Assembly (NCBI RefSeq): GCF_002795265.1
Contig: NZ_CP024870.1
Coordinates: 992,001 to 1,056,000, forward strand
DNA length: 64,000 nt
DNA from: Spiroplasma clarkii
GTDB taxonomy: Bacteria; Bacillota_I; Bacilli_A; Mycoplasmatales; Mycoplasmataceae
Reading direction: 5' to 3'
The position numbers and the translations under genes were made by a program. How positions within the stretch are numbered: the stretch's first letter is position 1; every line of letters begins with the position of its first letter. The notes under the pieces are model-generated. The model did no database searches, was not told where the DNA came from, and worked only from the letters and a program-made list of their open reading frames with translations. This document shows positions 1-64,000 of this stretch, piece by piece.

Positions 1-617
1 GTGTTGAAATTCCTATGCTTAATTTAATTAATACATCAGTCTTTGTATGCATCTATCTACAATTTCATAGACTATTATAATTAATCAACATTTTCTAATC
101 TCCAACATAATATATTACAAAGATACCATAAAGCATTTTAAATTGCAAACAAATAGTTTTATTTATCAAACAATATTTTTTTATTACTTGTCAAAAAAAC
201 TCTTGAATATAACATACTTAAACTAGAAAATGCAAGATAGGAATTTTGGAATTATCATATTCTATCTTACAATTACATTTTCAATTACCTATATTAAAAG
301 CAGTTTGGTATTTTAGTACTTTTGGTTAGAACTAAAACTTAACAAATTATTTTAAAATTTAAATAAACCAAACATTTTCATATATCAACAACTAAATAGA
401 TTTTCGATTTTTATAAAATTTGAATTATATATTAATAAAAATTACATTATTAATAACCAATAACTTTTAATATTGCCTTTAATTAATTAGTTTTATATGT
501 TGATTAAATAACATTTTTAAACTATTTTCTATATTTCAATTCTTAAATTTCTCATTTATAGAATCAAGACTCATATTATAATGATAAAATATTTGTCTTT
601 ATAGGGAAAGTATTTTA
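1..617. other. AT-rich intergenic stretch
   Basis: Very AT-rich sequence downstream of the AIPR gene, with frequent stops in all frames. No reading frame with a ribosome binding site, no tRNA-like fold and no convincing terminator hairpin were seen. Confidence 0.6.
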
Positions 618-2477
618 CTATTTTTTATTAAATATGCTCTCAAGTATCTTTTTTCTTGCTTCTCTTTCTGATATTGTAATTGGAAGTAAGCATAACTTGA
701 CAAACTCTTCAAAAAAATCCTTTTTATATGAAAATGCTGAATGTCCATAAATTTCATTTTTATTATTTTTTTTCTTTTTGTATAGTTCCCACAAGTTCTC
801 ATAACATTCATATAAATACCTTGCCAAAAGCTCTTGATTAACTGTAATTTCATCACCACTGTTTTTATTAATAAATGTACCTTTGCTATTTTTAAATTGA
901 TCAATTTCTTTAATACTTATAAGTTCATTAAGATTATCTAAATTATTTCAAATTAGTCAAAGTAGAGCTATTATTCAATTTTGTATTAATAACATTAATG
1001 GTTTAACTTCTTCAATTCTTGATGGTTCAATGTCATTATTTGCTAATTGAACCATTTTCTCAATGACATCATAAAATTTATAAGCTAACAATTTGTCCTC
1101 ATTTGAGATACTTTCATTTTTAAATACTAAGTTATAATGCTCATCATTAAATATTTTGTTCTTATTTTGCAAAGCAACCGTTGGTTTCATTAAAATTAAA
1201 CTATAAATATACTGCCCCAACCTATCATTTCAAAGTCTTTTAATATTTTCTTCTTTTAAATTAAAATTTTTAATAATATAATTTTTCTCATTAATGTCAC
1301 TATCTCCCCGCTTGATATTTAAAATAATTTGGTTCTCTTTAAAGAACTTTTTCAATTCAATCATTTCAGCAGCATTAGATCTGAAATCTCTTGGTTGCAC
1401 TGGTTTTTGATTATTTGATGATTTTGTTATTTTTTCAATAAGTTCACCATCTTTATCACTTTTGGTTTCAATTATCTTTGCAACCACAAATACTTTGCTA
1501 AGATTGTCTTTTAATTTACTTTTCCCAAACAATTTATTTAAATTTGTAACTGTTTGTGCACCATTAACTATTGAAAAATTATTTAACAAAACTGTATTAT
1601 TTTGAATATCAAGATCATAAATTTTTTCTGTTACAACTGTAATTCCATTATTGAAAATGAAAAACTTTTCAGGATTAGAGGCTACTGTTTCTTCAATGTT
1701 TTTATCAACTGATTTTGATATGCTTCCACTATCAATATTGTATCTGACATTTCTTTCAAATATTCTATCTTGAAATTTTTGATAGCAGCGAATTAATGAC
1801 ATAGCAGTAAGAGACAATAACACAGTTTTTTCAGAATTACGCTCATCATAAATTATAGAATTGTTCTTTCCTGTCTCAGCATTTGCTGGATTTTTAAATT
1901 CAAAATTGAATTTAAGTGGATTATCTGTTTTATTTTCTTCATTTTCACCATTAAACTTATTTATTAATCTTTTTCTATCTACTATCTTGAACTCGCCAAT
2001 ATTAGAAACATCTGGGTTCTCTGAATACTTTAACTCTAAGTCTGCTATTTCTGTATCAGACAATTTTATATTAATTAAAATTATAATTTCAAAATTAAAT
2101 GCTTGGTTTTCAACAATTTTATCTAGGGTATTGAAAAAATATGGGAATAGTTTTCTATCCTCATTACTTAAGAGATTATCCTTTAAATTATCAACAAAAA
2201 TTTTATTTCTTTTAATAATTCCAGGAATTTCTTGGATATCAACAATTTCATAAAATAAAGTGGCCTTATTTGCATCTTCTACTTCATCATAAATTATTAT
2301 TGATGGGTAATTTTCATGGCTAATAAAATTGATGTGATTTTTATACTCTCGTTTTATTTGTTCTACATCCTTTTCTCTTGAAAACAATTGGTATGCAACA
2401 AGTTTAAAAACAACACTTGAATTTTCAGCTCCAAAAGCCATTTTACAATATCTATCAAAACTATTTACTTTTTCCAT
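618..2477 (-). CDS. AIPR-family protein (abortive infection / phage resistance)
   Basis: A 619-residue protein once TGA is read as Trp (TGA codons at 1230, 975, 957 and 948; true TAG at 618). The stretch FIFNNGITVVTEKI followed by NFSIVNGAQTVTNL is the signature core of the AIPR family (PF10592), found in bacterial anti-phage and restriction neighbourhoods. The molecular activity is not settled. The start at 2477 overlaps the stop of the upstream endonuclease gene by 17 bases, so it is probably the last cistron of the methyltransferase-endonuclease operon. The family call is firm; the role in defence is inferred from the family and neighbours. Confidence 0.85.
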
Positions 2478-3207
2478 TTTTTATATCCTCACATATCATT
2501 TTTATAAATTTGTTATAGTTATTAATATACAAGCCATTAATCTCTAATTCCACATTTTTATCAAAACCTACATTTAATTTATCTTCTTTGCAATATTGAT
2601 CATATGCAACTTCCAATTCACGTTTACTTTTAAGCTTTCCCATCTCAACATCATCTTTGATGATGTTGAGACACAATGCATTTGGCAAATTTACATCAGA
2701 GTTTAAATTATCTTTATACATCGATCGATATTTATCTATAAAGTTCTCATCAATTTTATATGTTGATGTAATAAGACCTCCGTTGTTATAAACTGGGGTT
2801 ACATTTCTGATGCAATATATTCAATAAGTTTTTAATCCAGTCTTTCTTATATTTGTAGATTCCCCAATCATATTTGTAATAGAGTTAACAGTATTTTTTT
2901 GAACACTTGACATTAATCATTTAAATTCAATTGTTGCTACCATTTGCTTAGTTCTATTATCATAAACAGATATGTCAGTTTTTTTATCAAAATAATAACC
3001 ATGTACTTTTTTCTCAGATTTATCAGTAATTTTTGAAAATAATTCAAAACCTGATCCACTAAGTTCCATGTCTAAATGTCTTTGAATTGTGTAGTGCAAT
3101 TGATCTACTTTTTTACTACTTCTTTTACGATCATAATGATCAGGAGCAAATAATTGCTTATATGTCTCATTAATTGCTAATAACAGATTTTGGTCATAAT
3201 TGCTCAT
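2461..3207 (-). CDS. Predicted type II restriction endonuclease
   Basis: A 248-residue protein, reading through TGA (Trp) at 2917. It sits directly downstream of an adenine methyltransferase and overlaps its end by 14 bases. Around residue 80-95 the sequence has KTDISV, then, after a short turn, VATIEFK. This fits the D-x(n)-E-x-K core of PD-(D/E)XK nucleases. The ATG at 3207 was chosen because GGGGAAG precedes it at normal spacing; an upstream GTG/ATG possibility is less likely. No specific REase family was recognised. The call rests on the motif and the methylase-REase-AIPR operon order. Confidence 0.65.
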
Positions 3208-4642
3208 CTTGTACTTCCCCTTGCTGATTATTTTTGTTTGCTGTCCTATCTCTAAATGCAAAATTTAAATAGGTTTGAAGATCTGTAGAAGAAACATAAT
3301 AATATTGACCTCTCTTATCTTTTCCTAGCAACCTTATATAATCTAAAAATATTTCATCCTTAAGTTTTCTTTTAACTTCTTCTAAATTAACAGATTCCGA
3401 GTAAACATATAACCCAGAATAAACTGCTGTCCCTGAGGGTGCATGTTTAATTTTTATTGTTTCCACATTTCTAATAATTGTGTTTATGCTTATTTTGTCC
3501 TTAAAAACATCTTTAATTGCCTGAGTTCTTGCAAAACCATACCAATGAGTCTCTTTTTCAAGAGACCTGTCCAACAATAATTCTTTATTTTCTAATAGTT
3601 TTTTGTAAACTGTTGGGTTATTATTTTTTATATCAGCAATTTTTACTAATTCTCCATTTTTATTATATGGGAAAAACAACTTTGTTTCTTGTGCTTTTGA
3701 TGATTTTATTGCATCAATTATGTATTCACCACTAAAATTTTTGTCATAAAAAAATCAATCTGCATTTGTAGCCAAACCATTTCTAACAAAAATATCACAA
3801 TTTTTCTTCTTACATTCAAATATTTCATTTAAAAATTTTAGTTCAGATGAACTTGCAAAGAAATAGCACCCATCTATTAAATAATCTTTACCTTTAATTA
3901 TATAATCAGCTTTATAGTTTTTATTGTATACACTAACATCTGCTCTCTTTTTATTGTTACTTAAAACAATAATTGCTGGATAGGTTGTAATATTTTCAAA
4001 TGGATTGTCATGACCCAAATTTAGTACCTTTTCAATCATATTTTTATCAACCAAGAATTTGCGCAAATTCTTACCAGCATCACTAGTAAAATATGAATTT
4101 GGAGTTATATATGCTAATTTACCTGGTTGTTTTAACATTTTAATTCCAATTTCAAAAAAAATTAAGTATAGATCAGTCATGCCATTTTTTGCAAAATCAT
4201 ATTGCTTATAATCAATATCTAAACTGTGAACCCTAATATATGGTGGATTTCCTACCACAAAGTCCATTAATCCATCAAATTTGCTTACTTTTAAGGCATC
4301 TTTATTCAGAACATCTCATTTAACTTTGATATTCAATTCAAGTTCCTCAATTAAATTATTAAGATTTTTAATTGTCTGATTATAACTCTTTTTATTCAAT
4401 TCAATTCCATGAATATATTCTTGAAGGTCATCTTTAATTTCACCATCAGTATAACCTGCATTGACTGCAACTCTAACATATCTTCTAACAATTTCTATTA
4501 AAAAGGCTCCTTCACCACATGAATTGTCTATTATATGTTTATTAATAATGCTTTTACCTTTATATCCTGTCAAATCTAATATATTTTTGACAATTGTTAT
4601 AGGTGTATAGACTTCACCAGTTTTTTTAGCCATTTTTCCCAT
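3194..4642 (-). CDS. Type II DNA adenine-N6 methyltransferase (TaqI/Eco57I-like)
   Basis: About 482 residues, with TGA read as Trp at 3755 and 4316. The N terminus has KTGEVYTP and the SAM-binding motif DNSCGEGAFL. In the middle is the catalytic motif IV VGNPPYIRVH, which marks N6-adenine methyltransferases (N-P-P-Y). The C-terminal third resembles a target-recognition domain. A GAGG sequence lies before the ATG at 4642. The neighbour downstream is the probable cognate endonuclease. It protects host DNA at the shared recognition site; the target sequence cannot be deduced. Confidence 0.9.
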
Positions 4643-4733
4643 TTTTCTAACCTCACTAAATATATAATACAATAATTTTATATGGAAAAATAATTCAATA
4701 TTAATTTAGTCATAATTGGTTTTACAAATCTTT

Positions 4734-6459
4734 TTAAATAGCAATAAGTTTCACAAGATATTCCTTTGCCAAATATTCTGATCTTTCTTGAATTTGCCTA
4801 TGTGTCCATTCAGAAATATCCTGATTTTTTATATAATCAAAAAACTCAAATGTTGAATTTGTAATATATCCCTCCCCATTTCTTACTTTATTTTTAATTA
4901 AATTAATTTTGTCCTCAAAACTCAGGCTTTCAATCACTGACTTCTTTTATTTTTTTTGGTCTTATATGCTCTTTATTACATTGTTCCTCATAAACATCTT
5001 GCTTATATTTAAATTTATGTTTTTTTTCTAATAAATTGATTAAAATGTCTTGAATTTTCCCGGAAATGGAACCATTTGATAACCTAGCTATTAATTCCTG
5101 ATCCGAAAAATATCTAAACTGCCCTGAAAACTGTTTAATTTTTTCTTTTATTTTTATTATTAAATTATTTGAATCACTATCTTGAAATAGTGCACAAATT
5201 TCTAATAAAGGACTTGACAAATTTCCTCTATTAATACAAATATTTCATCTTAAAATATAAGAATCTACAATCCTAATTATTTCCTTGAATTGTTTTAAAT
5301 TAATTCTCTTTTCAAGATACTTATCAAGCAAAAACATAGAAAAGAAAATAGAGTATGCTGTGAATTTAGAACTATTAAATTCATTATTTATATAATTTTT
5401 AAGCTGATCCAACTCTAAATATCCATCAGCGACATCTTTCAGTTTTTCATTTGAAATCTTTATAGATGAAGCCATATAAAGCATACATCAGTATTTTAAA
5501 TTCTTTAGTTCACATTTAGCTGAATTCAAATCAAAAATTTTATAAACCTTCTTAAATACTTTAAATACTCCTAAATCTTTTTCTTCAATATACATTTGTT
5601 CTTTTAACATAACTACATATTTAAAAAAATCTTCTAATTCCTTTTTTGATATAGATGTTTCAATTTTGATCCAGTATGAATTATACAGTGATTCTTGTTC
5701 CTGATTTAACTTAATGTTCATAAATATATAATTCTTAATTAAATCAATATTATCAAGTTTTTTGGACTTTGAATTAATAGATTCAAAAATATTTTGTGGA
5801 TTATCACCAAAACTACTTACATCAATACTTGCTAATTCAAAATTTAGAAACTTTTCTTTAAAATCAGAAATTTCTTTTATATCAAGTCCATTTGCATTAA
5901 ATCAGTCTAAAATTACTATGAAATTTTTGTAAATTTTAGACTTTTTATTTATAAACTTAATTTTTTCTAATATTTTTTCAACAAACTCTTGGAAATCATG
6001 TACCTTCAAATCATCCTTTATCAAAGAAATTTTATATATTTCATCCAAGGTATGATCATCTTTCCCTTCATTGTTTAGAATTAATTTTAGTTTTAATAGC
6101 TCTGAGCATTTGCTCGATAATGAATTACTATCTAATAACTCTTCATCAATATTTTTATTAATTCATGCATAATAAATATTCATTGCCTTAATTATTAAAA
6201 ATATTGTAGTTAAGCGCTGTTGTCCGTCAATAACTTCCATTTTTTTAATCTTGTCTCTATCTTCAAATTCTCTTAAAACTAAAATACCAAGAAAATGATT
6301 GGTCTTATTTTTATAGGTTACATTTAAAATTTCTTTAACATCATCTAAAAATTGTTTTACATTTGATTTTTCTCACTCATAATATCTTTGATAATATGGC
6401 ACTTCATATATTACATCATCTTCATATATCTCAGCAATTCTCATTTTCTTAACTTCCAT
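4734..6459 (-). pseudogene. GmrSD-like DUF262/DUF1524 nuclease gene, frameshifted
   Basis: The frame starting at 6459 (AGGAG upstream) encodes VIDGQQRLTT and, near residue 235-250, DLIKNYIFM. These are hallmarks of DUF262, the ParB-like NTPase half of GmrSD type IV restriction enzymes. It ends with NKEHIRPKK, the HNH-like start of DUF1524. It then stops at 4903. The missing C-terminal end (ISEWTHRQIQERSEYLAKEY, a typical DUF1524 tail) lies in another frame at 4734-4937. Dropping one T from the TTTT run near 4916-4920 would join the two into about 574 residues. GmrSD enzymes attack modified phage DNA. It is either inactivated or carries a sequencing error. Confidence 0.75.
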
Positions 6460-6490
6460 AGTGTCCCATCTCCTTTATTGCAGTTAATTT

Positions 6491-7153
6491 TTATTTAATA
6501 ACTTCCCCAAAGTTTAGTAAAAAATCTTCAATTTCAGATGATTTTAATAATCTAAAATTTTTATCTTTTACATGAACCTCTATTTCACTTCAACTATTAC
6601 CACTATAATATTCGCCATCACATACAAAAAGAACATATATTTTTTTATTTATATATGCACTACTTGCGCGATTAATAGCACTTATAACATTATTTTTTTG
6701 AATATCCTGAGCTCCTCCAGATTCACCTGTATATTTATGAAACACATAAAAATCAACATCAATGCTTCCATATTTGAAATAAAAATCCATAGTTCTTCCT
6801 TGACTAGTAATCGACTTCTCTGCATCTTTTTTTATCCTAACTTCTTGATTAATAATAAATATTGAGTTTTCACCAGATGCTGGTAATTTTTTAAATTCAA
6901 AAACATTAGGAATATTTTTTAAAAATGATTCAAATGTCTTTCGATAAACATTTTGTTTCGAGGGGTCTTTGATAAATCAAGCTCTTAGTATTTTGTCATT
7001 ACTAATTTGTTTTGTAACTTTATCTTCATCAAAGCCAAATTTTCCACAAAAGTTCTTGATTTTTAACTTAGTATCCTCATCATTTATGTTAAAACTATTA
7101 AAGTTTTCATTTATCAAATTTAAATACTCTTTTTTATAATTTGGTTCTGACAT
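6491..7153 (-). CDS. Predicted type II restriction endonuclease
   Basis: A 220-residue protein starting one base after the preceding methyltransferase stops, with AGGAG upstream of the ATG at 7153. TGA codons are Trp. The central part, MDFYFKYGSIDVDFYVFHK followed by a Gly-rich ESGGAQDIQKNNV, looks like an endonuclease core. No family could be named from the sequence. The role is inferred from the tight pairing with the adenine methyltransferase upstream, as cognate restriction enzymes are often encoded this way. Confidence 0.6.
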
Positions 7154-7154
7154 A

Positions 7155-8177
7155 TTAATAATTATCTCCTTCTTGCAAAATTACTTCACTGTATGCTAAT
7201 TCTAAAATATTTCTGGCCAAAGCAAAGTCCATCCTTCTTCTTCTAACTGATTCCTTATTATTTCCTTTAAATGGTGATAATAAAACATCATTAGTATTTT
7301 TTCTAAAATTATTTAAAATTTCATTTGCCTTTTCTATTATACCATTTCTTTCTCTCTCATCACAATTATTAAATAACATACTACTAACTATTGTAATTGC
7401 TCTAGAGGTATTTTTAATTTTATTAACATCATATTTTAAATTTCTTACATCTAAAAACTCGATTTTATTTTTTGGATCTGTTGAGTCAATGCCCTTAATT
7501 GCAATTGTTCCTAATATATCATTGAATCTCAAATCATGCAAATTAATCTTCTTTGGAGATGGAGATGACTCAATTAAATGATCTAATACTCCAATATATT
7601 TATCATTTTTAAATATTCTAGTTTTTTTATATGTTTTTCCATTAAAGCATACTACACATATTGGTACTTCAGTGTCTTCAAATGGATTTGGTTCAATGAC
7701 AACAATTTTATTTATATTTTTTTTAGAAAACTTTGAATTGATAATTGTTTCAGGAACAATTGCAATACCAGGCAAACCAGTTTCTATCATTTTTTCTAAT
7801 GCAATTAGATACAAATCAGGATGTTCACTATCAATAAAATACATATTATATGTATCAATGTAATTATTTCTTGAACAACTATTTTTTGATAAATAAGGTG
7901 GATTTGTAACTATAAATGCATTTTCTAATATTGGTATTTTTGTTAAACTGTCATTTACACTCCAACCTAGTTTGCTATCAATATCATACCCTACATACCT
8001 TAGTTCTTCATTTGGATCTATTTTTTGTTTTATTCACAAAAATAAATCACCTGCCCCAGCAAATGGATCTAAAATTGTATCAATTTTGGCAATATATTTT
8101 CTTAAAAACCTCAAAACTGGCTTTGTTAATCATGTATTTTTTTTAGTAAAAAATTGTCCTAGTTCATTTTTTTTCAT
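7155..8177 (-). CDS. DNA adenine-N6 methyltransferase
   Basis: A 340-residue protein with the N-terminal GQFFTKK signature, SAM-binding motif I DPFAGAGDL and catalytic motif IV VTNPPYLSKN. This is the arrangement of a type II N6-adenine methyltransferase. The second half has no recognised domain and presumably reads the target sequence. The ATG at 8177 has a GGAG about 13 bases upstream, a little far. The likely restriction partner is encoded immediately downstream. Two adenine methyltransferase/endonuclease pairs therefore flank the DUF262 gene. Confidence 0.88.
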
Positions 8178-8635
8178 AATGCTATAATTACTCCAATCTG
8201 AAATATTGTTAATAATTTATACATAAATTGTAACATTTAAATTATAAAAAAAACACATTATTTAACAAATATCTAGTCTGCTGCCTATCATTGTTATGAA
8301 AACAAAAAAGGACTAAATGTCAAAAACTATCTATACAACATTTATTATTTATAATTCATCCAATTTTAATTTACTACCATAAAAATTCTGTTAATTCAGC
8401 AATTATTATTCCATTATTTGCATACTGAAATAATGTTTTGTTCTATTCAAACTGCTCTATTAGACTCATTGTTTATTCTCAAAGCAACACATTAAGTACC
8501 TAATGTTTTTTTCAGAAGGTCTGACTTGTCATTCAACAGGCATTAAATATATATCATAAACATTTAAGTTACTAAACAGCCTTTAATTTCAATAATCCAA
8601 ATCCTTTATCTGATTCTTAATTTACATTTTTTAAA
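8178..8635. other. Intergenic gap, no gene seen
   Basis: About 460 AT-rich bases between the nucleotidyltransferase gene and the methyltransferase. Short plus-strand frames here are shadows or lack a start signal. No hairpin terminator or RNA gene was recognised. It presumably contains the promoter of the methyltransferase operon. Confidence 0.5.
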
Positions 8636-9277
8636 TTAATTAGAATCTGCAACTTCTACAACTGCTTCAATAAAAATTTCGAATGACTTTCTGTTTATTG
8701 ATGATTGAATTTTTAGGTTGTCTTCCCTCTTTTTTTTATATGCTTTTCTTAACTCATTTCACTTTTCCCCTTTAATTTTTTTTATATTATCTTGAAGATT
8801 TTGATACATGCTTAATTCATTTCAAGAATAATCATTTTTCTCTACTCTTTTAATTACAGACATTTTGTTTGTTTTGCCTATAATTTTACAAATAACAACA
8901 TCATAAGAATATAATTCAACACAAGGTTTTTTTGTAATATCATACTTTTTTATGGTAATTGCAGTTGTTGAATCATAACATTTTCACCCTTCATCACCAC
9001 TAAAATATTTTTGAAAAGCTTTAAAAAAATCATCCTTAATTTTCTTTGGTGTATTTTCATCTTTATTTTTTGATGAAATTCTAATTTGATAATCCAAATC
9101 AAATCTACCTTCATTTTTGTTATCATTTTTATTTTCATGAACTAGTACTAAATTTCTTTTTGCGCTACCAACTAAATACAAATTAAAACTGTAATTCAAA
9201 TTTTTTCTAATTTTATCTATTGCTAAATTAATTTCACTTTTTCTTCCTTTAAGTTCTGCCTTAGTCACATATCTCAT
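8636..9277 (-). CDS. Nucleotidyltransferase-fold protein (partner of HEPN protein)
   Basis: A 213-residue protein read through TGA at 8984. Residues 33-62 have LYLVGSAKRNLVL followed by RFDLDYQI. This is the G-S then D-x-D pattern of the polymerase-beta-like nucleotidyltransferase fold, seen in MNT antitoxins and in CD-NTase-like defence enzymes. It overlaps the upstream HEPN gene by 17 bases and has GGAGGATATTAA before its ATG. In MNT-HEPN modules the nucleotidyltransferase modifies and silences the HEPN RNase. Here that function is inferred. It is longer than a minimal MNT, and the C-terminal half is unrecognised. Confidence 0.6.
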
Positions 9278-9890
9278 ATTTAATATCCTCCATTAACAAA
9301 CATTTTATGTCTTCAAAACATTTTTTAGCATTATTTATTGAATCTTGATAACCTTTCTTATATTCATCTGGTAAGGCATCTCCTAACTCAATAATTTTAT
9401 TTTTGTATCAATCAAAATCTACATATATTAAATTGTAGTGCATTACTTTATTTCTTAATTCAAAAATTTTTTTAAATTGACAACATTTCTCAGGTTGAAT
9501 TAACTCAAGTGATTTTAACTCCCCTAGTATCTTTCCCATTGTCCAACAATTGCCATCTATTTTATTAATTTCAACCAATGTAGTGAAATCTAAATCATTT
9601 GACTTCTCAAGTTTTCCATTACAAAACTTTGTTTTATTAATAAGTATGGATTTTATACAATCTTCAATTGTTCCAAAATATCTAAACAGCTTGTACTTTA
9701 TTCTCTTATCATATCTAATTAAGTTAGAAATATATTTGTATTTAATTTTTTCTTTATTTAGTTTTTGACTAATGTAATCTGCAATATAACAGAAAGTCTT
9801 AAATCCTAATATTTCCTTATATTTTTCATATGATTTGCAATCATCATTTTCAAACTCTACTTCTATTTTTCCAAAACATTTAATTTCCAT
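9261..9890 (-). CDS. HEPN-like predicted ribonuclease
   Basis: A 209-residue mostly helical protein. Residues 146-151 are RNKVMH, inside FELRNKVMHYN. This is the R-x4-H signature of HEPN ribonucleases used by many abortive-infection and toxin proteins. GAGGTGATTT precedes the ATG at 9890. The next cistron is the nucleotidyltransferase-fold protein, overlapping by 17 bases, which suggests coupled translation as in a two-gene toxin-antitoxin or abortive-infection unit. The motif is seen directly; RNase activity and target are inferred. Confidence 0.6.
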
Positions 9891-10040
9891 AACAAATCAC
9901 CTCATAGTTTGATTATATACCATTTTTTTTAGAAAATATTGACCTATAATATTCTAAATTTAATATTTATAATTAAATATATTGATATTAACCAGTTTTA
10001 TATTTTACTTTCTGTTATTTTGAAGTTTTTTTTAAATAGA

Positions 10041-10111
10041 TTATTTTAAAAAAAAAACAACCTTTAAACTAAGCACAATCAATTAGCATTGCATCTACTT
10101 TAAGGTTGTTT
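10041..10111 (-). terminator. Rho-independent terminator of the ascorbate-type PTS operon
   Basis: AAACAACCTT (10055-10064) pairs with AAGGTTGTTT (10102-10111) around a long loop. On the minus strand it is followed by a run of T. It lies just beyond the SIS-protein gene. Confidence 0.7.
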
Positions 10112-10125
10112 GGGTAATTTAAATT

Positions 10126-10833
10126 TTACAAATGTTTAACAACATTTTTATATTTTTTTAAAACTTTTTCATTATTAACTTGACTACCTTCAATGTTTCC
10201 AGATTCAAAGACATCAACTGCAGTATCATTCTCAAGACATTTGACAATACCCTGAGAAATAATTACATTTAAAATAAAGGCTGAATTAATTGTTGAGGTT
10301 GGTCCAAACCCGGTGTTTGCAACACTTAGACTAGCATCCCCAATAACACAACAATTATTTAAATTAACATCTCCTCAATTGGCAATTACTTCTGAACTTA
10401 GTTTTTGATAAGCAAATGCTGAAATAGTTATAAGTTTTGTTGGGGTTTTTGTTTTAATATGTTTTGCAACTTCAACTGGAACTGCATTTTTTCCTGAAGT
10501 TGACACTAGTATAAATAAATCATTTTCTTTAAACTGATAGTCATTAATAAAATTATTAATGTAATCAGTTTGTTTTTCATAAAAGCTACTTTTTGAAGCA
10601 GATAAATGTAACATTAATGGTTCATGTAAAATTGGGAAAACGTTACCCAAGCCTCCAGCTCTAAAAAACTGATCTTGAGCTAACAGCCCAGAATGACCAC
10701 AACCAAAAATATAAATTATACCTTGGTTGGCAATACATTCTTGAATCAAAGTGCTGGCTTGGTCAAAACCTTGGATGTTAACCTCTTCAATTTCTTTTAA
10801 TTGTTTAAAAACATTTTCTTGATAAGTTTGCAT
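10126..10833 (-). CDS. UPF0309-like SIS-domain protein
   Basis: A 235-residue protein. IYIFGCGHSGLLAQDQFFRAG near residue 40-60 is the phosphosugar-binding entry of a SIS domain. The following GLGNVFPILHEPLML matches UPF0309 sugar isomerase-domain proteins. ILVSTSGKNAVPVEVA is the second sugar-phosphate loop. It is the last gene of an operon with three ascorbate-type PTS subunits, and its ATG overlaps the EIIC stop (TAATG). It probably isomerises or binds the sugar phosphate delivered by that PTS. The substrate is unknown. Confidence 0.75.
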
Positions 10834-12479
10834 TATTCTTGTTTGTTCTCACTTTCTGTTGTTATTTGATTGTCAATTTTAACTTTCTCACCTTGATTTG
10901 CACCCAAGGTTTGTTTTACTTTAATTTTTTTAACTCTTTCTACTTTAATTGGTTGAGAAATTTTAAAAATCTTGTTGAATTTATTTGAATAAGTTGATAA
11001 ATAAAGACTAATCATAAATAATAAACCAATAGCTCCAATTACTCCTAAACCAATGGCTGCCATAATGTTACCACCAATTGCTAATTTAAATAGCATAAAA
11101 ATAAAGTAAATTGGTAACATAATAACAAACATGTCATTATCTGCAGCTCATTTCATTGATTCATTAATTGTTCCTAATCCTCAACCACTTGCAAACATAA
11201 CTCATTGTCCCAGGGCCACTATTGTTGAAGTAATAGCTCCTGCAACCAGTGCTCCAACTCAACCTCCAGATTTATTACCAAATACTCCAGCAGCTCCACA
11301 GTTGAAGAAGATAACGATCATTGATGGCAAGAACACATACCCAATTCCAAATCCTAAAACTACCATTCACAACATAGCAGTCACAAATCCCCCTAAGAAT
11401 CCTAAAATAACTGCATTTGGTGCTTTTGTAAAAATTATAGGACAGTCTAGAGCTGCTTTTGCATTAGGAACTACTTTTGTACTAATTCCTTTAAAAGCAG
11501 GGATAATTTCACCAATAAACAATTTTACTCCATATAAAACAATAGCAATTCCTGCTGTAAACTGAATAGCTACAATTAATGAAGCCACAATGATGTTAAC
11601 ATTTTCAAAACCATACATTCCTTCAAATGCATTTTGTACTAAAATACTAGCATCTCCTGTTTTGTTAACCAAAGCCATAATTGCAATAATAATTGATCCT
11701 AATAACATTAAAAAGATCATCACAATTGCAGTGACAGCTGTGTTGTCACGCAATCAACTTAAAGATTTTGGTAAATTAATTTGTTCTGCATCTTTAAAAG
11801 TTTTACCTTTACTAGTTTTTGTCAACATGGCTCCAAACCAATAGCCCAAAAATCCTCCTGATGAACTGGTGTGACCAAAGCCAAGGTTGTCAACTCCCAT
11901 GACGTCTTTTGTCATTTTTCCCATTATTGCTGGCTGCAGAGTTCAATATAACCCCATTGCTACAGAAATAATTACCACAATCATTCAAGCTTCAACTTGA
12001 GGGAAAGCAGTTAAGGCAACCCCAAGAGTTACAAAACTTGTCCAATACATTAAGTGCCCTGTTAAATAAATGTACTTAATTCTAGTAGTTCCAGCAATAG
12101 TTAAATTGATTAAAAAACCACAAGTCATAATTACAGGGACTCATTTTCCCCAAACATCAATTAAGGCATCTGCTGCTGCTAAAATTGCACCAATTGGTGA
12201 TGAGTAAGCAGCTCCATAAACTGCTTGGACAGAATCAGGAGTCATCCCAAAAATAATAGTGTACATATCACCAAACATAGCACTAGCAGATGAAATTAAT
12301 CCAGCTCCTGCAGAAATTATTAAAAATCCCATAGTACTTTTGATAATACCAGTAAAAGTTTTACTAAAACTTGATCTTTGAACAAGATGTCCTAATAAAA
12401 CTATTATAGCAATTAAAAATACTGCTTGACCAAAAATGTTATTTGAAATTCATGATAAGATATCTAAAAATACATTCAT
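10833..12479 (-). CDS. PTS ascorbate-type EIIC permease
   Basis: About 548 residues with a dozen hydrophobic segments; TGA is read as Trp at several places. Stretches such as GHTSSSGGFLGYWFGAML, LPKSLSWLRDN and KLFIGEIIPAFKGISTKVVP match UlaA/SgaT-family PTS permeases. It translocates and, with EIIB, phosphorylates its sugar at the membrane. The gene overlaps the EIIB stop and the SIS-protein start as TAATG junctions. The real substrate may not be ascorbate, because no UlaD, E or F enzymes accompany it; those are at 51-53 kb with a second permease. Confidence 0.85.
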
Positions 12480-12748
12480 TATTTAAAGATTTTTTCTAGT
12501 GCTACTGCTATTTCATTATTATCAAAGTAATTTTCAACAATAATAATTTGTGAGGGATGATTCACAAGTTGCTTTGCAAATTCACTGTTTGTAACAATGT
12601 AATCAGGGGTTTCGCTAACTACCATAGAAATACTTGTATTATCTACATCAGCTTCAAACCCTAGTTTTTTTAATTCTTCTTCAATATTCATTTTCAATAA
12701 AAGACTTGTTCCTTGTCCAACTCCACATACTGCCAAGATTTTTTTCAT
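12479..12748 (-). CDS. PTS ascorbate-type EIIB
   Basis: An 89-residue cytosolic EIIB. MKKILAVCGVGQGTSLL carries the phosphocysteine loop (Cys8). It accepts phosphate from the EIIA encoded just upstream and passes it to the sugar in the EIIC permease. The ATG at 12748 follows GAGGTAACTTA and overlaps the EIIA stop; its own stop overlaps the EIIC start. These TAATG junctions indicate coupled translation of equal amounts of subunits. Confidence 0.88.
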   Translation of the reverse strand: MKKILAVCGVGQGTSLLLKMNIEEELKKLGFEADVDNTSISMVVSETPDYIVTNSEFAKQLVNHPSQIIIVENYFDNNEIAVALEKIFK

Positions 12749-13176
12749 TAAGTTACCTCGTTTCATTTTTCTCAAACTATTTCTGAACTTTGTGCTTCAA
12801 GTAAGCTTGTCACAACTGCTTGGTTTGAAAGTTTACTTGAAATTTCTTTAAGTCTTTGTAAGTGTTCTTCATTATTGGTGCTTGAAATTGTCACTAAAAT
12901 ATACACTGGTCCACTGCTTGCTTGAAAGTCAATTCCCAAGGGAAAGATTGTAATTGAAAATCCTCCCTTAAAAACATTTTTACTATAGCTTGCATGAGGT
13001 AAAGCAATTTTTGGAGCAATCACAATATAGCTTCCAAATTTTTTGACATTCTCGATCATTTCAATAACATAGTTCTCATTAAAATAGTTTTCTTCTAATA
13101 AAGTTTGTGCAGAGGCTTTAATGGCCTCTGCCCAAGACATTGTTTTGTTAATAATTTTACAAAATTGTTTATCCAT
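12748..13176 (-). CDS. PTS EIIA (mannitol/fructose/ascorbate type)
   Basis: A 142-residue EIIA of the PTS_IIA type 2 fold. The phosphorylated His is residue 61 in KIALPHASY. It receives phosphate from HPr and hands it to the EIIB cysteine. It reads through two TGA codons near the C terminus (12772 and 12763). It lies 11 bases after the regulator stop and overlaps the EIIB start, so it is part of the same transcript. Confidence 0.85.
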
Positions 13177-13187
13177 AATTTTTTCCT

Positions 13188-14948
13188 TTAAATTCCATTT
13201 AAATCATCCTCACTGTTTATTGTTTTAAGCATTTTTTCATTAACATTTTTTTTGAATTCTACAATAGTTTCAAAATATGGTCGGTAATTTTTTTTGTGTT
13301 GGGTATTAATATTAATTAAGAAAACAAAATACACAATTCTTTTCTTTCACATAATTCCATTTTTAAAAAAGAATAAGTTATAATCATTTTCTAAAACTAG
13401 CTCTGTTTCAGCATGGGGAATTGCTGTGAAGTCTCCAATGTAAGTTGAACTTTTTTGTTCCCTCTCAATTAAAGCACTTAGTAATTTTTGTTTAATGTTG
13501 GGTTGGTCATTTAATTTTTCAACAATTAAATTAATTGCTTCAAGATTATCCTGAATTTTATTAACTTGAATATAAAATTTTTGAAATTGATTTAAGTTGT
13601 TGTTAATATTTTTTTGATTCAATTTGGTTTTAATAAATTCAATAGTTTTATTTGTAATAATAGGATCAATATAAATTTTATTAATGTGATTGATATTTTG
13701 ATCACCAACAATTATTAAAAAATCATTTTTATCTAACTCTATTTCTTGAAGTTGAACTGAAGAAATTAACTGAATCTTGTTTAATTGTTGAATTTCAGAG
13801 GTAATTTTGTGTAACAAAATATTTGAAACCACATTTTTTTCATCTGAAATTAAATAACTTGTGAACTGTTGGTTTTGTTGAGAATTAATTTCTAGTAAAG
13901 AAATATGGATTGCTAAAAAACCTAATTCTTGTTCACTGATATTTTTAAGATTAAACTCTGCTTCTAAAAATTTTGCTAACTTAATTGAAGTGTCATATTG
14001 TCATGGGTAATTATTTTTAATTTGATCAATATAAGGATTTTTAAATTCAATTCCAGTTGAATAGCGAATGATTAGAGCTTCAATGTGTTGTAATAAATTT
14101 TTATAAACTTCACTCTTGTTGATTTGGTTAACTTGTAAATTTGATATTAAAAAGTTATCTAACTTTTTTTCTAAGTCAAAAACAATTTTACTGTTAATTA
14201 ACTTGTATGACATCAACTTAATTTCTAAGTAATAAATTTCATGAACTGGTAATTGCAAATTTCACTCTTGACTTATATAATCTAAAATTTTTGTCAATAG
14301 ATTGTTCTCTTCAATTTGCATATTCTTAAAATTATCAAATTTAACTATCTGATTTTTTAAGATTCTGTGTATCATAATGTAAAAAATTTTAACAAATTCA
14401 TTCAAAGAATACAATGAAACTTGTCTATTTTGAGAAACTAAATCTCGAAAAAATAATTGAGTTTTAAAGTATTCTTCATCATTAAAAACTAAATAATTTT
14501 CAAAAAGTTTTCTTTTTTGCTGCTCACTGTTGATTAGAATCAATTTGTTCCCAGCTTGGTCTTGTTCAAATTTAATAATATCTTGGACAAAATTTTGATT
14601 AATTGTTTTGATATCATCTTTTAAGACTGCAAAATTTATATACAGACTTTTAAAAACTTGATCAACATAAACTTCATTAGTTTCAAAAAGTTTTTGGACT
14701 ATTCAATAAATGCGCTGGTTTTTATCATTGTAATCAACAGTTTCATGTGTGAGATTATGATGCAAAGAAATTGAGTGATCTAAAATGTAGTAATTGCCCT
14801 GTTTGGTTATTTCAATCTGATATTTAGACTTAAGTCTTAAAATATCAGTTCTTAAAGTGCGTTCACTAATGTTTCATTTATTAATTGTAGTTTGAATGTC
14901 TAAACACCCATTTGTCATTAATTCTTTTAGTATCTGGTCAATTCTCAT
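13188..14948 (-). CDS. PRD-containing transcriptional activator (BglG/MtlR type) with EIIA-like end
   Basis: About 586 residues. An N-terminal helix-turn-helix (ILKELMTNGCLDIQTTINKW, then SERTLRTDILRLK) is followed by two PTS-regulation-like helical domains. The C-terminal EIIA-like domain has a possible phosphorylatable His in FTAIPHAETEL. Such regulators sense PTS phosphorylation state and switch on the adjoining operon. Three ATGs stand in a row at 14946-14954; the one at 14948 has the best spacing from AAGGGG. It is the first gene of the operon leading to EIIA, EIIB, EIIC and the SIS protein. Confidence 0.8.
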
Positions 14949-15092
14949 CATCATTACCCCTTATCATTATCTTATTAATCCATAATTTTTTATATTTCTG
15001 CATTTCCAATTTTTTGGCAATCACCATTTTAGTAAATATCTGAATAAAAATAGACCGAAACTTTTAGTGCTTAATTCTTTTAAATGATAAAT

Positions 15093-15121
15093 AAAAAAAC
15101 TCTATTTGTAAATAGAGTTTT
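15093..15121 (-). terminator. Terminator hairpin
   Basis: AAACTCTATTT and AAATAGAGTTT form an 11-bp stem with a tiny loop. On the minus strand it is followed by T-rich sequence, as expected for the end of the 15.1-16.2 kb gene. Confidence 0.7.
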
Positions 15122-15142
15122 ACATAAAATAGCCTGTTACAA

Positions 15143-16189
15143 TTAAAACTTTTTCAAATCAATGAAATTACTAATAATATATAAATTCAACATTGACATA
15201 ACTGTGATTCAAATATTGTATTCATCAGGATGAAGGTTTGGTTTTTTATAACTATCTCTCATTAATCCACTTCCAAAATAGCTATTTGAAACTTCTGACT
15301 GCAAACTTTTTAGATATTGAAATAAACTTGAATTATAAACTTCTAGACTAATGTATTCAGTTTTATTAATTTCAACTTGATCTACTCCAGTGAATTCTAG
15401 AGTTTTGAAATTATTTTCTTCCACTAAATTATTTTTTAGATAGTTATTTAAAAATAGGGTTTGTTTTCAAGTTTGAGTGTCACTTGTTAGGTTTAATTTT
15501 TGTTTTAACATAGATTTTTTGGTCAAATTGGATGTGACTTCTACCCCCAATTTGTTGATTACATCAAAAACCTTGTCAAACATATTTAAATGCCAATTTG
15601 CTATTGGTAGACTTTTAGCATAAAACAACATTGTTCAAGAACGATATTCAAAATCTAGTTGGCGTAATGTTTCAAAAACCAAACTTAGTGGTCCAGTTTC
15701 AATATCTGCATCAGTAGTTAAAAATCCTAAGCCAATCAATAAGATTGATTCATAGTAATTTTTTATTTCATTAAAATTTTGAATAAATTCATTTTCATGA
15801 ATAAGTGCTGTCATCTTTTCATCAATTAATTTTGATGTGGCTATTAATTGGTCAAAATCACCATCTTTGATTTTTTCATTTAAATCTAAGGTACTACCTA
15901 TTGTGTTAAGGTCTTTGCTCCAAATTTGATTGAAATTATTTAATTGTTCAAAATATTTATCAAATTCATTTCACTGTTTTAAACTAAATAATTCTTTTAC
16001 CAATTTTTTAAAGTTTTTTAAGTTATTTTTAAAAGTAGCTATTAAATTTTTAACATCTAATCTACTTATAAAGTCTAAATTACATTCATCATGTTGCTTC
16101 TGACAACATTCATTTTCCATAATGTTACAACTGCATAAATCACAGATTTTAAGTTCAATAACTGTCTCCAAACAATAATTTTTTTTCAT
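15143..16189 (-). CDS. Hypothetical protein with Cys-rich N terminus
   Basis: A 348-residue protein not recognised as any family. The first 35 residues contain ICDLCSCNIMENECCQKQH, a cluster of Cys and His that could bind metal. The remainder is predominantly helical and charged, with no membrane segment. GAGGA lies 8 bases before the ATG at 16189. It has its own terminator and is not part of the PTS operon downstream. Function unknown. Confidence 0.7.
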
Positions 16190-16505
16190 TTTTCTTTTCC
16201 TCATTTGGGAAGTAATTTTGATGGGAATTCATTTAGAAATTTATTATTTATCTCATTAATTTCATAAATCAATAAATTGCTATAATCATTTCTACTGTTG
16301 GGTGTAAAAGATGATTGAAAAATACTTCCTTGTAGTTTTTCTATTTACATGTTTGTGCTTAACTCTCAAAAAAATAATGGTTTTTGTCATCAAAACAATC
16401 TTTTGATTATTATTATTTGCACATACTTAAATTATATACATTTACTAATTAAGATATGAGTTTTTATAAGAAAAATTAATATTTAGTCTATTTTTTTAGG
16501 TTTTA
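16190..16505. other. Intergenic gap
   Basis: About 315 bases between the mur operon terminator and the hypothetical gene at 15.1-16.2 kb. It must hold that gene's minus-strand promoter, but no clear -35/-10 pair was picked out. No RNA gene seen. Confidence 0.45.
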
Positions 16506-16508
16506 AGT

Positions 16509-16536
16509 AAAAAAAATGTGGTTTTAACCACATTTT
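16509..16536 (-). terminator. Terminator of the mur operon
   Basis: AAAATGTGGTT (16513-16523) and AACCACATTTT (16526-16536) form an 11-bp stem, followed on the minus strand by a T tract. It begins three bases after the murQ stop. Confidence 0.8.
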
Positions 16537-16538
16537 AG

Positions 16539-17360
16539 TTAGTCCTTAAGGTGACTTACGACTGTTTTAATATTTCAGTCATATTTTTGTAAATAATCTT
16601 CAATTTCATTATCATTTGTTTTACCAGTTAATTCCTTCACAATGTTTATGCATCTTTGTTGCAACTTTTTGTTTGTTGCTTTAACATCAATCATTAAATT
16701 TTCAAAAACCTTGCCTTTTTTAATCATAATTGTGGTTGAAATCATATTGCAAACTAATTTTGTAGCAGTTCCTGCTTTCATGCGAGTAGATCCAGTTACA
16801 ACTTCAGCACCTGTGTCAATGCAAATAACATCCTCGCAGTAATTGGCAAATTCATTGTTTTTTGACATACAAAGAGCTACTGGTAGTACTCCAACTTTTG
16901 CTGCGTACTTCAATGCTCCAATTACATATGGAGTTCTTCCTGAGGCTCCAATTCCTACAATACAGTCATTGCTATTTAAATTAAACTTTTTGATATCTCT
17001 TGCAAAACCAGCGATGTCATCTTCAGCACCTTCAATTGGAGTTTTAATAGCCTCATCTCCTCCAGCAATTATGCCTATAAAAGTTGAATTGTCTCCATAG
17101 GTAGGTAAAATTTCACTAGCATCTAAAATTCCAATTCGACCACTTGTTCCAGCCCCTACATAAAAGATTCTTCCAGATGTTTTAACTTTGTTAAACATTT
17201 TATCAATTATGCTTGCTAACTTTGACAATTGCTCATTAATTGCTATTGCAACTTTTTGATCTTCAGAATTAATAATTTTTAAAATTTCTATTGTTGATGC
17301 TTTATCAATTTGCATGCTTTTGCTATTTCGTTTTTCAGTATCGATATTTTCTAATTTCAT
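16539..17360 (-). CDS. murQ: N-acetylmuramic acid 6-phosphate etherase
   Basis: A 273-residue cytosolic enzyme that splits the lactyl ether of MurNAc-6-P to give GlcNAc-6-P and D-lactate. The SIS-domain signature GAGTSGRIGILDASEILPT (residues 69-87) includes the Glu used in catalysis in this family; EGAEDD carries a second conserved Glu. STRMKAGTATKLVCNMIS is also diagnostic. It is about 25 residues shorter at the C terminus than usual. It starts 10 bases after the mupG stop, with an AGGGATG ribosome site. It is the last gene of murP-mupG-murQ. A second copy lies at 44.3-45.2 kb. Confidence 0.95.
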
Positions 17361-17370
17361 ACTAACATCC

Positions 17371-18423
17371 CTATTCTAAAATAAATTTAAATTCTTTGAT
17401 CAATTCACTGTTTTCAAGCATTCACTCACTGATTTCCACATTACCAATAATATTAAATGAACCATCATTTTTAGCAGTTTCTTTCCAAATATTAACCTCA
17501 CCACAATACCTAAGATTGTTTAGATTGTCAATTGTCACTGTTTTTGGTTCTATTCAACCAGCATTATTCTTTGGGTTAATTTTTTGATTGGTTTTTGTTA
17601 AACTTCTTGAACTTTCACTTCTAATAATATATAAACTCTGATCTGGCCTCACTTTATGAGACATTTTTAAGATTTCAATGTGTTCATCAAGAATTTCTTG
17701 ATTAATTTTGTTAAATCTAAGTTTGACAAAATTGTCTTGATAACTTGTCATTATTTTTAACTCTTCACTATTGGCCATTGCATCTCCAACACAAGCAATG
17801 TCAACTTTCATCATTAACAGTTCATTTAATTGCATATAAATGTCATAATTTCGGTGATTTTCTATGGTTGGCAAACCCTTAAATAAAGGTAATCTTGGTT
17901 TAAAATGTGAGCAAGTAAATGCTAAAACTTCAATTCCTAATGATTTATAGAATTTATTTTTTTCATAAAAATATTCTTCTGCTAACCCTGAAAAAGGTTT
18001 TGGATAAAAGTTATGAAAAACCCCTATTTGATTTGGGTTTAAACCCAAGTTCCTTAACTTATCAAATCCTTCTGCATCAATGGTTGATGCATTTAAAAAG
18101 ATTTTAAAGGTACTAGTTTTGCAAAGAGACACAATCTCTTGGTCAGAAAAACCATAATCCAATCTTAAACCATAAATTGAAATGCTACTTAAATCGAGTT
18201 CATCATAAACTTTTTTTGAAATATCTATAATTGCTTTCATTTTTAAAGAATCTATATAATTTAATAAAGTTTTAAACTGTTCTAAAAGTTTTAAATTAGC
18301 TTCAGGAATGTGTAGCGACATAAACACTAACTCAATTCCCTGATTTTTTGCTTCACTTATGTAATTAAAGTAATCAGCATCACTAATTCCTAAACCTGGA
18401 TAAACTGAAATTGCACTTTTCAT
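17371..18423 (-). CDS. mupG: DUF871/MupG-type 6-phospho-N-acetylmuramidase
   Basis: A 350-residue TIM-barrel protein starting SAISVYPGLGISDADYF. VFHNFYPKPFSGL and the C-terminal cyclophilin-like region (PDQSLYIIRSE) are typical of DUF871. In Staphylococcus aureus the member MupG hydrolyses MurNAc-6-P-GlcNAc into MurNAc-6-P and GlcNAc, and is encoded beside murQ, murP and murR. The same neighbours are found here, so this function is well supported by context. The ATG overlaps the murP stop (TAATG). It reads through TGA at 17554. Confidence 0.85.
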
Positions 18424-19982
18424 TATTTAAGATCAACCCCCTTAGTTCCAAAGAAATATGTTAATAAAAACCCTGATATATAAGTCACTACTAAACCAGA
18501 AAGATAAATCAGCATTCCAGTTCAAGGTAAACCATTACTTGCAGACATTAATGGAATTGCTAATAATCCACTTGGGCCAAGAGCAATTGTTCCTACATTA
18601 ATTCCAAATAAAGGCATTAATCCCATATATAAACCTCCAATTGCAGCACCGCAACATGCAGTAATAAAGGCTCTAAGTCTTGTTAACATAACTCCGTAAA
18701 TTAATGGTTCTCCAATACCCAGGAAACCAGGAACAATTGCAGCACCAATTTCTTGACGGATTTTTGAACCTTTTTTTGCTTTAAAGTATAGTGCTAAAGC
18801 AGCTCCAACTTGGCCAGCTCCTGCAACCGCTACCAGTGGGAACAAAGTATTTAAACCAGTATCTGCAATTAGCATCAAGTAGATTGGTGTGGCACCTTGA
18901 TGAACTCCAAACACCACTAATCATAATCAAACACCAGCAAGAATTGCTCCTAGTGGTGGAGTGGCTCACTTATTGGTTGTAACAACTTGGAAGAATTTTG
19001 ACATCCCCAAGAAAACATAACCTGTTAATGGTACCAATAAAACAAAGTTAACCAAAATCATTATGACACAAACTGAGAATGGTACCACAAATAATTTTGC
19101 TCCATCTGGAATAAATTTATTAAATTGTTTTTCTAAAACAGCAGCCACTCCTGCAACTGTAATTGCTCCAAAAATAGATCCAGTTAATCCGGCAGCTTTG
19201 CCATCCCTAAAGACTCCCACTGTAAATCAGTTTTTTGAAATATCTGTTATTGGTATTCCTAAAAAAGTCCCTGAATTACCATCAATTTGGAATATGTTTC
19301 CTATAATTGCTCCAAATGCTGGTGTGTACATTGCGGCTAGCAAAGCTCCAATGATTGGAGTTCCTCCAAATACTTTTGCTGTATTTCACCCAATCAAAAT
19401 ACATAAAATTTGAACTAATAATGTTAATAATAAAGTTGTAATATTAATTCAAGAATTAGAAACTTGGGTTAAATTATCTTGACCTACTGAAGTCAGAATA
19501 ATACTTCCAATTGCTTGTAAAACTCCAGTAGCTAAAAAAGCTGGAATAAACGGTGTAAATATTAAACTAATTTTGTTAAAGAAGTTTAAGATACTTGCTT
19601 TTGTTTTAGCACGATATCTTTGTTTAATGTCATGATTTTCTGTTTTAAAATTATTTTCATCTATTTTGTTAATGAGGTCTTTGTCTTCAACAGATAAATT
19701 GACATTGATAGCTTCAGTTTTTTGAGCATCAATCATTTTTCCAAAATCATTAGCAACTCTAGTTACAAACCCAGGTCCTAAAATAATTTGGTATTCATTT
19801 TGGTTAATGATAACTCCCATAACATTTTTTATTGATTTAAGATAATCAACATCAATTGTGCTTTCTTTTTTTACTGAGATTCGCAGCCTTGTCATACAGT
19901 TTGTATATGATTGAACTTGATTTTTGGCAAATGCTTTGGCAATATCTGCAGCAGTTTTTTTTGAATCTTTTTTTTCTTTCAT
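18423..19982 (-). CDS. murP: PTS EIIBC permease for MurNAc or MurNAc-GlcNAc
   Basis: A 519-residue membrane protein. The N-terminal EIIB domain has SYTNCMTRLRI with the phosphocysteine at residue 29. The C-terminal EIIC of the glucose/sucrose superfamily includes VFGVHQGATPIYLMLIADTG and PGFLGIGEPLIYGVMLTRL. No EIIA is attached, so a shared EIIA from elsewhere must supply phosphate. Position between murR and mupG-murQ indicates MurNAc or a MurNAc disaccharide as substrate, imported as the 6-phosphate. AAGGAGGG precedes the ATG. Confidence 0.85.
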
Positions 19983-20054
19983 GTAATCCCTCCTTGGTCT
20001 ACACTACTAGCATACTTCAAATGAAAAATAGTAAAAGTGATTTTGATTTGATAG

Positions 20055-20080
20055 TAAAAAAGTATCAACTCTTGATACTT
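20055..20080 (-). terminator. Hairpin at the murR 3' end
   Basis: AAGTATCAA (20060-20068) pairs with TTGATACTT (20072-20080), followed on the minus strand by TTTTTTAC. The stem overlaps the murR stop codon. It separates murR from murP, so it may be a partial terminator or attenuator for the downstream genes. Confidence 0.65.
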
Positions 20081-20921
20081 ATTTTTCAACTTCTGTAAAT
20101 TTTAAAATCCTACTGTATTTTTCTTTGTCTTCATTAATAATTGAAGAATATATGCAATCAATAGCAAACAAAATTGCAGTTCTTGAAGTTAAAGATGTGT
20201 GTCTAATAGTTGACTCATTTGATTGAACCACTAAATTAATATCTGAACTTTGTTGAACTGGATTATCTACATTTTTTGTGATTGAAATAATTTGGGGTTT
20301 ATTACTGCTCTCATCATTTTTTAAGAGTTTCAAGAGTCTTAAAATTTCTTCAGTAACTCCAGAATATGAAACTATAAAAATTATGTCATTTTTCCCTAAT
20401 AGTCTACTTAAAAAACTTAGATTGTGAATATCTTGAGAAATATTGCATATTATCCCCAATCTTTGCAATTTATTGTAAAAATCCCTGGCAACATTATAAG
20501 TTCCACCAAATCCCACCAAAATTATCCTATTACATTTGATGATTTGCTTTGAAATTGTGATAATTTTTTCTTGTTGTTGGTGCAATAAACTTGCAGTTTG
20601 ATCAATTGTTTTAACTAGTTGTTTGTGAATGTTTTCAACAATATCATTGTTGTTTGAATCAGAAATACCACTTTCACCAAGTCTTGTTTCTGAAACATTC
20701 TTGAGAATATATTTCATTTCTTTATAACTTTCAAGATTCAAGTACTTGATGAATCTATGGATTGTAGCCACACTTGTAAAAGTGTTTGTGGCAAATTCTT
20801 TTATGTTCATATTGTAAATTTCTTGAATGTGATTAATAATGTAATTTGAAATGTAAAAATAAATGTTTTTGCCATCTTTTGCTTCTTCAACTATTTTTTC
20901 GTATATATCAAATTGACTCAT
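20079..20921 (-). CDS. murR: RpiR-family transcriptional regulator
   Basis: A 280-residue regulator. The N-terminal HTH_6 region (IKEFATNTFTSVATIHRFIK) binds DNA. The C-terminal SIS domain (ILVGFGGTYNVARDFY, FIVSYSGVTEEILR) senses a sugar phosphate, in this context probably MurNAc-6-P. RpiR/MurR proteins usually repress the mur genes until the inducer appears. It is transcribed upstream of, and in the same direction as, murP. AAGAGGTAGGAA precedes its ATG. The symbol is based on context. Confidence 0.82.
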   Translation of the reverse strand: MSQFDIYEKIVEEAKDGKNIYFYISNYIINHIQEIYNMNIKEFATNTFTSVATIHRFIKYLNLESYKEMKYILKNVSETRLGESGISDSNNNDIVENIHKQLVKTIDQTASLLHQQQEKIITISKQIIKCNRIILVGFGGTYNVARDFYNKLQRLGIICNISQDIHNLSFLSRLLGKNDIIFIVSYSGVTEEILRLLKLLKNDESSNKPQIISITKNVDNPVQQSSDINLVVQSNESTIRHTSLTSRTAILFAIDCIYSSIINEDKEKYSRILKFTEVEK

Positions 20922-21049
20922 TTCCTACCTCTTATTAAATAATTTAAAAGTTTTTTTAAAATCTCAACTTTTCCTATTGTAATAAACACTCAGTTTAAAA
21001 CAAACTGTCCTAGATAACCCTATTGCTATATTTTAGAAATTGTATGTTA

Positions 21050-22117
21050 CTAACTATTTTCTTTGTATTTAAACAAGTTGTTATGAAAATCCAAGTATTT
21101 ATTAACTTCTTTTCCAGAAATATTAATGTTTATTTTATTCTCTACTAAATTAAAATGATGTGCTTGACTAGTAATGCTTTTTGAAACTTCCAATATTCCT
21201 TTGCAATTAAAAGTTATTAATTGTTTATCAAATAATGCATCATGGTTTGGACATAATAGAAAACCATTGTTTGGATCAGAAATCTCTTTAATTTTTTGAA
21301 AGTCAGTTAGAGATTCATCATTAATAATTATATTTACAGGTTTTATATGAGAACCTATCATTAATTCCTGATTTTTAATTCCACAACTGAGCACCTCACA
21401 CTTGATACCACGTTTCGCAATTAAAAGTCCTTTAAATAATCTTCTGTATTTTTTAAATTTATTATTACTTTCATTTTTAAAATCTTGAATAGAAACTTTA
21501 GACAGTTCAGAATTAATCATTTCTATATAATCATTTTTTAAAATGTCTTGAAAAAATCACTTAAGTTTTTCTTGATGAATAATATAAACATTTTTTGCCC
21601 TGTTTTGCTTAAATGTTTTATCATTCATTACTTCTAATATATATTCTAATTTGACTCATCTGGATGATGGACTCTTAGATTCCCTCTCAATAACTTTTGA
21701 TAAGTAGATTTTCTTTGGATCAACAATTAAATAAACCCTTTTTGAGAAATCAGGTTTTAGATCATCATCTAAAGGAACATACATATCAATAACTAAAACC
21801 CTCTCATAATTTTTAATAATACTTTTAAAAGCTACTTGATTAAATGGAATTGCTACTTTTTTGTCTGTTTTGTTGTATTTTATGTCCTTTCCCCCACCAT
21901 CTGGAAATTCAATAAAAATATTGTAATACATATTGTTAAAATTAATCATAAATAAGTTTTTCTTATCATTGCTAATATCTTCAAAAGAATCAATATTTAA
22001 ATCTTCTATTAAATATTCCATAAATTTAGATTTGTTTTTCTCATTATCTAAAGGATGTGGATTTTCTAAATTGGTAATTCTCCCTGAAACTATGTGTTTA
22101 TAAGGGTATTTTTTCAT
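21050..22117 (-). CDS. HNH restriction endonuclease, partner of the C5 methyltransferase
   Basis: A 355-residue protein reading through TGA codons near 21656. The C-terminal half holds GSHIKPVN and NGFLLCPNHDALFD, the H-x(n)-N-x8-H type core of HNH_2 restriction endonucleases. The N-terminal half is presumably specificity. It begins 8 bases after the stop of the cytosine methyltransferase, and there is no strong ribosome site, suggesting translational coupling. The pair forms a type II restriction-modification unit. Confidence 0.8.
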
Positions 22118-22125
22118 AAGTAATT

Positions 22126-23406
22126 CTAATAGTTATTCAATAAATGTTCTTGAATAAATGAAACTATTTTAACATTAACCGAATTACCAAATTGCTTATA
22201 AGAATAAAAATCTTTATTTTCTGGTTTAATTTCATTGTGTATTTTATATTTTTTAGGGAAACTTTGTAAATTTGCAGTTTCCCTTGGAGTCAAGTAACGT
22301 CAAGCATTATTAAAATCATCATAAATTATAGGGATTTGAACCATTGCCACTAATGTTGGGAATTTTATTGGCTTCTTACACCTTATTCCTGATTGCCTTA
22401 ATTGTATAAAAGAGTGCTTCAAATCAGTTACTTCTTTCCCTGCTTGTCATTCAAATTTTTTTTCACGTTTTTTTCATTTTTCAACTTCATATTTTACTAA
22501 CCAATTGTCTATAAAATCTTTATTCATTTTATAAATATTTCTCATATCTGTAATATATTTTTTTTTCCATTCTGGCATATCACTTTTTAAATGATATTTC
22601 TTACCAAGTTCATCAGCTCAAATAACTGGTAAAGTTCTACCTTCTGGTTTTTCTACATTTTTTAAAAAATCGTCTCAGGCTTCAAATACATTTAATAAAT
22701 ATGAATCTTTTTCCTTATCTAAAAAATACTTGCTTTCAACTTCTTCTTCTAAAAACTTATCAAAAATATATTTTCTAATTTCACTTGAATTTGAGCTATT
22801 AAGAATATTATTTGATTTTAAATCATCAAAATTAAATGAAATGTATTCATCTTTTAAACTTGTTTTTTCTCTTAAAACACCTGGAATAAATACACGCTGT
22901 CTCTCCTGTGGGATACCAAATTCATGAGGCGATAATATTAATGGATCTTTAGGTATAATATAACCTAAATCATCTTTTAAGGTTTTGATTATTATTTCTC
23001 ATGTTTTTCCATTATCATGATTGACTAAGTGTTTTACATTTTCTAATAAAATGTACTTGGGTTTTTTAATTTTTAATATTTTTACAATATCAAAAAACAA
23101 TGTTCCCCTAATTTCATCTAAAAAACCCTTTTTCTTACCCGCATTTGAAAAAGTTTGACATGGAAATCCAGCAAATAAAAAATCATGCTCTGGAACACCT
23201 GACATATTATCATCTAAATCTCTTATATTAATGATCTTCTCTTTATCTATTGAAAAGTTACTAGAATAAGTTTCAATTGACTCTTTATCAATTTCACTAA
23301 CAAACACACATTTAATATCCAATTTTTTCTTTTTTGCTACTGATTCTAATGCCTTATGGAATCCACCAATACCAGCAAATAAGTCAATAAACCTAATTTC
23401 CTTCAC
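22126..23406 (-). CDS. DNA cytosine-C5 methyltransferase
   Basis: About 426 residues. FIDLFAGIGGF is motif I, GFPCQTFSNAG motif IV with the catalytic Cys near residue 83, LLENVKHLV motif VI and QERQRVFIPGV motif VIII. The C terminus has LTPRETANLQSFP and QFGNSVNVKIV. The GTG at 23406 is preferred as start because AGAGGTG precedes it; a TTG at 23433 in frame is possible. It heads a methylase-endonuclease pair downstream of the Z1/MORC genes. TGA codons are Trp. Confidence 0.92.
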
Positions 23407-23628
23407 ACCAATACACCTCTTTTTTATAGTCAAATTGATTTTAACATTTTAATATAATTTTAGGGTCAAAAACACTTAAATTTGAAATTTATTTTATCAC
23501 AAATAATACTTTGAAAGAATTGATTTTATTCTTTTCTATGAACAAAGCCATTTGCGTTTATTATTTTTTAATTTTTACAGATTAACTATCAAAAAAACCT
23601 GTTGTCTATAACAATTTTGAATTAAATA

Positions 23629-25758
23629 CTATCTATTCTTAACATATCCACTTACTGATAAGGATGGTATATAAAGTCCATATGCAATTTCATTTTTGCT
23701 CTTATCCTTAAAATCAATTTTATAAATCTGTATAATTACTTTCCCTTTGTTTGAATCATACAAATCTATTTTTGAATCACCAAAATAGTTATTTTGGTCA
23801 GTATAATCAACATTTATATTTGCTCCTTGTGCATGCAATGTAAATTTGTCATCGGTTCCTAAAGAACGCATAGAATTAGCACCACTTTGAGGTTGCATTA
23901 AAACTACCTTGACTGGTTTTTCTTCTCAACTTCCTTCAAATACTACTTGTTCTCTTTTTGCAAGAACTTTGTTTATTATGTATGAATCTATATGTGATTC
24001 TGAACAAAAGTTATTTCAATTTGAATACTCCTTTACTCTAAATGTTCTTGTACCAAATTGTTCAATTTTTGCTTCTTCACTTATTTTTTCAAAATAATCA
24101 AGCTCAATATTTTTTGTTTCATGATATTTCCTTTGAATTGATCATGACTTAATTGCAACTTCTCTGACATCAGCTACATTTCTTCTGGTAGGTCGCAGCT
24201 CACTTGTTGGTAATTCTAAAAAAATCTTATCGATTAATTCTTCACAGGATAAACCTTCTAAATCGATTCTTTCTAAATATTCTCATAGGTTATTTTCCAT
24301 AATTCAAATGTCAAAGTAATGATTTGCAATTTTTTCTGTTGTATATATTTTCATATTGTTAATTATCTTATCTCGATAACCAAATCAACGAGCTCTTTGT
24401 AAAATTGTGTCTGCATTATTCTTCCCAAGAAGAGTATCTCTTATTATGTAAGCAACAATTAAATTACTAATTGTAACACCTCTTGAGAGCAAATCAGACC
24501 CAATATAAATTACATGTTTATTTTTAATACTACTTTCATTAAGTCTCTTAGCACCAGGACTACTATTAATGATAAATGAATTAACATCTTGAACTGCATA
24601 TTTAAATCTTTCTAAAAAATCATAATCTCCATTCTCATCTATCTTGCGATCATATAATATTTTAAAACCCTTATTAATAAACTCAAATAATCATAATTTT
24701 TCAATATCTTTTTTATCATTGAAATAATCATCAATTCCCTTGCGGAGTTCTATTAAAAATTTATCTAATCTTTTTTTTATAATCTTATGGTCATTTTTAA
24801 CTCTTACAATATTTAGTAACATTTCAGATTTTGTATATTTTTGCTTCTTCATCAACAAATCAATTGATGAACAAATAAAGAAACTCAAGGCCTCTTCAAG
24901 ACTTTTTTCAATATTTTGAACTTCTGAATCATTCTGATTATCACTGTCTCTTAATCTTTCTGCTTCTTCATCGGGAACTATTCTGACGTATCTCTCATTT
25001 CCTTCATCTGAGTGAAAAACACTTAGTCCACTGTATCCCTGACCTGGATAGGTTAACTTGATGAATTTCGGAGATAAGTTATCATAAGTATCAATTAAAA
25101 CATTTGCATATGGAGTTGCAGTGACGGCAATATATGAAAAATGTGTTAGTGAATTTCTTATATTATTTATTGTTTCGTTTCATTTTGTTGGACCATCTTT
25201 TTTTGTGTTGGCATTACCATCTAAACTCCCCTGGTCTCCTTCATCATCAATAATTAATACTTTTCTTTTGCTTCATATTAAAGGATTATTGTTAATTAGA
25301 TCTAAAATGTCTGAGAAATGTCTTGAATTTTTAAGTATGGTAATAATAACTTTATTGTTATCTCCTTGAAAAAATCTGTTTTGATTAAGATTATTTTTTT
25401 CAGATTTAATTGAAGCACTAGAGAATACTGCACAGGTCATATAACCTCTATCATCTGAGATATCATCAAAAACCTCATTAACCCTTTCTTCATTTTGACG
25501 CAATAAATCATTATCAATTCCACCAACTAAAAAGACAGTATCATAATATTCTTTATCAAATGCAGTGGCAATTATTCCTAAAAAGTTTGAAGTCTTTCCT
25601 GATTGAACCTTCCCAACCAATAAACCAGTTTGTTTATTTGGTTGCCTGTTTTCATCTAGTGTTTCTTCAAGAATTTCATAAGAGCGTTTTAAAATTTCAT
25701 TTGTAGAGTCAGTTCCAATTTTTTTACAATAAACTTCTTTATATTTTTCAATATACAT
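23629..25758 (-). CDS. Z1-domain ATPase (helicase-like) of a MORC-associated defence system
   Basis: About 709 residues. Residues 45-60 are GLLVGKVQSGKTSNFLGI, a P-loop; VLIIDDEGDQG is the Walker B. ITNIRN then FSYIAVTATPYANVLI and VIYIGSDLLSRGVTISNLIV follow, as in Z1 proteins (PF10593), a divergent superfamily II helicase group. Z1 proteins co-occur with MORC/MutL-like ATPases in restriction neighbourhoods (Iyer, Abhiman and Aravind, 2008). Here the MORC-like gene is 15 bases upstream. AGGAGG precedes the ATG. The assignment is strong; mechanism is inferred. Confidence 0.85.
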
Positions 25759-25773
25759 ACTTATTCCTCCTAT

Positions 25774-27417
25774 TTATCATCCTAAAAGATATTCATTAAT
25801 TTTTTTTGTAATTTTTAATGGGTCAACAGTATTGTCTGGTGAGTTCGCACGCAAACAAAGTATTGCACAAACATATGCTGTTGCAAATTTTTTCATAAAA
25901 ATTATAAATTGTGGTTCTTGTGCCAATGGTTTTAAAAAAATATGTTCAACAAACAGCTCTATTTCAAAGAAATCTTTTTCTTCATCCACAGTAGTTATTT
26001 TAATTCACTCTTGTGGGTCTTTTTCTTCTGAAAGTTTTAATGAAAATGAAAAATTAACCCCATCCTTTGAAAACTTTGCAATATTGCCTAAATTATTTAA
26101 ACTAATCTTATTAACTTCATTCTCCAAGACAGTTTTATCATCTGATTTTACAATTGAAGCTTTGACATTTTCATCAATAGCACTAGGTGTCTCAAATGTA
26201 AAGTCCTTTTTCATCATTCTTGATATGTCATTATTTGCTTCTATAATTTCTTTTTCTTTAATCTGTTTTGTTCCTGAATCATCAAACTTTCTTAGTTTTT
26301 CTGCTCATATTTTAAATTTTGCTATTTTTCTATTTAAAAAATTAATAAATGCCTCTTCAAGACCATCATCTCAACTAAAACCATCTTTTGCTTGATTTAC
26401 AGGGAAATCATCTAGATCAATTTCCCCATACATTCTTTGATATGCAAATGAACCTGAATCACCAAAAATTTCCTTTGGGCGATAATTGTTATCATATCCT
26501 CCGACTATAGCTCTATTTCTTCTAAATAGTGTGAAACCTGATTCACTTCTACTCCCTTTGTCTCTTATTCCCACCATATATTTAATATGGTACTTTTTGT
26601 CCTTGAATTCTAAAAAATCTTCATCAACAGTCTTTGCTAGTGTTGGTTCATCAATACCTTTAACTTGACCTGGCTGTATTACTCTTGGAATAACTTCATT
26701 GAACTTTATTTCTGGAATATCTTCAGCATTCTCATACACAACACCATCAATGTCTCTTCATTTTTTATCAGCTTTAAATTCAGCAAAATAGATTTTAATA
26801 TCACCATTTTTGATATCACGTCTATACATTCCAGAAATTAATTTTGAGATTGCTGTTTTTTGATTCTTTGTTGTGATTGGTTTGTTTAACTTTTCAAGTT
26901 TCAAGATTGTTTTGTGAATTTTAGGATCAACAGGTTTCTTGCTAACTCCAATTCTTTTTGGATTTTCTTTAACTATTTTGTCAATATCCATTGTTACACT
27001 ATATTCATTTTCTGAACCTAATCTAGTTGATATTACAGTTCATTTCCTGCTAAATCATGTTGCAGCAGTTTTAAGTCCCATTCCAAATTCATTTCTACTA
27101 TTTTTATGTTTTGGAAGTTTACCTAGCAAAACTGCCCGTTCTAATTCTTCACGTTCCATTCCATAAGCATTATCTATAATGTTTATTTCAGGATCTACAT
27201 TATCATTTTTATAAAGAATATAAATTTTTAACTGATAGTTAGAATTTAAATTATTTTTATAAAAATCAATTAGAGCATTTTTGTTTTCAAAATAACTTGC
27301 TGTGGAATTGTCAACAAATTCAGCTAATGCATAGCTTGGTTTATAACTTAACCTTTGGTATGTTGCATAAATACTTGATTCAGGCTGTATATTAATTGAA
27401 TCATTATCATTAATCAT
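25774..27417 (-). CDS. MORC/MutL-like GHKL ATPase
   Basis: A 547-residue protein with several TGA-Trp codons. The Bergerat ATP-binding fold is visible: LAEFVDNS (about residues 31-38, N box), IDNAYGMERE (80-90, G1) and EFGMGLKTAATW (110-121, G2). Further on, FRRNRAIVGG and NNYRPKEIFGDSG match the S5-like domain of prokaryotic MORC proteins. It starts inside the end of the HNH gene (8-base overlap) and is followed by Z1. Likely an ATP-driven clamp acting on invading DNA; the role is inferred from the family. Confidence 0.85.
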
Positions 27418-28486
27418 AATCTCTATCTCCTTCTTGTTTGTAAAGTTCACTATAAATTTTTATTATTTTTTCAATGTTATACTCTGGATATATTTTTTTA
27501 AAATTATCATTTACAACTAGATTGCCAAGTTTAATAACCATACTTTTTTGAAACTCTTTTTCAGACAAATGTATTCCCTTATGACATTCTGGGCACAATG
27601 CAACTAGATTTTGTTTTGAATCTAAAGTCTTAACAAACTTTTTTTGGGTTTTGTAGTTATAAGGAATAAAATGGTGCACTTCAAAATAATTTAGACCATT
27701 ATGTTTTTTAGATGGGAAAGTACTTTCTTTATTACATAATGCACAAATTTGCAATTCTTTTAATACTTCTTCAACAAGAGCAGTATTTCTAATTAATTTG
27801 TTCTTATTTACCTTGTCAACAGATAGATCATAGTTAAAATCCATCACATTTTGTTCTAATGTAATTTCATTAAATAGTATATCATTAAAAATGTCTAAAA
27901 TTTCTTCCTCTTTACTAACTTCATTTTGTTTTATATGTTCAAATAATCTTTTTACCAACTTATCTAGATGAACAGTTAAAAGATTATTATCAGAATCTGT
28001 GACATCAATATCCCCCATTATGCATTTTTCAATATCACTAAATCCTATTCAATATGAAGAATATGAACCTCCCTTTTTTGCTTTTGATGATGCAATGTAT
28101 CTTTCAATATTTTTATTTACAATTGGTGAAAGAATGTAAAGATTATTTAACCCTATTTTCATGAGTCCTACATAGTAGATTTGATAACCTGTAACCAAAT
28201 GCTGTGATTTAAGTGCCAATCTTTTAGCTTGATTGTCTTCAATTCCTGAGTTTTTTGGATTCATATAATGTATTAAAATCTTCTTACTATCTTGAGTTTC
28301 AAATGAAACTCAATTCTTTTTATCATCATAATTTACATTCTTTAGACCATTAAAATTACCTATAATTACCTCATTTAGAGAATTGTATTCATTTTTAACA
28401 TTCTTTTGAAGTTTGTTATATTCTTTAAAGGTCATTTCCACTATTTTTTTGTCCTTAAATACTTTATATTTGATACTATTATTCAC
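27410..28486 (-). CDS. HNH endonuclease of the MORC/Z1 cluster
   Basis: A 358-residue protein. The C-terminal domain has ICALCNKES, then YFEVHHFIPY and LVALCPECHKGIHL. This is a zinc-ribbon-supported HNH nuclease of the McrA type. The N-terminal 170 residues are not recognised and may bind DNA. The GTG at 28486 follows GGAGG at 9 bases; TGA codons occur within. It is the first gene of the cluster and overlaps the MORC-like gene by 8 bases, so it is probably the effector nuclease of that system. Confidence 0.78.
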
Positions 28487-29262
28487 TTTTTCCTACCTCC
28501 ATATGATTTTATTAATTGTGACTTATAATTAACCTTAAAAAAATTTAAAATATGACTTTTATATGAAAGTTGATGTTTTAGATTTACATAAAATTTTGTA
28601 ACATGTTAAAACTCAAATTTAATTGTATTGGTTATAATGCATTCAATCAGTAATAACTTATTACAATTAAAGTGGTTTTGACTCACTTTATGATTCAGGC
28701 ATTGTTATAATAATTGTTATTTTCAAATAACTTCACTTTTACATTAATTTTTCCTCGCTTTTAACTTAATTCTATCAAATATTTTTTCATAATATTTAAA
28801 AATTAAACATGGTTTTATTTTTGTAACAAATAATTTACAAAAATTTCATACCTTAACCAACATTAGATAAAAATAATATCAAGTTTGCTTTATAACCCTT
28901 TTACAAATAATCACAAAACCTATAATAAACTTTCAAGTCTAATTAAAAGTGGACTAAGCTAGTTTAAGGTAAAATATAATTTAAGTATTACAAAAATGCA
29001 ATCATCACTAATATTTATAATAAATTTGTGGTTGAATAAATTTTATTTATAAATTTATGAACAATTTCTATCTTTATCCACAATATTGTAACTATTTTAT
29101 TTAGTCTTTAGTATAAATCTTGCTACCCAAAATTTTATAAGTATTGCATTTTTAGTAGATTCCGGCAATTACTGTAATTCAATTTGTGATGTAGGTGAAA
29201 ATATAACTTTTATAGTCATACATTATAATATTTAATCTATGTAAAAAGCATAACTTCTCATA
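28487..29262. other. Long intergenic region with one DnaA-box-like site
   Basis: About 775 AT-rich bases without a credible gene. It contains one TTATCCACA near 29074. AAAAATGCAAT near 28992 and ATTGCATTTTT near 29144 form a distant 11-base inverted repeat, possibly the outer ends of a decayed element. The promoter for the HNH/MORC/Z1 operon should lie at its left end. Confidence 0.45.
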
Positions 29263-30186
29263 TTAAATATTTTTATATAACTCATTTAAAAAGTTTTCAA
29301 ATGCTTTTTTTATTTCTATTAACTCATATTTTAAAATAACAATTTGATTTATACTCCCATCTTCTTCATCTAGTTTATTAAGCAATATGTATAGTTCATC
29401 ATCTACATTATAAAAATCAATAATATTATAAAAAATTTTATCATTTTGTGAATTTATTTTATATTTTTCTGAGTGAGTTAACAAATTCCTTAAGGAGTTA
29501 AGTGAACATGGAAAACTTGTCCTTGATTCAGGTTTAATCTCATTTGATTCAATTAATTTGATAATATCTTTAGTCAACTTACTTTCAATGTCAACACATA
29601 TTATGAACTCTTTTACTGTTATTTTTTGATTTTTAACAGTACTGGTTAACTTCAAACTTTCATTTTCAGAAATATTAATAAATGAATTCAACAAGAAATT
29701 TAAATCTTGGAAGTTAATTTTTTGTAAATTTAACTCAGCATCAAATTTATAAAAGCTACTTAATGAGTTGATTGTTTTTAATAAAAAAATTATCTTTCTT
29801 TTTTCAATTGTATTTATATTTTTGGATTTTAATATTCTATTTTCATAATCTGTAATATTTTTACTTGTTATATCATACAAAAAACCATGATTATATTTTT
29901 CATAATAAAATACTATTGAATCTTCACAATAATTTTTAGGAATGAAAAACCCATCTTGATTTTTTCCAAAATTACTTTCAGCTGGATAATATTCAAAATC
30001 ATATCCAATTGGTTTTTTATTATACCATTTCCTTCTTATATCTTCTTTATTAACAAATAAAACAGCCTCACCATTTAAATTTTTAATGCCTGCTTTTTCT
30101 AAAAATCTGTTCAATCTTATTAAATAGTCATCACGGATTCATTGCTTACTAACTTTGAAAGGTTTATTTTTAGTATTTAAATTCAT
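29263..30186 (-). CDS. Predicted HEPN-like defence protein
   Basis: A 307-residue protein of no named family. Near residues 229-239 it reads LNSLRNLLTHSEK; R-N-x3-H is the HEPN ribonuclease motif. The N-terminal 150 residues (GYDFEYYPAE, DGFFIPKNY) form a separate unrecognised domain, as in two-domain abortive-infection proteins with a C-terminal HEPN. The start at 30186 is the first in-frame ATG; its ribosome site is weak. It sits between restriction genes, which supports a defence role, but the assignment is tentative. Confidence 0.5.
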
Positions 30187-30239
30187 ATAATAGTCTCATT
30201 TCTTAATTTTACATATTAATTATTGATTTCCTGTGGTGT

Positions 30240-30488
30240 TTATTTCTTTTCAATATACTTATCCTCATTTTTAAGTTCGGCAATAACTTTTTTTAAATAT
30301 TTGAAATTTCCTTCAATTTTAAAATAATTTGCTGTTTCATTAATATCTTTTTCTAGAGAAATTTTTTCAATGTAGTTTAATTTTTCATCATTAAGTATTT
30401 TGTACACAACATCTGATGAAACAAAGCAGAATAAAACATCTAGTTTAGTCTTACAAAAATCTTTAAGCTCTATGTATCTATTAATCAC
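30240..30488 (-). CDS. Small hypothetical protein, possibly a remnant
   Basis: An 82-residue frame starting at GTG (30488), with a stop (TAA) about 50 bases further upstream in frame. FCFVSSDVVYKILNDEKLNYIEK reads like the interior of a protein. No good ribosome site. It lies between the HEPN-like gene and the Mrr-like fragment, and may be a decayed part of either. Confidence 0.3.
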   Translation of the reverse strand: MINRYIELKDFCKTKLDVLFCFVSSDVVYKILNDEKLNYIEKISLEKDINETANYFKIEGNFKYLKKVIAELKNEDKYIEKK

Positions 30489-30620
30489 TTTAAATAGTTT
30501 TTTGAAATGTTTAATTTGTTTACTACTTTATAATGCAAAAATCATATTAAATATATTGCAACAGTCAGATTTGGTAGAGTTTATTGAATTTATGATACTT
30601 GAGTATATATCATCATTAAT

Positions 30621-30974
30621 TTAATCTATCTTATTATTGATTGCTACATAATTATTAAAATATATTGCAATGGTTTTTAATAGTTTTATTATTTTTAATT
30701 CATCATCATTCACATAAGCAACAGCAAATGCTTTTTCAGCATATTCACTAGTAATCAATCCTCTTATAAAACTATCAGCATTGATTCTTGCTCCACACTT
30801 TGCTTGGATTAGGTGCAAAATACCTTTCAAAAAATAAATTATGTCAATGCCTCTGATTTCTGAGTTATTTTCATTAATTAAACAATCTGTCGTGTCTTTG
30901 CCTTGAAATACAACTAATATTGAGCAAATATATTCCTGAAACATTTTACCTTTTACTCTACTTTTTTTCCTCAC
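30621..30974 (-). CDS. Mrr-like nuclease-domain fragment
   Basis: A 117-residue frame: RVKGKMFQEYICSIL, EIRGIDIIYFLKGI and LHLIQAKCGARI give the order seen in Mrr/restriction_endonuclease-like domains (G-x-D then Q-x-K). It is much shorter than intact Mrr proteins and lacks a DNA-binding domain, so it may be a remnant. The start is GTG at 30974; an internal ATG at 30944 has AAGG before it. Confidence 0.4.
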   Translation of the reverse strand: MRKKSRVKGKMFQEYICSILVVFQGKDTTDCLINENNSEIRGIDIIYFLKGILHLIQAKCGARINADSFIRGLITSEYAEKAFAVAYVNDDELKIIKLLKTIAIYFNNYVAINNKID

Positions 30975-31163
30975 TATTTTTAGTACTAATTCTACTAATT
31001 TCTTTTAAATATGTCTTAAAATTTCTATTAATTTTCTTTTTATGCACATTGATTTACATAAATTGCATTCAGAAAACAAAACATTAAAGTAAACTAACAT
31101 TTATTAACTTTTATTGAATCCCAAGCACCATAAACAATTATAACACTCCTGGGTGAGATGTAA

Positions 31164-31195
31164 TAAAAAAAATGACTCAATATTAAGTCATTTTT
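31164..31195 (-). terminator. Terminator after the C5 methyltransferase
   Basis: AAAATGACT (31169-31177) pairs with AGTCATTTT (31186-31194) and is followed on the minus strand by a run of T. It lies about 30 bases beyond the methyltransferase stop. Confidence 0.75.
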
Positions 31196-31225
31196 AAAAA
31201 AAATCTTTTATGTAGTGTGCTAAAT

Positions 31226-32530
31226 TTAAACATCATATTCTTCCAAATCACAAGTTTTGATATTGTTTTGATTTATTTTTAGGTTGACAATTAATTCATC
31301 ATAAACTCTTTCAATTTGATCTGCTAGATTTTGAATTATATCTACAACCAAAGCATTTCCCATACAAAAATATCTCATTTTCTCACTTGTGATTGATACA
31401 GTCCAATCATCATCAAAACAATTTAATCTTTCAGCTTCAATTGGTGTAATAAACCTTCTTCTATTACGTCCATTTTTATCAAGTGTTTGAATGAGATGAG
31501 TTGATCTATTCAGTGATGATTCACTAGTCAACATAGTTCTTCCTGGTCTATCCAAGTTATCAAGTAAGTTCATTCTACCCTCAGAATAATAGTATGGTTC
31601 TCCATTTGGCTTAAACCGTTCTCTTTTTTTAGCACTTCTTAATTCTTTCATTTTTTTCAATTGTTCTTGATTTAAATAAAACTTCTCTTCAATTTCATCT
31701 GGGTTTTGCAAAATGTCTCTTAAACACAATCTTTCAGGATTGAAATTGGGGTCAACCTCAATTTCATACTCTAACAAGTCACCATTAATCAAAAATCCTT
31801 TTGTAAGAAACTTGCCCCCATTGTAGTTTTCGGTTATATCTAGTTCATCATCAAATTGGCTACTAAATTCCATTTGTTTAACTTTTGTACTACTTTTTTC
31901 AACAACTGGAAATACTGTGCTAAATACTGAACTTTCATTAATTTCTTCTAAAGTTTGTTCATCATCAAACATAACAGCAGTTTCAAAACACTCTCTTAGT
32001 TTTGCAAAAATAAAAACTCTTTTTCTTCTTTGAGGCATTCCATAGTCTGCTGCATTGATTACTTGCCATTCAACATCATAACCTAACTTATTTAAATTAA
32101 ATAACATAATAGCAAAATCTCTTCCCCTTTTTGCTGAAGGTGATTTTAATAAGCGATCAACATTTTCTAACAATACCATCTTTGGTTTTTTGTGTTTTAA
32201 AATTCAACTAATTTCTCATCATAAAACCCCTTTTTTCCCTTCAATTCCCTTTGCCTTGGTTGCAGCAACAGAATAATCTTGACATGGAAAACCACCCACT
32301 AATAAGTCAACATTGTTAGGGATTTTTTCTTTTGCAATTGCTATATCCTCATTGTTTACATTTTCTGGACCAAAATTATTAACATAGCAATTAAATGCAT
32401 GTTGAACTTTTTTATTTGGCTCTCATTGGTTTGCAAAAATAAAATTTCACAGGTTTTTATTGTATCGTTCTAAACCTAACCTAAAACCACCAACACCTGC
32501 AAATAATTCTACTACATTTATAGTTTTCAT
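31226..32530 (-). CDS. DNA cytosine-C5 methyltransferase (probable partner of Sau3AI-like enzyme)
   Basis: A 434-residue enzyme with motif I VELFAGVGGFRLGL, motif IV GGFPCQDYS (catalytic Cys near residue 83), motif VI LLENVDRLL, motif VIII MPQRRKRVFIFA, and C-terminal ITPIEAERLNCF and CMGNALVVDII. CTAGGAGATT precedes the ATG. It is divergent from a Sau3AI/MutH-type restriction gene, 60 bases away. Sau3AI cuts GATC, so methylation of the C in GATC is a reasonable guess. Because the endonuclease is interrupted, this methylase may now act alone. Confidence 0.92.
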
Positions 32531-32611
32531 TTTTTTAATCTCCTAGTAATGAATATATATTATAATAACATAAGGTAGAGGTAGATAATTATGAATTCAG
32601 AAAATATTAAA

Positions 32612-32627
32612 AAATTGAAAGAAATTT
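32612..32627 (+). repeat. Left flanking direct repeat of the IS
   Basis: AAATTGAAAGAAATTT, identical to 33887-33902. Removing the IS and one copy restores the endonuclease frame, so this is the duplicated target. Confidence 0.8.
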
Positions 32628-32635
32628 GACAGGTA

Positions 32636-32650
32636 ACCTTTTTCCGGACA
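32636..32650 (+). repeat. IS left terminal inverted repeat
   Basis: ACCTTTTTCCGGACA, perfect inverse complement of 33864-33878. Eight bases (GACAGGTA) separate it from the direct repeat. Confidence 0.85.
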
Positions 32651-32658
32651 CACATATT

Positions 32659-33513
32659 TTACAACTTTATTCTCACATAATTGTAAAATTTTTGATATAA
32701 ACTTGCATTTAGCTGATACTCAGCAAGTCCTTTATAACAGTAATTTTCTTTTAAGCATTCTCTTTTAAAAACTGATCAAAACCCTTCAATCCAACCATTA
32801 TCTGTAGACTTGGCTATTCTTGACATGCTTGGAATCAAATTAAAGTACATTAGCATCAACTTATAATTATATGCTTTAAATTCAGAACCATTATCTGAGT
32901 GTATTACACTGTTTGGCAAGAAGACACCAAATTCATCAGTCATTTTTAGAAATGATTTTTCTACAAGTTGATTCCCTTTATTTTTTTCTGTTACTAAACC
33001 AAAGATTTTTTTCATTTTAATATGATAAAAACCACAGGTATAGTATCTTTCACCATTGAATTCCTTTTCTGTTATGTCTACTGAAAAAACATCACCATAC
33101 TTATCAAAATTTTCAGGATCAGTTAACAAGTTTGGGTATTTACCAACCTTTTCAGGTTTTGCTACCTTATTTTTTCATTTCACATGATTATTGGTGGAGA
33201 TGCTTCTCATTTTAAAGTATCTCAATATTTTTTTATGTGATGACTTAGCTATCCCCTTAGTGAGCAAATCTATTGCAATTCTTTTACAACCATAGGTTTT
33301 TCCTGAATCAATAAAGCTCTGCTCAATATTTAAATAAAAATCATGATCATAATATCTTACCCTAGGTTTCCCTTGCTTCACTCATTCATAGTATGTACTT
33401 TTTGGAAGTTGAGCAATTTTTAATAAGCCATTTTTAGGTATTTTGAATTCATTGTAGATAAATTCCTCAACAACTAAGCATTTAATTATATTAAGCTCCC
33501 ATTTAACTACTTT
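32659..33513 (-). CDS. IS3-family transposase OrfB (DDE integrase domain)
   Basis: About 285 codons in the frame one base back from orfA, reading through TGA near 33175 and 32776. The catalytic DDE triad is visible: VFSVDITEKEF, VIHSDNGSEF and STDNGWIEGFWSVFKRE. No good independent start was found. It is probably made as an OrfAB fusion by -1 frameshifting at the A8-G run near 33510-33520. The start given is the first in-frame codon after the slippery site. Confidence 0.88.
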
Positions 33514-33803
33514 TTTTTACTTATCAGGGCCTCAATTCTTTTTCACATTTCATTTCTAGTTTCTAATTCGGCATTTTTCTTCTTCAGTTCTTTAACTTCA
33601 TTTCTTAAAATTATTAGTTCTTCTTTATCAGCTGAATTTGGTGCCCCAAGACCATCAATTCCAGATTGATCATACTTTTTACACCAATTTAAAAGTGTTT
33701 GATCTGAGATGCCATAACTTTTAACAAAATTCTTGGCCTTTGTCTTGCTCTCTCTAAATTTTAAAATTATTTTTTCTTTTTGCTTTGCTGAGTAATGTCC
33801 CAT
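33507..33803 (-). CDS. IS3-family OrfA (helix-turn-helix protein)
   Basis: A 98-residue protein. HYSAKQKEKIILKFRES and FVKSYGISDQTLLNWCKKYD form the HTH_28/IS150-type DNA-binding part. A Leu/Lys-rich coiled coil (LRNEVKELKKKNAELE) follows. It ends just past A-AAA-AAG-TAG, a classic -1 slippage site. GAGGTTTTTTT precedes the ATG at 33803. Confidence 0.88.
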
Positions 33804-33863
33804 AAAAAAACCTCTTTCCTAACAATATTATTTTACATTCAATATAAATGTAATTTAATTTTT

Positions 33864-33878
33864 TGTCCGGAAAAAGGT
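33864..33878 (-). repeat. IS right terminal inverted repeat
   Basis: TGTCCGGAAAAAGGT, inverse complement of 32636-32650, followed by GGAAGTAC before the direct repeat. Confidence 0.85.
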
Positions 33879-33886
33879 GGAAGTAC

Positions 33887-33902
33887 AAATTGAAAGAAAT
33901 TT
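33887..33902 (+). repeat. Right flanking direct repeat of the IS
   Basis: Second copy of AAATTGAAAGAAATTT. At 16 bases it is much longer than the 3-5 base duplication usual for IS3-family elements. Confidence 0.8.
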
Positions 33903-35268
33903 ATGACTTAGCAAAATCAGCAATTGGTAAGTCAATTAGAGAAATTATTGGTGATAATGTTGATGAACTTATTATTAATGATAAGAATAAGGGTACAGTT
34001 GGTAATTTAATTCAAAAGTATTTGTTTAAAATTGAACCTAATAATATTAGTGAAGCAGATTTTAAAGAATTAGGATTAGACCTAGAATTAAAAGTTATTC
34101 CACTATTAGAGAGATCTTTAAAAAATAAGTTAGCCCCAAAAGAAAGAATGGTTTTAGGTATGATAAATTACCATAAAATTGTTGATGAAACATTTGAAGA
34201 AAGCTCTTTTTTAAAGAAAAACCGCCACTTGTTGATAATGACATATTTATATGATTACAATGCAGATAAATTGGATTATAAAATTATAGATGCCTTTTTG
34301 TATGATGTCACAGCAGATGATTTTTTTCCAGACATTAAATCAGATTGAGAAAAAATCAATAAAGCAGTAGTTTCAGGTGAAGCACACTTATTAACTGAGA
34401 AAAACAATAACATTTTAAGTCCTAGTACTAAAGGTGGTAGTGAAAATAATAGAAAACAACCAAACTCTGATGAAATTGCAAAGGGAAGAGCATACTCATA
34501 CAAAGTTTCATTTGTTAAAAAAATTATTGAAAACTTTGCCCAAGAAGAATTTGATTTTTTCATAAAAAACCTAAATAAAATTAATTATATTGAAAAAGAG
34601 GATATTGAAGCAGAAATTTATGACTTCTTAAATTCATTAATTGGTACAAAAATCCCAAAAGGAGATAAAATTGAAAAAAATTGACATGAAAATGTCTTTA
34701 AAAAGACTGTAAGAGAAAAAGATGAAAAAATGTTTCAAAAAATGTATAAAAATCCCTATCTAAAATTTTCACACAAAGTTTTAGATGAGAAAGGTAATTT
34801 ACAAGAGGAAATAAACACAAATGTTGACATACTTCCACTTGAAATTATTAATGAAGAGTTTGAAAATAGCTCATTATTTAATAATGTAATTGATAAAAAG
34901 TATGTGATTATTGGAATAGACAAAAAGACTAACATTTTTAAAAAATACTGAACATTTACATTTAATGACTCTCAGATTGAGAAATGTAAAATTGCTTTTG
35001 AAAAGGTCAAAGAGAGAATTCAAAATTATTTTAATTCAAAATCAGATGAAAAATTTACCTTTAATTTAAAAAAATCAGATGATTTAGCAATACATTTACG
35101 TCCACATGCAAAAAATGGTTCAAAAACATATGAGAAAAAAGGAGTACCATTAGACATAGTTATTCATGAATGGTGAATCAATAAAAAGGAAATAACTTAA
35201 TTGCTTTAATTTGAGACCATAATTAACTATTTGAATAATTCTGTTTTTGATATAAATAGGTTTATATG

Positions 35269-35313
35269 AATCATAATGATATGATTTTGATAATAATGAA
35301 ATCATAATGATAT
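35269..35313 (+). promoter_or_regulatory. Tandem palindromic operator-like sites
   Basis: AATCATAATGATAT occurs at 35269-35282 and again at 35300-35313. Its core ATCAT-A-ATGAT is a palindrome. The repeat spacing of 31 bases is three helical turns, so a protein could bind both sites on one face. They lie just upstream of the promoter for the small membrane protein. Confidence 0.5.
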
Positions 35314-35327
35314 ATTTTTGGGAAAAT

Positions 35328-35356
35328 TAGACTTCTAGTGGAATTTCGTATATAAT
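35328..35356 (+). promoter_or_regulatory. Sigma-70-type promoter of the small membrane protein gene
   Basis: TTAGAC (35328) and TATAAT (35351) are separated by 17 bases. AAAGGAGG and the ATG follow within 20 bases. The -10 is perfect and the -35 is weak. Confidence 0.6.
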
Positions 35357-35374
35357 AATTAAAGGAGGTTTTTT

Positions 35375-35554
35375 ATGAAAAGTACACTTTTATTGATAAT
35401 TCTACTAATAATGGCACTGATTCCAGGTATTATCTATGCTATTTTTCACCCAGGTCACAGATTAGCAACACTAGTATTGTTGTTTTTATGTGGATTAATT
35501 CCAGGTATCTTATACTTGGTATGACCTGATGGTGGTGGATATTCACCAAAATAA
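35375..35554 (+). CDS. Small two-helix membrane protein
   Basis: A 59-residue protein with two hydrophobic helices. The first ends LIPGIIYAIFHPGHR and the second GLIPGILYLVWPDGG, so the I-P-G-I motif appears twice. This recalls Pmp3/YqaE stress peptides and superinfection-immunity-type small membrane proteins, but neither is certain. AAAGGAGGTTTTTT precedes the ATG, and the gene has its own promoter and terminator. One TGA is read as Trp. It lies between two restriction clusters. Confidence 0.75.
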
Positions 35555-35571
35555 ATCTAAATTTTATATTT

Positions 35572-35606
35572 AAAAACCACAATTGCTTTAAATTGTGGTT
35601 TTTTAT
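35572..35606 (+). terminator. Terminator of the small membrane protein gene
   Basis: AAAAACCACAATT pairs with AATTGTGGTTTTT (13-bp stem, 6-base loop), ending in a T run. Confidence 0.88.
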
Positions 35607-35736
35607 ATTTTTTGATTTATTAGTGAAAAGTCAACTTTATTACTTCACTTCATTAAAATTTAGATTTTGAATAATTCAACAAATCAAAACTGCAAATTAT
35701 AGTAACTAGAATTTTAATCATAACAAATTGATTTTA

Positions 35737-36393
35737 CTATTTACTTGCAATAATTTGTAGAATTGCATCATATATATCATCAAGAGTACTACCATATTTA
35801 TAAAAATCATCTTTAAAGTTATCATAACCGCAATCCTTGCATGCTTTGGTAATTTGTCTTACTTGTTTGTCTTCAACTTTATTGGTCTTTGTTCTGATAC
35901 ACAATCAATCGTCTTCATCACAAAATGTTATTAAATAATAAACTAGACAGCTGTAAAATATTTTTTTGGTTTGAGAATTAGTTATTTTTTTAAAATTCTC
36001 ATCAATTCGTAAGAATATGTCACTTGAGTTAACATCTTGTTCACCATTCAATAATTTTTCATAAATTATTTCATAGAACTCTCCATACTTCTCCATTTTT
36101 TCAATAATTTTAAAGCTAGATAACACATCAAGATACTGCCTCATAGCACTTTTAGAAACATATTCCTCATTTTTTGCTGCTGGATTTACAATTTTTTTAC
36201 CACATAACATTTGATACTTTTTATCTTTTCGAAAAACTTCAATATAATTTGTTCTTTCATTGCTTGGCAATTTCAAATACTTATCATAAAACCTATCAAC
36301 AATTGAAGTAATTTTAGTTTTAATATTTCAAAATTTGAACTCTTTATCAAAATCAAATAAATCTATAATTTTTTGTACCTTATTTAATTCCAT
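35737..36393 (-). CDS. Unknown protein coupled to the HEPN-DUF262 gene
   Basis: A 218-residue protein, soluble and mostly helical, read through TGA at 35905. No family recognised. Motifs of note are LCGKKIVNPAAKN and, near the end, CIRTKTNKVE and CKDCGYDNF. Its ATG at 36393 overlaps the end of the DUF262 fusion gene by 14 bases and is preceded by GGTGGATGATATTT, so it belongs to the same operon and may be an accessory subunit of that defence system. Confidence 0.65.
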
Positions 36394-38836
36394 AAATATC
36401 ATCCACCAGTAATTTTGCAAATTTTGCACTTCTATCTTTGATTGAGTCAAAGTCAAATTTATCAAGTTTTAAAAGGTCTTCACCAGCAACTGTAAAAGGA
36501 ATTCTTGCTAGAACAGATTGGGTTTTACTGTAGCTATATTTTTTATTTTCTCATTTTGAATTTCCTAGTTCTGAATTATTAGGTTTATCTAGTATCAAGT
36601 AATTTCCTATTCTATCAGAATAAGATTTATGTTTGTCAGTAAGCTCTTGATCTCATTTTTTATTGTCTCTCAGCATATCTTTTCAATCAGAATTTAGTTT
36701 ATTTGGCATTATATGCTCAAGAGTTGGTTTAGTGTATGTTATCTTATTTGTAGCCTTATTATTTAAGGTAATTCAATGATTTTCAAGTCTAGACAGTAAA
36801 GCCTGAGCAATATTATTGTCTTGAATATTGTCATTACTTAACGAATTAATAATATCTACTCTTAATGGTAGAGCTTCTTTTGTTCCAATAAGTAGGTTTT
36901 CATTTTCTTTGTTTTCAGAAACCTTGTCACTAAACCAATCTTGCAATATTTTTGGCAATTCAGTTAAAAAATTAGATAATCCACTAAATGCATCTAAATA
37001 TTTGATTAGTCTAATCATAAGTGGAGTTAGTGATTGTCCTGTACCTCTTACTTGCACTAAGAAAATGATTCATTTTTCAACTTCAAAGAGACATTTTTCT
37101 AATGAAGTTAGATTTGAAAAGCTGATTCTTAATTCTCTTGGATTTCAACTTTCTCTTGAATAGACATCCACTAAGTAAAATAGCAAAATAATTAAAAAAT
37201 CTTTGTGTGCAATATTTGCTAAGGTTGTTGCCAATGGGTAAAATTCACTATTTCTATCTAAATAACCTTTTTCAATTGTGATTAGTCTATAAATATAAAA
37301 GTATCGCCCAAGCCTTTCACAAGCTTTTTTATAGCTGTCAAGATCTAAATTCATTTGTCTATGAAACACTTTGAAACTTGATAAAATACTCTTTTTATTA
37401 GTTTTGATTTTACCTTCATAAAAGCCTATTCGGGCATTTTGGTATGTTAAAAAACTATATAAAAATGATTCATATTTTTTAGCTTGTTCATCATTTTTAC
37501 CTTTAAGACTAGTGATTCTATTAAAGTTAAAGTACCAATTAAATTCTTTGGTAATTTCACTTGTGTTTTCTTCAAAAACATTTTTTTTGACAGTGGTAAA
37601 AATGTAGTTCTTAATCATGTCAAATGTATCTAAATCTTTTCCTTTAGAGTTTAGATTTTCAAATATTTCCATTTCATTAACTTTTTCATCTTCAAACTTA
37701 ATACAAGAGATAATAAAGTTATTGTAATAGTAATTAAATAAATCAATTAAATCATCAATTGGTCAAGTCTTAAGTGTGTTAATAAAAAAATCATAATTTT
37801 TGGTAACTAATCCAATATTTAATTTTTTGTCATTGTTAAATTGAGTCTTATTTTGAAAACCCTTCAAAATAAGATAAAGTGCATCATTTTGCTTTTCTGC
37901 TGCAGTTGAATTTTTATACTTTTCTTTAATTTTTTTATCTGAATACATATTATTTTCTTTGTATTCAAATAGATTTTTTAATTCTATAGGTAATTTTTGT
38001 AGATCTAGCTCTTCTTCAACAACTTTGTCCTTAATAAGATCATTCATAGCTTTAAATAATAACAGCGAAGTTGTAATTCTTTGTTGACCATCAATCAATC
38101 TAATATTTTGTTTTTTTAAGTTTACTACTTGTTCTACTCTACAAGCAATTGCACCAAAATATACTTGCTCAAATGTATTAAACTTTGCAATTAACTGGTT
38201 TATTAGTTCTTGACACTCATCAATTTCTCATCGATAATCTCTCTGATATGGTGGAATAATAAAAGTGTTATTCTCACTTAATACCAACTCTCCAATAGAT
38301 AATTTTTCAAGTGTAATGTCTTTTGACTCATACTTGAACTTATCTTCATCTCCAATATTTCTAGTTAAATTTGATTTTTCATAGTAAATCTTATCATCAA
38401 ATTCTGGTATTTTTAAGTCCTTGTTTTCAAATAGGTAAATAATAAAATGAATTATTTTTCAAATATGTCAAACAAAGTTAAGTAATGAAATTAAAGTATT
38501 TGAACTATTATCTTCAAAATTTCCATTATCACTATAATGGGCACTTTCATTACGACTGCGCTGAATATATTTTAAAGAAGTTAAAATACTGGATGGAAGT
38601 GCATGTTTTTTCTCATATTCACAATAATCCTTAAAACTATTAATCAAAAAATCTAAGCTTTTGCTTTGTTGACTTGCTAAAATCTGTTTTAAAAGCCTTT
38701 CTATTAATTTTGCACTTTCCATAATCACAAAATACTTGTTTTTATAGATAGTTTCTCGTTCAATTCCTCCAATATCTTCATATGCTCAAGCATAATTGCT
38801 ATAATTTTTAATAAATTCAAAATTTTTACTATACAT
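36380..38836 (-). CDS. GmrSD-type protein: HEPN-like + DUF262 + DUF1524
   Basis: An 818-residue protein (several TGA-Trp codons). The N-terminal 130 residues contain YIQRSRNESAHYSDNG with R-x4-H at residues 95-100, as in HEPN/DUF4145 domains. The DUF262 ParB-like part follows with PPYQRDYRWE, RLIDGQQRITTSLLL and DMIKNYIF. DUF1524 is at the C terminus: TLEHIMPNKL and RIGNYLILDKPNNSELGN. GmrSD enzymes use NTP to cut modified DNA. The gene overlaps the C5 methyltransferase stop by 8 bases, and GGAGG precedes the ATG. Confidence 0.85.
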
Positions 38837-40145
38837 TTTTATTTTCCTCCATTTCAACAATTTTATTAAAGATTGCTACTAATACATTTACCACAATAGA
38901 ATTGCCAGCTTGTCGATATAAAATTGAATTTTTGATTAAATCTAATTTTTTGATATTATCAAAGTCTTTTTCACTAAACCCCATTAATAGAAAGGTTTCT
39001 CTTGGGGTTAATAGACGATACTTGGCTTTATTTTCTAGTTTTTCAAGAGAGGTACCACATAAGTCCACAACCCCTGCATTAGGATGCCTATCTTGTTTTG
39101 TGGTAATTGTTCGACATAAATTTAAAAAGTAACCATTAGATCTCTCATCCACCGAATATATTTTCCTTCCATTATTTGATTCAATTATTTTTTCTTCACT
39201 AAGACTGAACAGCTTGTGATTGCAAGAATACATTGTCTTCCTACTTGGTGTTCGGTTTGGTGTTGATTCAATTGCTTCTTCACGATATTTTGCATGATTG
39301 TAGTCAACTTTGATTATTTCGTATATTTTTTTAGAAATTTTTAATTTTTTTGATATGTCAGTTGGGTTCTTCTTTTCTCTTATCAGCCCTGTTCTTGTAT
39401 AAGTGTCATGGAACAACTTATCTTCTCCTCTAACACTTAAAGCATAAACTCTTTCACGACTCTGAGGAATTCCATAATCTTTTGCATTTAACACATAAGT
39501 TTGAGTGTTATACCCTAGTTCATGCAAGAAATCAATCCACTCTTGGTAATCTGCTTTGTGCCTCTCAGAAATCATATTTCTCACATTTTCAAGCAATAGA
39601 TATTTTGGTAGTTTATTAATGGAGCATAATTCATTTAATATTCTCTCAATTTCTCATAATAATCCACTTCTTGTCCCTGAACCTTTAGCCATACCTTGGT
39701 TGAAGCCATGTAAACTACCTGCCACAGAAAGATCTTGACAAGGAAAAGAATAAGTTAACATATCAAATTCCCCAATGTTTTTTATAAGTTCAGCACCTTT
39801 TACATTTAAAATACTACCTTGATTATTGCAATTTTTGATTGCACTATATAATAATTCTCTTACTTTTCTATCTTTTCTCACTAAATTGCTATTTGAAATT
39901 GGAGTTTTTGAGTCACTTGAGTGATCGAATTTACAAAGAAATTCATTAATTGTTTCATCATCTAGTTTATTTGCAACATTTTTACTATTGTGGTGCATTG
40001 CATTATAACTAATGTTAGCCCACATATCTCACTCACTTGTGCCTGCTATCTCAAAGTCCAAAATTTTCTTGTCTTTTAATATTTTTAAAGCTTTATGTTG
40101 AGCGCCAATTCCGGCAAATGTCTCAAATACTCTAATTTTTAGCAT
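38829..40145 (-). CDS. DNA cytosine-C5 methyltransferase
   Basis: A 438-residue enzyme: motif I VFETFAGIGAQHKAL, motif IV TYSFPCQDLSVAGS, motif VI LLLENVRNM, motif VIII IPQSRERVYAL, and C-terminal LTPRETFLLMGF and RQAGNSIVVNVL. AAGGGGGT precedes the ATG. It heads a three-gene unit with the HEPN-DUF262-DUF1524 protein and the 218-residue protein. It resembles the methylase at 62.4-63.5 kb in layout, with the same ETFAGIG and YSFPCQDLS wording, so the two are probably related. Confidence 0.92.
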
Positions 40146-40336
40146 AAAAAAATACCCCCTTAAGTATTTTACTGTCTTTGTCAGACTTAATCAACCAATT
40201 TTTAGATAAATACTGACTTATCTTAAAAATAGTTAATTTTTAGATTCTGTTTTGACCAACATTCTTGCTTCCCAGCAAGCAAATTAATTTATTTTATTTT
40301 TTCTGAGTAAAAGTGATTAACTTTTTATGAGTAAGT

Positions 40337-40495
40337 CTAGAACAAATCATAAACGATTTTGATAATTGAAAGTCAAATTAAAACTATCAAGATCCACTTA
40401 ATAATCACTTCTTTTTTAATGATTTTTTTAAATCAAATTGCCAATACAGTTCCACCAACTACGCCACAAATCATTGGCAAAGCATTTTCAATCAT
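40337..40495 (-). CDS. Possible small membrane protein
   Basis: A 52-residue frame using TGA as Trp. It has two hydrophobic segments (ICGVVGGTVLAIWF and WILIVLIWLSIIKIVY) separated by a Lys-rich link, ending at TAG 40337. The composition is that of a small membrane protein, but no clear ribosome site precedes the ATG at 40495 and no homologue is known to me. Confidence 0.35.
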
Positions 40496-40619
40496 TAAGT
40501 CATGTTAATTTGTGGTTTAAATTAATTTACTCAGTTTTAAATAGAATCAACAAGTTATTTTTGACTTAAATCTAACTTGCGATAATCTTTTTTAGCTTCT
40601 TTAAGAAAATCTTCTTTAG

Positions 40620-42633
40620 TTATCTCATTTTATGGTTTATTTTAAAATTCATAATTTTAATAAGACTTGATTTTAATTCCTTATAATTTTTAAAATTAAT
40701 TGTATAGGCTTTTTTAGTTCTTAAATTAAAGAGTTTAAGTTTTTCAACAATAGTGCCATTACTTTTTAAAATAAAACCATAAATCAATAGCTGATAAATC
40801 ATAGTTTCTGTTATTTTATCAACATTTTTAAATTCTCAAACAGTTTTTGAATTTGGATCATAGGCATCAATTACTCCACCCAAACTAATTCCTTCAAAAG
40901 CATTTTGTTCAGCAAATGCTTTTAATTCACCAAAATTCTCACACTTATCATCAATTGTTATGGGTACTTCAACCTCTCAACTAGGATCATATTTAATGGA
41001 CTTCATTAAGGTTTTTATTTTAAACAAGTCATTTTCAGTAACTCAATTATAACCAGAAGGTTCTAATTGATTGTAAGAAATTTTTTTACCTGACTCAAGT
41101 GCATCAAACATTACAGCTAATTGACAAAGTTCACTTGGGGTTAGGTTTTCTTTTTCTGCTAAAGTATTGAGCACGGCTAACTCATTTTTATTAAAAATAT
41201 TTATCTTTTTGATATTCTACAAGTGGAGCAATTTTTGAACTCAATTCTTGACGTTCATGTAGTAGCATCAATGTGACTAGCTTACCATTAATGCTGCTGG
41301 TGTCTTGTAAATAATCAATTTTATGTTTTTGTAATTTTATAAAATTTGTCATTTTAAAATCTACAACACTGGAAACAATGCTCTTTTTTGTGACTTTTAA
41401 GTGCTTTTTCAGATTTGCTAAGTAATAAAATGGTGTGTGTTCAAGTAAACTAGTAACATCAAAGTAATATTTTTTTGGTTTCTCTGATTTTTGTTTGAGC
41501 ACCGGTTTGCTTTCACTAACATTTATTTTTAAGTGTTTCCCCTTGTTTTCTAAATCTAAAAAACTGAAATTAGCATAATTTTCATTTCTTAATAAAATGA
41601 TTTTTTGTTTAGCTCTGGTTATTCCAACATAAAATAAATCCAAAGGTTGATTGACAGCAGTTTTATCAATTTCAAAATAATCTTCATCAAATCCATAAAG
41701 TATAACAAGGTCTTTTTCTCTCCCCTTTGTACCATGAATTGTTGAAACTTCCAACTTATTTTGTTTTAAGTCATCTCTTTTACTCGAACCAACTTCATTT
41801 ATATGGATTAAAATTTTTTTATAGTCACTTAAGTAATTGTACAATTTTTTGATTGCCTCTGAATTTGTGGAGTTGGCAATTATAATTGAGTTTTCAACTT
41901 CAAATTCATTAATTTGCTCTGCTAAATAATTTTTGATTGCATATGACTCATAGGGATTAAATGAAATGTATTCTACTTTATGCTTGCTAGATTTTTTTGC
42001 TGTGATTTTAAAACTATTGTTAAAATAGTTTAAGTTTAAAAACTTGGCAATATTTTTAGTAATTCTAAAACTTGTGGTCAATTTTAAATGCTTTCACTTG
42101 TACTTTGAGGGAAAAATTTTACTGGCAAGTGACAAATATCGAGCATCTGAGCCTTGGTATTCATACAAAGTTTGTTTTTCGTCGCCAAGTACTATTAACT
42201 TTAAATCTTGATTAATGTCTTTGATGAATTTTTTAATCAAGTGAAAGCGAACACAATTCATGTCTTGAACTTCATCCAGAATCAAATAATCTAATTTTGA
42301 ACTAGTTGTTCATTTTTGAATTGGAGTATCTGCTTGGAGAACTTCTAAGATTTTTTCATCTGTAAGAGCATCATCTTGATAATATTTTTTACAAAGTGAA
42401 TGATAATTTTGAACATCTAAGTTTTTCAAACCACTTTTGATAGCCTTTTCTAATATCTCAGCTTTTAAATCTCGATTATAAGTCACTATCATAAATTTTT
42501 TGTCTGAATAATACTTTGCTATCTCAAATGCAGTGCTCGTTTTCCCACTACCGGCAACTGCTTGAATCACTAAATTGTAATTTGCTGCACTTTCAATTAT
42601 TTTCTTTTGTTGATCTGTTAAAATTATTGACAT
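40620..42633 (-). pseudogene. UvrD/PcrA-like helicase with RecB-type nuclease end, frameshifted
   Basis: The first frame (42633-41191) has AVAGSGKTSTA (Walker A), LDEVQDMN (Walker B), VLGDEKQTLYEYQGSD, VSTIHGTKGREKDLV and DLFYVGITRAKQK. These are superfamily I helicase motifs. It stops at TAA 41191. The next frame carries on seamlessly with a domain containing GGVIDAYD, TVWEFKNV and QLLIYGF, a PD-(D/E)XK nuclease of the RecB/Cas4 sort, to 40620. Deleting one T from the TTTTT at 41194-41198 joins both into about 670 residues. AGGAG precedes the ATG. Truncated in this copy unless the extra T is an error. Confidence 0.8.
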
Positions 42634-42744
42634 AATTTCTCCTATTTTCAAAGTAAAATTCTATACCTATATTTTATCAACTATTTTTAAATAATATTAC
42701 TTTATTGTAAACACTTATAAATTTAACTATTTTTAAGCTTTTTA

Positions 42745-43854
42745 TTAAATTAACTGAAATTTAAATTTTTTATTAGCATAGAGATAATTTAATAAAATCA
42801 AGTTTTCTTTAGAGACTTTAGCAACTAAATTTTTCTTTTTGTCATAGGGAATTTTTTTTGTAACAATTTGTAATTCATTCTTATACAATCCTGCAGCATT
42901 ATTACCTATCAATACATCACCAATTTCAAAAAAATCCTTGCTCTTTAAAACCCTAGCTTTATTTTCTAGATTTATGTATTTTACTCTTGGTTGAGTTGAG
43001 CGAATGAAAAATTCATTTGTATCTGAGCGATTAAAATGAACATTGTTAAAAATAATTTCCTTTTCCACTTCACTAATTTCTTTGACAGTTTCGATATCTA
43101 ATTGAATTATATATGGATCTAATTTTGAAATCTTTTTGATTTCAGAAATTGCTGCAGGAGCATTTGCAAAGATGAGATCATCAACCAAACTAGTGGCTCA
43201 CACAACTTGAGTCTGAGTTGCTGCTGAAAGTTCTCGACAAACTTCAAGAGTTGGAGTTCCATCATTTATCAATCAAGGACCAGCTGAACTTTTATTTTCA
43301 GATGACAAGTAACTTGTAGTTTTAATTCTGTTCATTCAAAAATTTATTGATGTATTTTGAAATTGCTTTAAACTCATCCCTGTAAATTTTTGGGGATAAA
43401 AATTTTGACACCCTCACAAATTTGATAATTTTGGTTGATAGAATAAAATTGTTTCTAAAACTTTATCATCATTGCTCATTTGAATTTCAATTTTAATGTC
43501 ATACTCATTGTAAGTAAGGTCTGCAATAATTTTTGGACTAGGTATAACATCAAACCTAATGACATCAATTCCTAGTTTATTAAAAAAACTTAAATCATAA
43601 TTTTTAATTTCTAAAATGTAAAAAGTTTTTTGTGTTGTGTCCACTGTGATTTCATATCCTAATTTCTTAGCAATAGCAAAACATTTTTTATACATTGTCA
43701 AAAGCTATTCTTTATTATTTGAAAACATATTTATTTGTAAAAATGTTGCATATAACCTTTCCACACCAAATGTTTTTGCCATTTTAAGGTACTCAATTGT
43801 TTTATCAATCCCCATTTTTTCAGGATAAATTGCAATACCAATTCTTTTTTTCAT
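42745..43854 (-). pseudogene. DUF871/MupG-like gene with in-frame TAG
   Basis: The ATG at 43854 follows AGGAGGTAATT and starts MKKRIGIAIYPEKMGIDK, as in MupG proteins. After about 49 codons there is TAG at 43705. The same frame then continues to 42745 with WGCQNFYPQKFTGM and FFIRSTQPRVKY, which are DUF871 landmarks (about 369 codons in all). A TTG at 43701 could restart the main part. It is closest to the plus-strand paralogue at 48.8-49.9 kb. The nonsense codon probably inactivates it. It lies beyond the EIIA gene terminator. Confidence 0.75.
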
Positions 43855-43899
43855 AATTACCTCCTAAATTTTTTGATAAACTATTTTTATATTTAAATT

Positions 43900-43929
43900 A
43901 AAAAAATCAAGTCAAAATTTGACTTGATT
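43900..43929 (-). terminator. Terminator after the lactose-type EIIA gene
   Basis: AATCAAGTCAAA (43905-43916) pairs with TTTGACTTGATT (43918-43929), followed on the minus strand by seven T. Confidence 0.8.
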
Positions 43930-43934
43930 AAATT

Positions 43935-44237
43935 TTAGTCTTTGAATAAATCAATTACTGCTTCTGCAAGATCTACTGTTGTTTGTGCATTGAGCATTTG
44001 ATCTTCAGCATGCATTAATAATAATTTAAATTCAATTTTTTCTCCCAAAGCTTCCTTTTGAATTATTTCAAAATGTTCTTTAGAAGCTACAATCAAATGC
44101 TCTTTTGCCTCTTTTAATAAAGCATTTGCTTTTTCAAATTCTTTTACTTTTGTTTCTTTTAATGCTTGAATGGCATTGGATTTTGCCACACCTGAATTGA
44201 TGATAATTTCCATTGAAATTTTTTCATAATCGAGCAT
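43935..44237 (-). CDS. PTS lactose/cellobiose-type EIIA
   Basis: A 100-residue all-helical EIIA. The phosphorylated His is residue 76 in LLMHAEDQMLNA, matching LacF/CelC proteins. It passes phosphate from HPr to the separate EIIB encoded upstream at 47.5 kb. GGAGGAAAATAA precedes the ATG at 44237, which lies just after the murQ2 stop. It is the last gene of the EIIB-EIIC-membrane protein-murQ-EIIA transcript. Confidence 0.88.
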   Translation of the reverse strand: MLDYEKISMEIIINSGVAKSNAIQALKETKVKEFEKANALLKEAKEHLIVASKEHFEIIQKEALGEKIEFKLLLMHAEDQMLNAQTTVDLAEAVIDLFKD

Positions 44238-44259
44238 TTTATTTTCCTCCTTAAAAACT

Positions 44260-45171
44260 TTAGACATTCTTTATTTTTTTCTCAATCAATGTTTTGATAT
44301 TACTTGTGGATTCTAAAATTATTTTTGCTTGTGTTAAATCAACTTCAAACAAAAGCATCACTACTGTTAAACGAACATCTCTGGTTTCTTTTAAAATCTT
44401 TTCAATTTTTAAACTATCTAATTCATTAGTGATTAACTGAACAATATTAACTGCCCGATAAAATAATTTTTCATTGCTAATTCTTACATCAATCATTAAG
44501 TTTCCATAAGTTTTTCCTTTTTTAATCATCAATGTTGTTGAGATCATATTTAAAACTAATTTTGTAGCAGTCCCTGCCTTTAATCTTGTAGATCCTGAAA
44601 TTACTTCTGGACCAGAATTAATTTCAATAACATCATCTGCAAACTCTCTGAATTTTGAACATTTAGACATACTCAACCCAATTGCATAGGCATTTTTACT
44701 TTTGGCATATTTTAAAGCTCCAATTGAGTAAGGTGTTCTACCTGAAGCACCAATTGCAATTACAGTATCTTTTGGTGTTAAGTTATAGTCTTTTAAATCT
44801 AATTCTGCTTGATTTTCATCATCTTCAGCTGCCTCAACTGGTTTTCTTAAAGCACTTTCACCTCCAGCAATTATCCCAATGATTTCATCATGAGAATTAA
44901 ATGTTGGTAACATTTCTGAAGCATCAAGTACTCCAAGTCTTCCTGATGTCCCAGCCCCCAGATAAAAAACTCTGCCTCCAGTTTTAAAATTCTTCTGGAT
45001 CTTTTCAATGATTGCGGCAATATTTTTTATTTCAGCTTTGACTGCACAAGCCACATTGGTGTCTTCGTCATTTATTAATTCTAAAATATTTATTATTGGC
45101 ATTTGGTCAATATTTGTTGTTTTATCGTTAATTTGTTCAGTGGAAATTTTGTTTATATCTGCTTGTTTCAT
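44260..45171 (-). CDS. murQ: N-acetylmuramic acid 6-phosphate etherase, second copy
   Basis: A 303-residue full-length MurQ. GAGTSGRLGVLDASEMLPT, EAAEDDENQAE and STRLKAGTATKLVLNMIST carry the sugar-phosphate loop and catalytic Glu residues. Unlike the 16.5-kb copy it keeps the C-terminal helical domain (VRLTVVMLLFEVDLTQA). GAGGGG precedes the ATG. It lies within a lactose/cellobiose-type PTS operon, suggesting that the disaccharide imported there contains MurNAc. Confidence 0.95.
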   Translation of the reverse strand: MKQADINKISTEQINDKTTNIDQMPIINILELINDEDTNVACAVKAEIKNIAAIIEKIQKNFKTGGRVFYLGAGTSGRLGVLDASEMLPTFNSHDEIIGIIAGGESALRKPVEAAEDDENQAELDLKDYNLTPKDTVIAIGASGRTPYSIGALKYAKSKNAYAIGLSMSKCSKFREFADDVIEINSGPEVISGSTRLKAGTATKLVLNMISTTLMIKKGKTYGNLMIDVRISNEKLFYRAVNIVQLITNELDSLKIEKILKETRDVRLTVVMLLFEVDLTQAKIILESTSNIKTLIEKKIKNV

Positions 45172-45293
45172 ATTTTCCCCTCAAATAGCTTGATTCTAGT
45201 ATTTTTTAATGTTTACAATTTAATTTTTATTAGTATACTAAGTTGAAACTGTAAATTTCTTTGATTACAATTAAGCATCTTTAAATTCATTAT

Positions 45294-45602
45294 TTAAAAT
45301 AATGCTGCTCCATCATCCCCATTGTGAAATTTTCTCTGTCTCTTGTTAGAAAAAGTGTTGTAAACATACCCGACATAGACTCCAAAAGTCATGGCAACAA
45401 TTGTATTTGTTCAAATGTTTATTCCAATAAGTAGGTATAAGAGCAAACAGATTAAGATTTCTAAGACAATTCCGCAAGCTGCAAATAGTGTTAGTCTACT
45501 GCCAGCTTTGTATTTTAAAAATTTATGAAAGATTAATGTGTAAATTAAGAAAGTAATTAATCCTGCTCCAATGGCAATGGCATATCCAATTTCTTCGCTC
45601 AT
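45294..45602 (-). CDS. Small membrane protein of the PTS/murQ operon
   Basis: A 102-residue protein with three hydrophobic stretches (IGYAIAIGAGLITFLIYTL, CGIVLEILICLLLYLLIG and TIVAMTFGVYVGYVY) and a polar tail. Family not recognised. Its ATG overlaps the EIIC stop (TAATG), so it is translationally coupled to the permease and may assist it. It reads through one TGA. Confidence 0.75.
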
Positions 45603-47365
45603 TAATTTATCAGCTCCATTTTTTTCAGATAAAACTCATCTTGTAGTTCGGCACGAACTTGTCAATATTTATTTTTTAATTCTAAAATTTCCATTTTTAT
45701 ATTTTCAACCTGTTGTTTGTCTTGTTGTGATTTTAAAAGTTGATTCTTAGTTTCAAGATCTGTTTTAAAACCATTAACAATTTTAAGTTTATCTTCTTTG
45801 TATGTTGAATTTAATTGTGCAAAAGCAGATTTGAATTCAGCTTTTTGAGTTTTAATTTTATTTTTTTCTGCTTCAAAGTTTGATTGTTTTAAAATATTTT
45901 GGTTCTCTTTGTACTGTAATTTTGCTTGAATTTTTTCTTCTTTGGCTTGTTTAATTAGCTCATGATTTAATGATTTTTTACTAAAAACTGTGTACCAAAC
46001 ACTTTGAACAAAGTTATATGGTTCAAAAGCACTTTGATCATTTGCTAATAATTTTTCTTCTTTTAAAATTTGTTTGTCATAAGCAATTAAGAATGGTGCA
46101 TAAACCACTGTGGAAACAATAATTGTGGAAACTGCAGGTACCCATCCAAATGGATTTACCCCACTTGATAACACAGCCCCAATTGGTCCAGGTAAAGTTC
46201 ATGGAGCTAAAGCAACTCATTGAATTGCAAAGATTTTAACTCATAAAGCATTAACTAAAATTGCAATTTGGGGTACAAAAATAAATGGTAAGATTAAGTA
46301 TAAGTTCAACATAATTGGCATTCCAAAAATTACTGGTTCATTAATGTTGAAAATACCTGGAATTGCACTTGTTTTGGCAATTGATTTTACTTGTTTTGAT
46401 TTTGCTAAAAGTAAGGCTGCAATAATTAATCCTAATGTAGCACCACTACCTCCAACTCAAACCCCTCATTGCATAAATTGTTCTGGATATCTGTAAGGAA
46501 TTTCAGATCCATTTAAGAAAGCGTCAGCATTTGCTTCAATAGCTTGAGTTCAAAATGGTCTCATAATTGAACCCACTAAACTAGCTCCACTTAGTCCAAA
46601 AATCCAAAAGAAAGTAATTAGCAAGGCAATCACCATTGTTCCTCCAAGGGTGTCATTTAACACAGATTGTAATGGTGAAAGGATTTTTCCCATATCATTG
46701 ATAAAGTCAAATCCAACAATAAATCTTAATGTCATAACAATTAGTGCATAAATTGCTAGTGGGATTAAAATAATAAATGAATTAGCAACAGCTGCTGGCA
46801 CTTGTCTTGGCATTCTTAAAGTAATATTGTATTTTTTACATAATCTGTAAAATTCAAAAATTAATATTCCTGAAATAATTGCTACAAACAATCCATTTGA
46901 ACCTAAGGCTCCAATTTTGATTGTGTTTGTGGCCACATCAACTCCAACTCACATCATAAATCCAATTAATGATAGAACTCCTGAAGTGGTTGGATCCATT
47001 TTATATGATTTTGCTAATTCTGATCCAATACAAAATGAAGTAACAACTGCAAGTAGCCCCATAGTCATTCTGTAAACTTGTAAAAAAGCTGTATTTAATT
47101 TTGCTGGCATAATACTTCCCAAAGTGTCTCCATCTTTAAGACCTATTGGGAAATTTAATAAAATTAAGAATAAGGCACCAATAATAATTAGTGGAATGTT
47201 AGCAACAACAGCATTTCTAATAGCCACCAAGTGTCTTTGATTGGCAAAGCGATTCATTTTAGGAACCACACTGTTGTTAATGTAACCATTCATTACTCTT
47301 TGTTTGTTTTTTGAAATCTCAACTTGAAGTTGATCTTTTTGAGAATTATTTAAATCTGATTTCAT
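45602..47365 (-). CDS. PTS lactose/cellobiose-type EIIC with coiled-coil tail
   Basis: A 587-residue permease. HLVAIRNAVVANIPLIIIGA and GIFNINEPVIFGMPI (the conserved EIIC substrate loop) identify the CelB/LicC group. After the usual end near residue 430, about 140 extra residues form a charged Lys/Glu/Gln-rich coiled coil without membrane segments, ending at 45602. Such a tail is not typical of the family. The ribosome site is GGAG before the ATG at 47365. Likely substrate: a MurNAc-containing disaccharide, by context. Confidence 0.85.
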
Positions 47366-47459
47366 TTTTCTCCTTTTTTATATGTAAAATTTTAATAATT
47401 TATAATTGTTTAATAATCTACATAGCCATTTTGCTGTAAAAAATTAGCTTATGAAACTA

Positions 47460-47771
47460 TTACTGGTTTAAAACTTTAATAACCTCGTCTCATAATTCCT
47501 TAGCTTTATTTGGGTAATATAAATTTGGTGGAATTTGTAAACTAACAATTTGTTTTTCATCACAAATTTTTTTGATTTCAGGATAGCGAAATCTAATTTG
47601 AGGTGAAACTAAGATGACAGCATAACTGTCAAATTCATCTGGATTAAATCCCCCGGCAGCAATTCCCATGGCACTTCATTTATACCCTTCTTTAATTGAA
47701 AAGTTATCTAAGGCCTGGGCTACTGCAGTTGATGAAAATCCACCTGAACAACAAAGTAAAGCTTTTTTCAT
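47460..47771 (-). CDS. PTS lactose/cellobiose-type EIIB
   Basis: A 103-residue cytosolic EIIB beginning MKKALLCCSGGFSSTAVAQ. The phosphocysteine is Cys8 in C-x-x-G-x-S. MGIAAGG and VILVSPQIRFRYPEIKK fit the LacB/CelA family. AGGAGACATAGAT precedes the ATG. It is the first PTS subunit after the RpiR regulator; a palindrome about 90 bases upstream could be the operator. Confidence 0.85.
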
Positions 47772-47857
47772 ATCTATGTCTCCTTTCGCTATTATAATAA
47801 TTTATTTATTTGCAACAATGTAAAAAACCATTGATTCTATAACCAATTTTAAAAAAC

Positions 47858-47869
47858 GAAACTAGTTTC
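47858..47869 (-). promoter_or_regulatory. Palindrome GAAACTAGTTTC, candidate operator
   Basis: A perfect 12-base palindrome just downstream of the rpiR stop and upstream of the EIIB gene. The core AAACTAGTTT recurs upstream of rpiR itself at 48677-48688. Confidence 0.5.
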
Positions 47870-47871
47870 AA

Positions 47872-48645
47872 CTAATAGGAATTTGAAAATATTATTTTTT
47901 GATACTTTTCTGGATCTGATTCATAAATACACAGTGATAATTTTAAAATTACATAAAAAATTGTGATTCGAGCTTCAATGGAAATAACTCTTGCTAAACC
48001 TTCTTTACTATCAATTCTTAACACCAAATCTGAGAGTTCAAACAAATCGCTATCATAATTTCGAGTGATTGCCATGATTTTCACTTCATTTTTATGAGCA
48101 GATTTAACTATTTTTAATACCTCTTTGGTGTTTCCTGTATATGAAATTGCAATTATTAAGTCATTTTGATTTAATTTTTTTGAATAAACATATGAATAAT
48201 GTTGATCAGTTTCAAAAAAAACATCAAAACCAAATCGCAATAGTCGATTGCGCAGTTCAAGAGCTGCTGGAACATTTCCTCCAATTGAAACAATCATAAT
48301 TTTTTGGGAATTTTTAATTAATTGAGTTGCCTGGTCATAATCAGTTGCAGACACTAAATTATCAGTGCTTTCTAAAGAAGCAATGACATTTTTATTTAAA
48401 TTGGAACTTAATTTTTCATCGTTGTCAATATTGTTAAGTTCATTCATTAAAATGAACTTAAATTCTCGAAACCCCTCTCACCCATTTTGCTTGAAATAGC
48501 GAGTAATGGTTGATTTACTTACAAAACATTTGGCAGCAATTTCATTTATCTCTAAACTTTTACTCTTTAAATTATCAAAAATATAATCTATAAATGGTTC
48601 TTCAGCTTTTTTTTGTAATAAAAATTGGTATGCACTTTTTTTCAC
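47872..48645 (-). CDS. RpiR-family regulator of the PTS/murQ2 operon
   Basis: A 257-residue regulator with N-terminal helix-turn-helix (INEIAAKCFVSKSTITRYFK) and C-terminal SIS domain (MIVSIGGNVPAALELRNRLL, IAISYTGNTKEVLK). The GTG at 48645 follows AGGAG. The upstream region is shared with the divergent mupG/anmK genes. It probably senses an amino-sugar phosphate and controls both directions through the AAACTAGTTT sites. Confidence 0.85.
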
Positions 48646-48676
48646 AAGTTTTCTCCTTTACGAAAAATTAAATCCC

Positions 48677-48688
48677 AAAACTAGTTTT
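48677..48688. promoter_or_regulatory. Palindrome AAAACTAGTTTT, candidate operator
   Basis: A perfect 12-base palindrome in the divergent region between the RpiR gene and the mupG/anmK genes, sharing the core AAACTAGTTT with 47858-47869. Confidence 0.5.
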
Positions 48689-48774
48689 ATTTTATTAAAT
48701 TACTTGCAACTATTCAACTAAAAACCCTTAACAATTTATTTTATATTAAGATTTTTTCAATAGAAAGGACTGAT

Positions 48775-49890
48775 ATTATCAGAAAACTAGGAATTGCAGT
48801 TTATCCAGAAAAAATGGATCTGGAAGACATGAAAAAATATATAACAACAGCAAAAGCCAACAATTTCAAAATAGTTTGAACAGCACTTTTACAGCTAGAT
48901 GAACATGAACTTGCTAGCAAAACTGGGACAATTCAAAAATATAAAGAAATCTTAAAGTTTTCAAAAGAAAATGATATGATTAACATCATTGATGTCAATC
49001 AAAGAATTTTAAATGCTATTAATTTTGATGGTGATTTTAAATTTTTTGCTGAATTAAATATTGATGTTGTCAGATTTGACTCACCAATGAGTCCACAACA
49101 ATTAGCAAACTTAACCTTTAATGATTATGGCATTAAAATTGAGTTAAACATGGATAACAATGATTATCTGTTAGATGAAACTTTACATTATGGAGGAATT
49201 AAGGATAACATTTTAGGAAGTCATAACTTTTATCCACAAAAATATTGTGGAATAAGTAAGGCCTTTTATCAAACAACTTCTAAAAAATTTAAAAATCTCG
49301 GTATTGAAACAAGTGCTTTTGTTTCAACAAAAAATCCAAAAAGGATTGCCAACTGAGATGTTGACGATTTTTGTTGCACTTTAGAAGATCTTAGGGGCTT
49401 AAATTTAATTTCTCAAGTCAATTACTTATGGAGCAGTAACTTAACAGATAATGTTATCATTTGTAATGCTTATGCCTCTAATAAAGAATTAGAAGCACTA
49501 GGAAAATTAAATCCCTACTATGTTAATTTACAAGTTGTTCTGCAAACAAATATTTCCGACATTGAAAAGACAATCATTTTTGATGAAGAACATTTTCGAA
49601 GAGCAGACATTAACCCCTATTTTATTCGATCAACCCAAAGCAGAGTTAAGTATAAAAGCAAAGCCTTTCCACCCAACCAGACAAAACAAAGTTATGAAAT
49701 TGGAGATGTTTTGATTGGAAATGATGATTTCTCACTTTACAAAGGTGAATTGCAGTTAGCAATTGCTAAATCAGAAGCTGATGCTCGTAAAAACTTAGTT
49801 GCTCAAGTAATTGTTGATGACTTACTTTCTCTTGAAAACATCAATTCATACACAAAGTTTAAATTTATTTTGGCTGATGAAATGCATTAG
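48775..49890 (+). CDS. DUF871/MupG-like 6-phospho-muramidase, third copy
   Basis: A 371-residue protein: RKLGIAVYPEKMDLEDM, SHNFYPQKYCGISKAFY and PYFIRSTQSRVKY are DUF871/MupG landmarks. Alignment with its paralogue places the first residue at ATT (48775), directly after AGAAAGGACTGAT. No ATG, GTG or TTG fits at that point; the next ATG in frame is 13 codons later, inside the conserved first strand. Translation from ATT, or a lost start codon, must be considered. It overlaps anmK by 14 bases, forming a mupG-anmK unit divergent from the RpiR regulator. Confidence 0.75.
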
Positions 49891-51010
49891 TTTAATGTCG
49901 GGAACATCACTTGATGGCATTGATGGTTTATTATGTGATGTTACTTTTGAAAACAATAATTTTAAAATTAAAGAATTAGACTTTGTAAATATTGAATATC
50001 CTAAAAAATTAAAAGAGAAATTGTTAAAAAATATAAATGTTTTAACTAGTAGAGTTGATGAAATTTGTGAACTGAACTTTGAACTTGCAAATCTTGCTAC
50101 TGAACTAGTGACAATTATTTTACAAAAAAGTAAACTAAGTTCTCAACAAATTGATTATATTGCAATGCATGGTCAAACAATGTACCATATTCCACCAAAC
50201 AATCAATTCAATCAAACTCCTTCAACTTTACAAATTGCAGATCCTTGTGTGGTATCTACAAAAACTAAAATTAAAGTAGTCAATAATTTTCGAAGTGCAG
50301 ATATTGCTAATGGCGGTCAAGGTGCACCACTTGTTCCAATTGCTGATCATTTCTTATTTAGAGATAAAAATAAACTAAGAATTATGGTAAATATTGGGGG
50401 CATTTCAAACTTTTCAGTCCTTGATCCAAATCTAAGCTATTGCTTTGGTTATGATGTTGGTCCCGGAAATGTTCTTATTGACTTAATTGCAAATCAATAT
50501 CTTCAACTAGAATTTGACCCTGGAGGTCAAAATGCAGCAAAAGGAACTCTTGATGAAAAGGTTTTTAAAAAAATTATTGAACATGACTTTTTTCAACAGG
50601 CTGCTCCTAAATCTACAGGGAGAGAACTATTTAATTTAGAATTTATTAATCAATATTTTGATTTAAAATCTCAAAAAGTTGTAGATATCTTAAACACTTG
50701 TACACAAGTCACGGCAGCCGTGATTGCAACTGAAGCACTTAAATTTTATAACACTAAATTTCAATGCGAATTAATTATTTGTGGTGGAGGTGCTTATAAT
50801 GCTTTCTTAGTCAAACAAATCGAAGAAAGATTAAATAACAAGTTTATTGTAAAAACTCTTGAAGAAATTGGTTTTAATGCAAAATCAAAAGAATGTGTAG
50901 CTTTTGCTATTCTTGGCTATTTATCAATAAATGATATTAAAATTAATATCAAAAAAACTACTGGTGGAATTGGAGCTGTAGTGTTAGGTTCAATTTCTAA
51001 AAATTATTAA
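49877..51010 (+). CDS. anmK: Anhydro-N-acetylmuramic acid kinase
   Basis: A 377-residue kinase. MSGTSLDGIDGLLCDV at the start is the phosphate-binding signature; IAMHGQTMYH, NIGGISNFSVL, GYDVGPGNVLID and CGGGAYN are all diagnostic of AnmK. It converts 1,6-anhydro-MurNAc and ATP to MurNAc-6-P, the substrate of MurQ. The ATG at 49877 lies inside the end of the mupG-like gene, so translation is coupled. Anhydro-MurNAc is made only from peptidoglycan by lytic transglycosylases, so the sugar must come from other bacteria. Confidence 0.95.
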   Translation: MKCISLMSGTSLDGIDGLLCDVTFENNNFKIKELDFVNIEYPKKLKEKLLKNINVLTSRVDEICELNFELANLATELVTIILQKSKLSSQQIDYIAMHGQTMYHIPPNNQFNQTPSTLQIADPCVVSTKTKIKVVNNFRSADIANGGQGAPLVPIADHFLFRDKNKLRIMVNIGGISNFSVLDPNLSYCFGYDVGPGNVLIDLIANQYLQLEFDPGGQNAAKGTLDEKVFKKIIEHDFFQQAAPKSTGRELFNLEFINQYFDLKSQKVVDILNTCTQVTAAVIATEALKFYNTKFQCELIICGGGAYNAFLVKQIEERLNNKFIVKTLEEIGFNAKSKECVAFAILGYLSINDIKINIKKTTGGIGAVVLGSISKNY

Positions 51011-51027
51011 TTGTCTAATTTGTAAAC

Positions 51028-51054
51028 AAAAAGACCTACTAAGTAGGTCTTTTT
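51028..51054. terminator. Bidirectional terminator between anmK and ulaF
   Basis: AAAAAGACCTACT and AGTAGGTCTTTTT form a 13-bp stem with A and T runs on the two sides, serving both converging genes. Confidence 0.9.
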
Positions 51055-51061
51055 AATTTGA

Positions 51062-51754
51062 CTATTGTCCATAATATGAATCTTTACCATGCTTGCGAAA
51101 ATAATGCTTATCAAGTAATTCTTGTTTGACATTATTTTTATAACCATTTAACAAATAAGATTGAAAAGTCATTTGCCCAACCGTTTCTAACACTTTGGCA
51201 TATTCAACAGCTTTATATGGTGATTCTCCAAAAGTAAATGGTCCATGATTATTAACTAGAATGGCCGGCATTGCTTGAGGATCAAGATTTCTTTCTGCAA
51301 AAGTCGCTGCAATCAAAACTCCTGTTTCATATTCATAGTTATCTTTAATTTTTTGCATATCAAGGTGTTTTGTACAAGGTACTGGGCCATAAAAATTATC
51401 AGCATGAGTAGTACCTTGGGCTGGTAAATCAACCCCAGCCTGACACCAAGAAGTTGCATAGATTGAATGAGTGTGACAAATACCTTGTAAAAAGCGATAT
51501 TTGTTATACAAGTAAATATGAGTGGGAGCATCTGTTGAAGGTTTTAATTTACCTTCAACCACTTGATAGTTTAGATCCATCACAACCATATCTGCTGGAG
51601 TCAGTTTTTCATAACTTACCCCGCTTGGTTTTATTACCATTAAGCCTGATTCTCAATCCATTCCTGAAACATTACCTCAAGTAAAAGTCACTAAATTTAG
51701 TTTTTCTAAGAGCATGTTTGCTTCATAAACTTCTTGTTTTAACTTTTCTAACAC
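51062..51754 (-). CDS. ulaF: L-ribulose-5-phosphate 4-epimerase
   Basis: A 230-residue class II aldolase-type epimerase, the normal length for UlaF/AraD. GNVSGMD and KPSGVSYEKLTP bind the sugar phosphate; CHTHSIYATSW supplies zinc-binding His residues; LVNNHGPFTFG is the C-terminal signature. It makes D-xylulose-5-P, the end product of ascorbate use. The GTG at 51754 overlaps the ulaE stop and follows AGGGTGAG. It is the last gene of the ula operon. Confidence 0.93.
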
Positions 51755-52623
51755 AGTTCTCACCCTGCCTTTTCAAACAAATTCAAAACATAGTTTTTGG
51801 CTTTTTTTAATCTTTCTACAGGTCTGTCAAAATCTTCATACCAAGCTTCAATGACAAAACTACCTTGATAACCTGCACTCTTTAAATACTCAAAGATTTT
51901 TAAGAAATCTACACATCCTGCCCCAAATTCAACATTTTTAAATTTACCTGGAAAAGAATTAGTAACTGGCAAAGTATCTTTAATGTGTAGTGCCACAGTG
52001 TCATGAAAACCACTTGATAACTCACTTAAATAAGTTTGTTGATGTCATGCTGCTAAATTCCCTAAATCTGGGTAAACGCTCAATCAAGGAGAAGGACAGG
52101 CTTTTTTAACTGCTAAATACTTGGTTAAAGAATTAATGAATTCATCATCCATAATTTCAATTGATAAACCTACAGCATAGCGATTTGCCATTTGTAACCC
52201 TGCTTGAAGATTTTCTAAAAATCAAGCTTGGGTCTCTGCATCTTTTGCTTCATAATAAACATCATAACCTGCTAGTTGAATTATTCGCACATTCAACTTA
52301 AATGCCAATTGAATACATTTTTCTAAAAGTTGTAGTGATTTTTGACGAGTTGCAAGGTCATGACTACCCATTGGGTAGCGACGTTGTCCTGAAAAACAGA
52401 TTGAGCGGATAAAGACTTGATGTTTTTGAGAAAGTTTTAAAATCTCTTGGATTTGCTCCTCACTTCAATCTAATCTTTGCAAACGAGTATCACTTTCATC
52501 AATTGACATTTCAATAAAGTCAAACCCCAGTTGAGCTGCAGTTTTAAATTTTTCAGCTCAATTCTCACCTGGAGGCAAAGCTTTTTCATAAACCCCTAAA
52601 AAATTCTGAGGGAAATTACGCAT
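51748..52623 (-). CDS. ulaE: L-xylulose-5-phosphate 3-epimerase
   Basis: A 291-residue TIM-barrel enzyme. FIEMSIDESDTRLQRLDW, IRSICFSGQRRYPMGS, IIQLAGYDVYY and NVEFGAGCVDF match UlaE/SgaU, including the metal-binding Glu/Asp/His set. It converts L-xylulose-5-P to L-ribulose-5-P. The ATG at 52623 overlaps the ulaD stop by 8 bases. Codons TGA (Trp) occur at 51760 and elsewhere. Confidence 0.92.
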
Positions 52624-53272
52624 TTTCTCATTTCCTTGCTAATTGTTTTTGAAAACTTTCAGCTGCTTGTTGGGGATCTGCTGCATCTCGAATTGAACGC
52701 CCAGCAATAATAATATAAATTGGTAAGTGTTTAAACAGATCTAAGTCTGCTTCAGTGATACCCCCAGTGATAGTAACTTTAAAGCCCATATCACAAAGTT
52801 TAGTAATTTTGGTAATATCTGCTGCTCCTCACCCGACTCCAGCTGCTTGAGCATCTCTTGAACGGTGGTAAACCACTTGTTCAATTCCAGCAGCTTTTCA
52901 AGCTGCTGCTTGTTGAAAATCTCAAGTTCCAGTTAATTCAATTTGTACATCTCCTTGATAAGTTTTTGCAACTTCCAGTGCACCAGTGACTGTTGGTAAA
53001 TCAGCACAACAAATCACAGTTGTTAGATGAGCACCCACTTCAAAGAACATTTTTGAGACAATTTGTCCAGCATCAGCAATTTTTGCGTCTGCTAAAATGA
53101 TTTTATTTGGATACTTATCTTTAATAATTTTGACAGCAATTTTGCCTTCAGCCAGCAGTAAGATTGTCCCAATCTCAATGATATCAACCTTTTCTCCAAC
53201 ACTAGCTAGAGTTTTTAAAGCATCTGGTAATGATAAATTATCTAAAGCTACCTGTAATAATGGTTTTTTCAT
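52616..53272 (-). CDS. ulaD: 3-keto-L-gulonate-6-phosphate decarboxylase
   Basis: A 218-residue OMP-decarboxylase-fold protein. [10 protein letters not shown] gives the D-x-K-x-x-D active-site motif; [12 protein letters not shown] and TITGGI complete the phosphate site. It decarboxylates 3-keto-L-gulonate-6-P to L-xylulose-5-P. It reads through TGA at 52922. It sits between the EIIA and UlaE genes. Confidence 0.93.
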
Positions 53273-53285
53273 GTTTTAACCTCCT

Positions 53286-53759
53286 TTATTTTAGATACTT
53301 AAAGTAATCAATTGCTTTTATAATTTGAATAATTTCATCAACGGATTGAGCTTGGGCACATTTTTCAACAACTTCTTGATTTTCAAAGATTGCTACAATT
53401 TGGGGTAAAGCAACTTCTAGGTGAACTTCACTATTTTTAGCTGCAAACCCAATTAAGACTGAAACTTTATGAGTGTCAAAGTAAACTGGTTCTTTTAAGG
53501 TTAGTAAACTAAATCCATCTCCCAATGCTCCTGCTTTTGAATCAGCATGAGGCATAGCAAGGTTTGGACAAATTAAGTAGTAAGGACCATGAGCATTGGT
53601 GTTATCAATGACCCCTTGAACATAACTTGGTTTAACTATTTGGTTTTTTATTAATGGTTCAAAACAAAGTTGGACTGCAGCAATTCAATCTTTACAAGTT
53701 TGTTGCACCACAATTGATGCATTTGCAATTAATGATTGTAAAAAATCTAATTGTGCCAT
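53286..53759 (-). CDS. ulaC: PTS ascorbate-type EIIA
   Basis: A 157-residue PTS_IIA type 2 protein with the phosphorylated His at residue 71 in NLAMPHADSK. It donates phosphate to UlaB. The ATG at 53759 overlaps the ulaB stop (TAATG). It is a paralogue of the EIIA at 12.7 kb. Confidence 0.9.
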
Positions 53760-54037
53760 TATATGTTAAATGCTTGTTTTAATCCAATTTCAATTTGAGC
53801 TTCGTCCATTAAGTTTTCTAAACCAACCACAAAAGCAGAACAGTCATCTAAATCTTCTTCTAAGTAAGTTGAACATAACACCACATCATAGTTATCTGCA
53901 ATCCCTTTGGCTTCACCAATTGAAGAGGTATCAACTTTACCATCAATGCCTAATTTTTCTAAAACTTTTTCAACTTTTATCTTGATCATCAGCGAACTGC
54001 CCATTCCATTACCGCAAGCACATAATATTTTTTTCAT
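53759..54037 (-). CDS. ulaB: PTS ascorbate-type EIIB
   Basis: A 92-residue EIIB beginning MKKILCACGNGMGSSLM, with the phosphocysteine at residue 8. AAAGGTGAAAAAT precedes the ATG at 54037. It overlaps ulaC, and follows ulaA by 20 bases. It phosphorylates ascorbate during transport. Confidence 0.9.
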   Translation of the reverse strand: MKKILCACGNGMGSSLMIKIKVEKVLEKLGIDGKVDTSSIGEAKGIADNYDVVLCSTYLEEDLDDCSAFVVGLENLMDEAQIEIGLKQAFNI

Positions 54038-54057
54038 ATTTTTCACCTTTTTTTCTA

Positions 54058-55818
54058 TTAGCTTTTATTTTGTTTATTTAATTTAGCCTCAGCCTTGGCT
54101 TGCTTTGCGGCAGCCAGTTCTGTTGCTAGTTCTTCATCTTTTTTAATTCATTTTTTCAACAATAATCTTTTGATTGGCATAGACTTACCAGGTTCAGTGG
54201 TTGTCATTTGGGCAATCAAGATAAAGAATAGTGCTACTACAAATAATAACCCCATTCCCACAGCTGATGGAACTGATGAAAGAATTGCTAAGATAATAGC
54301 TCACATTGTGGTTCAGTCAAATAATCCATTATAACCAATTTGAAAAATTTGTCCAGTGCTTCCACCAGTTTGAACTACTAAGACTGCTCCAAAAACAATG
54401 ATAAATCCTGCTATAAAGGGAATTGTTAGACAAGCTTTTCAACCCCCACTAGCATTAGCATATAACCCTAAGGCAGCTCCATCAAAGAACATTGGAATAA
54501 ATCCAACCATAATAATTACTCTAAAAACGTTAATATTGGCAACTTGACCTAGTAAAACTACTAACCCAATTCCCAAGAAATTGCCAATGGCTCCAGCTAA
54601 GAAACCAAAAGTTACTGCTTTTTCTCCATATGAAAAAGATCCAGCAATGTCAATCCCGACACTTGCTCCAGGAATTAGTTTGCCACTAATTCCAATAAAT
54701 GATTTTTGCAATTCTGCCACGAACATTCTTGCTCCAAACATCAAGACTTGCAAGGCTGCTACAACTATGAAAACTAAACCAAATAATTGTAAAATTCAGT
54801 GTTTGTCCCCAAATAAATTGTAACCACCAATTCCGGTTAATAATTCTGGTCAACTACCTTGAATTCTAACAGTGATAAATAACACTCCAAAGAAAACTAG
54901 TAGTAGAATTGCAGATGTAAAGATGTTATCATGGAAAATTCTAAATCCTTTTTTTAAATTTAGTTTTTCAGCTGATTTAACTTCTTTACCTTTTAAAGCA
55001 AACATTCTACCAGCATGATAAGCAGCTCACACCCCTAACATTTGTTGATGACCGATTGTAAAACCAGCATTATTGGAAACTTTTTGAGTTGGTGCATAAG
55101 CTAGGTTTGAAAAAACCCCTCAATACAAACCAATTAAAATTCCACTTGCTAAAATAATTAATAATTGTTTAGTTGATTCATTTGCAATATCTTTGAAAAC
55201 AAAGAAATACATAATAGCTACCACAACACTAGATTGTTGAAACATAATGTGACCTGTCACATTAATGCTTCTCACGTTTGTGATTTTTTTCAAAGCAACC
55301 AGTAAGATGTTAAAGGCTAATCCAATTAACACTGTATAACTAATAATTGAAACTGCAGTACCTAAAGCTTCATTAATTTCACTTCAACTTGTATAAGTGT
55401 CTAATAAAACTACATTAGTTCCCATTAATTTTCCAAATAAAACCATTAATGGACGAGAGACACCAGTTAGGAATGAACTCCCAATTTGTAAAATTAAATA
55501 ACCACAAATTCCTTTAAACATACCAGCCACTGCATCAAATCAGGCTTTACCTTGTAATAAGTAACCTAATAAAACAATGATTCCGATTAAAATTGAAGGT
55601 ACTGCTAAAACGTTATTTACTAAAACTTGATAAAAAACAGTGTTTAGAATATCTCCTCGTTTGATTGCTAAACAAACAATAATGAAAGTTAATAAAATTA
55701 CTAGCAAACTTACTCAAATAGTAATTTTAACTCATTTGGGTGTTTGTTTTTTTAAACGATTTTTCACACCAGCTTCTGGGTGATCTAAATCATTGCGTTT
55801 TTTTTCTGTGTTTGCCAC
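54058..55818 (-). CDS. ulaA: PTS ascorbate EIIC permease
   Basis: A 586-residue membrane permease with about 11-12 hydrophobic segments. GFTIGHQQMLGVWAAYHAGR, RIFHDNIFTSAILL and LKKGFRIF are typical of UlaA, as is GYFLAG-like GFLAGAIGNFLGIG. The polar C-terminal tail is rich in Lys and Ala. The GTG at 55818 follows AAGGGAG at 10 bases; an earlier GTG at 55827 is too close to it. It lies directly downstream of the lactonase gene. Confidence 0.9.
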
Positions 55819-55833
55819 AAAAATCACACTCCC

Positions 55834-56838
55834 TTAATTTCTTTTTGAATTATCAAAGGCAAGTGCCACTTGTGGGTTATTAACCAAGATATCATCAATA
55901 GCACTTTGACTTACTCCAATTTCTTTTAATAACGGTACAAAATGTGTTAACATATAAGCTATTCCATAGCTGATATGTCCTTTTGTTGCTGAATAAGCAG
56001 TTTGATAATAAAACCTTCCAGCATCCATTGCTAATAATATTTGTTTTTGATAACCTTTATCAATTAAATACTTAATATTTTCTGCTAATAAACTGTCTGG
56101 GTAGTACTTAGCACGATCAGGTCCATCAAAAGCAATAAAGACTCCTTGTTGACAAACTTTTTCATAATAGTATTTATCTGGGTTTTTATTTAAGTGAGAT
56201 AAAATAATTTTATCTGGTTTCACTCCTAAACTTAACAATTCCTGACACACTTCCAAAGCCATTGTTCCAAGCTGAGTGTGAATCAAAATTGGTACTCCTG
56301 TTTTTAAGTTAGTTTTTGCAGCAATTCGTAAACTTTTTTGTTCTAATGGGTCAATAGTAGCATAACCAGTTCCAACTTTAATGATTCCTGCCTTAGCAGC
56401 AACTCTTTCAACCACTGGTCCATTATATGAATGGATATCCATACCTTCTTCAATTTCTGCCACCATCATTGCTACAATTTTGTCTTCACCAACAGTTTTT
56501 AATCATGAACAGTACTTGTCATAAAACTTAGCTTTATGAAAACCTGTTGACATAATTAGATGTGCTTTGCCTTTAAAATTCTTGGCAATTTCTAACATCC
56601 TAGGTACATCTCTACCAACATTGGGTGGGTCCATTGTCACCATTGTTTTTCCTCCAGCATCAAGATAACTTTGCAACTCTTTTTGAGCTGCTGCTGTATC
56701 TATCATCAAAAAGTCAACGTGTTCTTCCATTTCTGGTCCACCATTTTTAATGAGATGGTCATGGCAGTCAACAACTCCCATGTCTTTTGGGTCTATATCT
56801 CCCAAAATTGTTCTTACAAATTTTTTTTGATTAGTCAT
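55834..56838 (-). CDS. Phosphotriesterase-family lactonase (acts in place of UlaG)
   Basis: A 334-residue amidohydrolase. VDCHDHLIKNGGPE holds the H-x-H metal ligands; GVPILIHTQLGT and IILSHLNKNPD bring the other two His; LLAMDAGR has the metal-binding Asp. Related mollicute enzymes hydrolyse phosphorylated sugar lactones. In a ula operon the lactone to open is L-ascorbate-6-P, which is normally done by the metallo-beta-lactamase-type UlaG. No UlaG is encoded in the window, so this protein probably replaces it. GGAGG precedes the ATG. Confidence 0.85.
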
Positions 56839-56934
56839 AATCAATCCTCCTTCACTAAAATCTTATCACCTGTAAAAAAAGTCTAGTTTTAAAAGAATGG
56901 TTATTATTATGACCAAAAAATTAATAAAAAATGA

Positions 56935-58419
56935 TTAATCGTTAAGAACTACTACAATTTGAGGTTCTCCTTTAAGATACTGATTGGCAATTTGGTCTAG
57001 ATGTTTAAAATCTGCTTTGTTTAGCAGATAAAATTGTGGAGAAATTACACAATAGCTTTCTATGCTTTTATATTTATTCAAAACTTTATGGATTCATAAA
57101 TTTAAATTGATGGTTTTTAAATTGGAAATTAAAACCACATCTTTTGGTTGAAACTTAATAATTGGAACTGGAAACTTGGTGATTCCTGTTAAAAAAACAC
57201 TAGCTAATAAATAAAAATTATATAAATTGGTTTTAAAGTCTAAACCCTCATTTTTACTAAAGTAACTTTGTAAATCTTTAATATATTTTTTTAACTCAGG
57301 ACAATTTTTAAAATTTTTAATTTTTTCATATAGCCAGTTGCCATCAAAAAGATTTTTAAATGGGATTAACTCAAAGTAACAACAGGTTTTTACAAAGTTC
57401 ACTAAATTTAATTTATGATTGACATCATAGCCAAGTTTTTCAAAATGAGTTCTTAATTTTTGAAAATAATTTGTGTAAGTTTTACTTGCCAAATCATCAG
57501 CTTTAATTTCTGCAGAAATGTTTGAAGAAATAATTTGGGCAATGTAGATTTTTTCAAAATGTCCAATATCATGAGTGTTTGGCAAATAGTTTAACTTAAC
57601 CTTGTCAACCAAAGTTGAAGCAAGTTCATATCACTGGGTTTTACTAAAGATGTCTTTTTGTGATCGATAATATAAAAAATCACTTTCTGGTAGTTCAAAA
57701 TTGAACTTTCTGGTAAACAAAATTAAAATCATCAAACTTAAAGTTTGTTCATCAAAATTTGTAAAGTTGATTCCTTGATACATTTCACAAACTAATTTTA
57801 AAATTTGGTGATAAAACTCTTCACTAGTAATTTTGTTTTTTGACAAAATATTATAATCATCAAAATTTAAAGTATTAATTAAAAAATATAAAATACTTTT
57901 GTCATGATCTATTTCAGTTATTTCAATAATAGTATTGATCAAAAGTTTGTGTAAATTAAAAGTATTGCCTGTAATGGCATAACCTTGTTTGTTGATGTAA
58001 AACTCAATTTGTAAATGCTTGATATATTCATCTTTTTTTAAAGCTTCAATATCATTAAAAATTGAATTAACTGATACTTCTAAAATTTTGGTGATGTTTT
58101 TTAAGGTTAATTGTTTGTTAAATAATAATAAAACAATCAAAACCAGTTTCCGCTCATTTGAGTTTAAAAAAATAGCACTATCTTTTTTAACAATATTCTC
58201 ATAAAAACTTCTTACTTTATCCACTTGAAAATTTTCTCTTTGTTTTAAAGAAATTGGGTTTAAATTATTTTTACATAAAAGATTGTTAATGTGTTCTAAG
58301 TGATAATTAAAATTTGAGCGACTGAAATTTAACTTTTGACAAAGATAATTTATCTCCCACTTGTTTTTTGATTGCAATAAGTAGTTTAAAAGTTTTCTGT
58401 CTTTTGCATCTAATAACAT
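56935..58419 (-). CDS. PRD-type transcriptional regulator of the ula operon
   Basis: A 494-residue protein with two N-terminal helix-turn-helix regions (NYLCQKLNFSRSNFNYHLEH; NITKILEVSVNSIFNDIEALK) followed by helical PRD-like segments. It resembles the regulator at 13.2-14.9 kb in size and position, but has no obvious EIIA end. It is transcribed first, ahead of the lactonase and ulaABCDEF, with GAGGTGACTT before the ATG. It probably activates the operon according to PTS phosphorylation. Confidence 0.72.
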
Positions 58420-58748
58420 AAGTCACCTCACAAGTTATTAAGTATAATTAATTTATAAAGGTAGTTTGTCTCAGTTTTACTTTGAGATCTTGAGTTTTTT
58501 TAAAAATTAAGCAAATCAGTAAGCAATTACTAATAATTTTTACCTATCCTTAATTATTATACATAAAAATTCCACTAAAAAACCAATACCCAGAAATATT
58601 TTAAGAATTTAGGTATTGGTGGTCATTCTAAAAAACATCCATGAAAAATCCTGATAAATTCAAGATAAAATAAAGATGTTTCTTGACAAATTTATGGGTT
58701 CACAAGGGGAAATGTCCATTTCAATAACTTGTATGCCTTGTTTTGCAA
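58420..58748. other. Intergenic gap upstream of the ula regulator
   Basis: About 330 AT-rich bases. AGTATA near 58440 (TATACT on the minus strand) may be the -10 of the ula operon promoter; the -35 is unclear. No gene or RNA recognised. Confidence 0.4.
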
Positions 58749-58750
58749 AT

Positions 58751-58776
58751 AAAAAACCCACCATCTGACGGGTTTT
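58751..58776 (-). terminator. Terminator of the lipoprotein gene
   Basis: AAAACCC (58753-58759) pairs with GGGTTTT (58770-58776) and is followed on the minus strand by a T run. Confidence 0.65.
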
Positions 58777-58783
58777 AATTATT

Positions 58784-60247
58784 TTAAACACTAGCTGTTA
58801 AATTTGATTTTCTTCAGTCAATTACTCCATCATTACTTGCTCCATACATAGCTCTCAAGTGATTTTCTTGTGCAGCATCTGCAAAAACGTATTTAACTAT
58901 GTCATCTTTTGCATCAGCTTCATACAAACCTAAAACAGTTGTTGAGGTTGCAGTAACACTATATTCAAAGTTTTTATCCTCTGATGAACGATAAACTCCA
59001 GTTAAGGCAAAAACTTCAATTGGTGTTTGTGCTCTAGCGATACTAAATCATTCTTTCACTTCTTCAACATCTTCTTCTACAAATCCTGCAATTTTTGTAA
59101 TCAATTGTTCATAATACTGACTATCTTCACGTGGGTGAGGTTTGTAAATAATCTTTTTATTAGGGTTTGCTTCATGAGTTGCTTTAACATTTTCTGCCTC
59201 AACATTTAGAAGTGTAACATGATTGTCTTTAATTAAGTTTCCTGTGTGGATAATGTAGTCCCCAGCACTAAGAGTAACATTATCTATTCCATAAATTTCT
59301 TTAAATAATTTTTGATTCTCTTCAGTTAATCGAGAAAATGCACTTGCTAAACCTGTACTTACTTGATTTCAAGTGTAAGGTTGTTCTAATGAATCAACAT
59401 AAATTCTAGCAGAAGCAGCTCAAGCATTAGCAAATTTTTCTTGCTTGACATTTTTTAAAGTAAGAGTTGGTAAAATTTTATCTAAATCAAAATAATATTT
59501 ACTATCAATTGTTGGTGTTTTACCAGCAATTAGATCACTTCATACTTGAGTTAGATATGTTTTGTAATCTTCTGGAATACTGCTTAATCAGACTTGACTA
59601 CGTCTTTCAAAATCTAATTGTGCAGTTCCATCAGTTGTAATGGTAATTGTGTTTATTTTTGGCATATATGGTAACAATTGTTCTACAATTGAAACATCTC
59701 TATCTGCAGCATCAAATAATTGAAAGTCTTCAAGATAAAGATCAACTTTTTTGTCACCAACTGCTGTAAAAATTCCTTGTAAGTCTTCATCAACAATGTA
59801 AGTGGAATTATTGTTTGTGATTTGAAAATGAAATTTAGAAGCATATTTTCTAGTTAGTTTATGATAAGCAATTGAATCTTCTCCATTGGCATCACCTGGA
59901 GCAATGTTTTGTGATAATGAATAGTAAACTTCGCCACCATCTTGTAAGGTATTGGCAATACTTAACAGTGATTGCACTCCACCAAAGGCTGCATTTCTTT
60001 TCAAAAAGTAAACTGAAACATTACCTGAATCTTTTTTATGTTCTGCATCCTTTTTAATACCATCAATTATTGTAGCTTCATCAACAAGTTCTGTTCTTGA
60101 AGATTGATATGTTGAACTTGTTGGATATTTTTTCTCACTTGGAGTATATTCAACAACTTCTTCTTTTGGTTGATTACAGGCAACCACAGCAACTGAACTA
60201 GTGGCAGTTATAGTTAAACTTGATAAAATAGTTAATAGTTTTTTCAT
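58784..60247 (-). CDS. Surface lipoprotein with possible glycosyltransferase-like region
   Basis: A 487-residue exported lipoprotein. The signal peptide MKKLLTILSSLTITATSS leads to the lipobox VVAC, with lipidated Cys near residue 24. The mature part starts with a charged linker. VSVYFLKRNAAFGGVQSLL, IIHTGNL and KKIIYKPHPREDSQYYEQ recall bacterial sialyl- or polysaccharide transferases, in which K-P-H-P-R is a nucleotide-sugar contact. This is only a resemblance. Reads through several TGA codons. It is transcribed alone and ends at the hairpin at 58.75 kb. Confidence 0.8.
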
Positions 60248-60390
60248 ATATATTATTCCCTGATCTGATGTATCAAGAGAATTATACGAATTAATTTACT
60301 GAAAAACAATACAATTCTCAATAAATGTAAACTTTAAGTTGTTTTTGCTAACATTCTTAATAAAAGAAAAAATTGCAGCCTTTACACCAC

Positions 60391-61407
60391 CTAAAAGTTA
60401 TTAAGATCAATAATTTTATGTTTTTTTAACATTATTTTATCCCTTAGCGATCACTCTACATGTTCTAAATTTTCAAGGATATTTGCACCAATAAATTTTT
60501 TAATAAAGATGATTCAAAATTCTGGTTTTCTTTCTTTTTCAATGTAATCAATAATAATTAATTCAGTTTGAATTGCCACAAAATCTGCAAAAGTAAATGA
60601 CCTATTCTTAAAAATACTTTTCATAGTTGCTTTTTTACCCTTTTCTAATTTGAAACCAATTAAAGGTAACAGCTCTAAAAATTCATCAATATAAAGTGGG
60701 TGGGTTTCCAATTGGATATTAGACCTTCTCACAACAGCCTCATCAATTAGTGATAAATGATTAGTTGCTGCAAAGAGTATCACATTTTCAGGTAGTTCAT
60801 CAATAAACTTCAAAAAAGTTGCTACAATTCTTGAGTGTTCACCTAGATCTGAATTCAGACGCTTATTTATTATCGAATCTAATTCATCAATAAAAATGAT
60901 TGTCTTTTCTTGAGTTTTTGCTAGCTCTCTGGATAGTTTTAATAAATTGAGTTGAGTTTGCCCCATTTTATATGACACTAGTTCAGTCAAATTAACTTCT
61001 TTTGCATATTTAATTGATGGATTGTCTGAAATGATTTTATTAATTAAGGTTGCTTTACCAGTTCCTGTCTCACCATAACAAATTATTTTTGCACCATTAA
61101 TTTTTTTTAAAATTTCATTATTTTGAATTATTAAATTAATTTTTCTTATTTCATCAGAATAAAATTTGCTTACCAAAACAAATTTTTCAATTGTTTCATT
61201 TGCTAAATTATTTGTAGTTTCAACATCATATCTCTTTGTAGCATTTGCCACTTGCATTTTTTTGATAAAATCATCAGGCAAAAAATCTGGTTCATAGTAA
61301 TCTGATTGCTTGTATGTATTGTATATTTTTACTAAACTTGAAAAATCTTCATTTGATAATGATTTTACAAAGTTTATTAGTTTGTTAAGTAGTATAGAAT
61401 TTTGCAT
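60391..61407 (-). CDS. AAA+ ATPase
   Basis: A 338-residue single-AAA protein. Walker A is CYGETGTGKATLI (residues 110-122), Walker B TIIFIDELDSI, sensor 1 FAATNH, and VVRRSN carries the arginine finger. The N-terminal 90 residues are helical with no domain name. It resembles FtsH/proteasome-type AAA modules, but there is no protease domain. CTTGGAGGC precedes the ATG. It is divergent from the candidate endonuclease and may be a stand-alone defence or quality-control ATPase. Confidence 0.85.
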
Positions 61408-61692
61408 AAACTTGCCTCCAAGGTAATTTTAACTTAAATGCTTAAAATTCATAGCAATCTGCAAATGTTTTTATCTAACTGCTGAAATCTGTTATTTAGA
61501 CATTAAAAAAGTTTCTCTTCAGAAAAACAAAATTTGCATCTCCATAAAATTAAATTGAATTAAAATATCTTACTAAAAATTTATAATAAAGTGTTAAAAT
61601 AAATGTATGTAGGTATAAAAAAGTTTAATAAATTAATATATGAGTGTGATTTTCTAAATTAATAATATAAAATAGAGTTTGAGGGGGAAAAA

Positions 61693-62355
61693 ATGACATA
61701 TATAATTGAAATACCATATGCATCCAAAGCATATTTAGAAAGCAAAGCTAGTAAAGATGTCTATTCAGGTAAAGCATACATCTTTATAAATAGTGAGACA
61801 GGTAAATCATTTCATCAATTTGCTTTATTAAACGAAGGTTTCACTTACAGAATGACAGATAATTTAATGAGAAATACATCTTATTGAAATAGTAAAAAGG
61901 TAGTTAAGTGCCGTGAACTATTTTTAGATAATTTAAATGATAACCAAATTATCAGAGTTAATTTTACAGGAGATGTAGTAGCATTAAATGAGTACATTGT
62001 TGGTCACTTTGATACAGTCTTATCAACAGACTGTTTAGTTAAGGGAAGTAATCCTAATGGATCAATTTCTAAACAAGAGAATTCACCAATTGTTATTTTT
62101 GATGAAGAAAATAGCACTGGTTTAAACTACCACTGGTTTGTTAACTTTTTCAATGCAATCTATGAAAAAAACAGCAAATTGAAAAAAGAAGAAATTGTAA
62201 AGTTGTTCCAAAATGCAGAAAGTTTCATTTCACTGCAAGATTACTTTGGATTGTTCCCGAGAAACTACGATGTCTTTATGAAAATCTATAACAAGAAAAT
62301 TTTTTCTGTACGAAAAACAAATTACAAAAAGAAAATTAAAAATGACCTTGAATAA
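61693..62355 (+). CDS. Candidate restriction endonuclease (partner of the C5 methyltransferase)
   Basis: A 220-residue soluble protein read through TGA at 61886. No family recognised. Notable parts are IPYASKAYLESKASKDVY, VVALNEYIVGHFDTVLSTD and SPIVIFDEENS. The GAGGGGGAAAAA before the ATG is a good ribosome site. It is convergent with a cytosine methyltransferase, only 4 bases between stops, an arrangement common for type II restriction genes. The function is therefore inferred from position alone. Confidence 0.5.
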
Positions 62356-62359
62356 GGCA

Positions 62360-63544
62360 TTAAGTGAAGATCTTTTTAAAAATATTATACAAAACATCAA
62401 CCACAATTGAGTTGCCAGCCAGGCTTCTGATCTTCTCAGTGGTGATTTCTTGTTTGAGCATTTTAGCATAATCACGTTTATCAAAGCCCATTAAGAGAAG
62501 GTTTTCTTTTGCTCCTAAATTTAGGACTCTAAATTTACCTCTTTTAATGGTTAAAATTCTTTGTCGGGAATTTTCTCCTGAAAAAGTAATTGTGGCAATG
62601 TTGTGGCAATCTAAACCTGTGACAATATTTGCTTGATTAAACGTTGGATAAACATTTAAATTCTTGTATTTTACTTTAAGTGGTTCAGTAATCTTTTCTC
62701 TATCGATTTGTGCTTTAATGGCAGCAACATAAAGTTCATGACGATTTGTTGGAGTCATTGCTTTTAAATCAATATATTTTGCAAATGGAGCAGATTTAAT
62801 ATTAAGATCATTAAAATTAAGGTTAAAACTTGGATCATTCAACTTAGAAATTAAAAAGTACCTTTTACGGGACTGAGGAATACCAAAATCTGCAGCATCT
62901 AAAATAAATTCAAGATTAGTATATCCTAAATTGTTCAAACTAGATTTAAAAAATTCTAAGCTTTCTTTGTGTTTTTTATGGGTAATGGCAGAGACATTTT
63001 CCATCAATAAATATTGGGGAAGATTTTTTTGTTCATGTAATTCAGACAAAATCCGTTCAATATGTCACAAAAGACTTGAACGTGTATTCGAATCAACAGC
63101 CATTCCCTTTCCTTTACCAGCAATTGAGAGATCTTGACAAGGAAAAGAATAAGTCAATAAATCAATGTTATTATCAGCAAAACTTGTCCCAGAAACAGTG
63201 GTAATATCTACTAAATTTTTATTAACTTTAATTGAGGCATAAACCCTTCTCTGCCTCTCTTCTGAGAGACTACCAATTGCTCTTAATGGTTCTTTGGAAT
63301 TTTGAGAAATATTCAACCTTTTTAACTCAAGGGTTATTTTTTTAATATCTTCATTATAATATTTTAAGTATTCAGGTGATTTTAAGTTGTTATGAATTGC
63401 AGCATAACCAATAATTGCATCAACAAACCATTCGCATGTATGGGTAATTTCATAATCAAACTTAGGAAAATCTTTTTTTAATCGTTCCAATGCCTTTGCC
63501 TGAGATCCAATTCCAGCAAATGTTTCCACAATTTTTTTCTTCAT
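62360..63544 (-). CDS. DNA cytosine-C5 methyltransferase
   Basis: A 394-residue enzyme. Motif I VETFAGIGSQAKALE, motif IV LTYSFPCQDLSIAGKGKG, motif VI YLLMENVSAI, motif VIII GIPQSRKRYFLIS, and C-terminal LGAKENLLLMGF and LAGNSIVVDVL. An insert of about 70 residues between motifs I and IV (EERQRRVYASIKVNKN) is shared in position with the 38.8-kb enzyme. A TGA (Trp) lies at 63065. Probably modifies the site cut by the convergent neighbour. Confidence 0.92.
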
Positions 63545-63853
63545 GACAACCTCCCGAAATAATCGAAATAACCCCTTAATTATACTTGAATTACACCCTA
63601 AAATTCAAATATATTTACTATTATCTGTACCTATTGTTATAGTCTACAAAAAAATAATTCATCTAAATAATGAAATGTTAAAAAATTTGAGTATTAATAG
63701 TGCTCAAAAAATACATAAATTAATTTGAAAATGTAAGTGATCATTTAGACAAGTGAATCTTTTTGTATGAATATTATTATACATATAAAAATTAAAATCT
63801 GTAAATAATTTTAAAATCATAACAATAAACTACATTTTTAATGTATAAAGTAT
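63545..63853. other. Intergenic gap
   Basis: About 310 AT-rich bases upstream of the methyltransferase. The plus-strand frame at 63543-63728 has no ribosome site. No feature recognised beyond the terminator at its end. Confidence 0.45.
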
Positions 63854-63854
63854 A

Positions 63855-63875
63855 AAAAAAGCAGTTACCTGCTTA
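63855..63875 (-). terminator. Terminator of the PTS gene at the window end
   Basis: AAGCAG and CTGCTT (63859-63874) form a short stem with loop TTAC, followed on the minus strand by seven T. The stem begins in the stop codon. Confidence 0.65.
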
Positions 63876-64000
63876 ATTGCTATTTCAATTGTTGTTGATT
63901 TTTTCAGCTAAAACAATAGCTTCGCCACCAAAAATAACTTGGACATTGTTTTGCTTCACAATAACCCCAGATGCTCCTAGTTGTTTCAACTTCTCTTTGT
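63873..64000 (-). CDS. PTS glucose/GlcNAc-type EIIB end (partial)
   Basis: Only the last 42 codons are inside the window. KLKQLGASGVIVKQNNVQVIFGGEA is the C-terminal signature of PTS_EIIB type 1 domains. It is probably the end of an EIICB or EIIB protein for glucose, GlcNAc or a related sugar. TGA is read as Trp once before the TAA stop. Confidence 0.75.

What the first reader, a model, noticed from the sequence alone, without database searches (positions are those of the whole stretch)
42745..51010. Second, different MurNAc-related locus with a lactose/cellobiose-type PTS, murQ, mupG paralogues and anmK
An RpiR regulator is divergent from mupG-anmK and leads into EIIB-EIIC-membrane protein-murQ-EIIA. 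A lac-type PTS imports disaccharides, MupG-like enzymes split MurNAc-6-P disaccharides, and AnmK acts on 1,6-anhydro-MurNAc. Together this suggests a route for a wall disaccharide such as GlcNAc-anhydroMurNAc, distinct from the 16-21 kb locus. I know of no described transporter of this PTS class for such sugars.
Basis: inference. Interest (0 to 1): 0.8.

Follow-up and report, generated by a model that had tools for sequence, protein, structure and literature searches.

The report
Sugar-import locus for cell-wall disaccharides
A bacterium that has no cell wall carries a gene cluster that looks built to import and burn a sugar pair taken from other bacteria's walls, and the same unstudied cluster turns up across many Gram-positive bacteria, so it could be a missing wall-recycling route.

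Summary
Read with TGA as Trp, 42.7-51.0 kb of a wall-less, Spiroplasma-type mollicute (closed 1.56 Mb) encodes RpiR, a complete lactose/cellobiose-family PTS (EIIB, EIIC, EIIA), a small membrane protein, MurQ, and divergent GH170 (MupG-like) and AnmK. The second GH170 gene is cut by an in-frame TAG. The set is no accident: among the 80 best named EIIC relatives, 38 have anmK, 33 murQ and 60 the same GH170 type within 9 kb (Bacillus, Listeria, Vagococcus, Clostridioides), and two other mollicutes have the whole set plus a secreted AmiA-like amidase. I found no paper describing it. AnhydroMurNAc has no free 6-OH, so the PTS must phosphorylate the GlcNAc. Both GH170s belong to the lac-PTS-linked clade, not the MurP-linked one. 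In four relatives ChbG plus GH4, which act on GlcNAc-6P ends, stand in for GH170. Best reading: peptide-free GlcNAc-anhydroMurNAc (or GlcNAc-MurNAc) is imported as GlcNAc-6P-X and split by GH170; AnmK then MurQ return the muramyl half to GlcNAc-6P, consumed by NagA/NagB (both present). Specificity is inferred, not shown. New variant of a known kind.

The parts
47872..48645 (-). rpiR2, MurR/RpiR-family regulator (HTH + SIS sugar-phosphate domain), divergent from mupG-A/anmK
   Evidence: HTH_6 E=6.5e-9, SIS E=1.8e-14
47460..47771 (-). EIIB, lac/cellobiose family, phospho-Cys loop CSGG intact
   Evidence: PF02302 23.6 bits, exactly at the cut-off; pts-lac TIGR00853 E=5e-11; Cys conserved
45602..47365 (-). 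EIIC, lac/cellobiose family, plus a ~145-residue charged C-terminal tail; nearest solved relative is bcChbC (diacetylchitobiose)
   Evidence: PF02378 E=3e-49, lacE 312 bits; 3QNQ E=7e-67; bcChbC His (GIHG) is Ser only in this clade
45294..45602 (-). small membrane protein, start overlaps the EIIC stop; similar-sized membrane proteins sit beside EIIC in many relatives
   Evidence: no Pfam hit; similar proteins
44260..45171 (-). murQ2, MurNAc-6-phosphate etherase
   Evidence: TIGR00274 316.5 bits over cut-off 302; DASE and EAAED acid motifs conserved
43935..44237 (-). EIIA, lac/cellobiose family (ATG 44237 after AAGGAGG; longest frame starts at 44267), His of MHAEDQ intact
   Evidence: PF02255 E=1e-28
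43905..43929 (-). terminator-like hairpin after EIIA, separating mupG-B
   Evidence: 11-pair stem with T tail
42745..43854 (-). mupG-B, GH170, interrupted by in-frame TAG (codon 50, 43705-43707); remainder open, conserved residues kept
   Evidence: MupG_N/MupG_C hits; intact orthologues in three related genomes
48787..49890 (+). mupG-A, GH170 of the lac-PTS-linked clade; probable ATT start
   Evidence: MupG_N E=3e-63, MupG_C E=1e-32; 1X7F 255 bits versus 2P0O 50; model pLDDT 93, best fold match 1X7F
49877..51010 (+). anmK, anhydro-MurNAc kinase (start overlaps the mupG-A end; longer TTG frame from 49811)
   Evidence: PF03702 E=4e-98; AnmK 3CQY 197 bits versus levoglucosan kinase 168; Asp of the DTGPGN-type motif kept
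48678..48687 (.). AAACTAGTTT palindrome between rpiR2 and mupG-A, candidate RpiR operator
   Evidence: only 2 copies in 64 kb, both in gaps flanking rpiR2; 4 of 100 shuffles have 2 anywhere; binding is inference
47859..47868 (.). second AAACTAGTTT palindrome, between rpiR2 and EIIB
16539..20921 (-). separate MurNAc locus for comparison: rpiR1-murP-mupG-C-murQ1, canonical S. aureus-type gene set
   Evidence: mupG-C falls with MurP-linked GH170s

Best explanation
This is an uptake and breakdown locus for peptide-free peptidoglycan disaccharides with GlcNAc at the non-reducing end, chiefly GlcNAc-1,6-anhydroMurNAc and possibly GlcNAc-MurNAc. The lac-family EIIB/EIIC/EIIA imports the disaccharide and phosphorylates O6 of GlcNAc (inferred). 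The lac-PTS-type GH170, MupG-A, splits GlcNAc-6P-X into GlcNAc-6P and (anhydro)MurNAc (inferred). AnmK turns anhydroMurNAc into MurNAc-6P and MurQ turns that into GlcNAc-6P plus D-lactate (activities follow from the named families). NagA and NagB, both encoded at G000:1196-1198 kb, feed GlcNAc-6P into glycolysis. RpiR2 controls both divergent units (inferred). The cell makes no wall, so the sugar must be scavenged from other bacteria, from fragments already stripped of peptide.
For: Parts intact. Recurrent linkage: of the best 80 named EIIC relatives 38 have anmK, 33 murQ and 60 an A-type GH170 within 9 kb. Two mollicutes of another family have AmiA-like amidase, MurQ, EIIA, EIIB, EIIC, small TM protein, GH170 and AnmK with a divergent RpiR. 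GlcNAc is the phosphorylated end: anhydroMurNAc has no free 6-OH (chemistry); MupG-A/B lie outside the MurP-linked clade; in the four murQ/anmK loci with ChbG, GH170 is absent and GH4 present, and ChbG never co-occurs with GH170 (0 of 50; Fisher p=0.001, two of the four near-identical), and ChbG plus GH4 act on the GlcNAc-6P/GlcN-6P end (PMC12791066). GH4 oxidises C3, which is etherified in MurNAc (established mechanism, own knowledge). Nearest solved EIIC is the diacetylchitobiose transporter bcChbC. A BadF-type (MurK/NagK-like) kinase is in 51 of 63 murQ/anmK loci against 6 of 34 others. NagA/NagB intact; no Mur ligase apart from one weak hit.
Against: No substrate was tested. No BadF-type kinase sits in this locus (looked for only locally), so plain GlcNAc-MurNAc would leave MurNAc unphosphorylated unless a kinase lies elsewhere. 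This genome has no PF07313 amidase; other amidases were not searched. Same-genus species keep lac PTS + GH170 without any murQ, so the PTS class alone does not imply muramyl sugars. The window AnmK is on a long branch and just under the NCBIfam cut-off (381.7 vs 387). S. aureus MupG and L. paracasei ChbE sequences were not in hand, so the clade of both is inferred from gene context.
Confidence: 0.6

Rival explanations
1. The PTS imports diacetylchitobiose (host chitin or N-glycan cores) as in L. paracasei chb; murQ and anmK merely sit in the same regulon or handle sugars that enter by MurP.
For: GH170 plus cellobiose-class PTS is required for diacetylchitobiose in L. paracasei (PMC12791066); EIIC is nearest in PDB to bcChbC; species G002, G005, G016 have related clusters and no murQ; the likely arthropod host offers chitin (general knowledge of Spiroplasma).
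Against: murQ and anmK are repeatedly interleaved with this EIIC family in distant genera, including an amidase-bearing version in other mollicutes. The bcChbC GIHG-motif His is replaced by Ser only in the clade of this EIIC.
Confidence: 0.17
2. One reading: the PTS imports MurNAc-GlcNAc, giving MurNAc-6P-GlcNAc, and the MupG paralogues release MurNAc-6P for MurQ, as in S. aureus but with another PTS class.
For: GH170's only biochemically characterised member does this (PMC6262408); MurQ in the locus.
Against: AnmK would have no substrate; the genome already has a MurP/MupG-C/MurQ1 set for this; MupG-A/B are outside the MurP-linked clade; GH4+ChbG in place of GH170 in relatives needs a free C3-OH at the phosphorylated end.
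Confidence: 0.12
3. The locus is decaying: one GH170 already has a stop codon and the other an odd start, so little or no flux passes through it in this strain.
For: TAG in mupG-B; no ATG/GTG/TTG at the mupG-A start; a decayed murQ fragment near the orthologous cluster in G171.
Against: All other genes are open with key residues kept; the mupG-B frame is open after the TAG; ATT with a good ribosome-binding site can start translation under code 4.
Confidence: 0.08

Closest known systems
S. aureus MurP-MupG-MurQ recovery of MurNAc-GlcNAc (PMC6262408)
   Same: PTS uptake with phosphorylation, GH170 hydrolase, MurQ, RpiR-type regulator
   Different: Glc-family EIIBC instead of lac-family; C-type GH170; no AnmK; opposite end of the disaccharide phosphorylated if the reading here is right. 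The 16.5-20.9 kb locus of this window is the real match
L. paracasei chb cluster, diacetylchitobiose (PMC12791066)
   Same: cellobiose-class EIIA/B/C with a GH170 hydrolase needed for growth
   Different: no murQ or anmK; DUF3284 protein present there
E. coli chb operon (ChbBCA, GH4 ChbF, ChbG deacetylase; as summarised in PMC12791066)
   Same: lac-family PTS; ChbG+GH4 stand in for GH170 in four murQ/anmK relatives found here
   Different: chitosugars only as described; no murQ/anmK in that operon
B. coagulans CELO2 with celX (DUF871) (PMC6271610)
   Same: lac-type PTS with a GH170
   Different: assigned to cellobiose from expression in E. coli; no muramyl genes reported
Gram-negative AmpG/NagZ/AnmK/MurQ recycling
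   Same: GlcNAc-anhydroMurNAc reaches AnmK and MurQ
   Different: AmpG permease and NagZ on an unphosphorylated sugar instead of a PTS and a 6-phospho-glycosidase

Membership tests
Lactose/cellobiose-family PTS (EIIA/EIIB/EIIC) | three components of the lac family with phospho-Cys in EIIB and phospho-His in EIIA | tested here: met
   EIIB hit sits exactly at the Pfam cut-off
Lactose/cellobiose-family PTS (EIIA/EIIB/EIIC) | EIIC fold family with the NINEP/E motif | tested here: met
   3QNQ E=7e-67
S. aureus MurP/MupG-type MurNAc-GlcNAc recovery | Glc-family MurP (PRK09586-type EIIBC) in the operon | tested here: not met
   locus has lac-family EIIC; MurP is at 18.4-20.0 kb
S. aureus MurP/MupG-type MurNAc-GlcNAc recovery | GH170 of the MurP-linked clade | tested here: not met
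   MupG-A/B in lac-PTS clade, MupG-C with MurP-linked ones; S. aureus MupG itself not in the tree
MurQ etherase | equivalog score and the two catalytic Glu motifs | tested here: met
   TIGR00274 316.5 over 302; motifs
AnmK | AnmK family score; closer to AnmK than to levoglucosan kinase | tested here: met
   Pfam 329 bits over 24; 197 versus 168 bits; best NCBIfam equivalog 381.7 against cut-off 387
AnmK | activity on 1,6-anhydroMurNAc | not testable with these tools
   needs enzyme assay
chb (GH170-type) diacetylchitobiose system | cellobiose-class PTS with lac-linked GH170 | tested here: met
   ChbE sequence itself not compared
chb (GH170-type) diacetylchitobiose system | diacetylchitobiose as substrate | not testable with these tools
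   needs uptake or phosphorylation assay

The most novel reading that the evidence does not exclude
A lac-family PTS, a clade of GH170 acting as a 6-phospho-beta-N-acetylglucosaminidase on GlcNAc-6P-(anhydro)MurNAc, AnmK and MurQ form a widespread undescribed Firmicutes pathway for lytic-transglycosylase and lysozyme products, kept by wall-less mollicutes purely to eat other bacteria's peptidoglycan.
Probability: 0.5. Interest if true: 0.75.

Novelty: new variant of a known kind. Interest (0 to 1): 0.62.

Why it matters
Gram-positive recycling is described for MurNAc and MurNAc-GlcNAc through MurP; how peptide-free GlcNAc-anhydroMurNAc would be reclaimed has no transporter that I found. This gene set names one and makes it testable in tractable Bacillus-type relatives. 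It assigns a likely job to many genes now annotated 'cellobiose PTS' and 'MupG', and it shows wall-less bacteria keeping a wall-sugar diet. It also predicts that GH170 has two specificities, one for each end of the wall disaccharide.

Tried and rejected
Table 11 reading rejected: genes break at TGA. Idea that the genus-wide lac-PTS + GH170 pairing means MurNAc use: rejected, since G002, G005 and G016 have it without murQ. Single origin of the EIIC-murQ link: not supported, label changes 8 times on the EIIC tree, at least 4 forced. Search for a genome-encoded PF07313 amidase: none in this genome. Donor of anmK: unresolved, long branch; a genome-contig scan with AnmK alone found nothing. GH170 sites separating muramyl from other lac-linked loci: only weak candidates (residues 32, 276, 294), not used. 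Rfam and tRNA scans of the window: nothing.
Full report
What is there. The window is bases 992001-1056000 of a single closed 1.56-Mb contig. Reading frames are whole only with TGA as Trp; the Mur-ligase search of the genome gives one weak hit (27.9 bits), as expected for a wall-less mollicute. I call it Spiroplasma-type from code, size and gene content; the name was not available. On the minus strand lie rpiR2, EIIB, EIIC, a small membrane protein whose start overlaps the EIIC stop, murQ2 and EIIA, then a terminator-like hairpin and mupG-B; on the plus strand mupG-A and anmK. mupG-B has an in-frame TAG at codon 50. mupG-A appears to begin at ATT. The palindrome AAACTAGTTT occurs twice in 64 kb, once in each gap flanking rpiR2.

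A second, ordinary MurNAc locus (rpiR1, murP, mupG-C, murQ1) lies at 16.5-20.9 kb. The genome has a fourth GH170 at 855.9 kb next to another lac PTS. NagA and NagB are intact.

Is the grouping meaningful? In the genus, all 20 genomes have a GH170 and most have it beside a lac-type EIIC, but only this genome has anmK, and G002, G005 and G016 have no murQ. Across 395 genomes of the class, 10 of the 40 best EIIC relatives (at least 200 bits) lie beside anmK (about 0.2 expected, p about 1e-14 under independence). Among the 80 best named relatives, 38 have anmK, 33 murQ and 60 an A-type GH170 within 9 kb; hosts include Peribacillus, Rossellomorea, Listeria grandensis and booriae, Vagococcus, Clostridioides difficile, Enterococcus sulfureus, Brevibacillus and Sporomusa. 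Three species of a sister genus (G138, G095, G171) have the orthologous EIIC with two GH170s and a kinase, so the two GH170s arose by a duplication older than the split. Two mollicutes of another family, G185 and G361, have AmiA-like lipoprotein, murQ, EIIA, EIIB, EIIC, TM protein, GH170 and anmK with a divergent rpiR; that amidase would free the sugar from its peptide outside the cell (inference).

Which end is phosphorylated? Four lines point to GlcNAc. First, 1,6-anhydroMurNAc has its O6 in the anhydro bridge, so a PTS can only phosphorylate the GlcNAc of GlcNAc-anhydroMurNAc (chemistry). Second, the GH170 tree separates MurP-linked enzymes (with mupG-C) from lac-PTS-linked ones (with mupG-A and -B), and a GH170 paired with a cellobiose-class PTS is needed for diacetylchitobiose use in L. 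paracasei (PMC12791066). One exception should be noted: four loci with two EIICs carry a GH170 close to the MurP-linked clade beside murQ and anmK (L103, L106, L111, L118). Third, in 63 murQ/anmK loci with this EIIC, ChbG occurs in four, all lacking GH170 and all having GH4 (Fisher p 0.001; two of the four are near-copies). ChbG plus GH4 is the E. coli way of opening a GlcNAc-6P disaccharide (PMC12791066), and GH4 chemistry needs a free 3-OH, which MurNAc lacks. Fourth, the closest solved EIIC is the diacetylchitobiose transporter bcChbC. A BadF-type kinase, the family of clostridial MurK (recalled), is in 51 of 63 such loci against 6 of 34 others; this locus lacks it and has AnmK, which favours the anhydro sugar here.

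Mechanism, with status. Import and O6 phosphorylation of GlcNAc in GlcNAc-anhydroMurNAc: inferred. GH170 cleavage to GlcNAc-6P and anhydroMurNAc: inferred. AnmK to MurNAc-6P, MurQ to GlcNAc-6P and D-lactate, NagA/NagB to fructose-6P: from established family functions, genes shown. RpiR control through AAACTAGTTT: inferred.

Structure. The MupG-A model (pLDDT 93) matches 1X7F (E 1e-41) and 2P0O, then beta-N-acetylhexosaminidase barrels far behind. This confirms the fold, not the specificity. Within EIIC, the His of the bcChbC GIHG motif is Ser only in this locus and its three sister-genus orthologues among 47 compared, so this conserved site has changed in this clade; the effect is unknown.

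Literature. MurNAc genes murP and murQ are known in Spiroplasma (PMC3563533, PMC5726471, PMC12453411). The one held paper naming the AnmK kinase, PTS and cellobiose together is a C. difficile expression study that does not discuss the cluster (PMC11633334). Subscription papers were not searchable, so absence of a description is provisional.

Limits. No assay exists. S. aureus MupG and L. paracasei ChbE sequences were not in hand, so their clade is inferred from operon context. Genome counts are not corrected for phylogeny. Whether a kinase or another amidase lies elsewhere in this genome was not tested.

Noticed in passing
window 51062-55827: Ascorbate-type cluster next door (UlaF/E/D-like enzymes, EIIA, EIIC-GAT permease), an unusual carbon source for a mollicute.
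   Followed up: no
window 23629-28486: MzaB/MzaC-like proteins beside a C5 methyltransferase and an HNH nuclease: MZA-like anti-phage island.
   Followed up: no
window 33863-40145: MutH-domain protein and a C5 cytosine methyltransferase, a probable MutH-type restriction-modification unit.
   Followed up: no
window 45602-46050: Long charged C-terminal tail on EIIC (about 145 residues), also seen on other mollicute lac EIICs of varied length.
   Followed up: no
L037 and L038: In G005/G002 the lac PTS + GH170 cluster carries a BadF-like kinase but no murQ, and in G005 (L037) a GH29 alpha-fucosidase (a similar protein is in L038), suggesting fucosylated chitobiose (N-glycan core) use.
   Followed up: partly
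L039, L040, L041: Lac PTS + GH170 clusters with amidohydrolase, SelA-like and aldolase-like genes and no murQ in the cluster: another substrate class for GH170.
   Followed up: no
L102, L104, L107, L108, L112: Long (about 820-875 aa) proteins with an N-terminal GH170 domain, next to anmK and murQ but no PTS.
   Followed up: no
G171:C1:1012956-1013369: Decayed murQ fragment close to the orthologous PTS cluster while an intact murQ lies about 8 kb away.
   Followed up: partly
window 15143-16204: 353-residue protein downstream of murQ1 with no Pfam or NCBIfam match.
   Followed up: no
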